44,694 nt of DNA from Candidatus Gastranaerophilales bacterium (GTDB lineage Bacteria; Cyanobacteriota; Vampirovibrionia; Gastranaerophilales; Gastranaerophilaceae). The stretch lies in assembly GCA_944326615.1 (NCBI GenBank), contig CALVEO010000011.1, forward strand, positions 1 to 44,694, written 5' to 3'. Position numbers and translations under genes: made by a program. Positions 1-44,694 of this stretch are shown here, one piece after another. Under the pieces are notes generated by a model. That model made no database searches. It had not been told where the DNA came from and was given only the letters and a program-made list of their open reading frames with translations. Position 1 is the first letter of the stretch; every line of letters begins with the position of its first letter.

Positions 1-1
1 T

Positions 2-1276
2 GTAGAAGGTTTATATAACAGCGGTTTGATATCCGAGACTTTAAAAGACACAATTAAAGGTTTGCCTTACAATCAGGGAACAGGTTTTGGTGGCGATGCT
101 TCAGTCGCAGTAACGACAGATTCTGGTAATCTTGATGATTTATGCAATTTTTTGGATGAAATAGGTGCTTCAATTGACATAACAATTGATGGAAGCATGG
201 TTAATGGTGATAGAGCAAATATGCAGCTTATATGCGATCAGGCAAATGAAGATAAAAATATAAAAGCTGATTCAGGTTCAGGAACAGTAACTTCTTCATT
301 TAATCTTTCTGATTTATTAAATGGTGATGCTTCTGTTGATCTTTATACATATAACAGAAAAGGGAAAAACCCTAATGATGATATGGCAAATGCCGCCCAG
401 GCATTGCTTGAAGATATATTAAATCAAGCGGGCGAATATTTGGCGGAAGTATTTGATCTTGGGGATACGTATTCTCAGTCAGCACTGGAATATGCAATGG
501 TATGCATAAAAAATTTATATACCCCTGTAGATGATTCAACAGGCGAATATTATAATGATTTTCATTCTGACATTGATCATTTTAACGGAGATGTAGGCTC
601 CGAGACAAATGCTCCAAACTATATTGGCTGGGTAAATGATGCATATAAACGAGGTTTGGGATTAGGTCATAATCATAACAAAAACAGGGTAAGTATCAGT
701 AATATGCTAAAAGCATATTTAACATTTTTTGCAGACTACATGAATGGCGTATCTACACTGGATGAAAACGGTAATGATCAATATTATGTTAATAAAGGCC
801 AGATTAGTGGTTCAAGTTTGGTCACAGATGATTCATCCTATATTTATACTTGGTTAACTGGCACATCTGTATCAAGTGATGATCTTGCGCAGGCAACATT
901 TTATGATACCTTATTTAACCAGATTTGCGCAAACGGGTGGACAGAAAACGACAATATAGATGACACCGAATATCTGCAGCAAATGCTTCAAAACGGCATG
1001 CTTTTTATTTCCAAAGCAAAAGATGACGGTTATTATTACCAGGGAAATTATGCAACAGATCCTTATATAAAAGAAATATCCGATGATACCCTTATAGCGC
1101 AGGCCGAAGCCAAATATACAACTGAAAAAGCGAAATTAAATTCCAAAGAAGAAACATTAGATATGAAGATGAAAAATCTGGATACAGAAATATCCTCTTT
1201 AACGACAGAATACGATACCGTAAAAAATACAATCTCCAAAAACATAGAAAAATCATTCAAAAGGTATAATGCTTAA
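2..1276 (+). CDS. Unknown protein, 5' end cut off by window
   Basis: The reading frame is open from the first bases of the window, so the gene starts upstream and only its 3' part is visible; the TTG at 26 is just an in-frame codon. I do not recognise the family. The visible 425 or so residues are acidic and rich in Asn, Asp, Ser and Tyr, with no membrane segment. The last 55 residues form a charged heptad-like stretch (about KYTTEKAKLNSKEETLD to the end) that should be a coiled coil. It ends 53 bases before the next start on the same strand. The composition and C-terminal coiled coil would suit a secreted or surface-assembly protein, but that is only inference. Confidence 0.75.
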   Translation, partial: VEGLYNSGLISETLKDTIKGLPYNQGTGFGGDASVAVTTDSGNLDDLCNFLDEIGASIDITIDGSMVNGDRANMQLICDQANEDKNIKADSGSGTVTSSFNLSDLLNGDASVDLYTYNRKGKNPNDDMANAAQALLEDILNQAGEYLAEVFDLGDTYSQSALEYAMVCIKNLYTPVDDSTGEYYNDFHSDIDHFNGDVGSETNAPNYIGWVNDAYKRGLGLGHNHNKNRVSISNMLKAYLTFFADYMNGVSTLDENGNDQYYVNKGQISGSSLVTDDSSYIYTWLTGTSVSSDDLAQATFYDTLFNQICANGWTENDNIDDTEYLQQMLQNGMLFISKAKDDGYYYQGNYATDPYIKEISDDTLIAQAEAKYTTEKAKLNSKEETLDMKMKNLDTEISSLTTEYDTVKNTISKNIEKSFKRYNA

Positions 1277-1329
1277 TGCTTGCTTTAAAATTTTGTTTTT
1301 TATTTAATAAAAATAAAAAGGCAGGTAAA

Positions 1330-2145
1330 ATGAAAAAGATATTATTACTTATGGTTATTGCTGCGTCTTGTACATCTGCAATTGCTGTAGATTGGCAGCA
1401 GATTTATACAAATAGTGCAAATGTTAGTTTGTATATTGACAAAGATTCTGTAAAAAATATTAATCCTAATGAATATGTTTACGCTATAAAATATCGTGTT
1501 GCTTCTAATCCGCAGCAGGTTGCGTATATAAAGTCAAATTTTGATACTAACTATTTGGGTGTAATACAGTCAGGTTTGTTTGATGAAACAGCATACAGAC
1601 CGCAGGCTGTTTTTGCAAATCCGAGGGTATTTATGAAACCTGTGATGAAGGATTCTTTTTTAAGTTTTGCCCACACATGGGTCTGTGACTTAACTTCTCC
1701 GCTCCAGCAAAAACAGGTTAAAAATGAAACTAATGTTCAAACATCGAAAACAACAAAACCCGAAAAAGTTAAACCTGTATTAAGAGGTGCAGACGGACGA
1801 AATATTAAATCCAATGCTTTAAATCAAGTTATAAATGAAAGCAAAGCAGAAAATATGAAAGAATATGTTTCTGTTACCGGTGCAAAACTCGCAAGCAACT
1901 GGCAGCCGCCAAAATCAGGACGTAATACACAGGCAATTGTAATTCTTGAAATCGGGGCTGACGGAAGTCTGCAAAATTATAAATTTGCAAAATCCTCTGG
2001 CGATAAGCTTACTGACAGATCAATAATGAGTGCAATTGAGCTTTCTGCTCCGTTTTTGAAGGTGCCGGAATTAAAGCATGGTGTTCAAAGCACTGATATA
2101 CAATTTGTTTTTGAGTATAAATATTTCAGAAAGTCAGTTATATAG
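1330..2145 (+). CDS. Secreted protein with TonB C-terminal-like domain
   Basis: A 271-residue protein. An in-frame ATG lies at 1276, but the ATG at 1330 is preceded by an AAGGCAGGT-like ribosome site and begins a typical signal peptide (MKKILLLMVIAASCTSAIA, then VDWQQ), so 1330 is preferred. The middle (about residues 120-160) is a Lys/Thr-rich linker. The last 100 residues resemble the TonB C-terminal fold: an 'AIVILEIGADGSL' strand, a 'KSSGDKLTDRSIMSAI' helix and a final 'DIQFVFEYKY' strand. There is no N-terminal anchor kept after cleavage and no ExbB/ExbD nearby, so this is probably a periplasmic TonB-fold protein rather than a true energy-transducing TonB. A terminator follows immediately. 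Confidence 0.7.
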   Translation: MKKILLLMVIAASCTSAIAVDWQQIYTNSANVSLYIDKDSVKNINPNEYVYAIKYRVASNPQQVAYIKSNFDTNYLGVIQSGLFDETAYRPQAVFANPRVFMKPVMKDSFLSFAHTWVCDLTSPLQQKQVKNETNVQTSKTTKPEKVKPVLRGADGRNIKSNALNQVINESKAENMKEYVSVTGAKLASNWQPPKSGRNTQAIVILEIGADGSLQNYKFAKSSGDKLTDRSIMSAIELSAPFLKVPELKHGVQSTDIQFVFEYKYFRKSVI

Positions 2146-2150
2146 CACAC

Positions 2151-2187
2151 AAAAAAATCCGAAAAATTAGTTTTTCGGATTTTTTTA
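2151..2187. terminator. Bidirectional terminator
   Basis: AATCCGAAAAA and TTTTTCGGATT form a perfect stem with flanking A and T runs. It lies between two converging genes (the TonB-like gene and rpmB) and can serve both strands. Confidence 0.85.
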
Positions 2188-2203
2188 TAATAATTTCAAA
2201 TAA

Positions 2204-2395
2204 TTAAACAGCTTTTTGAACTTTGCCTGCTCTTAAACAAGAAGTGCAGACTTTAATTCTTTTAACAGTTCCGTTTACATTAACCTTTACTGATTGAAGG
2301 TTAGGTTCCTGAGTATGAACAATTTGTTTATGCGAGAATGTTAATTTCGCTGCTTTAATCGGTGCTTTACCGCATACATCACATTTTTTTGACAT
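2204..2395 (-). CDS. rpmB: 50S ribosomal protein L28
   Basis: A 63-residue protein matching bacterial L28, a component of the large ribosomal subunit. It starts MSKKCDVCGKAP, has the conserved 'KVNVNGTVKRIKVCTSCLRAG' region (positions about 36-58) and ends KVQKAV. The two CxxC pairs (CDVC near the N-terminus and CTSC near residue 51) mark the zinc-binding (C+) form. A purine-rich AAAAGGAAA ribosome site precedes the ATG. It stands alone as a single-gene unit and ends at the shared terminator. Confidence 0.95.
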   Translation of the reverse strand: MSKKCDVCGKAPIKAAKLTFSHKQIVHTQEPNLQSVKVNVNGTVKRIKVCTSCLRAGKVQKAV

Positions 2396-2526
2396 AATTT
2401 TTATTTCCTTTTCTAGCTAGTTTGTGTATTCTAATAATATATTAAAAATCTTAAAAATCAAGAAGCATGTTAAATTAAGTTAAGCCATTCTCCTAAACCC
2501 GCCAATTGTAACAATTTTATAAGGAC

Positions 2527-2555
2527 TTGAATTAAATTTTACCTTATGATATATT
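2527..2555 (+). promoter_or_regulatory. Sigma70-type promoter for the LysM gene
   Basis: TTGAAT (2527-2532), a 17-base spacer, then TATATT (2550-2555) preceded by TGA, an extended -10. The expected start site is near 2562, which argues against the TTG at 2563 as start codon and for the ATG at 2596. Confidence 0.65.
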
Positions 2556-2595
2556 TCACTTATTGAGAACAATTTATTTATTAGGGTATGGAAAG

Positions 2596-3159
2596 ATGAA
2601 GAGTTCAACTATCAGAAGATCAAATCTATCTAAGGAAAAAATGGCTGTATTAGAGGCATTGTCCCAGTACAGACGAGATCAGTACGATAATTCTCCGGGT
2701 GTATATGTAAGACCTAATAAGGAAAGAGAATTAGATGTTTTGTGGCAGAATTTTAAAGTAAACCAGAAAAATGATAAATCTCCAAGTATATATCTTGCAG
2801 CAGGATTTATAGTCGGGGCTGTTGTAATGCTTATTCTAACAGTTATGATAAGTTTTTCTGCTAACGGGTTCAATTTTATAAAGGAAAAAGCTGCCTCATC
2901 ACCTGCTCCGGCTAAAAAAGAAAAATTGAGTTTGAATTTTATTCCTTCTTCAACGGAACAGGCTGAGCCGGAAGCTGTCAATGAAACTTATACGGTTCAA
3001 AGCGGCGATACAATGGAAAGTATTTTAATCAGATTTTACGGCTCATACAGCAAGGAAAAGGAAGCTCTTGTTTTAAAAACAAACAATCTGACTAATCCAA
3101 ACAAGCTCGGTATCGGACAGAAGTTGATAATTCCTGTTGAAGATAAGCAGGGTGAATAA
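2596..3159 (+). CDS. Membrane-anchored LysM-domain protein
   Basis: A 187-residue protein. The basic cytoplasmic N-terminus (residues 1-62) is followed by one membrane segment (about 65-88, IYLAAGFIVGAVVMLILTV), a Pro/Ala/Lys linker, and a C-terminal LysM domain (about 131-181) beginning YTVQSGDTMESIL and ending LGIGQKLIIPV. LysM modules bind peptidoglycan N-acetylglucosamine, so the protein probably ties the inner membrane to the wall. Frame is open to a TTG at 2563, but the promoter places the transcript start there; AGGG at 2583 serves the ATG at 2596. The gene stands alone and ends at a hairpin terminator. Confidence 0.75.
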   Translation: MKSSTIRRSNLSKEKMAVLEALSQYRRDQYDNSPGVYVRPNKERELDVLWQNFKVNQKNDKSPSIYLAAGFIVGAVVMLILTVMISFSANGFNFIKEKAASSPAPAKKEKLSLNFIPSSTEQAEPEAVNETYTVQSGDTMESILIRFYGSYSKEKEALVLKTNNLTNPNKLGIGQKLIIPVEDKQGE

Positions 3160-3164
3160 ATTTT

Positions 3165-3198
3165 AAAAAAAGATCGTTTTTAGAAACGGTCTTTTTTA
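3165..3198. terminator. Bidirectional terminator
   Basis: AAAAAAGATCGTTT pairs with AAACGGTCTTTTTT around a short loop. It lies between the converging LysM gene and rarA. Confidence 0.8.
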
Positions 3199-3205
3199 TT
3201 ATTTA

Positions 3206-4438
3206 TTATTTTGTGTATTTTCGTCCGGCAAGTTCATCAGGCAGAAACTGCTGTTTTATATCCGGCGCATCATGTGAATATATGTAGCCTATTCCAAAGC
3301 CGTAATTTTTTGCATCTTTGTAATGCGCATCTCTAAGGTGCATCGGAGGCGGAAAATCTTTTCCGGAATTAATATCATTTAGTGCCTGATCAATTGCCAT
3401 AACTGTTTCATTGGATTTTGGCGCGCGTGCAACATAAATTACGGCCTGAGCAAGCGGAATTCTTCCTTCCGGAAGTCCAAGAAGTTCTACTGCTTTGTAG
3501 GCGTTTAGTGCGACATTTAGTGCATTTGGATCTGCATTACCGACATCTTCTGCCGAGCATGTTATGAGTCTTCTTGCAATAAATCTCGGATCTTCACCTG
3601 CTGCAATCATTTTGGCAAGATAATAAATTGCGGCATCTGGATCTGACCCTCTCAGGCTTTTTTGAAAAGCCGATGCGCAGTCGTAATGTTCCTGCTGTGA
3701 ATATCTGGTATTACGTTTCTGGCATATTTCTTCAATAATTTTTACGGTTAAATTACGCCTGCCGTCTTTTAAGTCGCTTGCAAAATAGGCATTTTCAACA
3801 ACATTCAGGGCATAGCGCGCATCTCCTCTTGCAAGATTTATTATAAAATCTATTGCTCCGGCTTCACAATCCATTGGAAGATAATTTTTTGCAAGGTAAG
3901 CGAACCCTTTTTTAATAATTTTATCCATGCTTTCATCATCAATGGAATTAAGTCTTACTACCTGTACTCTTGATAAAAGCGCCGGCACAACCTGAAAAGA
4001 CGGATTTTCGGTTGTTGAGCCTATTAAAAACAATGTTCCGTTTTCAAGATGGGGTAAAAGCGCATCCTGTTGTGTTTTAGAGTATCTGTGGATTTCATCA
4101 ATAAAAAGAATGGTTTTTGTGCCTGCTCTCAATGCTTCTTTTGCGCTTTCAACCGCATCTTTAATATCTTTGACACCTGAAGTTACGGCAGAAATTTCAA
4201 TAAAATTAGCGCTTGTTTTTGTCGCAATAAGCCTTGCAAGTGTTGTTTTACCGCATCCGGGGGTTCCCCAGAATATCATTGAAAAAAGCCTGTTAGTTTT
4301 TAAAAGGTTAAGTATCGGGCTGTTTGGAGAAACAACATTGCTCTGCCCTAAAAATTCTTCAATAGTTTTAGGGCGCATAAGTTCTGCCAGCGGTATCTGC
4401 TTATTTTGATTTTCCAGTTCCGTAAATAGATTGTTCAT
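3206..4438 (-). CDS. rarA: Replication-associated recombination protein A (MgsA/RarA AAA+ ATPase)
   Basis: A 410-residue clamp-loader-like AAA+ ATPase that acts at stalled replication forks. Visible motifs: RPKTIEEFLGQ near residue 22, Walker A GTPGCGKTT at 58-66, Walker B ILFIDEIHR at 110-118, sensor 1 GSTTENPSF, arginine finger in ALLSR, and the C-terminal RarA/MgsA region (SLRGSDPDAAIYYLAKM, ending KDFPPPMHLRDAHYK...). The frame is open 53 codons further upstream, but homology begins at MNNLFTELE, so 4438 is the start. No ribosome site is present; a TGtTACAAT extended -10 lies 6 bases before the ATG, suggesting a leaderless message. It diverges from the solute-binding gene. Confidence 0.95.
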   Translation of the reverse strand: MNNLFTELENQNKQIPLAELMRPKTIEEFLGQSNVVSPNSPILNLLKTNRLFSMIFWGTPGCGKTTLARLIATKTSANFIEISAVTSGVKDIKDAVESAKEALRAGTKTILFIDEIHRYSKTQQDALLPHLENGTLFLIGSTTENPSFQVVPALLSRVQVVRLNSIDDESMDKIIKKGFAYLAKNYLPMDCEAGAIDFIINLARGDARYALNVVENAYFASDLKDGRRNLTVKIIEEICQKRNTRYSQQEHYDCASAFQKSLRGSDPDAAIYYLAKMIAAGEDPRFIARRLITCSAEDVGNADPNALNVALNAYKAVELLGLPEGRIPLAQAVIYVARAPKSNETVMAIDQALNDINSGKDFPPPMHLRDAHYKDAKNYGFGIGYIYSHDAPDIKQQFLPDELAGRKYTK

Positions 4439-4444
4439 AGTATA

Positions 4445-4450
4445 ATTGTA
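4445..4450 (-). promoter_or_regulatory. -10 box of rarA, leaderless geometry
   Basis: On the minus strand TACAAT, preceded by TGt (extended -10), ends 6 bases before the rarA ATG. That spacing puts the predicted transcript start at the A of the ATG. Confidence 0.45.
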
Positions 4451-4480
4451 ACATGGTTCGGCAAAAGTGAGTGGTATAAA

Positions 4481-5707
4481 GTGAAAAGTTTTGTAATAAA
4501 AATATGTATTATTTTGTTTGTTATTTTTCTTGTCGGTATAACAATTCCCGTTAATAAAAAAATGTCCGATAATGAAGTTATATTCTGGACATTGCAAATG
4601 AGTGATTTTTCAGAATATATGAATAAAGTCATATCAGATTTTGAGGCAGAAAATCCTGATATAAAAATAAAATGGGTTGATGTGCCGTTTTCAGAAGGTG
4701 AAAAACGTACACTTGCATCTGTTTTGAGCGATAATCCTCCGGATTTGATTAATTTAAATCCTGATTTTTCAGCACTTCTTGCGCAAAGAGGCGCACTTTA
4801 TGAGATTGATGAACAATACACCGGACAGTTTAATAAAGATATTATAAATTCTTTAAAGTATAACGGGAAATTGTATTCGCTGCCTTGGTATGCTACTTCT
4901 GCCGTAACAATTTATAATAAAAATCTCCTTTCAAAATCCGGTGCTGAACTGCCTGCAACTTTTGAGGATTTAGGCAAAATTGCCACCCTGATAAAAGAAA
5001 AAACCGGTGCTTATGTTTTGCTTCCGAATATTACGGAAAATGACACTATGCTCAGAATTTTGAACAAGTATGGCGTAACAGCTTTAAATATAAATTCCTC
5101 TCAATCAATTGAAGTTTTTGATTATTTTAAAAATCTTTATAAAAGCGGTTTAATTCCGAAAGAATCTGTTACCCAGACTCATCGTGAGGCGCTTGAAAAA
5201 TATATGGCTGAACAAATAGTATTTTTTCAGGCCGGTGCGAATTTTTTAAATATGATTAAAGAAAACGCCCCATCTGCTTATAAAAATACTGATGTAGCCC
5301 CGCAAATTACAGGCAGACTCGGACAAAATGATTTTTCTCTTATGAATTTTGTAATTCCTCTGCGTGCAAAACATAAAAATGAAGCATTAAAGTTTGCCCT
5401 CTTTTTAACAAACTATGAAAATCAGCTTGAACTTGCAAAATTAACAAATGTTCTGGCTGTGAATGAAAAAACTTTGCATGATGATTTTTATACAAATTAT
5501 GACAAAGGCGACTTAATGGCCAAAGCTCGTGTAATCAGCGCAAAGCAGCTTTATAGAATAGAACCGTCATTTAAAACAATGAAAGACCAGAAAGAAATTA
5601 ATACAATTGTAAATTCGGCTGTTCAGCAAATCTTACTAAACAAAAACACCACCGGAAAAATTCTCGATGATGTTTCGGATAAAATAAATTTAATACTTTC
5701 TGACTAG
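4481..5707 (+). CDS. Extracellular solute-binding protein, family 1 (sugar ABC transporter type)
   Basis: A 408-residue protein starting at GTG. An uncleaved anchor or signal segment occupies about residues 4-23 (VIKICIILFVIFLVGITIP); no lipobox cysteine follows. The body fits family 1 binding proteins (UgpB/MalE-like): VIFWTLQMSDFSEYMNKVIS, 'FEAENPDIKIKWVDV', 'DNPPDLINLNPDF', and 'LPWYATSAVTIYNKNLL' near residue 140. Such proteins capture sugars or glycerol-phosphate esters for an ABC importer. No permease or ATPase gene is adjacent, so its partners must be encoded elsewhere. The stop codon overlaps the convergent stop of the next gene. Confidence 0.85.
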   Translation: MKSFVIKICIILFVIFLVGITIPVNKKMSDNEVIFWTLQMSDFSEYMNKVISDFEAENPDIKIKWVDVPFSEGEKRTLASVLSDNPPDLINLNPDFSALLAQRGALYEIDEQYTGQFNKDIINSLKYNGKLYSLPWYATSAVTIYNKNLLSKSGAELPATFEDLGKIATLIKEKTGAYVLLPNITENDTMLRILNKYGVTALNINSSQSIEVFDYFKNLYKSGLIPKESVTQTHREALEKYMAEQIVFFQAGANFLNMIKENAPSAYKNTDVAPQITGRLGQNDFSLMNFVIPLRAKHKNEALKFALFLTNYENQLELAKLTNVLAVNEKTLHDDFYTNYDKGDLMAKARVISAKQLYRIEPSFKTMKDQKEINTIVNSAVQQILLNKNTTGKILDDVSDKINLILSD

Positions 5708-6153
5708 CACCAGAACCCGCGTACGCCGAAGAAACTCGGTCCGCCGAACATAAATCCCGGCCCGCACCCGCAGCCTCCGCCGAAAAATCCGCCGCCAAAC
5801 GGGCCGCATCCATATATAGATGAAGTCATGTAAGGATTAAATCCGCATCCGAAAATTCCGAAAGGCGAAGTTACCATTGACGCTCCGATAAGCCCCATTG
5901 TCCCTTGTGCATTTGCAACCGGATTGCCATAACCTGCTGCAGAGTTAACAGCATAGCCTAAATAACTTCCTGTATGTCGTCTTATATCTCTTGCTGCTTC
6001 GTTTCTTATAGCACCGTTCATAACGTTAAACCCAAAGTCCATAAGAGCATCGCCAACCGGAACACCATTATTTCTGGCATCGGCAAATCCGGCTGCGCTT
6101 CCAAGAATTGCATTGACATTACTTAGTGTGTATAAAGTATTATCTAAACCCAT
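5704..6153 (-). CDS. Unknown Gly/Cys/Phe-rich small protein
   Basis: A 149-residue protein of unknown function. The N-terminal 110 residues are helical in character (MGLDNTLYTLSNVNAILGSA...). The last 45 residues are a low-complexity Gly/Phe/Cys tail (FGGGFFGGGCGCGPGFMFGG, ending GFWC) that could aggregate, form an adhesive surface or bind metal. A clear AGAGAGG ribosome site stands 4 bases before the ATG. The stop overlaps the convergent solute-binding gene on the palindrome CTAG. The upstream region shares motif blocks with that of the unknown gene at 25152-25637. Confidence 0.7.
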   Translation of the reverse strand: MGLDNTLYTLSNVNAILGSAAGFADARNNGVPVGDALMDFGFNVMNGAIRNEAARDIRRHTGSYLGYAVNSAAGYGNPVANAQGTMGLIGASMVTSPFGIFGCGFNPYMTSSIYGCGPFGGGFFGGGCGCGPGFMFGGPSFFGVRGFWC

Positions 6154-6334
6154 AATACCTCTCTTAATTATATACTTATGTATATATAAAGTATATTAAT
6201 TTCAAAAAATTGCTTATTTATTATTGTTTTGTTAAGTATTGTAACGATTTTTTATTCAATAATTAAAGTTTTTGCCTGTAATTACCGATAAATACAATAA
6301 GGAAACAAAAAAAACGGAAAAAGGGATAACTGAT

Positions 6335-6826
6335 ATGGCAATTGGTTTTAATGCACAGTACAAATTAGGGATTGATACAACAACTTTAAAACAGGTTTCA
6401 AATGAAATTTTGAAACGTGCCGCAGAAAAAAACAGCCAGTATAATACAACATCAACAGGTACTGCATTTAGGATGCAGACTCTTGATATTGATTTGTATA
6501 AAGGAAATCTTGATGTTAATGTTGCACGTCAGGTTGCCATGAACAATTCAGGTTTGCAGATTCAGTTGAGTCAGGATGTATTGAAATCAATTCAATACTT
6601 AAATTCTCAGGCAGCGCAGAATATTCAGAAAAATGTTGAAGGTAAAATTACAGTAGCTTTGAATGAAGGCGTTGGAAATTCTCAAAAAACAGAAGCCTCT
6701 CCAAAATTTAACAGTATTGTAAGTTTGAGCACAGGCAAAGACAAAAACGGTTCAGCTCCTTCTTACAAAGGTGAATTTTTGTTTATCAAAAAAGACAAAG
6801 ATAAAGAAGAAACAGCAGCAGTTTAA
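6335..6826 (+). CDS. Unknown 163-residue protein
   Basis: Starts at the ATG at 6335, served by AAAGGG 9 bases upstream; an in-frame TTG at 6272 has no ribosome site. No signal peptide or membrane segment is seen. The sequence (MAIGFNAQYKLGIDTTTLKQ...) alternates short helices and Gln/Asn-rich stretches and ends in a Lys/Glu-rich tail (FIKKDKDKEETAAV). I do not recognise the family. It is monocistronic, ending at a strong terminator shared with the convergent gene at 6863. Confidence 0.65.
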   Translation: MAIGFNAQYKLGIDTTTLKQVSNEILKRAAEKNSQYNTTSTGTAFRMQTLDIDLYKGNLDVNVARQVAMNNSGLQIQLSQDVLKSIQYLNSQAAQNIQKNVEGKITVALNEGVGNSQKTEASPKFNSIVSLSTGKDKNGSAPSYKGEFLFIKKDKDKEETAAV

Positions 6827-6831
6827 TAAAT

Positions 6832-6864
6832 AAAAAAATCCGGTTTTTCAAATCCGGATTTTTT
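6832..6864. terminator. Bidirectional terminator
   Basis: ATCCGG and CCGGAT form the stem core, flanked by A7 on the left and T-rich sequence on the right. It sits between two converging genes. Confidence 0.85.
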
Positions 6865-7258
6865 ATTTTTCATCTTCTTTTAATTCCCTTGCAAGATTAT
6901 AAAACTCTTCTTCAAGTTCTTTTTCGGCATTTTCTTGTTTTTGCTCATCTTTATCATTCCGGGAATTTTTTTCACGTTCTTTTTGTTCTTCAAGAGCTTT
7001 TTTACGGGCGTTGATAACATTTGCAACATTCATCATGGCAAGAGAATTGAGAGTTGCACGAAGCTGGGCACTTCTGTCTGTATATTTCTGGCTTTCGGAA
7101 TTTTCATCTTCATCTTCTCTTTTTTGCTGCGCGAAATATTCTCCGCCCTGCCCCATTTTATCATCCTGGGTTTTGGCGGCTGTTCCTGAAATATCTCCGC
7201 TTTTGAAATTAAAAGAGCCTCCGATTCCGAAGAATCCTGCTGACCTGTTATCGACCAT
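6863..7258 (-). CDS. Unknown charged coiled-coil protein
   Basis: A 131-residue protein. The chosen ATG at 7258 has AGAGGG 8 bases upstream; an ATG 10 codons earlier lacks one. The N-terminus (MVDNRSAGFFGIGGSFNFKSG) is Gly/Phe rich and the C-terminal half (about residue 70 onward) is a long Lys/Glu coiled coil (ARKKALEEQKEREKNSR...). There is no signal peptide or membrane segment. The function is unknown, and the stop lies inside the T run of the shared terminator. Confidence 0.65.
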   Translation of the reverse strand: MVDNRSAGFFGIGGSFNFKSGDISGTAAKTQDDKMGQGGEYFAQQKREDEDENSESQKYTDRSAQLRATLNSLAMMNVANVINARKKALEEQKEREKNSRNDKDEQKQENAEKELEEEFYNLARELKEDEK

Positions 7259-7417
7259 ACGTCTAACCCTCTGTTTATTTTTGTTCAATCTCTTATAATC
7301 CTAACAGATTGAATATTATATTAACTCATCTGAAAGGATTATTTTGCTAGCTGTTTAATAAAAATTTACAAAAAGATTAAAAATTTAAATTATTTGAATT
7401 GTTATCAGCGCCGAATA

Positions 7418-7446
7418 TTGAAAAAAAAAGAAAAATATGTTATTAT
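7418..7446 (+). promoter_or_regulatory. Sigma70-type promoter for the prepilin gene
   Basis: TTGAAA (7418-7423), a 17-base A-rich spacer, TATTAT (7441-7446). It lies about 30 bases upstream of the AGGAAGAGGAAGG ribosome site of the gene at 7484. Confidence 0.65.
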
Positions 7447-7483
7447 ATATATAGATTACTGTAAAGGAAGAGGAAGGATATTA

Positions 7484-8152
7484 ATGAGAAGATTTAAAGG
7501 TTTTACGCTCACTGAACTAATGATCGCTTTGGCTGTTATCGGTATTCTTGTTGCAGTTGTAACCCCTGCTATTATGAAGACAAGACCGAATAAAAATAAA
7601 ATGATGGTTAAAAAGACATTCTATACAACAGAACAAATTGTCAGTACATTGATTAATGATGAAAGATTATACCCTGATATGCGTGATGTATGTGGGGAAG
7701 GGGTTGTACCCGGAGCTGACCCTAATGTTTATTGTGCTTACGGATTTGATTATGATGAATCTGTTACCTATGAAGGTGTCGAATATGAAGGTGATACAAA
7801 ATTTGCAGAGTTGTTTAAAAGCAGATTGAATGTAAAAAGAGACTCTGCTGAAGATGATCTTGTATTTTATACAACGGATGGTGTAAAATGGGATTTGACA
7901 GAAACTAAGGGGGCTTGGAGTGCGGGTGCTGAGCCGGGAGATTTTAATACCGGCCGTATAGGCACTATTATAATTGATGTAAATGGCGATGAAGAACCTA
8001 ATGCAAGACAGAGTGATAGTGATGAAGATAGTTTTGATACCTATCACATTCAGATTTTGTCAAACGGAAAGATGAGAATTGATCCTGCTGACAGCAGAGC
8101 TGTTGATTATGCTACAATCAATACATCAATCAGAGATACTGTTGAAGATTAA
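7484..8152 (+). CDS. Type IV prepilin-like protein (short leader)
   Basis: A 222-residue prepilin/pseudopilin. The leader is only six residues (MRRFKG) and is followed by the N-methylation motif FTLTELMIALAVIGILVAVV, so prepilin peptidase would cleave G|F with Glu at +5. The globular domain is acidic with one cysteine pair (about residues 66 and 79) and ends in a region (GTIIIDVNGDEEPN) shared in type with the other prepilins of this window. The start at 7484 is fixed by the AGGAAGAGGAAGG ribosome site and by the motif position. It is followed at once by rnpB. It is the ordinary counterpart of the long-leader prepilin loci at 15006, 22118 and 28389. Confidence 0.85.
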   Translation: MRRFKGFTLTELMIALAVIGILVAVVTPAIMKTRPNKNKMMVKKTFYTTEQIVSTLINDERLYPDMRDVCGEGVVPGADPNVYCAYGFDYDESVTYEGVEYEGDTKFAELFKSRLNVKRDSAEDDLVFYTTDGVKWDLTETKGAWSAGAEPGDFNTGRIGTIIIDVNGDEEPNARQSDSDEDSFDTYHIQILSNGKMRIDPADSRAVDYATINTSIRDTVED

Positions 8153-8154
8153 TT

Positions 8155-8498
8155 AAAGTAATCGAATAATCGCGCCTGAATTTCAGGTGAGGAAAGTCCG
8201 TGCATTCAAGGACAAGCAGCCGGGGAAATCCCGGACGGCGTGAGCCGGTGGATAGGACCACAGAAATGTAGACTGCCGATGAACAGAAATGTTACAGGCG
8301 ATGGTGCAACGGTGAGTTAAGAGCTTCACCGGCGGTATTGAAAAATACCGGCCAGGCAACCCCCTGCAGAATGCAAGATTAAATTGAAGGTTATAAAGGC
8401 TGTCCGCCAACTTCAGAAAAATCGCTAGAGATTGAAAGTAATTTCAATACAAGACAGATGATTATTTAGAAACAGAACACGGCTTATGAGTTACTTTA
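8155..8498 (+). ncRNA. rnpB: RNase P RNA (bacterial type A)
   Basis: The catalytic RNA that matures tRNA 5' ends. Conserved blocks are visible in order: GAGGAAAGTCC at 8189-8199, the GGTGCAACGGTGAGTTAAGAGC block near 8303, GGCAACCCCCTGCAG near 8355, and ACAGAACACGGCTTATGAG at 8472-8490. AAAGTAA (8155-8161) pairs with TTACTTT (8491-8497) to close helix P1, which sets the ends. The gene starts within a few bases of the prepilin stop, so its promoter must lie inside or before that gene. A terminator follows. Confidence 0.95.
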
Positions 8499-8504
8499 TT
8501 TTAT

Positions 8505-8531
8505 AAAAAAATATCCCTCGGGATATTTTTT
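8505..8531. terminator. Bidirectional terminator of rnpB and dxr
   Basis: AAAAAATATCC and GGATATTTTTT form a stem around CTCG. It lies directly after rnpB and overlaps the dxr stop codon on the other strand. Confidence 0.8.
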
Positions 8532-9687
8532 ATGAAAATTTTGCAATATATTCGTTAGTTTTTTTGCGTGTTTGCTCATCAACCGCAAAAATTTCATCTA
8601 TTGATGGATTTTGGATTAAATCCTGCTCATCGCACATTTTTTTTGTGATTTCATAAATATTATAAAGCTTTATTTTCCCATCTAAAAATGCAAATACAGC
8701 TTCCTCATTTGCAGCATTCATGCAAACAGTTGCTGTTCCGCCAAGTCTTCCCATTTCATAAGCAAGTTTTACTGTCGGGAATTTGTCATAATCAGGTTTT
8801 TCAAAATCCAGCCTTGCAATTTCAGCAAAACTAAAACTTTTTGATTTTATTCCATCAAATCTTTCTGGATAAGTGATTGCATACTGTATAGGTATATGCA
8901 TGCTAGGAAGCCCCAACTGTGCTATAACACTGCCGTCAACGTATTCTATTGCAGAATGTACGATGCTTTGCGGATGAACAATAACTTCTATATTATCATA
9001 ATCGAAGCCGAATAAATGGTGCGCTTCAATAATTTCTAAACCTTTATTCATCAAAGTTGCACTGTCAACAGTAATTTTTTTACCCATATTCCAGCGCGGA
9101 TGCGCAAGTGCCTGTTCTACTGTCGCATTTTTCATATCATCAATTGATTTATGTAAAAAAGGTCCGCCTGATGCTGTTATAATTAATTTATCAACCTGAT
9201 TTATATTTTTTATGCACTGGTGGATTGCGCAGTGTTCGCTGTCTACAGGAATAATATTAACACCGTATTTTTTTGCTTCGCACATTACGATATCTCCAGC
9301 CATCACAAGTGTTTCTTTGTTTGCCAGAGCAATATCAATACCGTTTTTGATAGCAGTTAATGTCGGCCGTAGTCCTACTTTGCCTGAGCAGGCTACAAGT
9401 ATAATATCATTTTCATTATTAGAGCAAATCTGTTCTAAACCTTCTGAACCTTGAAGGAGTTTTAACCCATCACTCAAACTCTCTCCACAAAGGGGTGAGG
9501 GAGCATTTGAACAAATATATTTGGGCTTAAATTTTTCAGCCTGTTTTTTTAAAAGTTCTATGTTATTACCGCCTGCAAGGGCAATAATTTCAAATTTGTC
9601 TTTTAATTTTTCAATAACTTCCAGCGCTTGACGGCCAATAGAGCCTGTTGAGCCGATAATACTTATTTTTCTCTTCTTCATTTTCAT
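8530..9687 (-). CDS. dxr: 1-deoxy-D-xylulose 5-phosphate reductoisomerase
   Basis: A 385-residue enzyme of the MEP isoprenoid pathway that converts DXP to MEP with NADPH. It has the N-terminal nucleotide motif GSTGSIG at 12-18, LANKETLVMAG, the metal and substrate residues in PVDSEHCAIHQC, SGGPFL, HPRWNMGKKITVDSATLMNKGLE, and the C-terminal four-helix domain (CMNAANEEAV). Length is normal. The stretch encoded around 9466-9502 (SNAPSPLCGESLSDG) is written in a palindromic repeat type seen elsewhere in the window as intergenic DNA. No ribosome site; a TATAAT ends 7 bases before the ATG. Start could instead be Met3. Confidence 0.95.
   Translation of the reverse strand: MKMKKRKISIIGSTGSIGRQALEVIEKLKDKFEIIALAGGNNIELLKKQAEKFKPKYICSNAPSPLCGESLSDGLKLLQGSEGLEQICSNNENDIILVACSGKVGLRPTLTAIKNGIDIALANKETLVMAGDIVMCEAKKYGVNIIPVDSEHCAIHQCIKNINQVDKLIITASGGPFLHKSIDDMKNATVEQALAHPRWNMGKKITVDSATLMNKGLEIIEAHHLFGFDYDNIEVIVHPQSIVHSAIEYVDGSVIAQLGLPSMHIPIQYAITYPERFDGIKSKSFSFAEIARLDFEKPDYDKFPTVKLAYEMGRLGGTATVCMNAANEEAVFAFLDGKIKLYNIYEITKKMCDEQDLIQNPSIDEIFAVDEQTRKKTNEYIAKFS
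9466..9502. repeat. CTCTCC-type palindromic repeat inside dxr
   Basis: On the coding strand this reads CCCTCACCCCTTTGTGGAGA followed by an imperfect inverted arm. It resembles the CCCTCACCC...CTCTCCC...GGGGAGAGGG elements at 41850 and 25999, but here it is translated in frame. Confidence 0.55.
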
Positions 9688-9694
9688 AAATTTT

Positions 9695-9700
9695 ATTATA
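9695..9700 (-). promoter_or_regulatory. -10 box of dxr, leaderless geometry
   Basis: Minus-strand TATAAT ends 7 bases before the dxr ATG, and no ribosome site is present. The -35 region is poor. Confidence 0.4.
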
Positions 9701-9704
9701 ATAT

Positions 9705-9735
9705 AAAAAAGCGGGTGTATGGTTCCCGCTTTTTA
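9705..9735 (-). terminator. Terminator of the catalytic hydrogenase gene
   Basis: AAAAAAGCGGG and CCCGCTTTTT form an 11-bp stem with a 9-base loop, just after the hydrogenase stop on the minus strand. It separates that gene from dxr. Confidence 0.85.
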
Positions 9736-9737
9736 TC

Positions 9738-11210
9738 TTATGCATCCTGTTCTTTAATAGACTTACTTTCACTTACGTATGCACTAACCTGTTTTAATGC
9801 AGGTTTCATTGCATTGACTGTTGAATTTCCGCCTAAGCATCCGCCTGTGCAGGCCATGACTTCAATTAAGTTGCCAAGTTCGCATATTCCATTTTTTGCG
9901 TATTTTTTCAAATCTCTTACGGATTGTTTTGTGAGCCCGTCCACTAAAACTACATGTGCAGGAATTTCTTCCGGAAGCAAAGTCTCAACAGCTTTTGCAA
10001 CACCGCCTGTTACGCAGTAATTTCGTCCTTCTGCTGATGCTTCTGTTTTGAATTTACTTTCCCCGCATTCCGCAACCTGAATACCTAAAGCGATCATCCA
10101 TGCACCGATTTCTTCGTAATTCAAAACATAATCAACGTTAGGGTTATTCAATGCTTCACGTTTTTTCGCAACGCAGGGGCTGAAAAATACGGTTACAGCA
10201 TCAGGATTTTCACGTTTTACTATTTCTGCTGTGTAATACATTGGAGTTTTTGTATCTGAGCGGAAAGGTTTCATTTCAGGAATATGTTTGTCTACGAGTT
10301 CGTTATATCCTGCACAACATGATGTTGTCATAAATTCTTCGCCTTTTTCCAGTCTTTCAACAAATTCATGGGCTTCGTTTTTAGTAGTAACATCTGCTCC
10401 TTGAGCTACTTCATAAACATCTGCAAATCCGAGTTTCATAATTGCATCTTTTAACTGCTGAGGTTTGCATGGAAGCTGTCCAAACATTGCAGGAGCAACC
10501 ATTGCAATTACCTTTTTACCCTGTTTGATATTTTTTAAGACATCTATAATTTGACTTTTTTCATGGACTGCTCCAAACGGGCAGGCAGATGCGCATTTCC
10601 CGCAGGAAATACATTTATCAAAATCAATTCTGGCATGTCCGTTTTCATCTTTTGCTATAGCGCCGACAGGGCAGGCGCTTTCGCATGGAACAATAATTTT
10701 TTGTATAGCCTGATACGGGCAGACCTGAACACACATCCCGCAGTTTTTGCATTTTTCCGGATCAATTACGGATTTGCCGTTCTGAATTGAGATTGCGCCA
10801 AACTTACATGTATTTACACAGGGTCTTGCAACACAGCCCTGACATAAATCTGTTACGTAAATTCTTGAAGGCACACAGCCTTTGCAGGCTGTTGTAAGTA
10901 CAGTAAGCGGGTGTTCTTCCGGACTCTCACGTTCTTCTGCCTTGCCGGCTAAATCTGATAGAAGAATACTATCATCAGTTTCTTCTATTGAAAAGCCGAG
11001 TCCTGCAATTGCTCTGTCTCTTAGAATTGCGCGTTCTTTAAATATACAGCATCTGTAATTTGGTACATCACTGTTTTTAGGACGCATTGCATAAGGAATT
11101 AACCTTGTATTTTCTTCAAAATTATCACTCAAATATGCTTTTATTAATCTTACAAGAATTTCCCTTTTTAAATGAGAAGTTTGTTTAGGAGTGTTACTAT
11201 TCATCGCCAT
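9738..11210 (-). CDS. [FeFe]-hydrogenase, catalytic, group B-like
   Basis: A 490-residue iron-only hydrogenase that interconverts protons and H2. Ferredoxin-like clusters: CxxC pairs at 109-135, CKNCGMCVQVCP at 154-165 and CISCGKCASACP at 200-211. H-cluster motifs: L1 TTSCCAGY (295-302), keeping both cysteines but with Ala in place of the usual Pro; L2 SPCVAKKREA (344-353); L3 VMACTGGCLGG (451-461). The N-terminal extension (about 1-100) without a NuoG-like [2Fe-2S] domain points to monomeric group B rather than bifurcating group A. It is last in the hydrogenase locus, after a hairpin that may split transcription. Start could be Met3 at 11204. The group assignment is from motifs, not a tree. 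Confidence 0.9.
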   Translation of the reverse strand: MAMNSNTPKQTSHLKREILVRLIKAYLSDNFEENTRLIPYAMRPKNSDVPNYRCCIFKERAILRDRAIAGLGFSIEETDDSILLSDLAGKAEERESPEEHPLTVLTTACKGCVPSRIYVTDLCQGCVARPCVNTCKFGAISIQNGKSVIDPEKCKNCGMCVQVCPYQAIQKIIVPCESACPVGAIAKDENGHARIDFDKCISCGKCASACPFGAVHEKSQIIDVLKNIKQGKKVIAMVAPAMFGQLPCKPQQLKDAIMKLGFADVYEVAQGADVTTKNEAHEFVERLEKGEEFMTTSCCAGYNELVDKHIPEMKPFRSDTKTPMYYTAEIVKRENPDAVTVFFSPCVAKKREALNNPNVDYVLNYEEIGAWMIALGIQVAECGESKFKTEASAEGRNYCVTGGVAKAVETLLPEEIPAHVVLVDGLTKQSVRDLKKYAKNGICELGNLIEVMACTGGCLGGNSTVNAMKPALKQVSAYVSESKSIKEQDA

Positions 11211-11271
11211 ATATTTTATACCTCTATACTATTCCATATATTTTTATTATGGCATGAACATGAAATTTTTC

Positions 11272-11303
11272 AAAAAAAATGACTAAATATTAATTAGTCA
11301 TTT
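11272..11303 (-). terminator. A/T-rich terminator or attenuator between hydrogenase genes
   Basis: On the minus strand AAATGACTAA and TTAGTCATTT form a 10-bp stem followed by a T run. It lies downstream of the 87-residue [2Fe-2S] gene and 60 bases before the catalytic hydrogenase, so it may stop or reduce read-through. Confidence 0.6.
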
Positions 11304-11332
11304 AAAATTGGGTTGAATCTTTCAACAATAAT

Positions 11333-11596
11333 TTAATTTTTTGCTAATTTTTCATCAATTGCTTTCAAAACTTTTTCAACAGTAGCTTCTTTGATGACAT
11401 CGTCATTTACTTTTACATAAGGAGCTTTTGAAAATTCCCAGTCAATTGAGCACAGCCCTAAGCAGGGAACACCTGCTACTTCTACTTTATCACCGTATTT
11501 TTTAGGAACAGTTTCTATTAATTCCTGCAAATTTGATGAACCCATTACAAAACAAGTTGTTCCTAAACATACTTTAACACTTACTTTTTCACTCAT
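11333..11596 (-). CDS. Thioredoxin-like [2Fe-2S] ferredoxin (NuoE C-terminal-like)
   Basis: An 87-residue protein with the thioredoxin-like [2Fe-2S] layout: CLGTTC at about residues 9-14 and CLGLC at about 45-49 give the four cluster ligands. Known relatives are the NuoE/HoxE C-terminal domain and small electron carriers beside [FeFe]-hydrogenases. It lies between the SpoIIE phosphatase and the catalytic hydrogenase and probably passes electrons to or from one of the hydrogenases. It is a diverged paralogue of the protein at 14624-14872. An AAAGGG-like ribosome site precedes the ATG. Confidence 0.85.
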   Translation of the reverse strand: MSEKVSVKVCLGTTCFVMGSSNLQELIETVPKKYGDKVEVAGVPCLGLCSIDWEFSKAPYVKVNDDVIKEATVEKVLKAIDEKLAKN

Positions 11597-11670
11597 TTTT
11601 TTTAACCCTTTCTATTAACTTTTGTTATACTTTTTTACATTTCCGCCAGAGGCTTTCTACTTGCCATTTC

Positions 11671-12834
11671 CTACATATACTGTATATTAACCTTTTTGAA
11701 ATATTTATCCTGAAGCACATTTGCCATTTTTTTGATTATGTTTTTTCTTATTTCGATTTCTATTGGCAGAGCAGGATCGTAATGTGCCTGATTAAGTTTT
11801 GCACCCACCATGAATGTAATGCAATCACTATCTAATAAAAATTTTACCAGCTTACCTGCCGCGTTGTCAATATCGGGAGTATTTGCTTCCAAGTATTCAA
11901 GAGTTTTTGTCAGGGTTAAAATTCCTTCAGTTACAAGATCTACTCCTTCCATATAAGAGCAGGCCGGAAGTTTGCCTATACTAATTGTTGTATCCATTGT
12001 TATAGGACGGTTAAGCTCCCTTGAAATGAGATTTGCTGTTGTTCCACCGGCTATTGCTTTTTTCCCTTTGAAATTTGCAAACATTTTGGCATATTCCGAA
12101 TCTTTTTCCTGATGATAAGGCGGCCCTGTGAATACAAGTGCCTGACGGGGCTCTCTGAAATATAGAACGCAAGCGGAAATATCATCTTTTGGCAGTCTGT
12201 CTGTTTCAATATTTCTTGCCTGATTTACTATGTAATGTGAAAGTTCTGTGCTTGAAATATCAGGGCGTTCTTTTAATTTATCCAGAAGAAGTGTAATTAA
12301 TCCTTCACGCCTTAGACCAAGCTTTAACCTCCCTCCGCCAAGGCCTGATTGTGTTACACCGTCAGAACAGCAAATTAGCCTGTCGCCAAGTCTCAGATTG
12401 AGTTTGTATACTTTTAAACATCTGTTTTTAAATGTTTTTGAAGGTATTGATTTGAATTCCGGTTTCATTACTTCATTATCCCTAATCCAGATAAATTCCG
12501 GATTTCCTTCTTCAACAATTTTGGCATCCCCGTCATCATTAACTTCTATTGCGGAAAATGTTGAGTAGCTTATTTTTCTTACCTGACACACAGGAAGTGA
12601 ATTCATAATGATTTCTGCCGCTTTACTTATCGGAATCTGATCGCCTTCGATAAATTTTAAAAGCATTGTTGCAGTCATGCAGGATAATATGTTTGCTTTA
12701 ATCCCGCTGCCCAGACCGTCAGAGAGCACTGCAATAAGTTTTGCTTCATCGGGGTATCTTTTGGATATAAAATAATCCCCGTAAGCATTCTGATTATATT
12801 TTTTCATTTGGCTACAATCAATGTCTATAAACAT
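11671..12834 (-). CDS. SpoIIE/PP2C-type protein phosphatase of the hydrogenase locus
   Basis: A 387-residue protein. Its PP2C/SpoIIE domain (about 1-228) carries the metal-binding acidic motifs SDGLGSG (38-44), CCSDGVTQ (155-162) and KDDISACVL (216-224). These enzymes remove phosphate from Ser/Thr of partner proteins, often anti-sigma-factor antagonists. The C-terminal 155 residues (from LVFTGPPY; contains AIAGGTTANLISREL) form a second domain I do not recognise. It lies between the PAS sensory hydrogenase and an electron carrier, as in hfs-type hydrogenase loci of Thermoanaerobacterium (recalled, not checked). Likely role: output of H2 or redox sensing. No kinase or anti-sigma gene is adjacent. 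Confidence 0.85.
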   Translation of the reverse strand: MFIDIDCSQMKKYNQNAYGDYFISKRYPDEAKLIAVLSDGLGSGIKANILSCMTATMLLKFIEGDQIPISKAAEIIMNSLPVCQVRKISYSTFSAIEVNDDGDAKIVEEGNPEFIWIRDNEVMKPEFKSIPSKTFKNRCLKVYKLNLRLGDRLICCSDGVTQSGLGGGRLKLGLRREGLITLLLDKLKERPDISSTELSHYIVNQARNIETDRLPKDDISACVLYFREPRQALVFTGPPYHQEKDSEYAKMFANFKGKKAIAGGTTANLISRELNRPITMDTTISIGKLPACSYMEGVDLVTEGILTLTKTLEYLEANTPDIDNAAGKLVKFLLDSDCITFMVGAKLNQAHYDPALPIEIEIRKNIIKKMANVLQDKYFKKVNIQYM

Positions 12835-12849
12835 TTTATACCAGTAAAA

Positions 12850-12894
12850 GGTGAAAAGTGAAAATATACACTTAAAACTTCACTTTTTACTCTT
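12850..12894. repeat. GTGAA-type inverted repeat
   Basis: GTGAAAAGTGAA and TTCACTTTTTAC face each other across an A/T loop, between the sensory hydrogenase stop and the phosphatase start. The same GTGAA/TTCAC wording recurs near 28100 and 41890. Confidence 0.5.
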
Positions 12895-14596
12895 CACTCC
12901 TTTCGTCATAATCTTCAGCAATTGAGCTTAGAAGCGTTTCTGTTTCAACCATGTGTTCTCCCAATAGGCAGGCAATTTCCTGAACTATTGAAATATTTTT
13001 TGAGATAACTTCATGTGCTTTTTGCGAAATTTTTTCTCTGTTTGTTTCCGCAGAAGTTACATCTGTAATTACGGCTCCTACAATTTCATTTTCCTCAATT
13101 GTAAATGCAGATATGTCGTAGAGTCTGTTTTTGACATGGTAACGTTCTTTATGAATATCTTTCCCTGTTTTTAGTATTGTTTTAAATATGTCCGCAAAAT
13201 CTACAATTCTATCTATTGCCGCGCCTGCAATGCCATCAGGGCGTGTTTTAAATACGTCATACATGTCACCTGTAAACATTTTCATAAAACTGTCATTTGC
13301 TTCAATGATATTCATATTATTATCTACCATAACAACTGCTGCAGGCATGCATCTAATCATTGCAGCAGCTTTTCTTACAGCAATTTTTCTCATGTAAGAT
13401 ACGCACATTGAAGGTTCTGCATCACCATCCAATAAAGCTTTTGCCAGATCTCTGCATGTTGCATAACCGCATCCGCCGCAGTTAAGTTCATCATCTACAG
13501 TGTGTTTGCCTATTCTTTTAAGTGTTGCCAGAATATCTTCAAGCGGATATTCTTTTGTAACTACTTTGCATGGTTTCATTTCGTAATCAACAACTGTTGA
13601 CGCTTGTTTAGGAATGTAGTCTCTGTTTTTAACTTTTGATAAAACATCAGAAACAATAGAAAGACTAGCTTTTTTTGTTGAAATACATGGCCCTGCGATA
13701 CATCCGCCTTCACAGGCCAAAGCTTCTACAAAAATAGTTTTTTCTATTGCGTTTGGCTTTAAATTATTTAAAGCTTTTTCAAATGCATGCAGGCCGCACA
13801 CATCTATTAATTGTATTTCTTCTTTTACGCCTATTCTTTTTAAAGTTTCATTCATCCCGCCGTCTATCGGGTATAAAGAGCCTTCGAAGGCTGTATAAGG
13901 TACAAATTGATTTTTCTCATCGGAAATAATTCCTGAAATATCAAGAGCTTCATCATGAATCCAGATTTTCAATTCGTCAAAAGTAAGCGCAACATCAATT
14001 AAGTCAGTATAAGAGGCTTCATTCTTTTTGCCGATACATGGGCCTATAAATACTATTGCAATATCATTTCCGTACTTTTCTTTCAGAATTTTTGCATGCG
14101 TCATAGCAGGAGAGCCGATAGGAGTTATGCAGCTTAAAAACTCGGGTCTGTAATGTCTGATATAATCTACAATTACGGGGCATGCGCTTGATATAAAAAG
14201 CCCTTTTGGCGCACAATTTAGAATTTCAGCTGTTTTTACAGAAACCTCCTGAGCACCGAGAGCTGTTTCAGAAACTTCGCTGAAACCGAGTTTTTTCAAT
14301 ATTGAAATCATTTTTTTAGGTGAATAGTCAAAAACGCCATTCCAAGATGGTGCAAGAGAAACGAATACTTGTTTTTTTGCCAGAATTAAATTTTTTGCCA
14401 CAGCAATATCATTGCGGACTCTTTTGGCATTAGAAGGGCAGGCTTTTACACAATTTCCGCAGGCTATGCACTTTTCAGGTATTACTGATGCATGTCCGTT
14501 TTCAATTTTAATAGCTTTTACAGGGCATTCCCTTATACATTTATAGCAGTCATGACATTCGTTAATTAATGTATAGACCGGATAATGACTATCCAT
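12887..14596 (-). CDS. Sensory [FeFe]-hydrogenase with PAS domain (group C / HydS-like)
   Basis: A 569-residue protein. Two [4Fe-4S] sites sit at the N-terminus (CHDCYKCIRECP 14-25, CIACGNCVKACP 43-54). H-cluster motifs: L1 SSACP (136-140), where the usual proton-relay Cys is Ala; L2 IGPCIGKKNEA (184-194); L3 ALACEGGCIAGPC (292-304). Then comes an extra iron-sulfur domain (CGGCGYATC 373-381, with C398), a PAS domain (about 405-515) and a helical tail. This is the layout of regulatory hydrogenases: Cys-to-Ala at the relay is known in HydS proteins and lowers turnover. It probably senses H2 or redox state and signals through PAS to the SpoIIE phosphatase downstream. It starts 27 bases after the upstream [2Fe-2S] gene. 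Confidence 0.9.
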   Translation of the reverse strand: MDSHYPVYTLINECHDCYKCIRECPVKAIKIENGHASVIPEKCIACGNCVKACPSNAKRVRNDIAVAKNLILAKKQVFVSLAPSWNGVFDYSPKKMISILKKLGFSEVSETALGAQEVSVKTAEILNCAPKGLFISSACPVIVDYIRHYRPEFLSCITPIGSPAMTHAKILKEKYGNDIAIVFIGPCIGKKNEASYTDLIDVALTFDELKIWIHDEALDISGIISDEKNQFVPYTAFEGSLYPIDGGMNETLKRIGVKEEIQLIDVCGLHAFEKALNNLKPNAIEKTIFVEALACEGGCIAGPCISTKKASLSIVSDVLSKVKNRDYIPKQASTVVDYEMKPCKVVTKEYPLEDILATLKRIGKHTVDDELNCGGCGYATCRDLAKALLDGDAEPSMCVSYMRKIAVRKAAAMIRCMPAAVVMVDNNMNIIEANDSFMKMFTGDMYDVFKTRPDGIAGAAIDRIVDFADIFKTILKTGKDIHKERYHVKNRLYDISAFTIEENEIVGAVITDVTSAETNREKISQKAHEVISKNISIVQEIACLLGEHMVETETLLSSIAEDYDERSEE

Positions 14597-14623
14597 ATTT
14601 TTTATTCTCCATTTTAAAGATGC

Positions 14624-14872
14624 TTAACTTTTGTTTATTAATTTGGTAAGAATTTCTTCCAGTTTTTTTTCATCTACACTGTTATATTCAACCCCGTTTA
14701 TTACAACATTTGGTCCCATAGCGCATTTGTTTTCACATCTGGCACCTGCAAGATCAATATCTGCTTCCAAATCGTGAGCTTTGATAAATGCCTCAATATA
14801 TGAAAGATTTTGTTGATTCCCGCGGGCAAAGCAGGAACTTCCCATACAAACGGTAATTTTTATTTTTGCCAT
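14624..14872 (-). CDS. Thioredoxin-like [2Fe-2S] ferredoxin, first gene of hydrogenase operon
   Basis: An 82-residue protein (MAKIKITVCMGSSCFARGNQ...). CMGSSC (residues 9-14) and the distal CENKC pair (about 46-50) form a NuoE-like [2Fe-2S] site in a thioredoxin fold. The ATG at 14872 follows GAGGAAG; a TTG four codons earlier is less likely because it overlaps that site. It opens the operon whose promoter lies at 14899-14925 and is followed 27 bases later by the sensory hydrogenase, its likely electron partner. Confidence 0.85.
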   Translation of the reverse strand: MAKIKITVCMGSSCFARGNQQNLSYIEAFIKAHDLEADIDLAGARCENKCAMGPNVVINGVEYNSVDEKKLEEILTKLINKS

Positions 14873-14898
14873 AAACTTCCTCAAATTCTTATAATTAT

Positions 14899-14925
14899 AT
14901 TATACCATATTCAATATTATATCAA
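14899..14925 (-). promoter_or_regulatory. Promoter of the hydrogenase operon
   Basis: Minus strand: TTGATA (14925-14920), a 15-base spacer, then TGG followed by TATAAT (14904-14899), an extended -10. The leader would be about 20 bases and includes GAGGAAG before the ATG at 14872. Confidence 0.6.
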
Positions 14926-14943
14926 GAGCTTTTTATTATCGAC

Positions 14944-14971
14944 TTGAAAAATAAAAAAAATACTTTATAAT
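14944..14971 (+). promoter_or_regulatory. Promoter of the long-leader prepilin gene
   Basis: TTGAAA (14944-14949), a 16-base A-rich spacer, TATAAT (14966-14971). Transcription would start near 14978, upstream of AAAGGAG and the ATG at 15006. It is back to back with the hydrogenase promoter. Confidence 0.65.
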
Positions 14972-15005
14972 AATTATGTTGTTTAATTTTAGAAAGGAGA
15001 CTTAT

Positions 15006-16136
15006 ATGAGAAATTTACATTATTATGAAGCTTCGGGGGGGGGGGCATTTCTAGCTGACGGAGATCAAGAAGCCCGGAAGTCAGGCATTTTAAAGATACT
15101 AGGATACTATGGCAGTAAGGCAATAGTAAGTATTGTAAAATTTTTCCCTCTCTTGGGAGATGGATTTATCAGAGGGCAGGAAGCTCGGAAGTCAAGAGGG
15201 CAAGCCAGTTTAGAAGGTAGGAATGTAAGAAGATATGAGGGTAGGCCGTTTACATTAAAAGGCTTATTTCCCAATTGTCAAAGTCTACCTTCTTGTTTTG
15301 ATATAACAAGTTCATGCAAGACACAAATGGCGGCTGGAACGGCTACACTGCCTATTGTAGCCCTCTTTGACGACATTCGTCAAGCCACGTTTAATTTGGT
15401 GAAAGGTAATATGCACGTAGCCACCTACAACAATATCCGTCGAGCTGCATTCACTTTGGCAGAGGTCTTGATTACCTTAGGAATTATAGGTGTGGTAGCT
15501 GCAATGACGATGCCGTCATTAATTCAGGAACACAGAGAAAAGGCTACTGTTGCGAAATTAAAAAAGGTTTATTCAAATCTTAATAATGCTTTTATATTAA
15601 GTATTAGTGAATACGGCAGTGTTAACGACTGGGGAATAACATCAGCTGAGATAGATAATAAAGGTTCTGATTTAATTGCAAGACGCCTGAAAGAATTTAT
15701 GATATCTGCAAAAGACTGCAATTCTGACGGCGGATGCTTTGGAGAAGATACTTATAAAACTCTCGGTCCAGTATCTGAAAGATTTTCCGGCGCAGCAAAC
15801 ACGTTTTCAACTTTTATTTTGGCAGACGGAACATCCATAGGTATCTGGGGAGTAGGTTCAATAAATAAGTATGGCATGATTATAGTCGATATAAACGGCA
15901 AACAAAGACCCAACACAACAGGTAAAGATGCATTCTGGTTTAAAATTACCGAAAATTCAATAGTTCCCCTGGGACTTAAAGGAGAAACAGAGGCTTATAA
16001 TTTCGAAAACTGTATAAATCCTGTCAGCGCATATTACACATCACGCGGCTGCACCGCCTGGGTTATATTTAATGAAAATATGGACTATCTGCATTGCAAG
16101 GATTTGAGCTGGGAGGGTAAAACAAGATGTAAATAA
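15006..16136 (+). CDS. Prepilin with 148-residue repeat-built leader and G11 tract (in frame)
   Basis: A 376-residue protein starting at an ATG with AAAGGAG at the right spacing. The prepilin motif AAFTLAEVLITLGIIGVVAA begins only near residue 147, so the nominal leader is about 148 residues instead of the usual 5-30. That leader holds a G11 tract (codons 10-14), two QEARKS segments, an EGRxxRRYEGR repeat, a CKTQ.AAGTATLP repeat and a 60-bp unit (FNLVKGNMHVATYNNIRRAA). The mature part ends GCTAWVIFNENMDYLHC...TRCK, nearly the same as the prepilin at 27371. With G10 or G12 the frame stops within five codons. An internal ATG at 15411 would give a 13-residue leader and is a real alternative start. 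Confidence 0.8.
   Translation: MRNLHYYEASGGGAFLADGDQEARKSGILKILGYYGSKAIVSIVKFFPLLGDGFIRGQEARKSRGQASLEGRNVRRYEGRPFTLKGLFPNCQSLPSCFDITSSCKTQMAAGTATLPIVALFDDIRQATFNLVKGNMHVATYNNIRRAAFTLAEVLITLGIIGVVAAMTMPSLIQEHREKATVAKLKKVYSNLNNAFILSISEYGSVNDWGITSAEIDNKGSDLIARRLKEFMISAKDCNSDGGCFGEDTYKTLGPVSERFSGAANTFSTFILADGTSIGIWGVGSINKYGMIIVDINGKQRPNTTGKDAFWFKITENSIVPLGLKGETEAYNFENCINPVSAYYTSRGCTAWVIFNENMDYLHCKDLSWEGKTRCK
15035..15045 (+). repeat. G11 homopolymer in prepilin leader
   Basis: Eleven G in a row, ten codons after the start. With 11 the gene reads TCG GGG GGG GGG GCA and stays open. With 10 it meets TAG, and with 12 it meets TGA, within a few codons. Confidence 0.9.
15209..15247 (+). repeat. EGR-RRYEGR dispersed repeat, copy 1
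   Basis: TTTAGAAGGTAGGAATGTAA onward, translated here as LEGRNVRRYEGR. Other copies lie at 25958-25998 and 28211-28270 on the minus strand. Confidence 0.75.
15390..15449 (+). repeat. 60-bp leader unit (single copy)
   Basis: Encodes FNLVKGNMHVATYNNIRRAA directly before the FTLAE motif. It matches the 60-bp units repeated three times at 22148-22327 (consensus F-x-x-V/A-K-x-x-x-H-V-x-x-S-D-N-I-R-x-x-A). Confidence 0.75.
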
Positions 16137-16140
16137 GCAA

Positions 16141-16177
16141 AAAAATGCAATTACCCATTCAGGTAATTGCATTTTTT
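16141..16177 (+). terminator. Terminator of the long-leader prepilin gene
   Basis: AAAAAATGCAATTACC and GGTAATTGCATTTTTT make a 16-bp stem around CATTCA, starting 4 bases after the stop. Confidence 0.9.
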
Positions 16178-16313
16178 GGATAAAACATGTAATATTTTTA
16201 TGTCTATACTGTATCCAAAATAATTAACAAAAATTTACATCATATATTTTCAGGCAGGACGCAAATTTCGATGATTTCTGATTTTTATGCCACTAGAAAA
16301 GTTTGTCAATATA

Positions 16314-16322
16314 TGTTATAAT
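16314..16322 (+). promoter_or_regulatory. Extended -10 element
   Basis: TGtTATAAT upstream of the 53-residue ORF at 16375, with no good -35. The 16178-16313 stretch before it holds no gene that I can see. Confidence 0.45.
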
Positions 16323-16374
16323 TTTAACATGAATTATATATGGGGTAACTAAAAAAACAAAAAGGAGTAGGTCT

Positions 16375-16536
16375 ATGACGGTGTTAGCTTCTAAAACAAC
16401 AAAAACTAAAACAACTAAATCTAAATTCAATGATGAATTTGAAAATTACTTGAAAAATCAATGCCTGAAAACAACATTCAATGGTATTGAAGTAGAAACA
16501 TTCTCTTGGTATAAAAAAGTTTTGGGCTTGGTATAA
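16375..16536 (+). CDS. Small unknown protein, 53 residues
   Basis: ATG with AAAGGAGTAGG just upstream, an extended -10 promoter about 55 bases before the start, and a terminator after the stop: a complete small gene. The product begins with a Lys/Thr-rich run (SKTTKTKTTKSKFNDEFENY) and ends FSWYKKVLGLV. No signal peptide or membrane segment. The basic Thr/Lys-rich N-terminus could bind nucleic acid, but I do not recognise the family. Confidence 0.6.
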   Translation: MTVLASKTTKTKTTKSKFNDEFENYLKNQCLKTTFNGIEVETFSWYKKVLGLV

Positions 16537-16583
16537 AACATCTAAAACAGGATATTTAAGAGATACAAACAGAACTCCTATTG

Positions 16584-16617
16584 AAAAGCCAATATTAATA
16601 TTTTAAATTGGCTTTTT
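16584..16617 (+). terminator. Terminator of the 53-residue ORF
   Basis: AAAAGCCAAT and ATTGGCTTTTTT stem with an A/T loop, followed by C and T-rich sequence. Confidence 0.75.
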
Positions 16618-16643
16618 TCTGCTGTTTATAGTAATATAATTTT

Positions 16644-17423
16644 ATGAAAATTATCGGCCCAATAATTGAAAATTTTAAAAACATACCGGAAGTTAAAGCA
16701 ATAGCTCTTTCAGGCTCAAGAACAGCTAAAAGTTCGGATGAAACTTCCGATTACGATGTTTACATATATTCTGACAAAGATATTGATACAAACAAAAGAA
16801 CAGAAATAGCAAAAAAATATGCTGACAAATATGAAATTGACAATAGGTTTTTCGGTTCCGGTGATGAATGGATTTTAAAAAATTCTGATATACAATTTGA
16901 TGTTATGTATCGTTCAAGAGAATGGATGGAAAACAGCATTGAAAATACGTGGGTAAAACATTACCCTTCAATAGGTTATTCAACCTGCTTTGTTTTCAAT
17001 GTAAAAAATTCAAAATCCCTTTATGATCCACAAGGATGGTATAAAAATTTACAAAATAAAGTAAGCGGGGAATATCCTGAACAATTATCAAAAAACATTA
17101 TAAATAATAATCTGCCTTTGCTCAAAAATAAAATCTCAGCATCGTTTTATGAACAAGTACAAAAAGCTTTGCAAAGAAAAGATTACGTCAGTCTTAATCA
17201 TAGAATAGCAGCTTTCATTGCCAGCTATTTTGATGTTTTGTTTGCGGCAAATAAAGTATTGCATCCTGGGGAAAAAAGACTAGTTCAATATACAAAGCTA
17301 CATTGCAAAAAAATACCGGAAAACTTTGAAGCTGATATTACCAGCATAACAAAAGAACCCATGAAAAATACATTAGAAACTTTATCCCGCTTAAACAGTA
17401 ATCTTATGAAAATTATGAAATAG
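16644..17423 (+). CDS. Nucleotidyltransferase-fold protein (DUF4037-like)
   Basis: A 259-residue protein with the polymerase-beta nucleotidyltransferase signature: LSGSRTAKSSDETSDYDVYIY at residues about 22-42 (Gly-Ser, then Asp-x-Asp) and a third acidic residue in IQFDVMYR near 90. The C-terminal half is helical and ends LSRLNSNLMKIMK. Such proteins transfer nucleotides to antibiotics, proteins or RNA; the substrate cannot be told here. TATAAT lies only 3 bases before the ATG and there is no ribosome site. The stop overlaps the convergent TPR gene by 11 bases. DUF4037 is a tentative family guess. Confidence 0.7.
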   Translation: MKIIGPIIENFKNIPEVKAIALSGSRTAKSSDETSDYDVYIYSDKDIDTNKRTEIAKKYADKYEIDNRFFGSGDEWILKNSDIQFDVMYRSREWMENSIENTWVKHYPSIGYSTCFVFNVKNSKSLYDPQGWYKNLQNKVSGEYPEQLSKNIINNNLPLLKNKISASFYEQVQKALQRKDYVSLNHRIAAFIASYFDVLFAANKVLHPGEKRLVQYTKLHCKKIPENFEADITSITKEPMKNTLETLSRLNSNLMKIMK

Positions 17424-19170
17424 CTCTTATCATTTCCTGAGCTTCCTCGCATTCGGGAAATGTGTCTACAATTTTATCAAGAACAGAAAGTGCAGAATCT
17501 TTATCGCCTAATTTTTCATAACAATGAGCACTATTTAAAAGAAGATTAACATTAAGCGGATTTTTATCAAGCAAGTGTTTAAAAATTCCGTTTGCCTGCT
17601 CAAAGTCCCCGAGTTCATAATAACATAGGCCGAGCATATGTTCACAGTCATAAGTTTTTTCAAGTTCATAAGATTTCACAAAATACATTTTTGCATCATC
17701 ATACATCTTTTGAAGAAATCTCACTTTTCCTGCAATAAAATGCATAAAACTGTTATTTAAATCATGCTCTATTGCATGCGTGATTTGTTCATACGCCTTA
17801 TCAAGTTCGTTTAAATGAATTTTATTCAATGCGGAAAATCCCAGTGCATCGGCATCATGGGGATTAATTGCAATAGCTTTTTGATAATATTCATCAGCCT
17901 TTACGAAATCTGTGGTTGAATGCAGATAATTTGCATATTCAAACAATATATCAAAGTCTTCAGGAGCAATACTTAATGCCTTATTAAATTCATCTTCCGC
18001 ATAATCAAACAGTCTTTTACTTAAATACAAAACTCCCAAATCTTTATGGGCCTGAGCAAATTCAGGATTAAGCTCTACTACTTTTTTCAATATCTTTTCT
18101 GCTTTATCCATATCATCTGTTTTTACACATAGATGAGCAAATTCATAATAAATTTCAGGAGAAACATTACCTTGAATAAGAATTTTTTCATAAAGCATTT
18201 TTGCATTTGCATACTGATGAATTTTGACATAAATACCAGCAAGTTTTCTTAGCATAGAAACTGATTTAGGATTTAAAAGAACAAGCTGTGCAAGAATTGT
18301 AATTGCACTTGCATAATCTCCTGAAGCATCATAACAGCATGCAAGGTTATATTGAAAATTAGGTTTACCCGGATGATGAGATACAAGAATTTTATAATGT
18401 TTTATAGCCTCTTCAAGCTGATTTGATTTAACTTCGGAAAGTGCAAGAGCTACAAGGTAACTATCCTGATTTTCTATTGCGTAAGCTTTTCTAAAAAATT
18501 CACAGGCTTCTTTGTGTTTATTTTGAAGCTGTAAAACAGAGCCTATATTAAAATAGGTTATTGAATTTTCAGGATCAAGACGGCTTGCTTCCATAAAATT
18601 AAGATAAGCTTTATCAAGATTTCCTATAGTAACATAACAAGTACCGAGATTGTTATAAAGCTGAGAATGCTCCGGATTAAGCTCCAATGCTTTTTCCAAA
18701 AATTCAACAGCCTTTTCAAAGTTTTTTAATGCCATACAGGCAGTTCCGGCAATGTAATAAACTGTATAATCATCTTTTACATATTCAAGAGATTTTATTA
18801 CTGTATCAACTGCTTTTTGCGGTTCTTTATTTTTAACATAGACAATTGCAAGATTTTTATACGCATCTACATAGCTGCTTCTCAGTCTCAAAACCTCTTC
18901 ATAAGATGCAATTGCATGGATATAATCATCTTGATTATCATAACAGTTAGCAAGATAAAACCAGCTTGCAGCATCATCTTTATACTTTACAACAGTTTCA
19001 AAAACAGCCTGTCCTTCTTTAAATTCATTTAGATTAACATGGCACAGCCCCAAAAGTTTTAATGCCTCAACATCTTTTTCATCATCACGAATAATAGTTT
19101 GCAATTCTTTTTTAGCTTCTTCGTACTTTTTAGAATTAATAAGTTTGTTTATTGTATCCAGATTTTCCAT
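17413..19170 (-). CDS. Large tetratricopeptide-repeat protein
   Basis: A 585-residue protein made almost wholly of TPR units (about 16-17 of 34 residues), for example EEAKKELQTIIRDDEKDVEA, AVEFLEKALELNPEHSQLYN and ANGIFKHLLDKNPLNVNLLL. No signal peptide, membrane segment or catalytic domain is seen, so it is probably a cytoplasmic scaffold for protein contacts. The ATG at 19170 is preceded by TATAAT with 6 bases between, and no ribosome site; a TTG at 19188 is in frame but would lie upstream of the predicted transcript start. Confidence 0.85.
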   Translation of the reverse strand: MENLDTINKLINSKKYEEAKKELQTIIRDDEKDVEALKLLGLCHVNLNEFKEGQAVFETVVKYKDDAASWFYLANCYDNQDDYIHAIASYEEVLRLRSSYVDAYKNLAIVYVKNKEPQKAVDTVIKSLEYVKDDYTVYYIAGTACMALKNFEKAVEFLEKALELNPEHSQLYNNLGTCYVTIGNLDKAYLNFMEASRLDPENSITYFNIGSVLQLQNKHKEACEFFRKAYAIENQDSYLVALALSEVKSNQLEEAIKHYKILVSHHPGKPNFQYNLACCYDASGDYASAITILAQLVLLNPKSVSMLRKLAGIYVKIHQYANAKMLYEKILIQGNVSPEIYYEFAHLCVKTDDMDKAEKILKKVVELNPEFAQAHKDLGVLYLSKRLFDYAEDEFNKALSIAPEDFDILFEYANYLHSTTDFVKADEYYQKAIAINPHDADALGFSALNKIHLNELDKAYEQITHAIEHDLNNSFMHFIAGKVRFLQKMYDDAKMYFVKSYELEKTYDCEHMLGLCYYELGDFEQANGIFKHLLDKNPLNVNLLLNSAHCYEKLGDKDSALSVLDKIVDTFPECEEAQEMIRAIS

Positions 19171-19176
19171 AATATT

Positions 19177-19182
19177 ATTATA
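19177..19182 (-). promoter_or_regulatory. -10 box of the TPR gene, leaderless geometry
   Basis: Minus-strand TATAAT, six bases (AATATT), then ATG at 19170. Confidence 0.45.
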
Positions 19183-19199
19183 ACTCAAACAAAACTTAC

Positions 19200-19229
19200 T
19201 TTACAGATTTTCAAAACACGTGGTATAAT
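19200..19229 (+). promoter_or_regulatory. Promoter of the unknown gene at 19286
   Basis: TTTACA (19200-19205), an 18-base spacer, then TGG and TATAAT (19224-19229), an extended -10. Confidence 0.65.
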
Positions 19230-19285
19230 ATTATATCAACGCCTTAAAAATTTTTCATTAAATTTTTGTCCGGAAAGGAACAAAA

Positions 19286-19984
19286 ATGGGAAAATCTTCT
19301 AAATACCCTTCTTACTCATCAGGTACAATCAAAGTTAACGGTTCGACAAAAGCTAACACCTACAAACAAGGGAACAATGTAATCACAAACTACAATATGT
19401 CTGATGATGAAAAGAGAGCTTATGATTATGCACAAAAATCATTTGCGGATTCGCTTGCGTCGGTAAATGTTTTTGATGACGACACAAAGAAAAATTTACA
19501 ATCGCAGCTTGAAGCTTACACATTAAACGGACAAAAACTTATCAATAATATGTATGAGCCTATGCTTGACGATCTTAAAACAGATATTGCATCACGCTTC
19601 GGGAATTTTGACAACTCTGTGTTTATGGATAACCTAAATTCAATAGAAGCGAACCGCGCAGAATCCATCAATAATCTTGCACAGGATGTAATGGCAAAAC
19701 GGGACGAACTTATAAGCAATGAATTAGCTCAAAGATATACATATCTGGGATTTTTGCAGGATGTACAAAACCAGATGAACTCAAATATCCTTAACTATGC
19801 CTCGGCTTCTCAGGCAAACAGTGCATCAGGGAATGACTATAATGCCAGAGCTTATGCCGCAAATCAAGCCTCAGGCAGTACATTTGACAATTACGCCAAT
19901 CTTGCATCAGGCGCCCTTAGCATGATGGGACCTTATGGAATGGCTGCATCAGCAGCGTTGCAAATTGCAAAACAATATGTATAA
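19286..19984 (+). CDS. Unknown protein, 232 residues
   Basis: A monocistronic gene with its own promoter, a GGAAAGGAA ribosome site and a terminator. The N-terminus (MGKSSKYPSYSSGTIKVNG) is Ser/Gly/Lys rich, the middle is helical (about 40-160) and the C-terminal 70 residues are Ala/Ser/Gly rich, ending GPYGMAASAALQIAKQYV. No signal peptide. The low-complexity ends and helical core recall phage or surface structural proteins, but no phage gene is nearby and I assign no function. Confidence 0.65.
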   Translation: MGKSSKYPSYSSGTIKVNGSTKANTYKQGNNVITNYNMSDDEKRAYDYAQKSFADSLASVNVFDDDTKKNLQSQLEAYTLNGQKLINNMYEPMLDDLKTDIASRFGNFDNSVFMDNLNSIEANRAESINNLAQDVMAKRDELISNELAQRYTYLGFLQDVQNQMNSNILNYASASQANSASGNDYNARAYAANQASGSTFDNYANLASGALSMMGPYGMAASAALQIAKQYV

Positions 19985-19988
19985 GTAA

Positions 19989-20023
19989 TAAAAAGCGGAC
20001 TTTTAAAAAAGCCCGCTTTTTAA
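19989..20023 (+). terminator. Terminator
   Basis: AAAAAGCGGACTTTT and AAAAAGCCCGCTTTTT form a long stem right after the stop at 19984. Confidence 0.85.
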
Positions 20024-20124
20024 TAATATTGCATTATACTATTTTTATTGCTATAATTACAAACAGCGCCCGATACCTCCAATGTGTCTACAAAACTATC
20101 AGCGACAATAGGGCAAAGGTAGAT

Positions 20125-20247
20125 ATGAAACGAGAAGACATAAGAAAAGTCCTACGCGTTATAGGACTTCTTCTTAATTTAATTTCGAATATAGGATACG
20201 TCAAACGGGTTAAGTTTATATGGAGCTTAGCCCGCTTCCCTATATAA
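20125..20247 (+). CDS. Possible small protein, 40 residues
   Basis: ATG with AAAGG upstream; the product (MKREDIRKVLRVIGLLLNLI...) is basic with one hydrophobic helix at about residues 9-22. Two hairpins (20147-20169 and 20206-20234) lie inside it, so the segment may instead be a structured RNA. The evidence is weak for either reading. Confidence 0.3.
   Translation: MKREDIRKVLRVIGLLLNLISNIGYVKRVKFIWSLARFPI
20147..20234. other. Two hairpins between the unknown gene and mnmE
   Basis: AAGTCCTA and TAGGACTT (20147-20169), and CGGGTTAAG and CTTAGCCCG (20206-20234, one G-T pair). Neither has a long T run, so these are not obvious terminators. They could be part of a small RNA or a mobile palindrome. 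Confidence 0.4.
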
Positions 20248-20293
20248 AATAACATATTCTATTACAATTTTAAGTGTTAAAACATGTTTGCGT

Positions 20294-20299
20294 TATAAT
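20294..20299 (+). promoter_or_regulatory. -10 box of mnmE, leaderless geometry
   Basis: TATAAT, six bases (CAAACT), then ATG at 20306, with no ribosome site. Confidence 0.5.
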
Positions 20300-20305
20300 C
20301 AAACT

Positions 20306-21640
20306 ATGAACATCTTACAGGAATTTGATACAATAGCTGCAATTGCAACGCCTATCGGAACAGGAGGGGTTGGAGTTATCAGAATTTCCGGCGATAAAAG
20401 TTTTGAAATTATTGATAAAATTTACTCAAAACATAACCTTGAAGCAGGAAAAATTTCGCATGGCTGGATTAACGATGGCGATAAAAAAATTGATGAAGTC
20501 TTGCTTCTTCCTTTCAAAAATCCTAGAAGCTACACCGGTGAAGATGTAATTGAAATTCACTGTCATGGCGGAATTAATGTTGTAAGAAATATCCTTGAAG
20601 TTGTTTTAAAAAACGGCGCGCGTATGGCAGAACGCGGGGAATTTACAAAACGCGCATTCTTGAATAAAAAAATGGATTTGTCGCAGGCAGAAGCTGTTGC
20701 AGACCTAATCCATGCAAAAACAAGAGATTTTGCAAAACAATCTGCCAAAAATTTATCAGGAGTTCTAAGTTCAAAAATTAAAGAAATAAGAAAAGATATT
20801 TTTGATGTACTTTCTAAAATTATTGCAGGAATTGATTTCCCGGAAGACGTTGCAGAGCCTGAGTATGATTACATAATTTCTGAATTTGAAAAAGCTCTTG
20901 GAAAAATAGATAAAATTTTATCATGTGCCAATTCATCTAATATTATGCGTCAGGGGATAAAAATTGCGATTGTTGGCAAACCCAATGTCGGAAAATCATC
21001 ACTTTTCAATACATTACTGAATGTTGAACGTGCAATAGTAACGGATATTGCAGGCACAACACGTGATATTATAAAAGAAACTCTTGACTGGGATGTTGCA
21101 ATTACCTTGATTGATACGGCAGGAATTCGCGACAATGATGAAGTAGGTAAAGTTGAAGAAATCGGGATTGAATACTCCAAACAATCCGCTGATGAAGCTG
21201 ATCTTGTTTTGTTTTTATATGATGCGTCAAAGGGTATGAATGAAGATGACAAAGCAATTCTGGAACTTATAAAAGACAAAAATCATATTATAATTGCCAA
21301 TAAATCTGACCTTATCACAGAAAAACAAGAAGGAACCTTCTATCTTTCAACCAGAACAAAAGAAGGTCTTGAGGAGCTTAAAAACAAAATAAAAAAAATT
21401 TCTTACAATTTTTCACTTGAAGACACTGAATTTGTAACAAACAACCGCCAGCAGGACTGCCTTGAAAAGTGCAGAGAAAGCTTAATTCAGGCGCTTGAAG
21501 CTGCAAAAATTCATCAGCTTCAGGACTTGATTTCAATTGATTTGAAATCCGCACTGTTATTTTTAGACGAAATCACAGGCGAAGTAATAACTGATGAAAT
21601 TTTAAATAATATATTCGATCATTTCTGCATTGGCAAATAA
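20306..21640 (+). CDS. mnmE: tRNA modification GTPase MnmE
   Basis: A 444-residue protein that, with MnmG, modifies the wobble uridine of certain tRNAs. Visible: the N-terminal folate-binding domain (DTIAAIATPIGTGGVGVIRI, SYTGEDVIEIHCHGG), the helical domain, the G domain inserted within it (P-loop GKPNVGKSSL, IAGTTRD, DTAGIR, NKSDL) and the C-terminal FCIGK whose Cys is required for activity. Homology starts at MNILQEFDTIA, so the ATG at 20306 is chosen over an in-frame TTG at 20288. A leaderless message is likely. The convergent XRE gene ends 14 bases downstream. Confidence 0.97.
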   Translation: MNILQEFDTIAAIATPIGTGGVGVIRISGDKSFEIIDKIYSKHNLEAGKISHGWINDGDKKIDEVLLLPFKNPRSYTGEDVIEIHCHGGINVVRNILEVVLKNGARMAERGEFTKRAFLNKKMDLSQAEAVADLIHAKTRDFAKQSAKNLSGVLSSKIKEIRKDIFDVLSKIIAGIDFPEDVAEPEYDYIISEFEKALGKIDKILSCANSSNIMRQGIKIAIVGKPNVGKSSLFNTLLNVERAIVTDIAGTTRDIIKETLDWDVAITLIDTAGIRDNDEVGKVEEIGIEYSKQSADEADLVLFLYDASKGMNEDDKAILELIKDKNHIIIANKSDLITEKQEGTFYLSTRTKEGLEELKNKIKKISYNFSLEDTEFVTNNRQQDCLEKCRESLIQALEAAKIHQLQDLISIDLKSALLFLDEITGEVITDEILNNIFDHFCIGK

Positions 21641-21654
21641 AGCGTAAAAATATA

Positions 21655-21972
21655 TTATAAAACAAAATCTTCTATAAATAAGCGGATTTTTTCGAGCTTA
21701 CGGTTATCAAGTTTATTCAATTCTTTATTAATTTCTTCAATAATTTGTGAGTTTGTTTTGTCAGAATTATATCTGAATAAAAGATTTAATTCAATGTCAA
21801 GAGCATTAGCAATTTTTTCAAGAGAATTTAAGGTCGGAAAATTTCTGCCTGACTCAATGATGCTTATAGAATTAGGCTCCATACTTACAAGTTCTGCAAG
21901 TTGTTCCTGAGTCAAATTTTTAGCTTTTCTGAAATATTTTATTCTCTGCCCTAAAAGTTTTTTATGATTCAT
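21655..21972 (-). CDS. XRE-family transcriptional regulator
   Basis: A 105-residue protein with an N-terminal Cro/C1 helix-turn-helix (LGQRIKYFRKAKNLTQEQLA, then SMEPNSISIIESGRNFPTLNS) at about residues 5-60 and a charged helical tail likely used for dimer contacts. The frame is open 12 codons further, but MNHKKLLGQR fits the family start. TAAAAT lies 7 bases before this ATG, so it may also be leaderless. It resembles the regulator at 34299-34625 in size and layout. Its target is unknown; the prepilin locus diverges from it. Confidence 0.85.
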   Translation of the reverse strand: MNHKKLLGQRIKYFRKAKNLTQEQLAELVSMEPNSISIIESGRNFPTLNSLEKIANALDIELNLLFRYNSDKTNSQIIEEINKELNKLDNRKLEKIRLFIEDFVL

Positions 21973-21979
21973 AGTAATA

Positions 21980-21985
21980 ATTTTA
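21980..21985 (-). promoter_or_regulatory. -10 box of the XRE gene, leaderless geometry
   Basis: Minus-strand TAAAAT, then 7 bases, then the ATG at 21972. Confidence 0.35.
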
Positions 21986-22117
21986 CAATTTATTATATGT
22001 GTTTCCACTAAAATAAATTTATTATTTTATTAAAAAATATTAAATTGTTTCAATATATATGAATTTATTTTATAATTATCGGGTAAAAATATAATATAAA
22101 TTTATTGAGAGGGAGAC

Positions 22118-23003
22118 ATGATTAACAAACAAAATACAAAACAAACTTTCACTCCGGCTAAAGGTGCTACGCACGTAGTCATTTCCGACAATATTCGTAA
22201 AGAAGCGTTCACTTTGGTGAAAGGTGCTACGCACGTAGTCACTTCCGACAATATTCGTAAAAAAACTTTCAATCCGGCTAAAAATACTTCGCACGTAGCC
22301 ACTTCCGACAATATTCGCCAAGAAGCATTTACACTTGCCGAGGCCTTAATAACCTTAGGAATTATCGGTGTTGTGGCTGCACTAACTCTTCCTGTACTCT
22401 TTGTTAATCACAGAAAAACAGTTGTAGAAACCAGACTGGCAAAATTCTATAGCACAATGAATCAGGCAATATTACAAGCTGAAGTTGATTTAGGAGATAA
22501 AAGAGACTGGCCAGACATCGGAAAAGGTTATGAAGAAGATGAAGATGGCAACCCAGACAAATCTAAATCAATTCCGCTTGCTTGGTTTAACACTTATATG
22601 CGTCCTTATTTGAACCTTCTTAAAGTAAATATATCTTGGACGTGTCCTTGCCTATTTCCCTGATGGCAGCCTTGCTGCTATTAGTGGGTCTGCAATTATT
22701 TTTTATGTCGACGCAAAATATTACAGTGAATATGAAACAGAGAACGGCGGCTCAGTTCCGGATGAAATGAATTCAGGCACACAGTGTTTTCTTTTTGGCT
22801 TTTACCCGAACATAGAAAATGACAAGTTCCATTATAATAAAGGTGTAGAACCATATACACATGGCTGGGACGGCAAAAGAGAAAGTTTATTCACCGGAGA
22901 ATACGGATGCAAAAAAGAAACAAACCGTACAAGACCTTACTGTACTAAACTAATTCAAATGAATGGTTGGAAAATTCCTAAGGACTATCCGCTGAGATTT
23001 TAA
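22118..23003 (+). pseudogene. Frameshifted prepilin with triple-repeat leader
   Basis: Starts at an ATG after GAGAGGGAGAC. A 70-residue leader made of three 60-bp units precedes EAFTLAEALITLGIIGVVAA, a typical prepilin motif (Glu +5). The first frame ends at 22663. From about 22632 a second frame reads YLGRVLAYFPDGSLAAISGS and runs on to 23003 (ending GWKIPKDYPLRF), as expected for the rest of the pilin domain. The break falls at AAATATATCTT; adding one AT there would restore K-V-N-I-Y-L-G-R. So this is one gene broken by a small indel, not two genes. A sequencing error cannot be excluded. Confidence 0.75.
22148..22327 (+). repeat. Three tandem 60-bp units in prepilin leader
   Basis: Units at 22148-22207, 22208-22267 and 22268-22327, most alike in the GCACGTAG(T/C)CA(C/T)TTCCGACAATATTCG part. 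Each encodes 20 residues (consensus FTLVKGATHVVTSDNIRKEA) and begins with FTP, FTL or FNP, a decoy of the FTLAE motif that follows directly at 22328. Confidence 0.9.
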
Positions 23004-23005
23004 TA

Positions 23006-23329
23006 TTAATACGAAAAATACCTGTCAAAATCAACATCATCAAAGCTGCAAAGCAGTTTGTAAACTTCATCATCCTCATCCATTCGCTGAAAACTGTAAT
23101 CATCAAATTTCCAGTATTTAGGATTAATTCCCTTTACTCTCACAATACCTGCATCACGCAGAATAACAAGTTTTTTCTTAACAATATCAACAGGAAGTTC
23201 TACCATTTTTGCAAGCTCCACTGCCGTTACCCAATTATCAACAGCACCTTTTTCAGGAGTCATAAACATCAGTTCAAGCCCGACTTTCTTCAAATCTTTA
23301 TCTTCTGTTTCGAGTTGATAATCGTACAT
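23006..23329 (-). CDS. Unknown protein with winged-helix-like domain
   Basis: A 107-residue protein. Residues about 30-75 (NWVTAVELAKMVELPVDIVK, then a 'LVILRDAGIVRVKG' strand-turn) look like a winged helix-turn-helix as in small DNA-binding or scaffold proteins. The C-terminus is very acidic (MDEDDEVY...DDVDFDRYFSY). It ends 2 bases from the end of the broken prepilin on the other strand and is upstream of hydF with an 80-base gap, so it may be co-transcribed with hydF. Function is not known. Confidence 0.65.
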   Translation of the reverse strand: MYDYQLETEDKDLKKVGLELMFMTPEKGAVDNWVTAVELAKMVELPVDIVKKKLVILRDAGIVRVKGINPKYWKFDDYSFQRMDEDDEVYKLLCSFDDVDFDRYFSY

Positions 23330-23412
23330 ACAAATATCCTACCGTAAAAATGTTTTTTCTCTATCATTCTTCTACATTATATATTACGGCAGAATGGAGC
23401 AAAAACTTTAAA

Positions 23413-24618
23413 TTATTTTGCAAATATCTTAACAGCTCTTGGCAAAATCCCGAGACAATAAGAGATTGCAACACCGTAATTCGTAATAGGAATACCTGCT
23501 TGGTTTGCAATTAATATACGTGATAAAACTTCCCTCCGGTTTGTCATACAGGCGCCGCAGTGGATTATAAGTTTGTAATCTTTAACATCCGGGAAATCAT
23601 GCCCTGCATAATTATGGATTACAAGATTTTTGCCGGTTCTTTTGCGAAGAAGATTAGGAATTTTTACTCTCCCGATATCATCTTCTATTGCATGGTGCGT
23701 GCAGCTTTCAAGAATTAAAACACAATCCCCGTCTTTCAAATTTTCAATTGCTGCGGCACCATTGACAAATTCATCCAAATCGCCCTTCAACCGCGCAAAA
23801 AGTATTGAAAAAGAGGTCAGTGGAATATTTTCAGGCACAATTTCACTAACTGTTTTGAATGCCTGACTATCTGTAATGACAAGAGCAGGAGGAGTTTTCA
23901 AATTTCCAAGCGCCTGTTTTAATTCGGTTTCTTTAACAACATAAGGCATACAATTGCTATCTAGCAAATCCCTTATAGTCTGAACCTGCGGCAGAATTAT
24001 TCTGCCTTTCGGGGCTTCTTTGTCTATTGGAATTACAAGAATAACGGTACTTTTTTCAGGCACAAGATCACCTGCAATCTTTGGAGAATTTACAAAATCA
24101 TCAGGCAAAAGTTTTACTAGCGCCTCCTTAAATTTGAAAACAATATCGTTATCTTGAATAACAGATGTCTTCAAAATCCGTCTGTCATCATTAACTATTT
24201 TGAAAATTTCATTATATTTCTCTTCTGTAAGCTTTTGTTCATCAATTTTATTTATAACTATTAAGTAAGGAATTTTGAGTTCTTCAAATTTCGCAATAAG
24301 TTCTTTTTCATAATTGCTTATCCCGTTATAATCACAAACAATTATTGCAACATCAATACGGTTAACAATTTTCATTGTTTTTTCAACACGTTTTTCACCT
24401 AGTTCTGTTTTATCGTCAAGTCCTGCTGTATCAAGAAAAGTTACAGGCCCGACAGGCAAAAGTTCCATTGATTTTTCAACAACATCAGTTGTCGTTCCTG
24501 CCACATCAGATACAATAGAAATTTCCTGATTTGTAACTCTGTTTAACAATGAAGATTTACCGGCATTTGTTCTGCCGAAAACTCCGATTTGCAAACGCAT
24601 TGATTTTAATGTTTTCAT
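23413..24618 (-). CDS. hydF: [FeFe]-hydrogenase H-cluster maturation GTPase HydF
   Basis: A 401-residue maturase that carries the 2Fe precursor and delivers it to apo-hydrogenase. N-terminal GTPase: P-loop GRTNAGKSS (15-23), DVAGTTTD, DTAGLDD, NKID. C-terminal cluster-binding residues: CTH at 306-308 and HCGAC at 353-357. GGAGG directly before the ATG at 24618 fixes the start; a GTG four codons earlier overlaps that site. Its substrates are presumably the two hydrogenases at 9738-14596. HydE and HydG are not in the window, so the maturation genes are scattered. Confidence 0.97.
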   Translation of the reverse strand: MKTLKSMRLQIGVFGRTNAGKSSLLNRVTNQEISIVSDVAGTTTDVVEKSMELLPVGPVTFLDTAGLDDKTELGEKRVEKTMKIVNRIDVAIIVCDYNGISNYEKELIAKFEELKIPYLIVINKIDEQKLTEEKYNEIFKIVNDDRRILKTSVIQDNDIVFKFKEALVKLLPDDFVNSPKIAGDLVPEKSTVILVIPIDKEAPKGRIILPQVQTIRDLLDSNCMPYVVKETELKQALGNLKTPPALVITDSQAFKTVSEIVPENIPLTSFSILFARLKGDLDEFVNGAAAIENLKDGDCVLILESCTHHAIEDDIGRVKIPNLLRKRTGKNLVIHNYAGHDFPDVKDYKLIIHCGACMTNRREVLSRILIANQAGIPITNYGVAISYCLGILPRAVKIFAK

Positions 24619-24627
24619 AAATTCCTC

Positions 24628-24664
24628 CACCGCTTGCGCGGTTCCTCTCCCTTTACAAGGGAGG
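24628..24664. repeat. Palindromic repeat upstream of hydF
   Basis: ACCGCTTGCGCGGT is a short palindrome and CCTCTCCCTTTACAAGGGAGG a second one beside it. They are of the same CTCTCC wording as other dispersed palindromes here, and lie within the leader region of hydF. Confidence 0.55.
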
Positions 24665-24743
24665 TTATTTTGAAATTGCCTTCGCCGCTGACGTGATACA
24701 AATCACCTTAATAAATTGAAGCAACGTTTATATAAAATATTAA

Positions 24744-24772
24744 AAAAGGCCGTCAGTAGACAGCCCTTCAGA
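24744..24772 (-). terminator. Terminator of rpsO
   Basis: Minus strand: AAGGGCTGTC, TACT, GACGGCCTTTTTT, a stem with a small bulge followed by a T run, downstream of rpsO. Confidence 0.8.
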
Positions 24773-24791
24773 ATTTTTCACAAGCTTTAAA

Positions 24792-25055
24792 TTAGCCTCT
24801 GATACCCAATTTCTTGATTAATTCTCTGTATTCATCAAGATTTTGAGATTTCAAATAAGAAAGTAGTCTTTTTCTTTTACCTACCATCATCAAAAGACCT
24901 CTTTTAGTTGCAAAATCTTTTTGATTAGATTTAAGGTGTTCGGTAAGTTCTGTAATCTTCTGGCTCATCATAGCAACCTGAACGGCTGTTGAACCTGTAT
25001 CTTTTTCATTTTTACCGTATTTTTTGACTATTTCCTGTTTGTTTTTTAAATTCAT
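24792..25055 (-). CDS. rpsO: 30S ribosomal protein S15
   Basis: An 87-residue primary 16S rRNA-binding protein of normal length. Conserved signatures are GSTAVQVAMMSQKITELTEH (about 21-40), the rRNA-contacting KDFATKRGLLMMVGKRKRLL and the C-terminal YLKSQNLDEYRELIKKLGIR. AAAGGA precedes the ATG. It is a single-gene unit with its own terminator. Confidence 0.97.
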   Translation of the reverse strand: MNLKNKQEIVKKYGKNEKDTGSTAVQVAMMSQKITELTEHLKSNQKDFATKRGLLMMVGKRKRLLSYLKSQNLDEYRELIKKLGIRG

Positions 25056-25151
25056 AATAATTTTCCTTTACTTGTTGAGTGATTATTGGCGTAAGCACTC
25101 TACAAAATGCATGATAATATATAAAGGAAAAATTGCAAGCCAATTGTTACT

Positions 25152-25637
25152 TTACTTTAACAGTGTAGTTAAGAATGCTTTGAATGCAGAATTATTTGCA
25201 AAATTAAACTGATCTCTTGCGATACCTAGATTAACATCAGCACCAAAAAGTGATTTATTTGAAAGATTGTATTTTTTCAACGCATCAGAGTATTGAGAAG
25301 ACTCTTCACCATAAATACTTGTGGCATATTTCAAATTTTTTATGGCAGAGTCATTGCCTGACTTCATTGCCTCGTATTGGGCTAAAGCTGCATAATATTG
25401 TTCTTCAGCCTGTGCCTTTTTATTTTCTTTTTCTAAATAAAAGCCTTTTACGGAATCATCTATATTATTTTTTGTCTCTTCAGCATTCTGCATAGCTATT
25501 GCACGCGAGAAAGTAAATGCAGAACCGAGCTTTAATGCCTTATCAAAATAATCTTTATAAGACATAACATTTTTTAGCGGGCTGGAATTAAACTGTTGTT
25601 CTGTTAAAATTCCCTGTGTTTGATTAACTTTAGTCAT
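25152..25637 (-). CDS. Unknown protein, 161 residues
   Basis: Helical, Lys/Glu/Ala/Asn-rich, no signal peptide or membrane segment. The N-terminus is MTKVNQTQGILTEQQFNSSP; a central Glu/Ala/Gln-rich helix (about 65-95) may be a coiled coil; the C-terminus is FNFANNSAFKAFLTTLLK. I do not recognise the family. Its upstream region shares blocks (CTCTTAATTATATA, ATAAAGTATAT, TTGTTAAGTxTTGTAA) with that of the Gly-rich gene at 5704-6153, suggesting common regulation. Confidence 0.65.
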   Translation of the reverse strand: MTKVNQTQGILTEQQFNSSPLKNVMSYKDYFDKALKLGSAFTFSRAIAMQNAEETKNNIDDSVKGFYLEKENKKAQAEEQYYAALAQYEAMKSGNDSAIKNLKYATSIYGEESSQYSDALKKYNLSNKSLFGADVNLGIARDQFNFANNSAFKAFLTTLLK

Positions 25638-25742
25638 AGCAAGCCTCTGTTTTTTTATACTCTTAATTATATAAAGTATATATACCCCAAATAATTGCCT
25701 TTTTTGTTAAGTTTTGTAAAACATAATGTATATTATAGCAGG

Positions 25743-25782
25743 AAGTGAATAAGTGAATGGGTTAATAAGAGAATAAGTCTTT
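25743..25782 (+). repeat. GTGAATA dispersed repeat, copy 1
   Basis: AAGTGAATAAGTGAATGGGT followed by TAATAAGAGAATAAGTCTTT. It closely matches 34637-34679. Confidence 0.7.
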
Positions 25783-25957
25783 ACAGTGCCGTAAAAAACA
25801 GTTTCCTTCCCTGAATAGAGAAGGTTAGGATGGGGTGCAATCCGGAAGAACAGAGGAACATATGTCAAGAAGTCAGACTTATTACAGAAATTATTTTTGT
25901 GCACAGCTCCGATAATAGCTTGTCCTCCTGACATCCGGTCCTCCGTCTGCCAAAGAG

Positions 25958-25998
25958 CCTACCCTCATATCTTCCTATCTTCTTACCTTCTAAATAAA
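25958..25998 (-). repeat. EGR-RRYEGR dispersed repeat, copy 2
   Basis: On the minus strand it reads TTTAGAAGGTAAGAAGATAG and on to GATATGAGGGTAGG, matching the leader DNA of the prepilins at 15209 and 28211. Here it is intergenic. Confidence 0.75.
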
Positions 25999-26033
25999 CC
26001 CTCTCCCTTAATCCCTCTCCCAAGGAGAGGGGA
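25999..26033. repeat. CTCTCCC palindrome
   Basis: CCCTCTCCCTTAATCCCTCTCCC followed by AAGGAGAGGGGA. The inner arms CCCTCTCC and GGAGAGGG pair. It lies next to the EGR repeat. Confidence 0.65.
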
Positions 26034-26067
26034 AAATTCTCTTTCGATAATATTATGTTATTTGTGC

Positions 26068-26073
26068 TAAAAT
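26068..26073 (+). promoter_or_regulatory. -10 box of purB, leaderless geometry
   Basis: TGC followed by TAAAAT (extended -10), six bases (AAACTT), then ATG at 26080, without a ribosome site. Confidence 0.45.
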
Positions 26074-26079
26074 AAACTT

Positions 26080-27369
26080 ATGATTGAAAGATATTCACGT
26101 GAAGAAATGAAAAAAATCTGGGATTTGCAGTCTAAATTCCAATATTACCTTAATGTAGAAATCGCAGTTGCCGAGGCTTATGCCAAACTTGGAACATTTC
26201 CTGAAAAAGATATTGAAGAATTGAAAAAGAAAGCAAAATTCGATATAAAAAGAATTGATGAAATAGAGGCAGAAGTTAAACATGATGTAATAGCATTTTT
26301 AACCTGCGTTAATGAAAGTCTCGGAGATTTAGCAAAATACATGCACGTCGGAATGACGAGTTCTGATGTTATTGATACAGCTTTTGCGCTGCAAATTCAA
26401 GATAGCGGAAAGATTATCATCAAGGATCTTGACGAAACAATCCAATCAATGAAGGAATTAGCAGAAAAACACAAAAATACAATTTGTATCGGTCGTTCAC
26501 ATGGAGTTCATGCAGAAGTAATGACATTCGGGATAAAAATTTGTAATTGGATTGATATTCTTGAACGTCAGAGAGCAAATTTTATTCACGCACTGGATGA
26601 AATCAAAGTCGGGCAGATATCCGGTCCTGTCGGAACATATAGCAATATTCCGCCTGAAGTGGAAGAAATTACCTGCAAAAATTTAGGCTTAAGACCTGCA
26701 AGAATATCTACACAGATTATCGCAAGAGATTATCACGCATACTTTATGCAGTCTCTGGCACTGATTGCAAGCGTAATTGAGCAGTTTGCAACAGAAATCA
26801 GACATCTGCAAAGAACAGAAGTATTAGAGGTTGAAGAAGGTTTTGGCAAAAATCAAAAAGGGTCATCAGCAATGCCGCATAAAAAAAACCCTGTTTTATC
26901 TGAAAACTTATGCGGGCTTGCACGCGTTGTAAGAGCTAATTCACTTGTCGCACTGGAAAATATTCCGCTTTGGCATGAACGCGATATTTCTCACAGCTCC
27001 GCTGAACGCATAATTTTTCCTGACAGTTTAACTCTGGTTGACTTTATGCTCAACAGATTTAACAGTATTGTGCAAAATCTTGTTGTTCATGAAAAAAATA
27101 TGATTAAAAATACCGAAAAATTCGGCGGCATAGTTTTCTCGCAAAAAGTTCTTCTGAAACTTATTGAAAAAGGAATTACAAGAGAAGAAGCTTACCGTCT
27201 TGTTCAAAGAAACGCCATTGACGCCTTTGAAAATGACGGTAATTTTAGAGTTAATCTGCTGAACGACAAAGATGTTACAAAACTTCTCACGCCATTGGAA
27301 ATCGACGAAATTTTCAATAAAGAAGAATTTTTGAAAAACATAGACGAAATCTATAAACGGATTTTATAA
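26080..27369 (+). CDS. purB: Adenylosuccinate lyase
   Basis: A 429-residue enzyme that removes fumarate from SAICAR and adenylosuccinate in purine synthesis. Fumarase/aspartase-superfamily features: MIERYSREEMKKIWD at the start, the GMTSSDVIDTA motif near residue 91, RSHGVHAEVMTFG with the catalytic His, the signature SSAMPHKKNP near 268, and the C-terminal domain. Length is usual for the family. It has no ribosome site and is probably leaderless. Its stop is 1 base from the end of the convergent prepilin. Confidence 0.97.
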   Translation: MIERYSREEMKKIWDLQSKFQYYLNVEIAVAEAYAKLGTFPEKDIEELKKKAKFDIKRIDEIEAEVKHDVIAFLTCVNESLGDLAKYMHVGMTSSDVIDTAFALQIQDSGKIIIKDLDETIQSMKELAEKHKNTICIGRSHGVHAEVMTFGIKICNWIDILERQRANFIHALDEIKVGQISGPVGTYSNIPPEVEEITCKNLGLRPARISTQIIARDYHAYFMQSLALIASVIEQFATEIRHLQRTEVLEVEEGFGKNQKGSSAMPHKKNPVLSENLCGLARVVRANSLVALENIPLWHERDISHSSAERIIFPDSLTLVDFMLNRFNSIVQNLVVHEKNMIKNTEKFGGIVFSQKVLLKLIEKGITREEAYRLVQRNAIDAFENDGNFRVNLLNDKDVTKLLTPLEIDEIFNKEEFLKNIDEIYKRIL

Positions 27370-27370
27370 T

Positions 27371-28389
27371 TTATTTACATGTTTTTTTCCCTGTCCAGCT
27401 TAAATCATCACAATGAAGATAATCCATATTTTCATTTATTAAAACCCAGGCAGTACAGTTTATACCTCCATTGCCTTTTGGAATACAGCCAAGACTTTTC
27501 AAAGACTTGTCAGTTTTATCGTAACCGTATGGGACAACTTTATATTTTTTATAAAGGAATAAAAATAAATCTTTTCCAGAGGTATTAGGACCAGCTTTGC
27601 CATTAATATCAACCCATATTTCACCGTAATTTCTATTATCATCAGCAACAGAGTTAGCCCCATACCCTTCAATTGCGAGAAGAGTTCCATCAGCAAGAAC
27701 AAGTTTGTAATATCTGTTATTTAAATTTTCAAAATCCCGTTCCGCACTACCGGCCAAATTTTTATAACCGCCTGCAACAAAGCATCCTTTTGATTCATAT
27801 CCGCAGTCTTTTGCGATTTTTAATTGTTTTACGAGATTTTTGACGGCAAATCTTGTGATTGTATCTTCACTTTCTTCCTCATCTTCATACTGATATGAAT
27901 CCCATAAATCAGGAGTTCCATTTTCGTTAATAGCAGCAACTAATGCCTGAGACAGTGTACTGTATACTTTTTTCAAACGTGTAACAGTCACTTTTTCACG
28001 ATGCTTTTGAATTAAAGAAGGCATCGTCATAGCAGCGACAACCCCAATAATTCCTAAGGTAATCAACACCTCAGCCAGAGTGAACGCAGCGCGTTTTTTA
28101 AGTGAAGTGTGAAGAGTGAAACGTGAAGTGGATTTTTCTGCTTTCCTCCCCTGGGGGAGGGAATGAGGGAGAGGGTTATCAGAAGATAAGAGGGTAGGAG
28201 GAAAGGAAAATAAGCTTTTTACCGTAAATAGCCTACCCTCATACCTTCTTATCTTCCTACCTTCCAAATAAAATCTTGCTGCTTTAGTGCGGTAGTACCT
28301 TTGTATCTTTTTAAATTCTACAAAATCGCAAACCTTTGTTATCCCTGACTTTGCGGGGGGGGGGCGATTCTCAGCTCTTCTCTATTCAT
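27371..28389 (-). CDS. Prepilin with long leader, currently out of frame at a C10 tract
   Basis: The ATG at 28389 has a perfect AGGAGG 7 bases upstream. Reading from it, MNREELRIAPPPQSQG ends at TAA because of a C10 tract. With C11 the frame passes through 41 codons into the open frame that begins EGRKIRRYEGRLFTVKSLF, reaches KKRAAFTLAEVLITLGIIG (leader about 102 residues) and ends at 27371. The mature part is paralogous to the prepilin at 15006, with a near-identical end (NCTAWVLINENMDYLHC...KKTCK). No ATG precedes the motif inside the pilin frame; a TTG at 28267 lacks a ribosome site. So expression appears off as sequenced, and one added C would switch it on. Confidence 0.8.
28144..28179. 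repeat. CTCTCCC palindrome within prepilin leader
   Basis: TCCTCCCCTGGGGGAGGGAA followed by TGAGGGAGAGGGTTATC. It is translated on the minus strand as DNPLPHSLPQGRK in the leader of the 28389 prepilin. Confidence 0.6.
28211..28270 (-). repeat. EGR-RRYEGR dispersed repeat, copy 3
   Basis: Minus-strand TTTGGAAGGTAGGAAGATAA and on to GAGGGTAGGCTATTTACGG, translated as EGRKIRRYEGRLFT. It matches 15209-15247 and extends further into the VKSLF/LKGLF part. Confidence 0.75.
28355..28364 (-). repeat. C10 homopolymer in prepilin leader
   Basis: Ten C on the coding strand, eight codons after the ATG. C10 gives a stop after 17 codons, C9 gives a stop further on, and only C11 (or C11 plus or minus 3n) joins start and pilin. 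Confidence 0.9.
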
Positions 28390-28482
28390 AATTTTGCCTC
28401 CTAAAAATTTTTCAAAACTATATTTGTATTATTTACGATTTTTTAACTTTTGTCAAGATTGTTATATCAGGATTTGAAAATT

Positions 28483-29403
28483 TTAATGTATTGTTATTTC
28501 GTAGTCTCCGTTATTAATCTTAAAGTTCATGCGTATAGTCTCTCCGTTGTATTCATCAGGCGGGGGCGAAAAACGAGGAACACTCATAAGCATATAATAA
28601 ACAGTATCGTTTAAACCTTTATTTGAAGATTCTTTTGAGAATTTTCTATTTATAAGTTTGCCTGTTTTATCAACTGAAAATTGAATAGAGCATTCTCCAG
28701 AGCCTTGAATACTTCCTACTGCAAATTTTGAAAATAACGCAGCACGCAGATTGTTTTTGTATCTCAGCATCTCAGGGCTGTTTGGATTGTAAGCCGGTTT
28801 TTGTGGAGCTAAAAGCTCTGGATTTACAGGCATATCTTTTTTTATATTAGTTATATTATTATTTTTTTTTTGAACCTGCACAATTTTTTTCGGGGCAGAT
28901 GATTTTGCAGAGGATGTTTTTGGGGCAGGTTTTGATATTTGTGAGGTCTGAGTATTGTTTGCTGTTTTAGGTTTATTAATTTGCGTGACCGATTCTGTAA
29001 GCTGTCTTACGTAATCAACCGGTGTCATTGGCTTTTCAACGGGCTCAGGTTCCGGACGCGGCTCATATAGCGGCGTATCATCCCAGATTTTATCAATGTC
29101 TGGAATATTTTTGGTTACAGCCGGTTTTTGTTTTGCGTGAATGTTTGTTTTTTGTGTTTTAGCCGGTTTATCGTTTACAGGTATCATCCAGACAAGAATT
29201 GACAGAATTATACAAAGTCCAAAAAATATTCTTGAAACAATTTCTGATTTCTGTTCAAGCGTAAGAGGACGATGAGTCTGTTTTTCAGGAACAGATTTAA
29301 CCGCCGGTTTTGTATCTTCTATGTAGTCAAAGGTATTATTCCCGCAATCGCAGTATTCGACTTTTTCTTTGTATTCAGCTTTACATTCTCTACATCTGTA
29401 CAT
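28483..29403 (-). CDS. Zinc-ribbon membrane protein with TonB-like C-terminal domain
   Basis: A 306-residue protein. A small zinc-ribbon-like start (CRECKAEYKEKVEYCDCG, residues 4-21) is followed by one membrane segment (about 60-78, FFGLCIILSILVWMIP), a long Pro/Lys/Thr/Ser linker and a TonB C-terminal-like domain (about 210-306: CSIQFSVDKTGKLINRKFSK, then VPRFSPPPDEYNG). The layout spans the periplasm from a cytoplasmic metal-binding end. It is the last gene of the vWA/FHA/TonB operon. No ExbB/ExbD is present, so classic TonB action is not shown. Confidence 0.75.
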   Translation of the reverse strand: MYRCRECKAEYKEKVEYCDCGNNTFDYIEDTKPAVKSVPEKQTHRPLTLEQKSEIVSRIFFGLCIILSILVWMIPVNDKPAKTQKTNIHAKQKPAVTKNIPDIDKIWDDTPLYEPRPEPEPVEKPMTPVDYVRQLTESVTQINKPKTANNTQTSQISKPAPKTSSAKSSAPKKIVQVQKKNNNITNIKKDMPVNPELLAPQKPAYNPNSPEMLRYKNNLRAALFSKFAVGSIQGSGECSIQFSVDKTGKLINRKFSKESSNKGLNDTVYYMLMSVPRFSPPPDEYNGETIRMNFKINNGDYEITIH

Positions 29404-29410
29404 AACAAAA

Positions 29411-29590
29411 TTATCTTATCACAAATAATCCTAATTTATAAATAACAAAAAATATCAGCACAATAATAAGCATAATAAGTAAAATTGCAGTTTCTCTTAT
29501 TATGTCAAAATTTTTATGTGCCTGCATAAATTTAATTCCAAAAGGAATTTCTATTAATATGCATAAAAGTGTGCAAATTATCGCCAACAA
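29411..29590 (-). CDS. Small membrane protein, 59 residues
   Basis: Two hydrophobic segments (AIICTLLCILIEIPFGIKF and AILLIMLIIVLIFFVIYKLG). The frame is open upstream to an ATG at 29617, but AAAAGGAG lies 8 bases before the TTG at 29590, which is the better start and does not overlap the coding end of the 46-residue gene. Function unknown; part of the vWA/FHA/TonB operon. Confidence 0.5.
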   Translation of the reverse strand: MLAIICTLLCILIEIPFGIKFMQAHKNFDIIRETAILLIMLIIVLIFFVIYKLGLFVIR

Positions 29591-29591
29591 A

Positions 29592-29732
29592 TTATTTACT
29601 CCTTTTAAAAATAACATTTTCAAGTTGAATAGTCTTATGCATTTGAGGTTTAATATTTGCAATTACTGCTGTTGCAGCAGCCACTATGATTAAAGCTATT
29701 ATTGCAATGATTGTAATTTTCATTCCGTTCAT
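29592..29732 (-). CDS. Tiny single-span membrane protein, 46 residues
   Basis: Begins ATG at 29732, sharing the A of the upstream TGA stop (TGATG), a translational-coupling arrangement. The product MNGMKITIIAIIALIIVAAA continues into a short basic tail ending FKRSK. It is too short for routine gene calling, but its overlap and the ribosome site for the next gene inside its 3' end support it. Function unknown. Confidence 0.55.
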   Translation of the reverse strand: MNGMKITIIAIIALIIVAAATAVIANIKPQMHKTIQLENVIFKRSK

Positions 29733-30577
29733 CAGTATGTTACCCTTTCGTAGTCGGAAAAGTCATTCGGAGTAGAATATCTTTCCTGTGTTCCGATTAA
29801 GAATAAACCTGTTACTACAGTTGATGTTCTTTGAGTTCCTTTTGGAAAATTCAGTATAGGTTTTTTTTGCAGGTTTGCAATTGCCGGTTTTACGTTGTTT
29901 CTGGCTATATCCATGTAATTTGGATTTGAACATTCGACTTTTATGTTAGAAATGTTGCCGTATTTGTCAACAACAAATGTGAATAAGAAAAGTGTTCCAA
30001 GAGGTGCGTAATCTATTTGAGAATCACGCATAATCTGGTTTTGCAGATTACTTCTCCATTTGTTCCAGGCTATGATTTCTTCCTGCTCTGTCATATACGG
30101 GTTTTTAAAATTCGGATTTGCTGCAGGTTTCTGGCGTTGTGTACGCGGTTGTGTTTGAGTTTCCGGCTCTGTGGTCTCTTTTTCTACCTGCTCAAGTATT
30201 TGTTCCAGAAGTTCAATTTGTGAAGTATCTTCAGGTGGTGTTTCGGTTTTTATTCTTTTTTCAGTTTGCTGTTGTTTCGGTTTGGAAGTATTTATATATT
30301 TAGTTTCAGTTTGTGAAACAGGTTTCGCTGTTTCTATTTCTTTTTGAATTGTTTTTAAGTCAGGGGCAGGCGTTTCAACAATTTTTTCTGTTGTTTTTGG
30401 CTTTTGTGCTGATGAGCTGACCGGAATATTTTTGGTAGACAGAGTATCGCTTATTCTTGTTAGTTTAAAGTCAGCATCTTCTATAATCATCGGCTGGTGC
30501 ATATCAGGATGAAGCTTCAGCGTAATGATTGTTAAAACAATAAATGAAATTATTACAAGAACCTTTAAAAAATTCAT
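29732..30577 (-). CDS. TonB-like membrane-anchored protein
   Basis: A 281-residue protein with an N-terminal membrane anchor (about 4-22, LKVLVIISFIVLTIITLKL), a Pro/Thr/Lys/Glu-rich linker (about 50-150) and a TonB C-terminal-like domain (about 160-270: WRSNLQNQIMRDSQIDYAPL, 'FTFVVDKYGNISNIKVECS', 'NVKPAIANLQKKP'). This is the TonB layout, but no ExbB/ExbD is nearby. It starts 2 bases after the FHA-like gene and overlaps the next by one base, so it is firmly within the operon. Confidence 0.75.
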   Translation of the reverse strand: MNFLKVLVIISFIVLTIITLKLHPDMHQPMIIEDADFKLTRISDTLSTKNIPVSSSAQKPKTTEKIVETPAPDLKTIQKEIETAKPVSQTETKYINTSKPKQQQTEKRIKTETPPEDTSQIELLEQILEQVEKETTEPETQTQPRTQRQKPAANPNFKNPYMTEQEEIIAWNKWRSNLQNQIMRDSQIDYAPLGTLFLFTFVVDKYGNISNIKVECSNPNYMDIARNNVKPAIANLQKKPILNFPKGTQRTSTVVTGLFLIGTQERYSTPNDFSDYERVTY

Positions 30578-30579
30578 AA

Positions 30580-32196
30580 TTAATCTTTATCTACTTTAGA
30601 AAGCAATTCATCGCAGGCATAAATATCAAATTTTGTCTGACTCAGCATCATAGTTTCCGCAATCAGTAAGGCTGTCGGGACAAGCGCCGCTACCAAACTT
30701 AAGAAAATTCCCTGCATATCTCCGCCGATTTCCGTCATAAAATATGAGACGTTCATTGCAAATTCAATAAATATAATTGCGCAGGCGATTGCAAGCGAGC
30801 GGTTTTTCTCGGAATTCAATCTTCTGACGCCTTCAAGACCGTATATTGTAACGCCATGGTGTTGATAGTCGGAAAATCCGTCCTGTTTGATTACCTGCGA
30901 GCCTTGAATTTTTTTCGTACAGAAAAATGCATTAACAAAAGAAAAGAACGCAAAGATAATCAAAAATGTCGCAAGAGTTAAAAATACAGGGCTTATTCTC
31001 AGACCTGAAATTCTAACCCATCCGGCAGCTTCAGGAAAACACATTGCAAGAGTGTTTGAAACACCGTATGCAAGAAATGGTGCTGTCAAAATTCCGACAA
31101 CTGTTTCGCCAAGAGATTTTAACTGTTTGTTGAACATTTTATCTTTTATATATTGAAGTTTTGAATTGCTCAAACTGTTTATATATCTTTCAATCCATTG
31201 TCTGTAAGATTTTATGACGCTTTCAAAATCTTCTCTGTATTCGTATTTGTCAAGTGTCATTGTCCATTCAAAACCGTTGCATTTGAAATACCCGCAGCTT
31301 ATCGCAAGAACTGCCATTATGCCGGAGAAAAAGAATGATATAAATATTGCAAATGTCATAAAATCATTCAAATTCATATAATAAACCAGATTTACTACAT
31401 AAATTCCGAGCACAAATATCAGTGAAAATATAAGCATAAAACTCTGTCCGAGTTTGGCGGATTTTGACATATCTTTCTGGATATTGCTTTGAAGATACAG
31501 GTAAACACCCTGCTTCAAAAGCAGGCAGATGCCGTAAATCAAAATTGTATATACACCCCAGACTTTTATGTTTGTCGGCAGATGAAGGAAGTTTGCAGAT
31601 TCTTTGATTTCAAGTCCCATAAGGTAGTTTGAAACTCCGAATGCGCAGACCATTGCACTTAAAAACATTGCGATATGCAGGAATATACTTGTTTTGGTGT
31701 TGGCAGAAAGTTTTTGTTTCAAATCATTTATATGGAATGCAACCTGTTTAATTATTGCAACACGCGCATCTTCAAGATCTTCTTTTTGTTTTTCAAGTTT
31801 TACTTTTGTAACTGCGTTGACATCTTTGCCGTAAAGTCCTTTGATATCATCTTCCGTTAAATCTTCTTTACCGATTGAGGTTACTGTTTTGGTCTGTGCA
31901 GCGTGGGTTTCTTCGGCCGTAATTTTTACGCTTAAAAATTCTTCAGTACCTGCAAACATTAATTTACAGACATTCCCAACTTCAACACGTTTGACAGGCT
32001 GGCCTTTAAAAAGAACTTTATCGCTTTTAAAGGTATTTATTATAACGCATTTATTTTCATAAGGTTTATATTCAAGCGTCAGTAAAACATCGTAGCCTGT
32101 GTTTAATATAACATCGCAATTCGGGTTTGTTCCGACATTTATAACATCTTTTGCAAATTTTTTTTCGCCTTGTGAAGTTGATATAATAACAGCCAT
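30580..32196 (-). CDS. Polytopic membrane protein with FHA-like N-terminal domain
   Basis: A 538-residue protein. Residues 1-95 look like an FHA or FHA-like beta-sandwich (EKKFAKDVINVGTNPNCDVI, with short beta strands after it), a fold that often binds phosphothreonine. After a charged linker come about eight membrane segments (for example MFLSAMVCAFGVSNYLMG, LGQSFMLIFSLIFVLGIYVV, PVFLTLATFLIIFAFFSFV, LVAALVPTALLIAETMML). I do not recognise the family of the membrane part. It lies between a vWA protein and a TonB-like protein and could be the core of an envelope complex. Confidence 0.7.
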   Translation of the reverse strand: MAVIISTSQGEKKFAKDVINVGTNPNCDVILNTGYDVLLTLEYKPYENKCVIINTFKSDKVLFKGQPVKRVEVGNVCKLMFAGTEEFLSVKITAEETHAAQTKTVTSIGKEDLTEDDIKGLYGKDVNAVTKVKLEKQKEDLEDARVAIIKQVAFHINDLKQKLSANTKTSIFLHIAMFLSAMVCAFGVSNYLMGLEIKESANFLHLPTNIKVWGVYTILIYGICLLLKQGVYLYLQSNIQKDMSKSAKLGQSFMLIFSLIFVLGIYVVNLVYYMNLNDFMTFAIFISFFFSGIMAVLAISCGYFKCNGFEWTMTLDKYEYREDFESVIKSYRQWIERYINSLSNSKLQYIKDKMFNKQLKSLGETVVGILTAPFLAYGVSNTLAMCFPEAAGWVRISGLRISPVFLTLATFLIIFAFFSFVNAFFCTKKIQGSQVIKQDGFSDYQHHGVTIYGLEGVRRLNSEKNRSLAIACAIIFIEFAMNVSYFMTEIGGDMQGIFLSLVAALVPTALLIAETMMLSQTKFDIYACDELLSKVDKD

Positions 32197-32229
32197 TTTT
32201 TTATCCTCTTTGACAATTATTGCGTACTT

Positions 32230-32904
32230 TTATCTCCCCAGTGCATGAAGAAATCTTCTTATTGATTTATCAATATTTTGTTTTGGGGCAACGATTAAAT
32301 GATTTTCGCCCAAAACAGGTGTAAGTGTTTCTTTTACAAGATCCAGTTTCGCAGGATGTGCATCAAGAAACATCATTGAAATATCAGGAGCGTATTTTTT
32401 TACATTTTGTACATTTTTGGGCAGAGTTTCCCAATTTATTTGTTTTTCAATTGCACCTTCGTTTTCCAAATCTCCTATTACAACAACTGCCGGCACATAA
32501 CCGTTCTTTTTCATTGTAAGGGCGTGTGAAAAAGCTTTCTTCAAGCCGACGCCGTATGCAGTTCCGTAATCTTTTTCATCGTATTTAGTGAACGCATCCA
32601 TTGATTTTGTAATAGTGCTTCCGTTCATCGGTCCGCCTTCATAAATCAAATACGCGTCTTCTGAAACTCTTAAAATTTTAATTTGATCTTCAGGGTCAAG
32701 CAGATTGCATATTTGTCTTAAAGTTTTTTTCTGTTCCGGCAGATATTTTTGGTTTGACGCGGAAGAATCAATTACAAATATTACAGCTGCAGGATGAAAT
32801 TCATCCACCTTAATCTGGCTTACTCCAGCCCAGATAAATTTTAAAGCAACCGATAAAATAAGTATTAATAATCCAACTGTAACCAATCTTTTGTTTAATT
32901 TCAT
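32230..32904 (-). CDS. von Willebrand factor A-domain membrane protein
   Basis: A 224-residue protein. One N-terminal membrane segment (about 8-27) anchors a periplasmic vWA domain with a MIDAS-type DSSAS (46-50) at the end of the first strand (AAVIFVIDSSAS) and VVVIGDLENEG as a later strand. vWA domains mediate metal-dependent protein contacts. It is the first gene of the operon running to 28483, 33 bases before the FHA-like gene. It resembles Bat-type vWA proteins in layout, but no MoxR ATPase is adjacent. Confidence 0.8.
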   Translation of the reverse strand: MKLNKRLVTVGLLILILSVALKFIWAGVSQIKVDEFHPAAVIFVIDSSASNQKYLPEQKKTLRQICNLLDPEDQIKILRVSEDAYLIYEGGPMNGSTITKSMDAFTKYDEKDYGTAYGVGLKKAFSHALTMKKNGYVPAVVVIGDLENEGAIEKQINWETLPKNVQNVKKYAPDISMMFLDAHPAKLDLVKETLTPVLGENHLIVAPKQNIDKSIRRFLHALGR

Positions 32905-33058
32905 TGTCCCGCCCGATTAAAACTTTAAGCTAAGAATAATATAGCATATATTTCTTCATTCTGCAAATATATACTTAAAAAATAAAGTTTTATGCTATCG
33001 TATTGCGCATTTGAATTTAATTTAAGAGTCAAAATATTATAAAATTCTACAAATAAAG
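32905..33058. other. Spacer upstream of the vWA operon
   Basis: AT-rich; it should hold the operon promoter but no clear consensus is seen. No gene. Confidence 0.4.
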
Positions 33059-33084
33059 AGATCCCGAAACAAGTTCGGGATGAC
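33059..33084. repeat. AGATC-CGAAACAAG palindrome, copy 1
   Basis: AGATCCCGAAACAAGTTCGG followed by GATGACA; the CCCGAA and TTCGGG arms pair. Related copies lie at 33133 and 34732. Confidence 0.75.
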
Positions 33085-33132
33085 AAAATCAGAAAATATA
33101 GATGAGATGCTGAATTTATTTCAACATCTCAT

Positions 33133-33159
33133 AGATCTTGAAACAAATTCAGCATGACT
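33133..33159. repeat. AGATC-CGAAACAAG palindrome, copy 2
   Basis: AGATCTTGAAACAAATTCAG followed by CATGACT; a diverged copy of the element at 33059. Confidence 0.65.
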
Positions 33160-33177
33160 ATATAATTTCTAAAACAA

Positions 33178-33207
33178 ACTCCTCAGAATTTTCTGAGGAG
33201 TTTTTAG
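33178..33207 (-). terminator. Terminator of the gene at 33211
   Basis: ACTCCTCAG and CTGAGGAGT form a 9-bp stem around AATTTT, right after the stop on the minus strand. Confidence 0.75.
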
Positions 33208-33210
33208 ATT

Positions 33211-34047
33211 TTAGTCAAATTTTGGATTTATCTTATTAAATGCATTTTTATTAACTTTGCTTCTTTTAGAACTTTGGCCTTTGTCTCCTCTTTTGAGAAC
33301 TTTGGCCTTTGTCTCCTCTTTTGAGAACTTTTCAGGGGTTTTTGCAAATTTTTCAGCAAATGTCTTATCTACAACAGCATTTTTATTAAAGTGCGGTATA
33401 TCCGCTTGTTTAATTTTTCCATAAAATGGTTTTGCTGTTTCAACTTCCCCTCTGAGGACTTTTCTTGTATCTACCATCATTCTATCCAATAGTTGTTGAA
33501 GTTTATTTGTTGTTTGTCCGTATCTTTCTAATAGGTATTTAGCATCAAATTCTCTTGCTAATTCTACTCCTTTTTGTTCGTCAAATTCTATATGATGTCT
33601 TGTTGCCTGTCCTACTGATGTATCAGCAGTAACTTTCCCGCCTTTGCGTGACATACCGACTGCAATATCTTTTCCGTCTGCGACTTTGCGGCCGTCGATA
33701 AATCCGTTAGCTTGCAGGGTTTTACCGCCGTCTGCTGAGACACGATACTTGACGACAGAATTGGCTGAACCTGGATTTGTTATTGATAATGCCCCCTGAT
33801 TGAGTACCTGTTTCCCGTCTCTTAATCTCATACCTGCAATTGCATAATTTGATTCTGCTTTGTAAGCCACATCAAGTTTTGGCTCTTTTATACCTCTTAA
33901 CGCTTTTTGAATCAGTTCGCCTGCTTTCTTGTCTTGTTTCCCGAGAGCTTCCAACTGTGTACGTCCCAGAGTAATTCGACCTGCTGCTCCTTCTGTTTTT
34001 GGAAGTGCTCTAACAATTTTGCTTGCGATGTTCATGAAATTTACCAT
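33211..34047 (-). CDS. Unknown protein with rewritten C-terminus
   Basis: A 278-residue basic protein, with AAAGGGGAAAA before the ATG. Residues 1-100 are Gly/Lys/Ala rich (SKIVRALPKTEGAAGRITLG...), and the middle includes RHHIEFDEQKGVELAREFDA and a helical stretch (TTNKLQQLLDRMMVDTRKVL). Function unknown. Two perfect 28-bp copies in tandem near the 3' end shift the frame, so the tail reads VLKRGDKGQSSKRSKVNKNA...NPKFD. With one copy it would read VLKEAKLIKMHLIR and stop. It is a single-gene unit with a terminator. Confidence 0.65.
   Translation of the reverse strand: MVNFMNIASKIVRALPKTEGAAGRITLGRTQLEALGKQDKKAGELIQKALRGIKEPKLDVAYKAESNYAIAGMRLRDGKQVLNQGALSITNPGSANSVVKYRVSADGGKTLQANGFIDGRKVADGKDIAVGMSRKGGKVTADTSVGQATRHHIEFDEQKGVELAREFDAKYLLERYGQTTNKLQQLLDRMMVDTRKVLRGEVETAKPFYGKIKQADIPHFNKNAVVDKTFAEKFAKTPEKFSKEETKAKVLKRGDKGQSSKRSKVNKNAFNKINPKFD
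33271..33326 (-). repeat. 28-bp perfect tandem duplication in coding sequence
   Basis: Two identical units (33271-33298, 33299-33326). Because 28 is not a multiple of 3, copy number sets which of three C-terminal tails is made. Confidence 0.9.
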
Positions 34048-34298
34048 AGTTTTCCCCTTTCGTTTTTTCTTTACTTTTCCTAAAATTTAATTAAATGTAT
34101 TCAATGATTCCTCTTTTGAAAATCGATTTTCCCTTACTCTTTCATAAAAACTTTTGAAAACTAAAAATTGCTAAATTTTATGAAATTTAAAGTATAAATT
34201 AGTAAAATATAGAATTGACAGTGCATTACGGATTTACAAATCTTAATGTACAATACTTTTAGATGCTAAATTTTGTATTTTAAGAAGTAATAACGGTA
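34048..34298. other. Spacer between divergent genes
   Basis: AT-rich. A TTGACA occurs near 34213 but no well-spaced -10 follows it. I see no gene or repeat. Confidence 0.4.
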
Positions 34299-34625
34299 AT
34301 GGGTGTAAAACAGGAATTCGGGAAAAAAATAAAAAGAATGCGCATAAACCGCGGGCTGACACAGGAGGAGCTTGCAGAAGCTGTTGACTTGTCCCAGCGT
34401 GCTATGAGCGGAATTGAAACAGGCGAAAATTTTGTGTCGGCTGAAACCATTGATAAACTTGTAAAAGCACTTGATACAACGCTTGAAGAACTGTTTTCAA
34501 CCGATCATTTAAAAGTTGATACCGAACTCCGTCAGGAAATAGATGAAAAACTGGATTACCTAAACAATGACAGTGAAAAACTGATTATAGTCTATAATGT
34601 GATTAAGAGTCTTTTGAAAGAGTAA
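34299..34625 (+). CDS. XRE-family transcriptional regulator
   Basis: A 108-residue protein with an N-terminal helix-turn-helix (FGKKIKRMRINRGLTQEELA, then VDLSQRAMSGIETGENFVSA) at about residues 7-62 and an acidic helical tail (about 75-108). It resembles the regulator at 21655-21972. No ribosome site of strength precedes the ATG. Its target is unknown; it diverges from the unknown gene at 33211. Confidence 0.85.
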   Translation: MGVKQEFGKKIKRMRINRGLTQEELAEAVDLSQRAMSGIETGENFVSAETIDKLVKALDTTLEELFSTDHLKVDTELRQEIDEKLDYLNNDSEKLIIVYNVIKSLLKE

Positions 34626-34636
34626 ATTGTTATTAA

Positions 34637-34679
34637 AAGTGAATAGGTGAATGTGTTAATAAGTGAATAAGTCTTTTAC
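34637..34679 (+). repeat. GTGAATA dispersed repeat, copy 2
   Basis: AAGTGAATAGGTGAATGTGT followed by TAATAAGTGAATAAGTCTTT, almost the same as 25743-25782, 12 bases after a gene stop. Confidence 0.7.
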
Positions 34680-34731
34680 AAATAGATATTTTTGAAATTT
34701 TTGCAATAACCATTTTATGAAATATTAATTA

Positions 34732-34758
34732 AGATCGCGCAACAAGTGCGCGATGACA
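34732..34758. repeat. AGATC-CGAAACAAG palindrome, copy 3
   Basis: AGATCGCGCAACAAGTGCGC followed by GATGACA. The arms have changed together (CGCGCA / TGCGCG instead of CCCGAA / TTCGGG), which keeps the pairing. Confidence 0.7.
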
Positions 34759-34870
34759 TATTTTGATCGTCGCGTTATTTATACCTATTATCCGGCAGGT
34801 GCGCGATGACATATATTTCGACCAGCGCGTTATTTATACATATTATCCGGCAGAACTGCGATGACATAAG
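34746..34870 (+). repeat. Tandem ~53-bp repeat
   Basis: GTGCGCGATGACATAT...GCGCGTTATTTATAC...TATTATCCGGCAG occurs at 34746 and 34799, with a partial third start at about 34855. Unit length is about 53-56. It grows out of the palindrome at 34732. The surrounding stretch 34626-34985 has no gene. Confidence 0.7.
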
Positions 34871-34985
34871 ATATTTAATTTATATGTTTAAATTATCTAA
34901 AAAATAATTTTTTATATTTTATTATTTATTTTATCTATAAAATGTGTATTGAGATATAAAATTATACTCCTATTAACTTATTTTT

Positions 34986-35798
34986 TTATTCCGCTATATT
35001 CATATAAGGTGAAACAGTCAAAGGTTCTGAAAGTTTCAGCTCAATTGTAGTGCCGTCAGGAATTTGAATATCCTCTCCCCGTTGCATAGCACCGCGCAAA
35101 CCTCCGCCTAAAGCGCCGATACCGCCATAGATTGCCATATTTCTTCCCCAGTCATCTCCGCCTCCGAGTGCTGTAAAAGCCGCACCGATAAGCATTGAGC
35201 CTAATGCTCCTATTACCACATCACGTGTCATCTTTTTTGCACGCTCGCTTTTTGCTTCCATATAAATGTTTTCTGTTGAAACTTTCAGCATATTTCCATC
35301 AGGTGTAAGTATTTTGTTAAAATTAATTTCTAAAGAGCCGCTTCCGTATGCATAACCCGCATTTTGCGCATCAGCCGCAGTTCCGTAAATCAAACTTCCT
35401 GCAGGGGCAATTAATACCCCGTTGTAAACAAAGTCCCGCGTAAGTTTTGCTGTGAGCCTGTCATTTTTCTCTAAACTGCCGGAGCTTATCCCCGAATCAA
35501 ACGTTACCGGAAATGTTGTACCTTCAGGAACTTTTACAACCTGCCCGAATAAAGGTCTTTGCTGAGGTTCAAAGGTATTATTTATAACTTCTTCTTCAAC
35601 AATAGGATTATAATTTGTCCGTTCGCTATTATTTTTTATTTCCGAGGAATTTTTCTTTCTGGTAAAATCAACGGGCTGAAACATTTGAGATTGTTTTCTG
35701 TCAAATTCCGCCTGTGCCTCATCGCTGAAATCATATTCCGCGAAAGCAGGCATAGCTATGATATGAAAACATATAAAGAGAGCCAAAATCTTTTTCAT
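34986..35798 (-). CDS. Secreted protein with TrbI/VirB10-like C-terminal domain
   Basis: A 270-residue protein with a signal peptide (MKKILALFICFHIIAMPAFA). Residues about 90-270 resemble the VirB10/TrbI C-terminal region: VPEGTTFPVTFDSGISSGSL, NDRLTAKLTRDFVYNGVLIA, PAGSLIYGTA, then a Gly-rich helix pair (ALGSMLIGAAFTALGGG, GGIGALGGGLRGAM) and IPDGTTIELKLSEPLTV. No other type IV secretion gene is nearby, so it is more likely a stand-alone periplasmic protein of this fold than part of a conjugation system. Confidence 0.65.
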   Translation of the reverse strand: MKKILALFICFHIIAMPAFAEYDFSDEAQAEFDRKQSQMFQPVDFTRKKNSSEIKNNSERTNYNPIVEEEVINNTFEPQQRPLFGQVVKVPEGTTFPVTFDSGISSGSLEKNDRLTAKLTRDFVYNGVLIAPAGSLIYGTAADAQNAGYAYGSGSLEINFNKILTPDGNMLKVSTENIYMEAKSERAKKMTRDVVIGALGSMLIGAAFTALGGGDDWGRNMAIYGGIGALGGGLRGAMQRGEDIQIPDGTTIELKLSEPLTVSPYMNIAE

Positions 35799-35871
35799 AA
35801 TTACATTATAATAAAATATTGAATTATTACAATATCCCTGTTATAATCGGTTGCACAGGAGAGAAAAGCTT

Positions 35872-36477
35872 ATGGAAAAAATATTGGAAATACTGGCAGT
35901 TGTTATCAGTGCTTATATAATCGGTTCTATACCTACAGGGTATATTATTGTTAAAGTATTCACAGGCGAAGATATAAGGACAATCGGTTCAGGCTCTACA
36001 GGCGCCACGAATGTTAAAAGAGTTATGGGTAAAAAATGGTTTTTTATAACTTTATTGCTGGATGCTTTTAAAGGTGCTCTGCCTGTTGTACTTGCTGCAT
36101 TATTTGCCAAAACTTTTACAGGTATCGGGCTTTTGCCTGTGTTGGCTGCAATAGCTGTAATTTTAGGACATAGCAAATCAATATTTTTGAAGTTTACCGG
36201 CGGAAAATCTGTCGCATCAGGCGTCGGAACAATTCTTGCGCTAAATTGGCAGGTAGGATTAATAATTGCCGCAATCTGGGCTGTTGTAACATTTTTCACA
36301 AGATATGTTTCAGTCGGCTCAATAATCGCTCTTGCACTGTCGTCTTTTATAATGTGGGCTTTTAATGCTCCTATTGCATACATTTGTTACTGCGCACTCG
36401 GAGCTTTGTATATAATATGGCTTCACCGCTCAAATATTCAAAGACTTATCAAAGGTGAAGAAAGCAAGGTGAGATAA
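35872..36477 (+). CDS. plsY: Acyl-phosphate:glycerol-3-phosphate acyltransferase PlsY
   Basis: A 201-residue inner-membrane enzyme making lysophosphatidate in phospholipid synthesis. Family motifs: GSIPTGYIIVK, the phosphate loop GSGSTGATNVKR (about 40-51) and GHSKSIFLKFTGGKSVASG, set among about five membrane segments. AGGAGA before the ATG at 35872 fixes the start; an ATG 7 codons earlier lacks a ribosome site. A TATAAT about 30 bases upstream suits the promoter. The next small gene begins 3 bases after its stop. Confidence 0.95.
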   Translation: MEKILEILAVVISAYIIGSIPTGYIIVKVFTGEDIRTIGSGSTGATNVKRVMGKKWFFITLLLDAFKGALPVVLAALFAKTFTGIGLLPVLAAIAVILGHSKSIFLKFTGGKSVASGVGTILALNWQVGLIIAAIWAVVTFFTRYVSVGSIIALALSSFIMWAFNAPIAYICYCALGALYIIWLHRSNIQRLIKGEESKVR

Positions 36478-36480
36478 ATT

Positions 36481-36684
36481 ATGAACTTTACGGTTTTATT
36501 AGTAGCCCTCGGTATAATAATAGTTTTATTTATAATAGGCAAGATTTTTGCGATTTTGACTAAAATATTTTTTGTAATTCTTTTAGTTGGCGCGCTTGCG
36601 GTCGGATTTTTCATCTGGCAGAATAACAATAAAGAAGTTCCGGCAAACCGGACAGGCTGTAATTGGGTTTATATTCTTTCCTGA
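36481..36684 (+). CDS. Small membrane protein after plsY
   Basis: A 67-residue protein with two hydrophobic spans (VLLVALGIIIVLFIIGKIFA and IFFVILLVGALAVGFFIW) and a polar tail (NNNKEVPANRTGC...). It starts 3 bases after plsY and so is likely translated from the same message. No known family recognised. Confidence 0.55.
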   Translation: MNFTVLLVALGIIIVLFIIGKIFAILTKIFFVILLVGALAVGFFIWQNNNKEVPANRTGCNWVYILS

Positions 36685-36698
36685 CGCCTGAAAACTTA

Positions 36699-39056
36699 TT
36701 ACCCTTTTATCATTTTATTTAATATTTTGCTGTTTGTGAAATTAATCTCTTTGGCAGGCGGTTGAATTTCTTCTGCCTGTACTGTTGCTCCAAACTGTTC
36801 CTTTTTATCTACTTCATAAGTTTTTATCGGTCGTTTGCCTGTTAAGCGTTTCATAAAGTCGTAATATGATTTCGCAAATCCTGTTGCGTTATTTTGTTTT
36901 TCTTCAAGAGCGATAAGTTCATCTCTTGAATGAGTTCCTACAGGTACTCCGACGGATTTTCTTGTCAGCCATTCACCCATTGTTGTGTTTGTAAGGGTTA
37001 TCCAGCTCATACCAAAAAGGGATTTGTTGTACTGTGCTTTGAATGTACTGTTGAATAAATCAATCAACAGGGTTTGATAGAACAATCTTGAGCCTTCCTG
37101 TACAAATCTTTCTTTAAATTTGGTTTTTGCTCCTTCAACATCATTACCGTTTGATTTTAACATTACCATGTTGTAGTTATCTGTCATCAAAAACCATATT
37201 GTTGCCGCAAGTGCTGCTGTTTTTGCAAGATTTGAAAGTTCACTGTTTGATACATTTGACATTGTATCTATATTAAATGCTTTTAAGATATTATCTTTTA
37301 CATAATCCTGGAATTTTACAGGGTCAAAATCTTTTCTTGTAGCCTCTCTGCCTATGTTTTCAATACTTTTTGCAAGAGCGGATATGTCGGTACCTTGTTT
37401 TTTAGGTGTCTTAATTTTTTTATGCCCGATTGATTTGATTGCGTCATCGACAAATTTGTACGGCATTGTACCGTATTTCCATATAAATTTAAATGGAGCT
37501 AAGAAAAAGTTTACAGCAGGTTTAATCTTTTTATCTTTTACACCCAGACTTATTGTTCCATCTGGATTTTTAGCTGTATCTGCAACTGCTCTGTATTTTT
37601 TGGCAAGGTCTGTAAATCCGTTGTCTTCCAAAACTCTTGTTATTTTATCGAATTTTTCCTGAGGAATTTTAAAATCTTTAATTTGTGTTATATCGTTATA
37701 TTTATTTTTGAAAACGCCTGCAAATTTTTGCCAGCCATTATCGACAGCAGGAATTTTCCTCAAGCCTTTTACTACAAAGCCGCCGCCTATAATCAAAGCC
37801 AGAGCTTTAACAATTGTGTCAAAGGAAAGCAGGGGTTTTTGAGATTTTTCTTTGTCGTCTTTTTTATTTTCTGATGCTTTAAACGATAAGTCAGGTTTAA
37901 TTTCTGCTTCAGGTGCATGATTTTTTTCATTTTCAGCGCGGGCTTCTTCCGGTGTTAACCTTGTTATATGTTTTCCGTTAATTACACGTGAGAATGCTTC
38001 TGTTGTAAGTGTTGTCAATGCTGTCATAAGCATAATTCCCATTTTGGAATTATTTATGTATTTATTTAAAGCTCCAAGTGTAATAAGTGTTATATAGGCA
38101 TTGAAGCCAATTCTTGCCATTTCCTGTTTAAATCTTACTTTTTGTTCGTGTGATGCTTCTTCTTTATTGTCATCCATCATTCTTGAAAGGTTATAAGCGT
38201 CGTTTGCAAGAAATATTGCAGGAGGAAGCCCTGATACCAAACGGTTTAGAGATCTTTCATGTTTTGTGTCATAGTTTCCTGTATTAGGGTCAAACATTTT
38301 AACCGAGCGTTGGAATAGTGCAGAAGATATTTCTTCTTTTGATTTGCCTTCTAAATTTTTTGCTGTTTCAAAAAGCCCGCGCAGAGAATTTACTTCGGCA
38401 TCTATTTTTGAACGTTGTCTTATACCTTTGAAAAACGGCAGTTCTCTTGTTTTAGATGCCCAGCCTTTGAATGGCTTAATTTTTCCGATAAGCTCAACTG
38501 TGCCGTTTAGAATATCAGCAGGCAGAATTTTAAACGGATAAATAAGTCCGTCCCAAATTAACTGAGGGATTGTTTTTTTGTAAAATATAATTTTATCGCC
38601 TTTAATTTCGACCATTTTATTTGTCAAATCAGAAGCGGTTATGTGTTCATATAAATCTTGTCCGATTGAAGTATTTTTAACACCGTCTTTGACTGTTTTG
38701 TTAAAGCCCATGTGTTCTTGTGAAAATTTTAAAAATTTATTTACGCTGTATTCACCGGCTTTTTTGTAAGCAGGCGCAAATCTTAAAGCTGTTCCTATAG
38801 CTGCAAGAGCACCTACGGTATATAAAAGCGGTTTCATTTTATCATCTTTTGGAGCGGGGGATTTTTTTTGTTCTGTACCGCTAAAAGAAAGACCTTTAAA
38901 AGATAAATCATTTGAATTACTTTTTAAAGGTCTCTCATTTATATTATTTTTTGAAGACATGAATCCGGAAGAAAGAGGAACATGTTTGGGAGATAATTCT
39001 CCCGATGGCTTTTGTCGCTGTTTGACTGCATCGTATGATAGTTTACCTACTAACAT
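36699..39056 (-). CDS. Large unknown membrane-associated protein
   Basis: A 785-residue protein. The ATG at 39056 with AAGGA upstream is preferred to an in-frame TTG 18 codons earlier. Residues 1-75 are polar and Ser/Lys rich. Several moderately hydrophobic helices occur (LLYTVGALAAIGTALRFAPA; MGIMLMTALTTLTTEAF; IVKALALIIGGGFVVKGLR; LAKTAALAATIWFLMTDNYN), separated by Lys-rich segments. Two halves seem loosely alike (each has a 'PFKILPAD / PFKFIWKYG' type membrane-proximal segment), suggesting an old internal duplication. I do not recognise it. It shares a minus-strand position with the purine phosphorylase upstream but has a gap of about 95 bases. Confidence 0.7.
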   Translation of the reverse strand: MLVGKLSYDAVKQRQKPSGELSPKHVPLSSGFMSSKNNINERPLKSNSNDLSFKGLSFSGTEQKKSPAPKDDKMKPLLYTVGALAAIGTALRFAPAYKKAGEYSVNKFLKFSQEHMGFNKTVKDGVKNTSIGQDLYEHITASDLTNKMVEIKGDKIIFYKKTIPQLIWDGLIYPFKILPADILNGTVELIGKIKPFKGWASKTRELPFFKGIRQRSKIDAEVNSLRGLFETAKNLEGKSKEEISSALFQRSVKMFDPNTGNYDTKHERSLNRLVSGLPPAIFLANDAYNLSRMMDDNKEEASHEQKVRFKQEMARIGFNAYITLITLGALNKYINNSKMGIMLMTALTTLTTEAFSRVINGKHITRLTPEEARAENEKNHAPEAEIKPDLSFKASENKKDDKEKSQKPLLSFDTIVKALALIIGGGFVVKGLRKIPAVDNGWQKFAGVFKNKYNDITQIKDFKIPQEKFDKITRVLEDNGFTDLAKKYRAVADTAKNPDGTISLGVKDKKIKPAVNFFLAPFKFIWKYGTMPYKFVDDAIKSIGHKKIKTPKKQGTDISALAKSIENIGREATRKDFDPVKFQDYVKDNILKAFNIDTMSNVSNSELSNLAKTAALAATIWFLMTDNYNMVMLKSNGNDVEGAKTKFKERFVQEGSRLFYQTLLIDLFNSTFKAQYNKSLFGMSWITLTNTTMGEWLTRKSVGVPVGTHSRDELIALEEKQNNATGFAKSYYDFMKRLTGKRPIKTYEVDKKEQFGATVQAEEIQPPAKEINFTNSKILNKMIKG

Positions 39057-39151
39057 TTGTTCTTTTTCCTTCCCGTCATGTATTCTTAACTGAACAAAAA
39101 GTTTTGACAAGTGGGAGTATATACAAAATTTACAATATTTTATAATTTAAT

Positions 39152-39952
39152 TTACAAATTCTTTATAATTTCCAAAATCAGAGATTTGAATTTAGCTTTC
39201 GCTGTGTTTGCAGCTTCTATAACCTCACCATGCGAAAGCTTTCCGCTGGTTTCAGAGCTTGCTGCGTTTGTAATACAGCTTATGCCGAGAACATCAAGCC
39301 CGCAGTAATTTGCAACTATTGCTTCCGGGACTGTTGACATCCCGACTGCATCTCCGCCGAGTTTTCTAATCATTTTTATCTCGGCGGGCGTCTCGTAAGA
39401 AGGTCCTGAATTAGCCCAGTATACACCTTCCTGTACAGTTATTCCGAGTTTAAGCGCACATTTTTTTGCAAGTTCAATCAGTGATTTTTTATAAACTTCT
39501 GTCATATCAGGGAAACGTTCTCCGAGCGTATTGTCATTGGGGCCTGTCAGCGGGTTTGAACCCATATTGTTTATGTGATCGGTTATGAGCATTAAATCCG
39601 CAGGCCGGAATTTTTCGTTAACAGCACCTGCCGCATTGGTCAAAATTAATGTTTTAACGCCGAGTGCTTTCATAACCTTTACAGGATATGTTATTTCACT
39701 CATTGTATGACCTTCATAAAAGTGGCTGCGCCCCTGCATCATTACAATTTTTTTGCCTTCAATTGCGGCAAAAACCATTCGTCCTTTATGTCCCTGAACT
39801 GTTGATTTTATAAAGTTCGGAATATCGTTATAAGAAATAGCATAATCACAGTATTCATCTGCAAGTTCTCCTAAGCCGGAACCTAGAATAATGCCGATTT
39901 CAGGTTTAAAATGGTTTGTTTTTCCACTTATAAAGTCAACTGTTGTCTGCAT
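39152..39952 (-). CDS. punA: Purine-nucleoside phosphorylase (trimeric type)
   Basis: A 266-residue enzyme that splits inosine or guanosine with phosphate to base and ribose-1-phosphate. Motifs of the low-molecular-mass trimeric family: ILGSGLGELAD (about 22-32), GRSHFYEGH, LILTNAAGAVN (about 102-113), SGPSYETPAEIKMIRKLGGD with the substrate Glu, and GMSTVPEAIVA. GAGGGA before the ATG. The gene symbol is a conventional choice for the type; pupG or deoD-like names are used in other species. Confidence 0.93.
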   Translation of the reverse strand: MQTTVDFISGKTNHFKPEIGIILGSGLGELADEYCDYAISYNDIPNFIKSTVQGHKGRMVFAAIEGKKIVMMQGRSHFYEGHTMSEITYPVKVMKALGVKTLILTNAAGAVNEKFRPADLMLITDHINNMGSNPLTGPNDNTLGERFPDMTEVYKKSLIELAKKCALKLGITVQEGVYWANSGPSYETPAEIKMIRKLGGDAVGMSTVPEAIVANYCGLDVLGISCITNAASSETSGKLSHGEVIEAANTAKAKFKSLILEIIKNL

Positions 39953-39972
39953 TTTATTTCCCTCATTTTACT

Positions 39973-40003
39973 AAAAAAGTTAGAGTTTCTCTCTAACTTT
40001 TTT
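39973..40003 (-). terminator. Terminator of rpoZ
   Basis: AAAAAAGTTAGAG and CTCTAACTTTTTT form a 13-bp stem between the rpoZ stop and the purine phosphorylase start on the minus strand. Confidence 0.85.
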
Positions 40004-40034
40004 GCTTAGACCTAATGCGGCTGTGTGCTTAGCA

Positions 40035-40277
40035 CTAACCTACTAATCTGTCATCATCGGCTTCTGCAGCTTTAACCATAATAGCATGCTCTACCGGATT
40101 TTCTTTTTTATAAGTAGTGTCAAAATTTTCTTCGAAATTGAAATCATCATGCGCTTTTTTAGCCTGATTTTCATCAACAAGCTTTTTTGCAAGCTCGGCA
40201 ATTTCGTAAACTAACTGATATCTGTTGTCTGTATTTTCGTTTAAATCCCAGGCAACTCTGATTATTTGATCCATCAT
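40035..40277 (-). CDS. rpoZ: Probable RNA polymerase omega subunit
   Basis: An 80-residue acidic protein. NTDNRYQLVYEIAELAKKL (about 15-34) matches the omega core (NRY-LV, then helical AKR-like residues), and ENPVEHAIMVKAAEADD (about 58-74) matches the KPVxxAI element after a variable loop. Omega helps assemble and stabilise the beta-prime subunit. The long acidic loop and an ending without the usual ALxEIxxGKI are more like cyanobacterial omega than that of Escherichia coli. The match is by eye and the protein is short, so this is probable rather than certain. Confidence 0.6.
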   Translation of the reverse strand: MMDQIIRVAWDLNENTDNRYQLVYEIAELAKKLVDENQAKKAHDDFNFEENFDTTYKKENPVEHAIMVKAAEADDDRLVG

Positions 40278-40360
40278 AAGTTAAAACCTCACTTTTTGTT
40301 CATTCTTATAATATAATACAAAAACTTTTTTGGCAAGTGGCAAAAATTTACGCGTTGTTG

Positions 40361-40366
40361 TATAAT
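40361..40366 (+). promoter_or_regulatory. -10 box of the MCE gene, leaderless geometry
   Basis: TATAAT, six bases (CGGTTT), then ATG at 40373, without a ribosome site. A weak -35 (TGGCAA) lies 17 bases upstream. Confidence 0.45.
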
Positions 40367-40372
40367 CGGTTT

Positions 40373-41002
40373 ATGAAAATATTTGAGGGTATCCATAAAT
40401 ATATTTTACTGGAAGCCGGTATATGGTTTCTAATATTGTGTGCTGTTATAGCTGGTGTAAGAATTCATCATTACAATAATGAAAAAAAACTTGTAACATA
40501 CCAGATATTTATGCCTGATGTAGACGGGCTTATTGTTGGATCGCCTGTTAAGTTTATGGGTGTGCAGGTCGGTTATATTGAGAAAATAAAAATAGTCTCT
40601 AATGACGTTTATTTAAAAATTGTTATAACCGATAAAGATGTTGAACTGCCGAAAGGAGCTATTGCCACAGTGGAATTTAACGGTATGGGAGGTTCTAAGT
40701 CACTTGAAGTTTATCCGCCGACAAAAGAAAGCCTGGCTATGAATAAACTGCTTATCGTGCAAAACCCGAAAAGACTTCATGATTCTTTAGGGCTCTTGAA
40801 TGACATGTTTGATAAAATAGGTTCTATTACGACAAAATTGTCATTTTTTGCCAGAGAAACAGGTGTTATGGATATTAATAACGGTATTCATACATCAGAA
40901 ATTCAAACTAATATGTCGGCGTTTGAGAAGTTAATGAAAGAAGTTTCCGATATAAGAAAAGAAGGAGTTAAGTATGGACAAGACCAGAGTAAGAGTTATT
41001 AA
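40373..41002 (+). CDS. MCE/MlaD-family membrane protein
   Basis: A 209-residue protein. It has one N-terminal membrane segment (about 11-28, LLEAGIWFLILCAVIAGVRI) and an MCE domain (about 40-125: VDGLIVGSPVKFMGVQVGYI, KGAIATVEFNGMGGSKSLEV). MCE proteins form rings that carry lipids between the inner and outer membranes. The C-terminal 80 residues are helical. An upstream in-frame GTG (40337) would be before the predicted transcript start. The gene overlaps upp by 29 bases. No MlaE or MlaF is adjacent, but an MlaA-domain protein is 1 kb away. Confidence 0.85.
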   Translation: MKIFEGIHKYILLEAGIWFLILCAVIAGVRIHHYNNEKKLVTYQIFMPDVDGLIVGSPVKFMGVQVGYIEKIKIVSNDVYLKIVITDKDVELPKGAIATVEFNGMGGSKSLEVYPPTKESLAMNKLLIVQNPKRLHDSLGLLNDMFDKIGSITTKLSFFARETGVMDINNGIHTSEIQTNMSAFEKLMKEVSDIRKEGVKYGQDQSKSY

Positions 41003-41624
41003 TAATCCTGTAGTATTGTTGAATTTATGTACGATGAGGGATAAAAATACTGATAGTCAGGGGGTTAGGATTGCTACAAGAAAAATTACACGCTGTCTTT
41101 TATATGAGGCAGCAAAAAATCTTCCGCTTGTTGATACTCAAATAACTACTCCGCTGGCTACTTTTACTGCTAAAACGGTAGATCCGGATATAAATCTTAT
41201 AATCTCTCCTATATTAAGGGCAGGATTGATTTTTACTGATGAAGCAATTGATATATTGCCTCAGGCTTGTATAAGACATATAGGTATGTACAGAGATGAA
41301 AAAACTCTAAAACCTGTATGGTACTATAATAAAGTTCCGATGGATGCTCCCAATCCTGAAAAATTTTATATTTATATAACAGATCCTATGCTTGCAACAG
41401 GTAACTCTCTTATAGAAGCTATAAAACTTTATGCAGATAAAGGTATACCGATTGATAATATTAAGGTAATATGTATAATTGCAGCACCGCAGGGAATTGA
41501 AAATATCCAAAAACATTATCCGGATATTGAAATTATAACTGCCGCAATTGATGATCATTTGAATGAAAAAGGTTATATTGTGCCCGGAATGGGAGATGCC
41601 GGAGACAGGATATTTAATACATAA
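40974..41624 (+). CDS. upp: Uracil phosphoribosyltransferase
   Basis: A 216-residue salvage enzyme that makes UMP from uracil and PRPP. Family features: N-terminal VRVINNPVVLLNLCTMRDKN, LIISPILRAGLIFTDEAIDI, the PRPP loop YITDPMLATGNSLIEAI (about 133-149) and C-terminal IVPGMGDAGDRIFNT. AAGGAG stands just before the ATG, inside the 3' end of the MCE gene, so translation is probably coupled. Length is slightly above the usual 208-210. Confidence 0.97.
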   Translation: MDKTRVRVINNPVVLLNLCTMRDKNTDSQGVRIATRKITRCLLYEAAKNLPLVDTQITTPLATFTAKTVDPDINLIISPILRAGLIFTDEAIDILPQACIRHIGMYRDEKTLKPVWYYNKVPMDAPNPEKFYIYITDPMLATGNSLIEAIKLYADKGIPIDNIKVICIIAAPQGIENIQKHYPDIEIITAAIDDHLNEKGYIVPGMGDAGDRIFNT

Positions 41625-41639
41625 GCTAGAAAAAATTAT

Positions 41640-41979
41640 GCTCCACCCAATGTGGCGGATGGAACGGCTACGTTCCCTCGTAATGACATTGAAAGTTTAT
41701 GCAAGACCCAGGTAGCGGGTGCAGCGGCTACGTTGCCGCAAAGGGGAGAAGGAATAAGTAACTACAATCAAATTATAGATGAAAATCGGCCCTCACCCCA
41801 ACCCATAGGAGAGGGTGCGAAACCGACTTATTCACAGAATATGATAAGACCCCTCACCCTAGCCCTCTCCCACAAGGGGAGAGGGAAATCCACTTCACTT
41901 TTCACGCCACATTTCACTTAAAAAACATGCCGCTTTCACTCTGGCGGAGGTTTTGATTACCTGCTGTTTTATGACTTAA
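41640..41979 (+). pseudogene. Orphan prepilin leader with FTLAEVLIT remnant
   Basis: Contains the leader-type repeats CKTQ.AG.AATLP (41700-41735), two CTCTCCC palindromes (41790-41817, 41850-41885), a TTCACTTTTCACGCC stretch, and then AAACATGCCGCTTTCACTCTGGCGGAGG, which encodes KKHAAFTLAEVLIT in a frame that stops soon after (CCFMT, TAA at 41977-41979). This is the 5' part of a prepilin gene like that at 28389 without a pilin body; an 89-codon open frame across it (41652-41921) is not a real gene. Its end overlaps the last codons of the MlaA-hydrolase gene on the other strand. Confidence 0.7.
41790..41885. repeat. Two CTCTCCC palindromes
   Basis: CCCTCACCCCAACCCATAGG...GAGAGGGTG (41790-41817) and CCCTCACCCTAGCCCTCTCC...ACAAGGGGAGAGGG (41850-41885). 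Both arms pair; they are the clearest examples of the type also found in dxr and the prepilin leaders. Confidence 0.7.
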
Positions 41980-44052
41980 AGATATTTCATGTTTTAAATC
42001 TTTAAGAAACTCAGGTGTGTATAAAAATCCAAGATGGGCACCGTTACTTAGCAGCAGTGTTTTTTTACCTGTGCGGATTTTTAATTGTTTTAGCTGTTTT
42101 GTATTTACCAGATAATCGTCTAATGAATGATAAATTTTGTAATTTGTACTGTTTTGCAGAAAATCAGATATTGAAAGCAGGCTCGATTCATTACGCAAAT
42201 CTTCAAGTGTTTTATCTTTAAGAAGATATTTTTCTGTATAGTCTCTGTAATTCATGTTATTGATAGTAGTGTAGATATCTGTTTTTTTATTTTTCGGTGT
42301 ATTTTCAAGGGTAAAAATAAGATCTGACAATTTTTGGTGCATTATAAAACCTGTAATTAGTTTTCCTTCTTCTTCAGTAAACGGGAGACTTTCAAGGTTA
42401 AGGTCTTTTGCAGTGTCTTTCATATCAGTTAATTGAACCACTTTTGCTGCGGTAATACCTGCTTTTTGTTTTAAATCATCTGCGTTTTTATTCCATTCTT
42501 CACTGTTTTTATCAACCTGTTCCATTGCGTAAACAAGCTCTACCGGCGGACAGATTGAAATGTATTTTGTAATGTCCAGAGTGTTGTTTTTGAATTCTTC
42601 ATCAGCAAGGAAAAGAGTTGTCAATGCGCCGAAGGATGTTCCGATTACAATTTTCCCGTTGAATTTACAGTTATATTTATTTTCAAGCCTGTTGATAATT
42701 TTACCCGTAACTGTTTTCAGATATTGGGCATCGACTGCCGGGATTCCCGGGCTGTAACCTTGAGGCATGCTCTTTACAAACTCCCACTGAAAGTGGCTCC
42801 CCTGAATTATGACAGAATATCCTTCATCATAAAATATTTTTGCAAGTACAACCGAGTGATGTGATGTTATTCCTTCACCGATTGACGGGTAAATTATTGC
42901 AACAGGCGAGTTTTTATCTTTCTGCATAATATATTTGAACTTATAATCAGCTCTGTCAGGTGTAATATTTACTGATGAAGTTTTAATTTTTTTGCTAAAA
43001 CATCTGTTCCATATTGAAAGTTCATTCCATATTGATTCATCAACTTCGGGCAGGTCAAAGAGAGCTGTTCTCATTGAATCTACAACCGGATTTTGCGGGT
43101 TGTAATCTTCGATCAGCATATCAGCCATAAGCTGTGAATTATCAAGAGTGTAACTTTTCAGAATAATATTATCAATATTAGTGCCCCCTTTTATAATATC
43201 TGCTACTGTTAATTTGCCTTCATTGTTTTGGGGAGTTTCATATTTACCTCTCATATTTAATGTATTTTCGACTAATTCATTTGATTTTTGTTTTTCTTCT
43301 TCTGCGGCTTTGAAACCGTTTTCGAGAATTTCTTTTCTATCAAGATTGCCGCATTTAATATAATTATCAATTCCGTACATTTTTCTTGCAATTTCATAAG
43401 GATCTGCATAATTTGATTCAATCATTTTTATTAAAGGCTGTATATATGAGGTTCTGTTTACAGTAAGTCCTGCTTTTACCATTGCAAGTACGGGAGTGCC
43501 CACGTAAGTTGTAGGGTTTAAAGATGTGTCAAGAATTTTCCCTGCAATACCTCTCGCTGTTGTGCCGTTCATTACTGGAAGTACAATATAAGAGCCTGAA
43601 TTACATTTACATTTTGCCAGAGCCTGTTCTATATCTTCATTAACAGGTTCCAGTTTAAAATACCTTTTTGCAGGATCAAACATTCCGCCTATGCCGATTG
43701 TTGTATTTGTCAAAAATCTTAGTGTTTCTGTACCTGATGCTTTAAAATCTTTTTGAATAAGTGTGCTGATTAGTCTTTTAGGGTATTCAATATTTCTGTA
43801 AGCTGTTTGTATCCGCTCAATTCCGTATTCAGGCATCACAGAGCACCAGAGTATGTGTACAGGGCGGATTGCGTATTTGTTCAGGCCGAGATTGAATGCA
43901 AAAACTTTTCTGTTTATTTTTTCGTATTTGTCCGGACCGAGATAAATGTATGCGTAATCAGGGTATTTACTATTAATTTTGGCAAGTTCTTCTGCATCGG
44001 CTGAGACGAAGGCGCTCAGCAATATTGTAAAAATAATAAATAATTTTTTCAT
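41914..44052 (-). CDS. MlaA/VacJ-domain protein fused to an alpha/beta hydrolase
   Basis: A 712-residue protein. GAGGA before the ATG at 44052 sets the start. A signal peptide (about 1-20, cleavage ADA|EE) lacks a lipobox, so it is not a lipoprotein. Residues about 40-220 are MlaA-like: NRKVFAFN (47-54), RFLTNTTIGIGGMFDP (112-127), YIVLPVMNGTTARG. MlaA removes misplaced phospholipid from the outer membrane. Residues about 350-690 are an alpha/beta hydrolase: GTSFGA with Ser near 473 as nucleophile elbow, and GAHLGFL with a candidate catalytic His near the end. The fusion suggests lipid transport joined to lipid cleavage. The final 15 residues are written on the reverse of a prepilin remnant. 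Confidence 0.8.
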   Translation of the reverse strand: MKKLFIIFTILLSAFVSADAEELAKINSKYPDYAYIYLGPDKYEKINRKVFAFNLGLNKYAIRPVHILWCSVMPEYGIERIQTAYRNIEYPKRLISTLIQKDFKASGTETLRFLTNTTIGIGGMFDPAKRYFKLEPVNEDIEQALAKCKCNSGSYIVLPVMNGTTARGIAGKILDTSLNPTTYVGTPVLAMVKAGLTVNRTSYIQPLIKMIESNYADPYEIARKMYGIDNYIKCGNLDRKEILENGFKAAEEEKQKSNELVENTLNMRGKYETPQNNEGKLTVADIIKGGTNIDNIILKSYTLDNSQLMADMLIEDYNPQNPVVDSMRTALFDLPEVDESIWNELSIWNRCFSKKIKTSSVNITPDRADYKFKYIMQKDKNSPVAIIYPSIGEGITSHHSVVLAKIFYDEGYSVIIQGSHFQWEFVKSMPQGYSPGIPAVDAQYLKTVTGKIINRLENKYNCKFNGKIVIGTSFGALTTLFLADEEFKNNTLDITKYISICPPVELVYAMEQVDKNSEEWNKNADDLKQKAGITAAKVVQLTDMKDTAKDLNLESLPFTEEEGKLITGFIMHQKLSDLIFTLENTPKNKKTDIYTTINNMNYRDYTEKYLLKDKTLEDLRNESSLLSISDFLQNSTNYKIYHSLDDYLVNTKQLKQLKIRTGKKTLLLSNGAHLGFLYTPEFLKDLKHEISLSHKTAGNQNLRQSESGMFFK

Positions 44053-44182
44053 TTTAATCCTCACTGTAAAAATATTTTTTTATAATTCTGCAAGAATTTT
44101 TATTACCGTTTGAGCTAGTTATGAGAATGAAATTTGTATTTACATTTAGGCGGTTATAGATTATAATTTTTTCGGAGGTTAT

Positions 44183-44694
44183 ATGGAAAAGAAGATTGAA
44201 AAGTGGCTCAGTGAAGGTTTAATTGATAATCATACAGCTTCTAAAATGCTTGAAGATATAAAAGAAGACAGAGCAAAAATAAGAAAAACACGAATTAATA
44301 TAACTGTATACACTATTGCTGTTATATTAATAGGTCTGGGGGTAATAACTTTTATTTCTGCTAATGAATGGCTTTTGCAGCTGTTAAATTCAAATGACTT
44401 CTTAAAAATTATTTTGATGGCATCGGTTACAATTGCATCGTTTGCCGGCGGATATCATCTCGCTTATAACAAAGGTAATTTCCCAAAACTCGGGAATGCT
44501 TTGATTGTCCTTTCAACATTGTTAATCGGCGGTACTTATGCACTTATCGGACAGATTTATAATATTAATGCAAACGGTTCTTCAATATTATTTTTGTGGC
44601 TTATAAGTATTCTGCCTGTTGCTTATATTTTTAAAAATTATGCTGTTAATATTATTTCGATTATTCTAATGATTTTCGGAGTTATTTTCTTTTA
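44183..44694 (+). CDS. DUF2157-type membrane protein, 3' end cut off
   Basis: Starts at ATG 44183 after CGGAGG, with a TATAAT just upstream, and runs open to the end of the window (170 codons). The N-terminal soluble part (MEKKIEKWLSEGLIDNHTAS) and the following spans (VYTIAVILIGLGVITFISA; IILMASVTIASFAGGYHLAY; ALIVLSTLLIGGTYALIGQI) match the DUF2157 layout, a predicted membrane family of unknown role. The end of the gene lies outside the window. Confidence 0.8.
   Translation, partial: MEKKIEKWLSEGLIDNHTASKMLEDIKEDRAKIRKTRINITVYTIAVILIGLGVITFISANEWLLQLLNSNDFLKIILMASVTIASFAGGYHLAYNKGNFPKLGNALIVLSTLLIGGTYALIGQIYNINANGSSILFLWLISILPVAYIFKNYAVNIISIILMIFGVIFF

Follow-up and report, generated by a model that had tools for sequence, protein, structure and literature searches.

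A prepilin gene one base out of frame carries a probable copy of a genus-wide phase-variation switch in Gastranaerophilales

Phase variation has mainly been described in pathogens. In the poly-G/poly-C phasomes of Campylobacter, Helicobacter and Neisseria, surface-related genes carry, close to the 5' end, a G/C homopolymer that is toggled by single-base slippage. Antigenic variation of pilE in Neisseria involves a guanine-rich element and silent pil copies, and homopolymers are also known to cause transcriptional slippage or -1 frameshifting, for example in dnaX. The prepilin tracts described here have the arrangement of the phasomes. However, they occur in one gene family with numerous loci (many genomes have about 50-170 tracts), their resting length is nearly always 10, they follow a single rule by which length 11 is the open state, they have conserved flanks and an arm-locked G orientation, and they belong to an uncultured cyanobacterial sister lineage that retains MutS1. 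With pilE they share the type IV pilin, the G-run near the pilin gene and a mosaic exchange between loci, here as swaps of pilin bodies between 5' cassettes. In difference to pilE, each copy has its own Shine-Dalgarno sequence and ATG, the G-run lies within the coding frame, no guanine-quadruplex motif like that of pilE was identified and recombination was seen between species only. With dnaX-type slippage they share the homopolymer and the constant one-base offset, but runs of G and of C both occur, near-identical orthologs vary in length and the orientation is determined at the level of the DNA. A search of a literature library for pilin phase variation in Gastranaerophilales, Melainabacteria or Vampirovibrionia returned no report, and to our knowledge the repertoire is among the largest of homopolymer tracts for a 2 Mb genome.

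The window, a stretch of 44,694 nucleotides of a Gastranaerophilales metagenome-assembled genome (MAG), holds the prepilin genes A and B (Table 1). In gene B the C10 tract is located 25 nt (eight codons) past the ATG at 28389. For this start the first-pass annotation had noted a perfect AGGAGG and 17 codons to a TAA, and both were borne out, the 17 codons being 16 residues and the stop. The prepilin frame has no stop between 28381 and the terminal stop at 27371 and is shifted by +1 base against the ATG frame (305 nt from the ATG to FTLAEV, remainder 2). One added base therefore opens the prepilin, as had been claimed; however, 102 residues precede FTLAEV in the computed C11 version of 339 aa, and not the 41 codons given earlier. 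Runs of this length are not a product of chance, as C8 words were found 7 times in the window where 0.08 were expected.

Table 1. Coordinates of the features of prepilin genes A and B in the window.
Feature	Positions	Strand	Remarks
Prepilin gene A	15006-16136	+	start ATG 15006; open as sequenced
G11 tract of gene A	15035-15045	+	followed by CATTTCTAGCT; in frame
Leader of gene A, tract to FTLAEV	15046-15449	+	404 nt
Mature prepilin body B	27371-28084	-	N_methyl (PF07963) and predicted pilin-like fold
Long leader 3' of the C10 tract	28085-28354	-	90 codons; prepilin frame open; repeat mosaic common to other loci
Short frame as sequenced	28339-28389	-	MNREELRIAPPPQSQG-stop; 16 residues, then TAA
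Oriented element, G orientation	28350-28376	+	TTTGC-G10-CGATTCTCAGCT; fits the genus consensus YC-G10-C[AG]NTY; here G at -2; AGCT close by
C10 tract	28355-28364	-	C10 on the coding strand, G10 on +; 1 base below the open length
Shine-Dalgarno AGGAGG	28397-28402	-	7 nt spacing to ATG 28389
Promoter-like TTGACA-17-AATAAT	28428-28456	-	kept in sister C-type cassettes

Body B matches both PF07963 and TIGR02532 over the cut-off, and the N-terminal cleavage/methylation motif is present. Prepilin peptidase would have to remove a leader of 102 residues from the open-state product. The AF2 model of the mature pilin (pLDDT 85) shows a helix at 10-62 and beta strands, and a Foldseek search of this model against the PDB gave no significant match. 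In structure comparisons the alignments with full-length pilins begin at chain residue 1 (Z 3.6-4.5), but unrelated folds score equally, and such Z values are too low to establish the fold. The assignment as a putative prepilin rests on the N-terminal motif, and the likeness to solved pilins is weak.

The tract of gene A is in frame at 11 and obeys the same logic, with 11 as the open length, just as the annotation had it. However, it is not the same C tract, as the coding strand of gene A carries G11. The tracts of genes A and B are complementary in coding sense, with G on the + strand of the window in both, and this difference is informative because the tracts are oriented with the chromosome arm and independently of the gene (see below). 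The picture of one prepilin ON and one OFF proved too modest, since nearly all loci have length 10 and are one base short.

In the source genome (1.96 Mb) 108 N_methyl prepilin matches and 74 G/C runs of at least 9 were found, 64 of the runs being exactly 10 long, five 9 and five 11. A tract lies upstream of 48 of the 108 matches, with G on the coding strand in 30 and C in 18. Ten further tracts belong to prepilin 5' ends truncated at contig or locus ends, giving about 48-58 tract-bearing prepilins in total. The tract-free prepilins with a readable start mostly have ordinary short leaders. The 33 genomes of the genus contain 2,019 runs of at least 9 (1,621 of exactly 10, 150 of exactly 11), and length 10 makes up about 80-90% of the tracts. 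Many of these genomes carry about 50-170 tracts, compared with 0-6 runs of at least 9 per genome in other families of the order.

All tract lengths, in all genomes, are those of the assembly consensus. Since errors are common in homopolymers and the loci share a uniform offset, the tracts might in truth be 11 long and the genes constitutively on. We regard such an assembly or sequencing error as very improbable, because length 10 recurs across MAGs that, to judge by their contig names (NODE, k127/k141, idba), came from different assemblers, lengths of 11, 9 and 12 are called as well, and an error would lock neither the orientation nor the flanks of the tracts. Stretches of 49-65 C lie near contig starts, immediately 5' of prepilins, in three loci (L047, L067, L110), and these are probably assembly artefacts.

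Some tracts depart from the common arrangement. A second prepilin class (FTLAEMMVVMLI) at L131, L168 and L203 carries the same G10 element and is open at 10, as if ON by default. C-flanked runs of 9-10 G that have no prepilin nearby were seen in the source genome at L143:2493, L161:2538 and 8182, L165:2179 and L133:2500. In other Gastranaerophilales MAGs (L042, L044, L046, L048, L050, L083) the prepilin tracts are 11-12 long and mostly one base too long; they lack the conserved flanks and form a related switch that obeys another rule.

Among the framed loci of the genus (prepilin-linked, with C-flanked tracts) 257 of 269 follow the rule that 11 is the open length: 234 of these have 10 bases and lack one, 13 have 11 and are open, 9 have 9 and lack two, and 1 has 12. 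The remaining 12 use another frame. In a follow-up set of 30 loci, fetched later for a length of exactly 11, 14 were prepilin-linked with C on both sides, gene A among them, and 13 of these are open. The open state is found in about 5-7% of the loci in the assemblies. The rule is kept in all three residue classes of the ATG-tract distance, and in G-type and C-type genes alike, so that it was probably re-established many times over.

Only 5 loci would be open at 9 or 12, against the 257 open at 11, although tracts of 9 are about as numerous as tracts of 11 in the framed set. Per-division tract-change rates for Campylobacter jejuni are tabulated in PMC8224891; by our own arithmetic, these rates lead to a broad spread over 8-10, compared with the tight 10 observed here. 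Slippage alone does not explain this tight length, nor the near-absence of loci open at 9 or 12. Possibly, loci with an open length below the resting length would shrink and lock ON, so that the loci open at 11 are left.

The first-pass annotation had named an invariant C10 together with a decaying pilin frame in relatives as evidence against a switch. Instead, 278 loci have an open pilin frame 3' of the tract and 5 a broken one, and both 10 and 11 occur. The leaders of the source genome (18,975 nt) contain no stop in the pilin frame, compared with 397 and 553 in the other two frames, a zero that arises partly by construction since the loci were selected for open leaders. Open stretches persist up to 917 nt. 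The median omega of the mature pilins is 0.44 and falls to 0.07 for orthologs between species, so that, as judged from substitution patterns, the pilins at OFF loci are under purifying selection. The 278 to 5 open frames and omega below 1 rule out that these are decaying pilins that have lost their function.

On contigs of five genomes (own counts) 276 of 285 neighbouring tract pairs share the direction of the G strand, whereas the strands of neighbouring tract-bearing prepilin genes in the source genome agree in 8 cases and differ in 10. Tract orientation goes with the chromosome arm and not with the direction of the gene. Locally the GC skew follows the G orientation of the tracts with a mean of only +0.07, and we infer that the G-bearing strand is the leading strand. 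A general G-skew was rejected as the cause of the orientation, as the skew of shorter runs in the vicinity of the tracts is only mild (641 G4 to 532 C4, 98 G5 to 73 C5, 9 G6 to 4 C6); runs of 7-8 were not found in the tract surroundings.

On the DNA side the element has the consensus YC-G10-C[AG]NTY. The run is preceded by C in 99-100% of cases (in the profile-test set, and only there, partly a selection effect, as its loci were required to have this C) and followed by C in 96-97%, then A/G, N, T and a pyrimidine. When a profile of G-type loci from other genomes was applied to C-type loci, it scored +6.2 bits on the DNA side and -18.5 on the gene side, with the DNA side ahead in 86 of 86. Together with its flanks the G10 run may be a dedicated, oriented slippage element coupled to replication, which would be held at 10 at the DNA level, would mainly take steps from 10 to 11, would keep one chromosomal orientation genus-wide and would leave few of the 50-170 pilins open per cell; we put this forward tentatively and with some doubt.

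The common flanks, the arm-locked orientation and the same frame offset in both orientations would also fit a fixed-length oriented mini-element that was inserted near the ATG and silenced the prepilins, slippage of the G-run being incidental. This is highly unlikely, as a search for an ortholog with an empty site found none and, unlike in silenced genes, the long open frames described above are retained under selection.

Tract lengths differ between near-identical sequences. An open G11 tract in the source genome (C40) has a G10 ortholog in genome G001, and an open C11 tract in G003 (C19) has a C10 ortholog in G001 (C3), each pair differing at one of about 400 flanking positions. In the systematic pairing of G001 and G003 a strict threshold gave one locus only, and therefore the search was broadened. 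Paralogs likewise vary in length: the C10 of the window is C9 in the 90% identical copy L126. For the window locus only this paralog, and no near-identical ortholog, was seen in the genomes compared. Loss of MutS as a source of hypermutability could be ruled out, as mutS1 is present; switching may therefore be slow.

The offset of +1 is uniform in 234 of the 241 loci of length 10, for every ATG-tract distance and in G as well as C runs, and the tracts hardly vary in length, as programmed frameshifting would require. This counts for slippage at the RNA level, in which the RNA polymerase adds a base or the ribosome shifts by -1 and some full pilin is made from unchanged DNA. However, RNA mechanisms should be indifferent to the chromosome arm, and the arm-locked orientation and the conservation of the flanks on the DNA side speak against them, as do the near-identical orthologs of different length and the lengths of 11-12 with the opposite offset in other lineages of the order. 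Length variation and arm-locked orientation argue against programmed slippage as the sole mechanism. We consider it unlikely but a serious rival, and it could add to DNA switching.

The tract of the window is probably a copy of a slipped-strand phase-variation switch that acts genus-wide on a large prepilin repertoire and is OFF by default. As in other SSR-type switches, the homopolymer lies in the 5' coding region after the Shine-Dalgarno sequence and the start, a change of one unit toggles between the truncated and the full frame, and in the two ortholog pairs the length differs in near-identical sequences. Each prepilin of the repertoire is preceded by an ATG, a few codons and the oriented G10 element. 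At length 10 translation would stop shortly past the tract (OFF), a gain of one base by slippage during replication would join the start to the leader and the pilin (11, ON), and the loss of one base would return the locus to OFF; the G orientation would reflect the direction of replication. With a resting length of 10 each pilin would be open in a few percent of genomes or cells, ON cells would expose the pilin, and a cell would display a small and shifting subset. Given the share of open loci in the assemblies, we infer that, of about 50 switches in a cell, a few would be open. Slipped-strand switching with 10 as resting and 11 as open length accounts for the anatomy, the kept frames, the polymorphism and the DNA-level orientation. 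The earlier proposal of a selected contingency system is well supported by the frame rule, the intact frames, omega below 1 and the two ortholog pairs, but the system is far larger than the two genes it was based on.

The pilin bodies themselves seem to be mobile. Body B lies behind a C-type cassette here; in G001 it occupies the site of gene A, where the cassette is of the G type. The C-type site in G001 and G003 carries another pilin, with homology ending 5 nt beyond the tract. From these comparisons it seems that the switch sites are fixed and oriented and that pilin bodies move from one to another. A rearrangement between species is visible at 14973-28084 of the window and in L362, L361 and L364: in G001, the gene A site holds body B together with its neighbour purB. 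The breakpoints are at prepilin 5' ends, one of them 5 nt past the tract. The leaders at 28002-28268 of the window and at about 45 other loci of the source genome form a repeat mosaic with a median of 470 nt, read in the pilin frame; those of G007 and G025 are short, with medians of 76 and 93 nt.

Most pilins of this kind would be misread by gene callers. The approximately 2,000 loci are a natural dataset for asking how slippage depends on the direction of replication and on the bases next to the tract; slippage is usually studied at single loci. If the tracts act as proposed, phase variation would be a dominant feature in a gut commensal sister group of the cyanobacteria.

Follow-up and report, generated by a model that had tools for sequence, protein, structure and literature searches.

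A conserved gene set of gut Gastranaerophilales that probably links the inner and outer membranes

Gut Melainabacteria are common intestinal inhabitants of animals, and hardly any have been grown in culture. A contig of Candidatus Gastranaerophilales carries a tight run of genes for a von Willebrand A (vWA) protein, a polytopic protein with an FHA-like domain, TonB-like proteins and two tiny membrane proteins, with no ExbB or ExbD among them. What do these genes build, and what would drive it? We followed up the locus in the window, the whole 44,694-nucleotide stretch of DNA analysed, and in related genomes. A search of open-access papers, outside which most subscription papers lie, found no description of the operon. 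The conserved operon probably builds a trans-envelope machine linking the inner and outer membranes.

A conserved gene set

All six genes previously described at 28483-32904 were confirmed on the minus strand, and they are as tightly packed as the earlier note had it. The set is incomplete as an operon, since a further gene at 34986-35798 (u270) is a member in most relatives. In the source contig two other genes stand between u270 and vWA. In the order of transcription of the six, with u270 last, the features are:

vWA, 32904-32230, minus strand: 224 aa; signal-anchor and predicted extracytoplasmic von Willebrand A domain with MIDAS
FHA538, 32196-30580, minus strand: 538 aa; 33-base gap after vWA; FHA fold, helical stretch, eight membrane spans
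P281, 30577-29732, minus strand: 281 aa; 2-base gap after FHA538; one span, linker, TonB-like C-terminal domain
tiny46, 29732-29592, minus strand: 46 aa; overlaps P281 by 1 base; one span and a K-P-x-M-H-K type motif
tiny59, 29590-29411, minus strand: 59 aa; 1-base gap after tiny46; two-span hairpin; start codon TTG, behind AGGAG
tonBz, 29403-28483, minus strand: 306 aa; 7-base gap after tiny59; four-Cys ribbon, span, linker, TonB_2 C-terminal domain
u270, 34986-35798, minus strand: secreted protein like the VirB10 C-terminal domain/TrbI; two-helix hairpin in the antenna position; outside the original 28483-32904 span

Almost all occurrences of the gene set fall within a single gut family of Candidatus Gastranaerophilales. 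Our census covers 103 loci (L025-L067, L088-L107 and L114-L153, leaving out L001-L024, L068-L087 and L108-L113), in which the conserved order is u270-vWA-FHA538-P281-(tiny46-tiny59)-tonBz. Conservation of gene order had been named as a check, and the order is kept far beyond chance. The pairs L047/L151 and L062/L152 each look like one contig seen twice, so the copies are not all independent. Directly upstream of FHA538 stands vWA in 95 of the 102 full-length copies, or 96 when L094 is counted, where the two genes overlap by 56 bases and vWA was scored as missing; P281 is directly downstream in 97 of the 102. Spacing lies within -60 to 120 bases for every vWA-FHA538 pair (96/96), every FHA538-P281 pair (97/97) and every tiny46-P281 pair (45/45). 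The other tiny gene, tiny59, lies between tiny46 and tonBz in 31 loci, with median gaps of 0 and 7 bases.

Both vWA and FHA538 are present in 247 of the 383 genomes of the order, and vWA alone in none; by our reading of the two genome lists, the vWA genomes are a subset of the 260 FHA538-positive genomes, 13 of which do not appear on the vWA list (260 - 13 = 247). Eleven of these 13 belong to one genus (g18), in which FHA538 is matched only weakly (E 1e-19 to 1e-25); in both loci inspected there (L100, L101) the FHA match is a stand-alone 99-residue FHA protein.

The outer members of the set vary more. Where there is room upstream (94 loci), u270 adjoins vWA in 47 and lies 1-5 kb off in 14 more, with no u270 near the remaining 33 copies; there is no tonBz near 24 of the 102. 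A few of the copies so counted are cut by contig ends. Eighteen loci have a short form, vWA-FHA538-P281 only, with neither u270 nor tonBz. This suggests that the ring and the zinc arm proposed below are not always required, or are located elsewhere. vWA is missing from six loci and P281 from five.

A membrane platform, two arms and a ring

The vWA domain matches Pfam above the cut-off (PF13519, E 1.1e-6; PF00092, E 8.9e-6), and DxSxS, G[TS]AY and GD[LI] occur together in 87 of the 94 distinct vWA copies and in the window copy. It is thus a MIDAS-type domain, as first described, with an intact pattern for a predicted metal site. Judged from the N-terminal Lys/Arg, the domain would be extracytoplasmic. 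Solved structures gave the vWA profile only spurious repeat-protein matches.

FHA538 has a cytoplasmic FHA fold at about residues 1-95, followed by a helical stretch and eight spans. Pfam missed the FHA domain, but Foldseek matched its fold to Rv1747 FHA-1 (E 9.2e-5, probability 1.00, TM 0.76 to target), which bears out the FHA-like N-terminus proposed from sequence. The phosphothreonine-binding Arg of the GR motif is absent from all 101 aligned copies, with T, S, N, A or K at position 23. The domain is therefore a real FHA fold that lacks its phosphate-binding Arg and is degenerate. The proposed count of eight spans also holds, with eight hydrophobic peaks over the 101 copies, and K228, E478 and E514 are conserved inside spans. 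This part matches no family in Pfam or NCBIfam (nothing over the NCBIfam cut-offs), so that the unrelated transporter, a match to which was to count against the earlier reading, was not found among the transporter families of either. The FHA538 profile matched no solved structure, and a defence-system library gave no match for five proteins. A model built from 22 relatives has a mean pLDDT of 52.5, near 80 in the FHA domain and mostly 30-60 in the spans. By eye, spans 1-4 resemble spans 5-8 (AFGVSNYL and AYGVSNTL; NLVYYM and NVSYFM). Aligned by hhalign, the halves scored 19.0 in the expected register (E 0.027, probability 1.8, 104 columns), while 20 reversed, rotated controls scored 11.1-13.3. 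We take this as a hint only of an internal duplication.

The clearer of the two arms is tonBz, with a cytoplasmic four-Cys ribbon, one span, an IPxIDxxWDDTP box, a long Pro/Lys-rich linker and a TonB_2 domain. Its C-terminus is TonB, matching PF13103 above the Pfam cut-off (E 7.2e-7), TonB in the PDB by profile (E 0.0033) and the TonB of the ExbB-ExbD-ExbD locus by hhalign (probability 97.1, E 6e-11). The cytoplasmic zinc ribbon reported for one of the arms is supported by its Cys pattern: C4, C7, C18 and C20 are invariant in 20 aligned rows and the Cys pattern occurs in 69 of 73 N-termini. P281 has a single span, a post-span P-x-M-H, a linker rich in Thr, Lys, Glu, Pro and Gln, and a TonB-like C-terminal domain; P-x-[MLIV]-H is found in 71 of 94 copies. 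None of 28 P281 members had a Pfam TonB match and its profile matched no solved structure. Of the two TonB-like proteins originally proposed, then, tonBz is firm, while P281 is weakly supported, through profile comparison with the tonBz C-domain (probability 79.5, E 1.5e-5, 48 columns). All 49 distinct copies of tiny46 carry a K-P-x-M-H-K type motif shared with P281, and apart from this motif and its span the protein has little else. With the same membrane-plus-motif piece as P281, it could fill or compete for the docking sites of P281.

The outer-membrane candidate is u270, which is an ancestral operon member and carries a signal peptide. Its AlphaFold model shows a VirB10 C-terminal barrel, with pLDDT below 50 in the hairpin helices. 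Foldseek matched the model to CagY at E 1.2e-7, and in VIA 14 VirB10-family entries scored Z 7.7-12.2, the next unrelated entry scoring 3.8. Pfam TrbI was matched in 29 of 32 u270 relatives at E<=0.1, the window copy falling below the gathering score; the u270 profile matched no solved structure. On the model, u270 looks like the outer-membrane pore part of a secretion system. Relatives of u270 also lie beside TonB in ExbB-ExbD-ExbD-TonB loci (L109, L110, L111), and the source genome has a u270-like place at C15 2321-2962 beside a TonB at C15 1068-1316. TonB and a VirB10-like protein thus form a recurring pair in these bacteria.

What might move the arms

Our leading explanation, put at a little under an even chance, is that the operon encodes a split VirB10/TonB-like transducer, in which an FHA/vWA inner-membrane platform is joined to a VirB10-like ring. 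FHA538 would be the platform seating the membrane segments of the arms, with vWA as its periplasmic MIDAS clamp. P281 and tonBz would span the periplasm, their C-terminal domains docking on u270 or its conserved YDFSDEAQ segment, and u270 would be an outer-membrane ring or gate. Ion flow or conformational change at FHA538 may then move the arms, so that the ring is opened, closed or dragged. Export, adhesion and surface movement are candidate purposes; our first guess is a role at the outer membrane, in export or gating. The trans-envelope set suggested earlier gains from the gene order, the joint occurrence of vWA and FHA538, the membrane-anchored TonB arm and the VirB10-like partner; that these proteins form one complex we infer.

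Alternatively, P281 and tonBz may be extra TonBs energised by the genome's ExbB-ExbD-ExbD, FHA538 and vWA merely positioning or regulating them. The earlier note had listed no ExbB/ExbD, which holds for the operon and not for the genome: ExbD occurs in 37 of 39 genomes, relatives have a TonB-ExbB-ExbD-ExbD locus with two ExbD in tandem, and the source genome has two ExbDs on a contig other than that of the operon. One ExbBD is known to serve several TonBs in other bacteria. However, the S-x3-H motif, by which the TonB and TolA spans of E. coli couple to ExbB and TolQ, is present in all three TonBs of the ExbBDD locus and in the span of none of 96 P281 or 75 tonBz copies (the 2 and 3 matches lie elsewhere in the proteins), as would suit a partner that is not ExbB. 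FHA538 is kept by two genomes in which ExbD was not matched, G003 (84% complete) and G021 (97%), and the motor also occurs in families lacking the operon, so it is not a dedicated partner. We consider this explanation unlikely.

Less probable again is a bolder form of the split transducer, in which FHA538 would found a class of its own, acting in the inner membrane as an energiser or gated channel in place of ExbBD/VirB4. Its conserved buried charges would drive P281 and tonBz on the u270 ring, making a minimal, ATPase-free 'split VirB10' that only gut Melainabacteria have; vWA would be the load-bearing clamp and tiny46 a plug that mimics the arms.

Two further readings are both improbable, and to the same degree. 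The first is a gliding or adhesion machine working like the Myxococcus Agl-Glt complex. The domain list is close: FHA and TonB as in GltG, zinc ribbon and TonB as in GltJ, vWA/MIDAS as in CglB, and, in relatives, ExbB with a tandem ExbD pair (two ExbDs in the source genome) for the TolQ and two TolR of AglRQS. Against this, the operon has no TPR (GltD/E/I-like) gene, its FHA domain is on the eight-span protein and not on a TonB arm, its vWA is predicted to be anchored in the inner membrane and not an outer-membrane lipoprotein, and its outer-membrane partner is VirB10-like. The portions of the literature available make no mention of gliding for this group.

The second is that the set forms a static tether or sensor in the envelope, either like Tol-Pal or responding to cell-wall or K+ stress, with no transported substrate. 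A scaffold role would agree with the conservation of vWA and the degeneracy of the FHA domain, and the five loci without P281, all of one genus, read vWA-FHA538-tonBz, with TrkA-TrkH directly upstream in two, the two examined by Pfam. K228, E478 and E514 within spans and the VirB10-like ring would, however, suggest moving parts. K+ transport as a general role was rejected, as the TrkA-TrkH neighbours are confined to that genus. So were conventional siderophore/TonB uptake, since the source genome has no TonB-dependent receptor (PF00593, present in 6 of the 39 genomes searched), and conventional type IV secretion, since a VirB4-type ATPase (PF03135) is in none of the 39, with a positive Caulobacter control.

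Comparison with known systems

If the split transducer is real, TonB arms and a VirB10-like ring working with neither secretion ATPase nor TonB receptors would bridge TonB transduction and the outer-membrane cores of type IV secretion, reveal a role for VirB10 rings outside secretion and give a function to an eight-span membrane family that has no known relatives.

The operon shares with Agl-Glt/Nfs, compared by description only, the FHA domain, zinc ribbon, two TonB arms, vWA/MIDAS and a motor of one TolQ and two TolR type encoded elsewhere. A zinc ribbon is found in GltJ. In GltG, FHA and TonB share one chain with a span, whereas here they are on different chains, and a VirB10-like ring takes the place of the Glt outer-membrane barrels. 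Published work describes GltG as FHA plus PF03544, binding AglR (PMC3169522), and GltG and GltJ as TonB-domain proteins (PMC5349195); a title cited in PMC12288465 names CglB as a vWA surface adhesin. Among cyanobacteria, the available text on Anabaena SjdR presents a TonB-like protein of the envelope whose role is not in transport and which, unlike the arms here, lacks a TonB-type C-domain, and describes no vWA, FHA or VirB10-like neighbours (PMC8262864).

With TonB-ExbB-ExbD the operon has in common membrane-anchored arms, Pro-rich linkers and the TonB C-domain, but it lacks the motor genes, the coupling motif in its spans and, in its genome, a receptor. Compared with type IV secretion, the VirB10 C-terminal fold is present, whereas VirB4 is missing, as is VirB9/CagX (PF03524) above the cut-off in all 39 genomes (four sub-threshold matches, none in the family of the source genome). 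In the logic of arm and ring the operon resembles VirB10 itself (TrwE, TraF, CagY, ComB10, DotG), whose C-terminal barrel and helical hairpin the u270 model shares. VirB10 carries its cytoplasmic N-terminus, single span, Pro-rich linker and barrel all on one chain. In the operon, arm and ring are on separate proteins, with a TonB domain at the end of the arm.

Gene order, variants and spread

All six genes described in the earlier note were found at the position given there (28483-32904), on the minus strand, and the tight packing it claimed was borne out, with intergenic distances of -1 to 33 bases. They encode a vWA protein, FHA538 (538 residues), P281 (281 residues), two tiny membrane proteins, tiny46 and tiny59, and tonBz (306 residues, TonB-like). 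The 59-residue tiny59 starts at TTG, preceded by AGGAG. The VirB10-like protein u270, an ancestral member of the operon, is parted from vWA in the window by a pair of genes, 33211-34047 on the minus and 34299-34625 on the plus strand. Inverted repeats lie at 33061-33203, in the interval separating vWA from its upstream neighbour, which is where u270 was parted from vWA.

The extent of the operon was assessed from 60 stretches fetched around copies in other genera, with 103 loci scored. The order across these was u270-vWA-FHA538-P281-(tiny46-tiny59)-tonBz. u270 adjoins vWA in 47 of the 94 loci with room upstream and lies 1-5 kb away in 14 more, the window's arrangement included. A tiny46-like gene precedes u270 in eight loci; the ORF ahead of u270 scored as P281-like in six, and in L092 and L104 it encodes a short protein with a span and motif like those of tiny46 and P281.

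Variant gene sets and the loci carrying them
vWA-FHA538-P281 alone: 18 loci
u270-FHA538-P281-tonBz, without vWA: 6 loci
vWA-FHA538-tonBz, without P281: 5 loci, one genus

TrkA-TrkH (potassium uptake) lies directly upstream of vWA-FHA538-tonBz in one genus, in both loci examined (L097:3376-9362, L105:202-6180).

u270 is not nearby in a third of copies and tonBz is missing in about a quarter, the 18-locus short form among them, which counts against reading the operon as a trans-envelope transducer. These copies may encode the parts elsewhere, or vWA-FHA538-P281 may be the true core.

Relatives of FHA538 carry mostly the names of Candidatus Gastranaerophilales or Melainabacteria gut MAGs, which places the window in that group. 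Scanning genome contigs gave 43 loci 65-98% identical to FHA538, nearly all with the same neighbours and order. Its profile matched 101 of 292 genomes phylum-wide, every one within the window's family, and 260 of 383 order-wide (30 of 52 genera), all of that family bar one 66%-complete genome of another; several genomes have two or three matches. vWA is present in 247 of the same 383 genomes, all of which also carry FHA538. Of the 13 genomes with FHA538 only, 11 fall in a single genus, where the match is weak and FHA-type. The two genes thus come and go as a pair. Genus g18 has a stand-alone 99-residue FHA protein akin to the FHA538 N-terminus (L100:6387-6686, L101:6021-6320), and some of its members have no full-length FHA538 copy.

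Elsewhere in the window are type IV pilin-like genes (7394-8152, 14976-16136, 22118-22663 and 27371-28267, the last with its N-terminal methylation motif confirmed by Pfam), several with unusually long leaders ahead in the listed reading frames. By eye, 40337-41002 (plus) encodes an MCE/MlaD-like protein and 41914-44064 (minus) an MlaA/VacJ-like domain with a larger C-terminal region fused to it.

The encoded proteins

vWA has a single N-terminal span, and 87 of 94 distinct copies have the full MIDAS pattern. Structure comparison gave the FHA538 N-terminus an FHA fold, in which T, S, N, A or K replaces the canonical Arg of the GR pair in 101 of 101 rows. The protein has eight hydrophobic segments, with charged residues inside spans (K228 and E478 invariant, E514 99% conserved), and conservation is also strong in a TAPFLAYGVSNTLAMCFPEAAGW block; Pfam and NCBIfam gave no matching family.

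P281 consists of a span, a P-x-M-H motif, a T-, K-, E-, P- and Q-rich linker about 117 residues long, and a C-terminal domain related by profile comparison to that of tonBz. tiny46 has a span and P281's motif in 49 of 49 copies, and amounts to the P281 N-terminus minus the remainder. tonBz runs from a Cys4 ribbon through a span, an IPxIDxxWDDTP box and a linker of about 127 residues to TonB_2.

u270 has a signal peptide and a near-invariant YDFSDEAQ segment. Its predicted structure combines a barrel of the VirB10 type with a helical hairpin rich in glycine. Searched against the PDB, the model's top 14 entries were all of the VirB10 family (Z 12.2 to 7.7), the fifteenth being an unrelated enzyme (3.8). 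The hairpin helices are of low confidence, which counts against the transducer reading.

Possible partners of the TonB-like proteins

The claimed absence of ExbB and ExbD holds for the operon, but ExbD was found in 37 of 39 genomes, the window's own among them. A separate conserved locus, with domains assigned by Pfam on the G019 copy, has the order u270-like gene(s), TonB, ExbB, ExbD, ExbD in G019, G034 and G024.

Conserved loci of VirB10-like gene(s), TonB, ExbB and two ExbD
L109:5905-10168
L110:9473-13630
L111:5315-10173

In the window's genome this locus appears split over two contigs, with TonB and a u270-like gene on C15, while C35 ends with the two ExbDs. Since u270-like genes sit here too, the lineage contains two pairings of TonB with a VirB10-like protein. 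At L108:1094-5058, flagellar-export genes of FliM/N, FliP and Bac_export_1 (FliR) type share a contig with the two ExbD genes.

The S-x3-H motif, present in the TonBs of the ExbBDD locus, was not found in the P281 or tonBz spans. TonB_2 domains number 6 in the window's genome and 4-13 in its genus, against 1-4 in other families, though TonB-dependent receptors were missing from 33 of 39 genomes searched, the window's own included. We therefore favour FHA538, rather than ExbB, as the putative inner-membrane partner of P281 and tonBz. A secreted-looking protein at 1276-2145 (plus) also ends in a TonB_2 domain.

Comparison with known systems

Some Gastranaerophilales are described as non-flagellated and others as flagellated (PMC4040986), and lineage therefore offers no argument for a motility role. 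The operon shares the predicted ring with type IV secretion, but VirB4 and, over cut-off, VirB9 were found in none of 39 genomes; it shares the arm with classical TonB but lacks its span motif and receptors. Compared by domain content, the Agl-Glt inventory resembles the operon's, although the domains are spread differently over the chains. As each system is matched in part and failed in part, we class the operon with none of the three, and suggest that its products, in a proposed complex at a predicted membrane location, would work like a TonB/VirB10 transducer.
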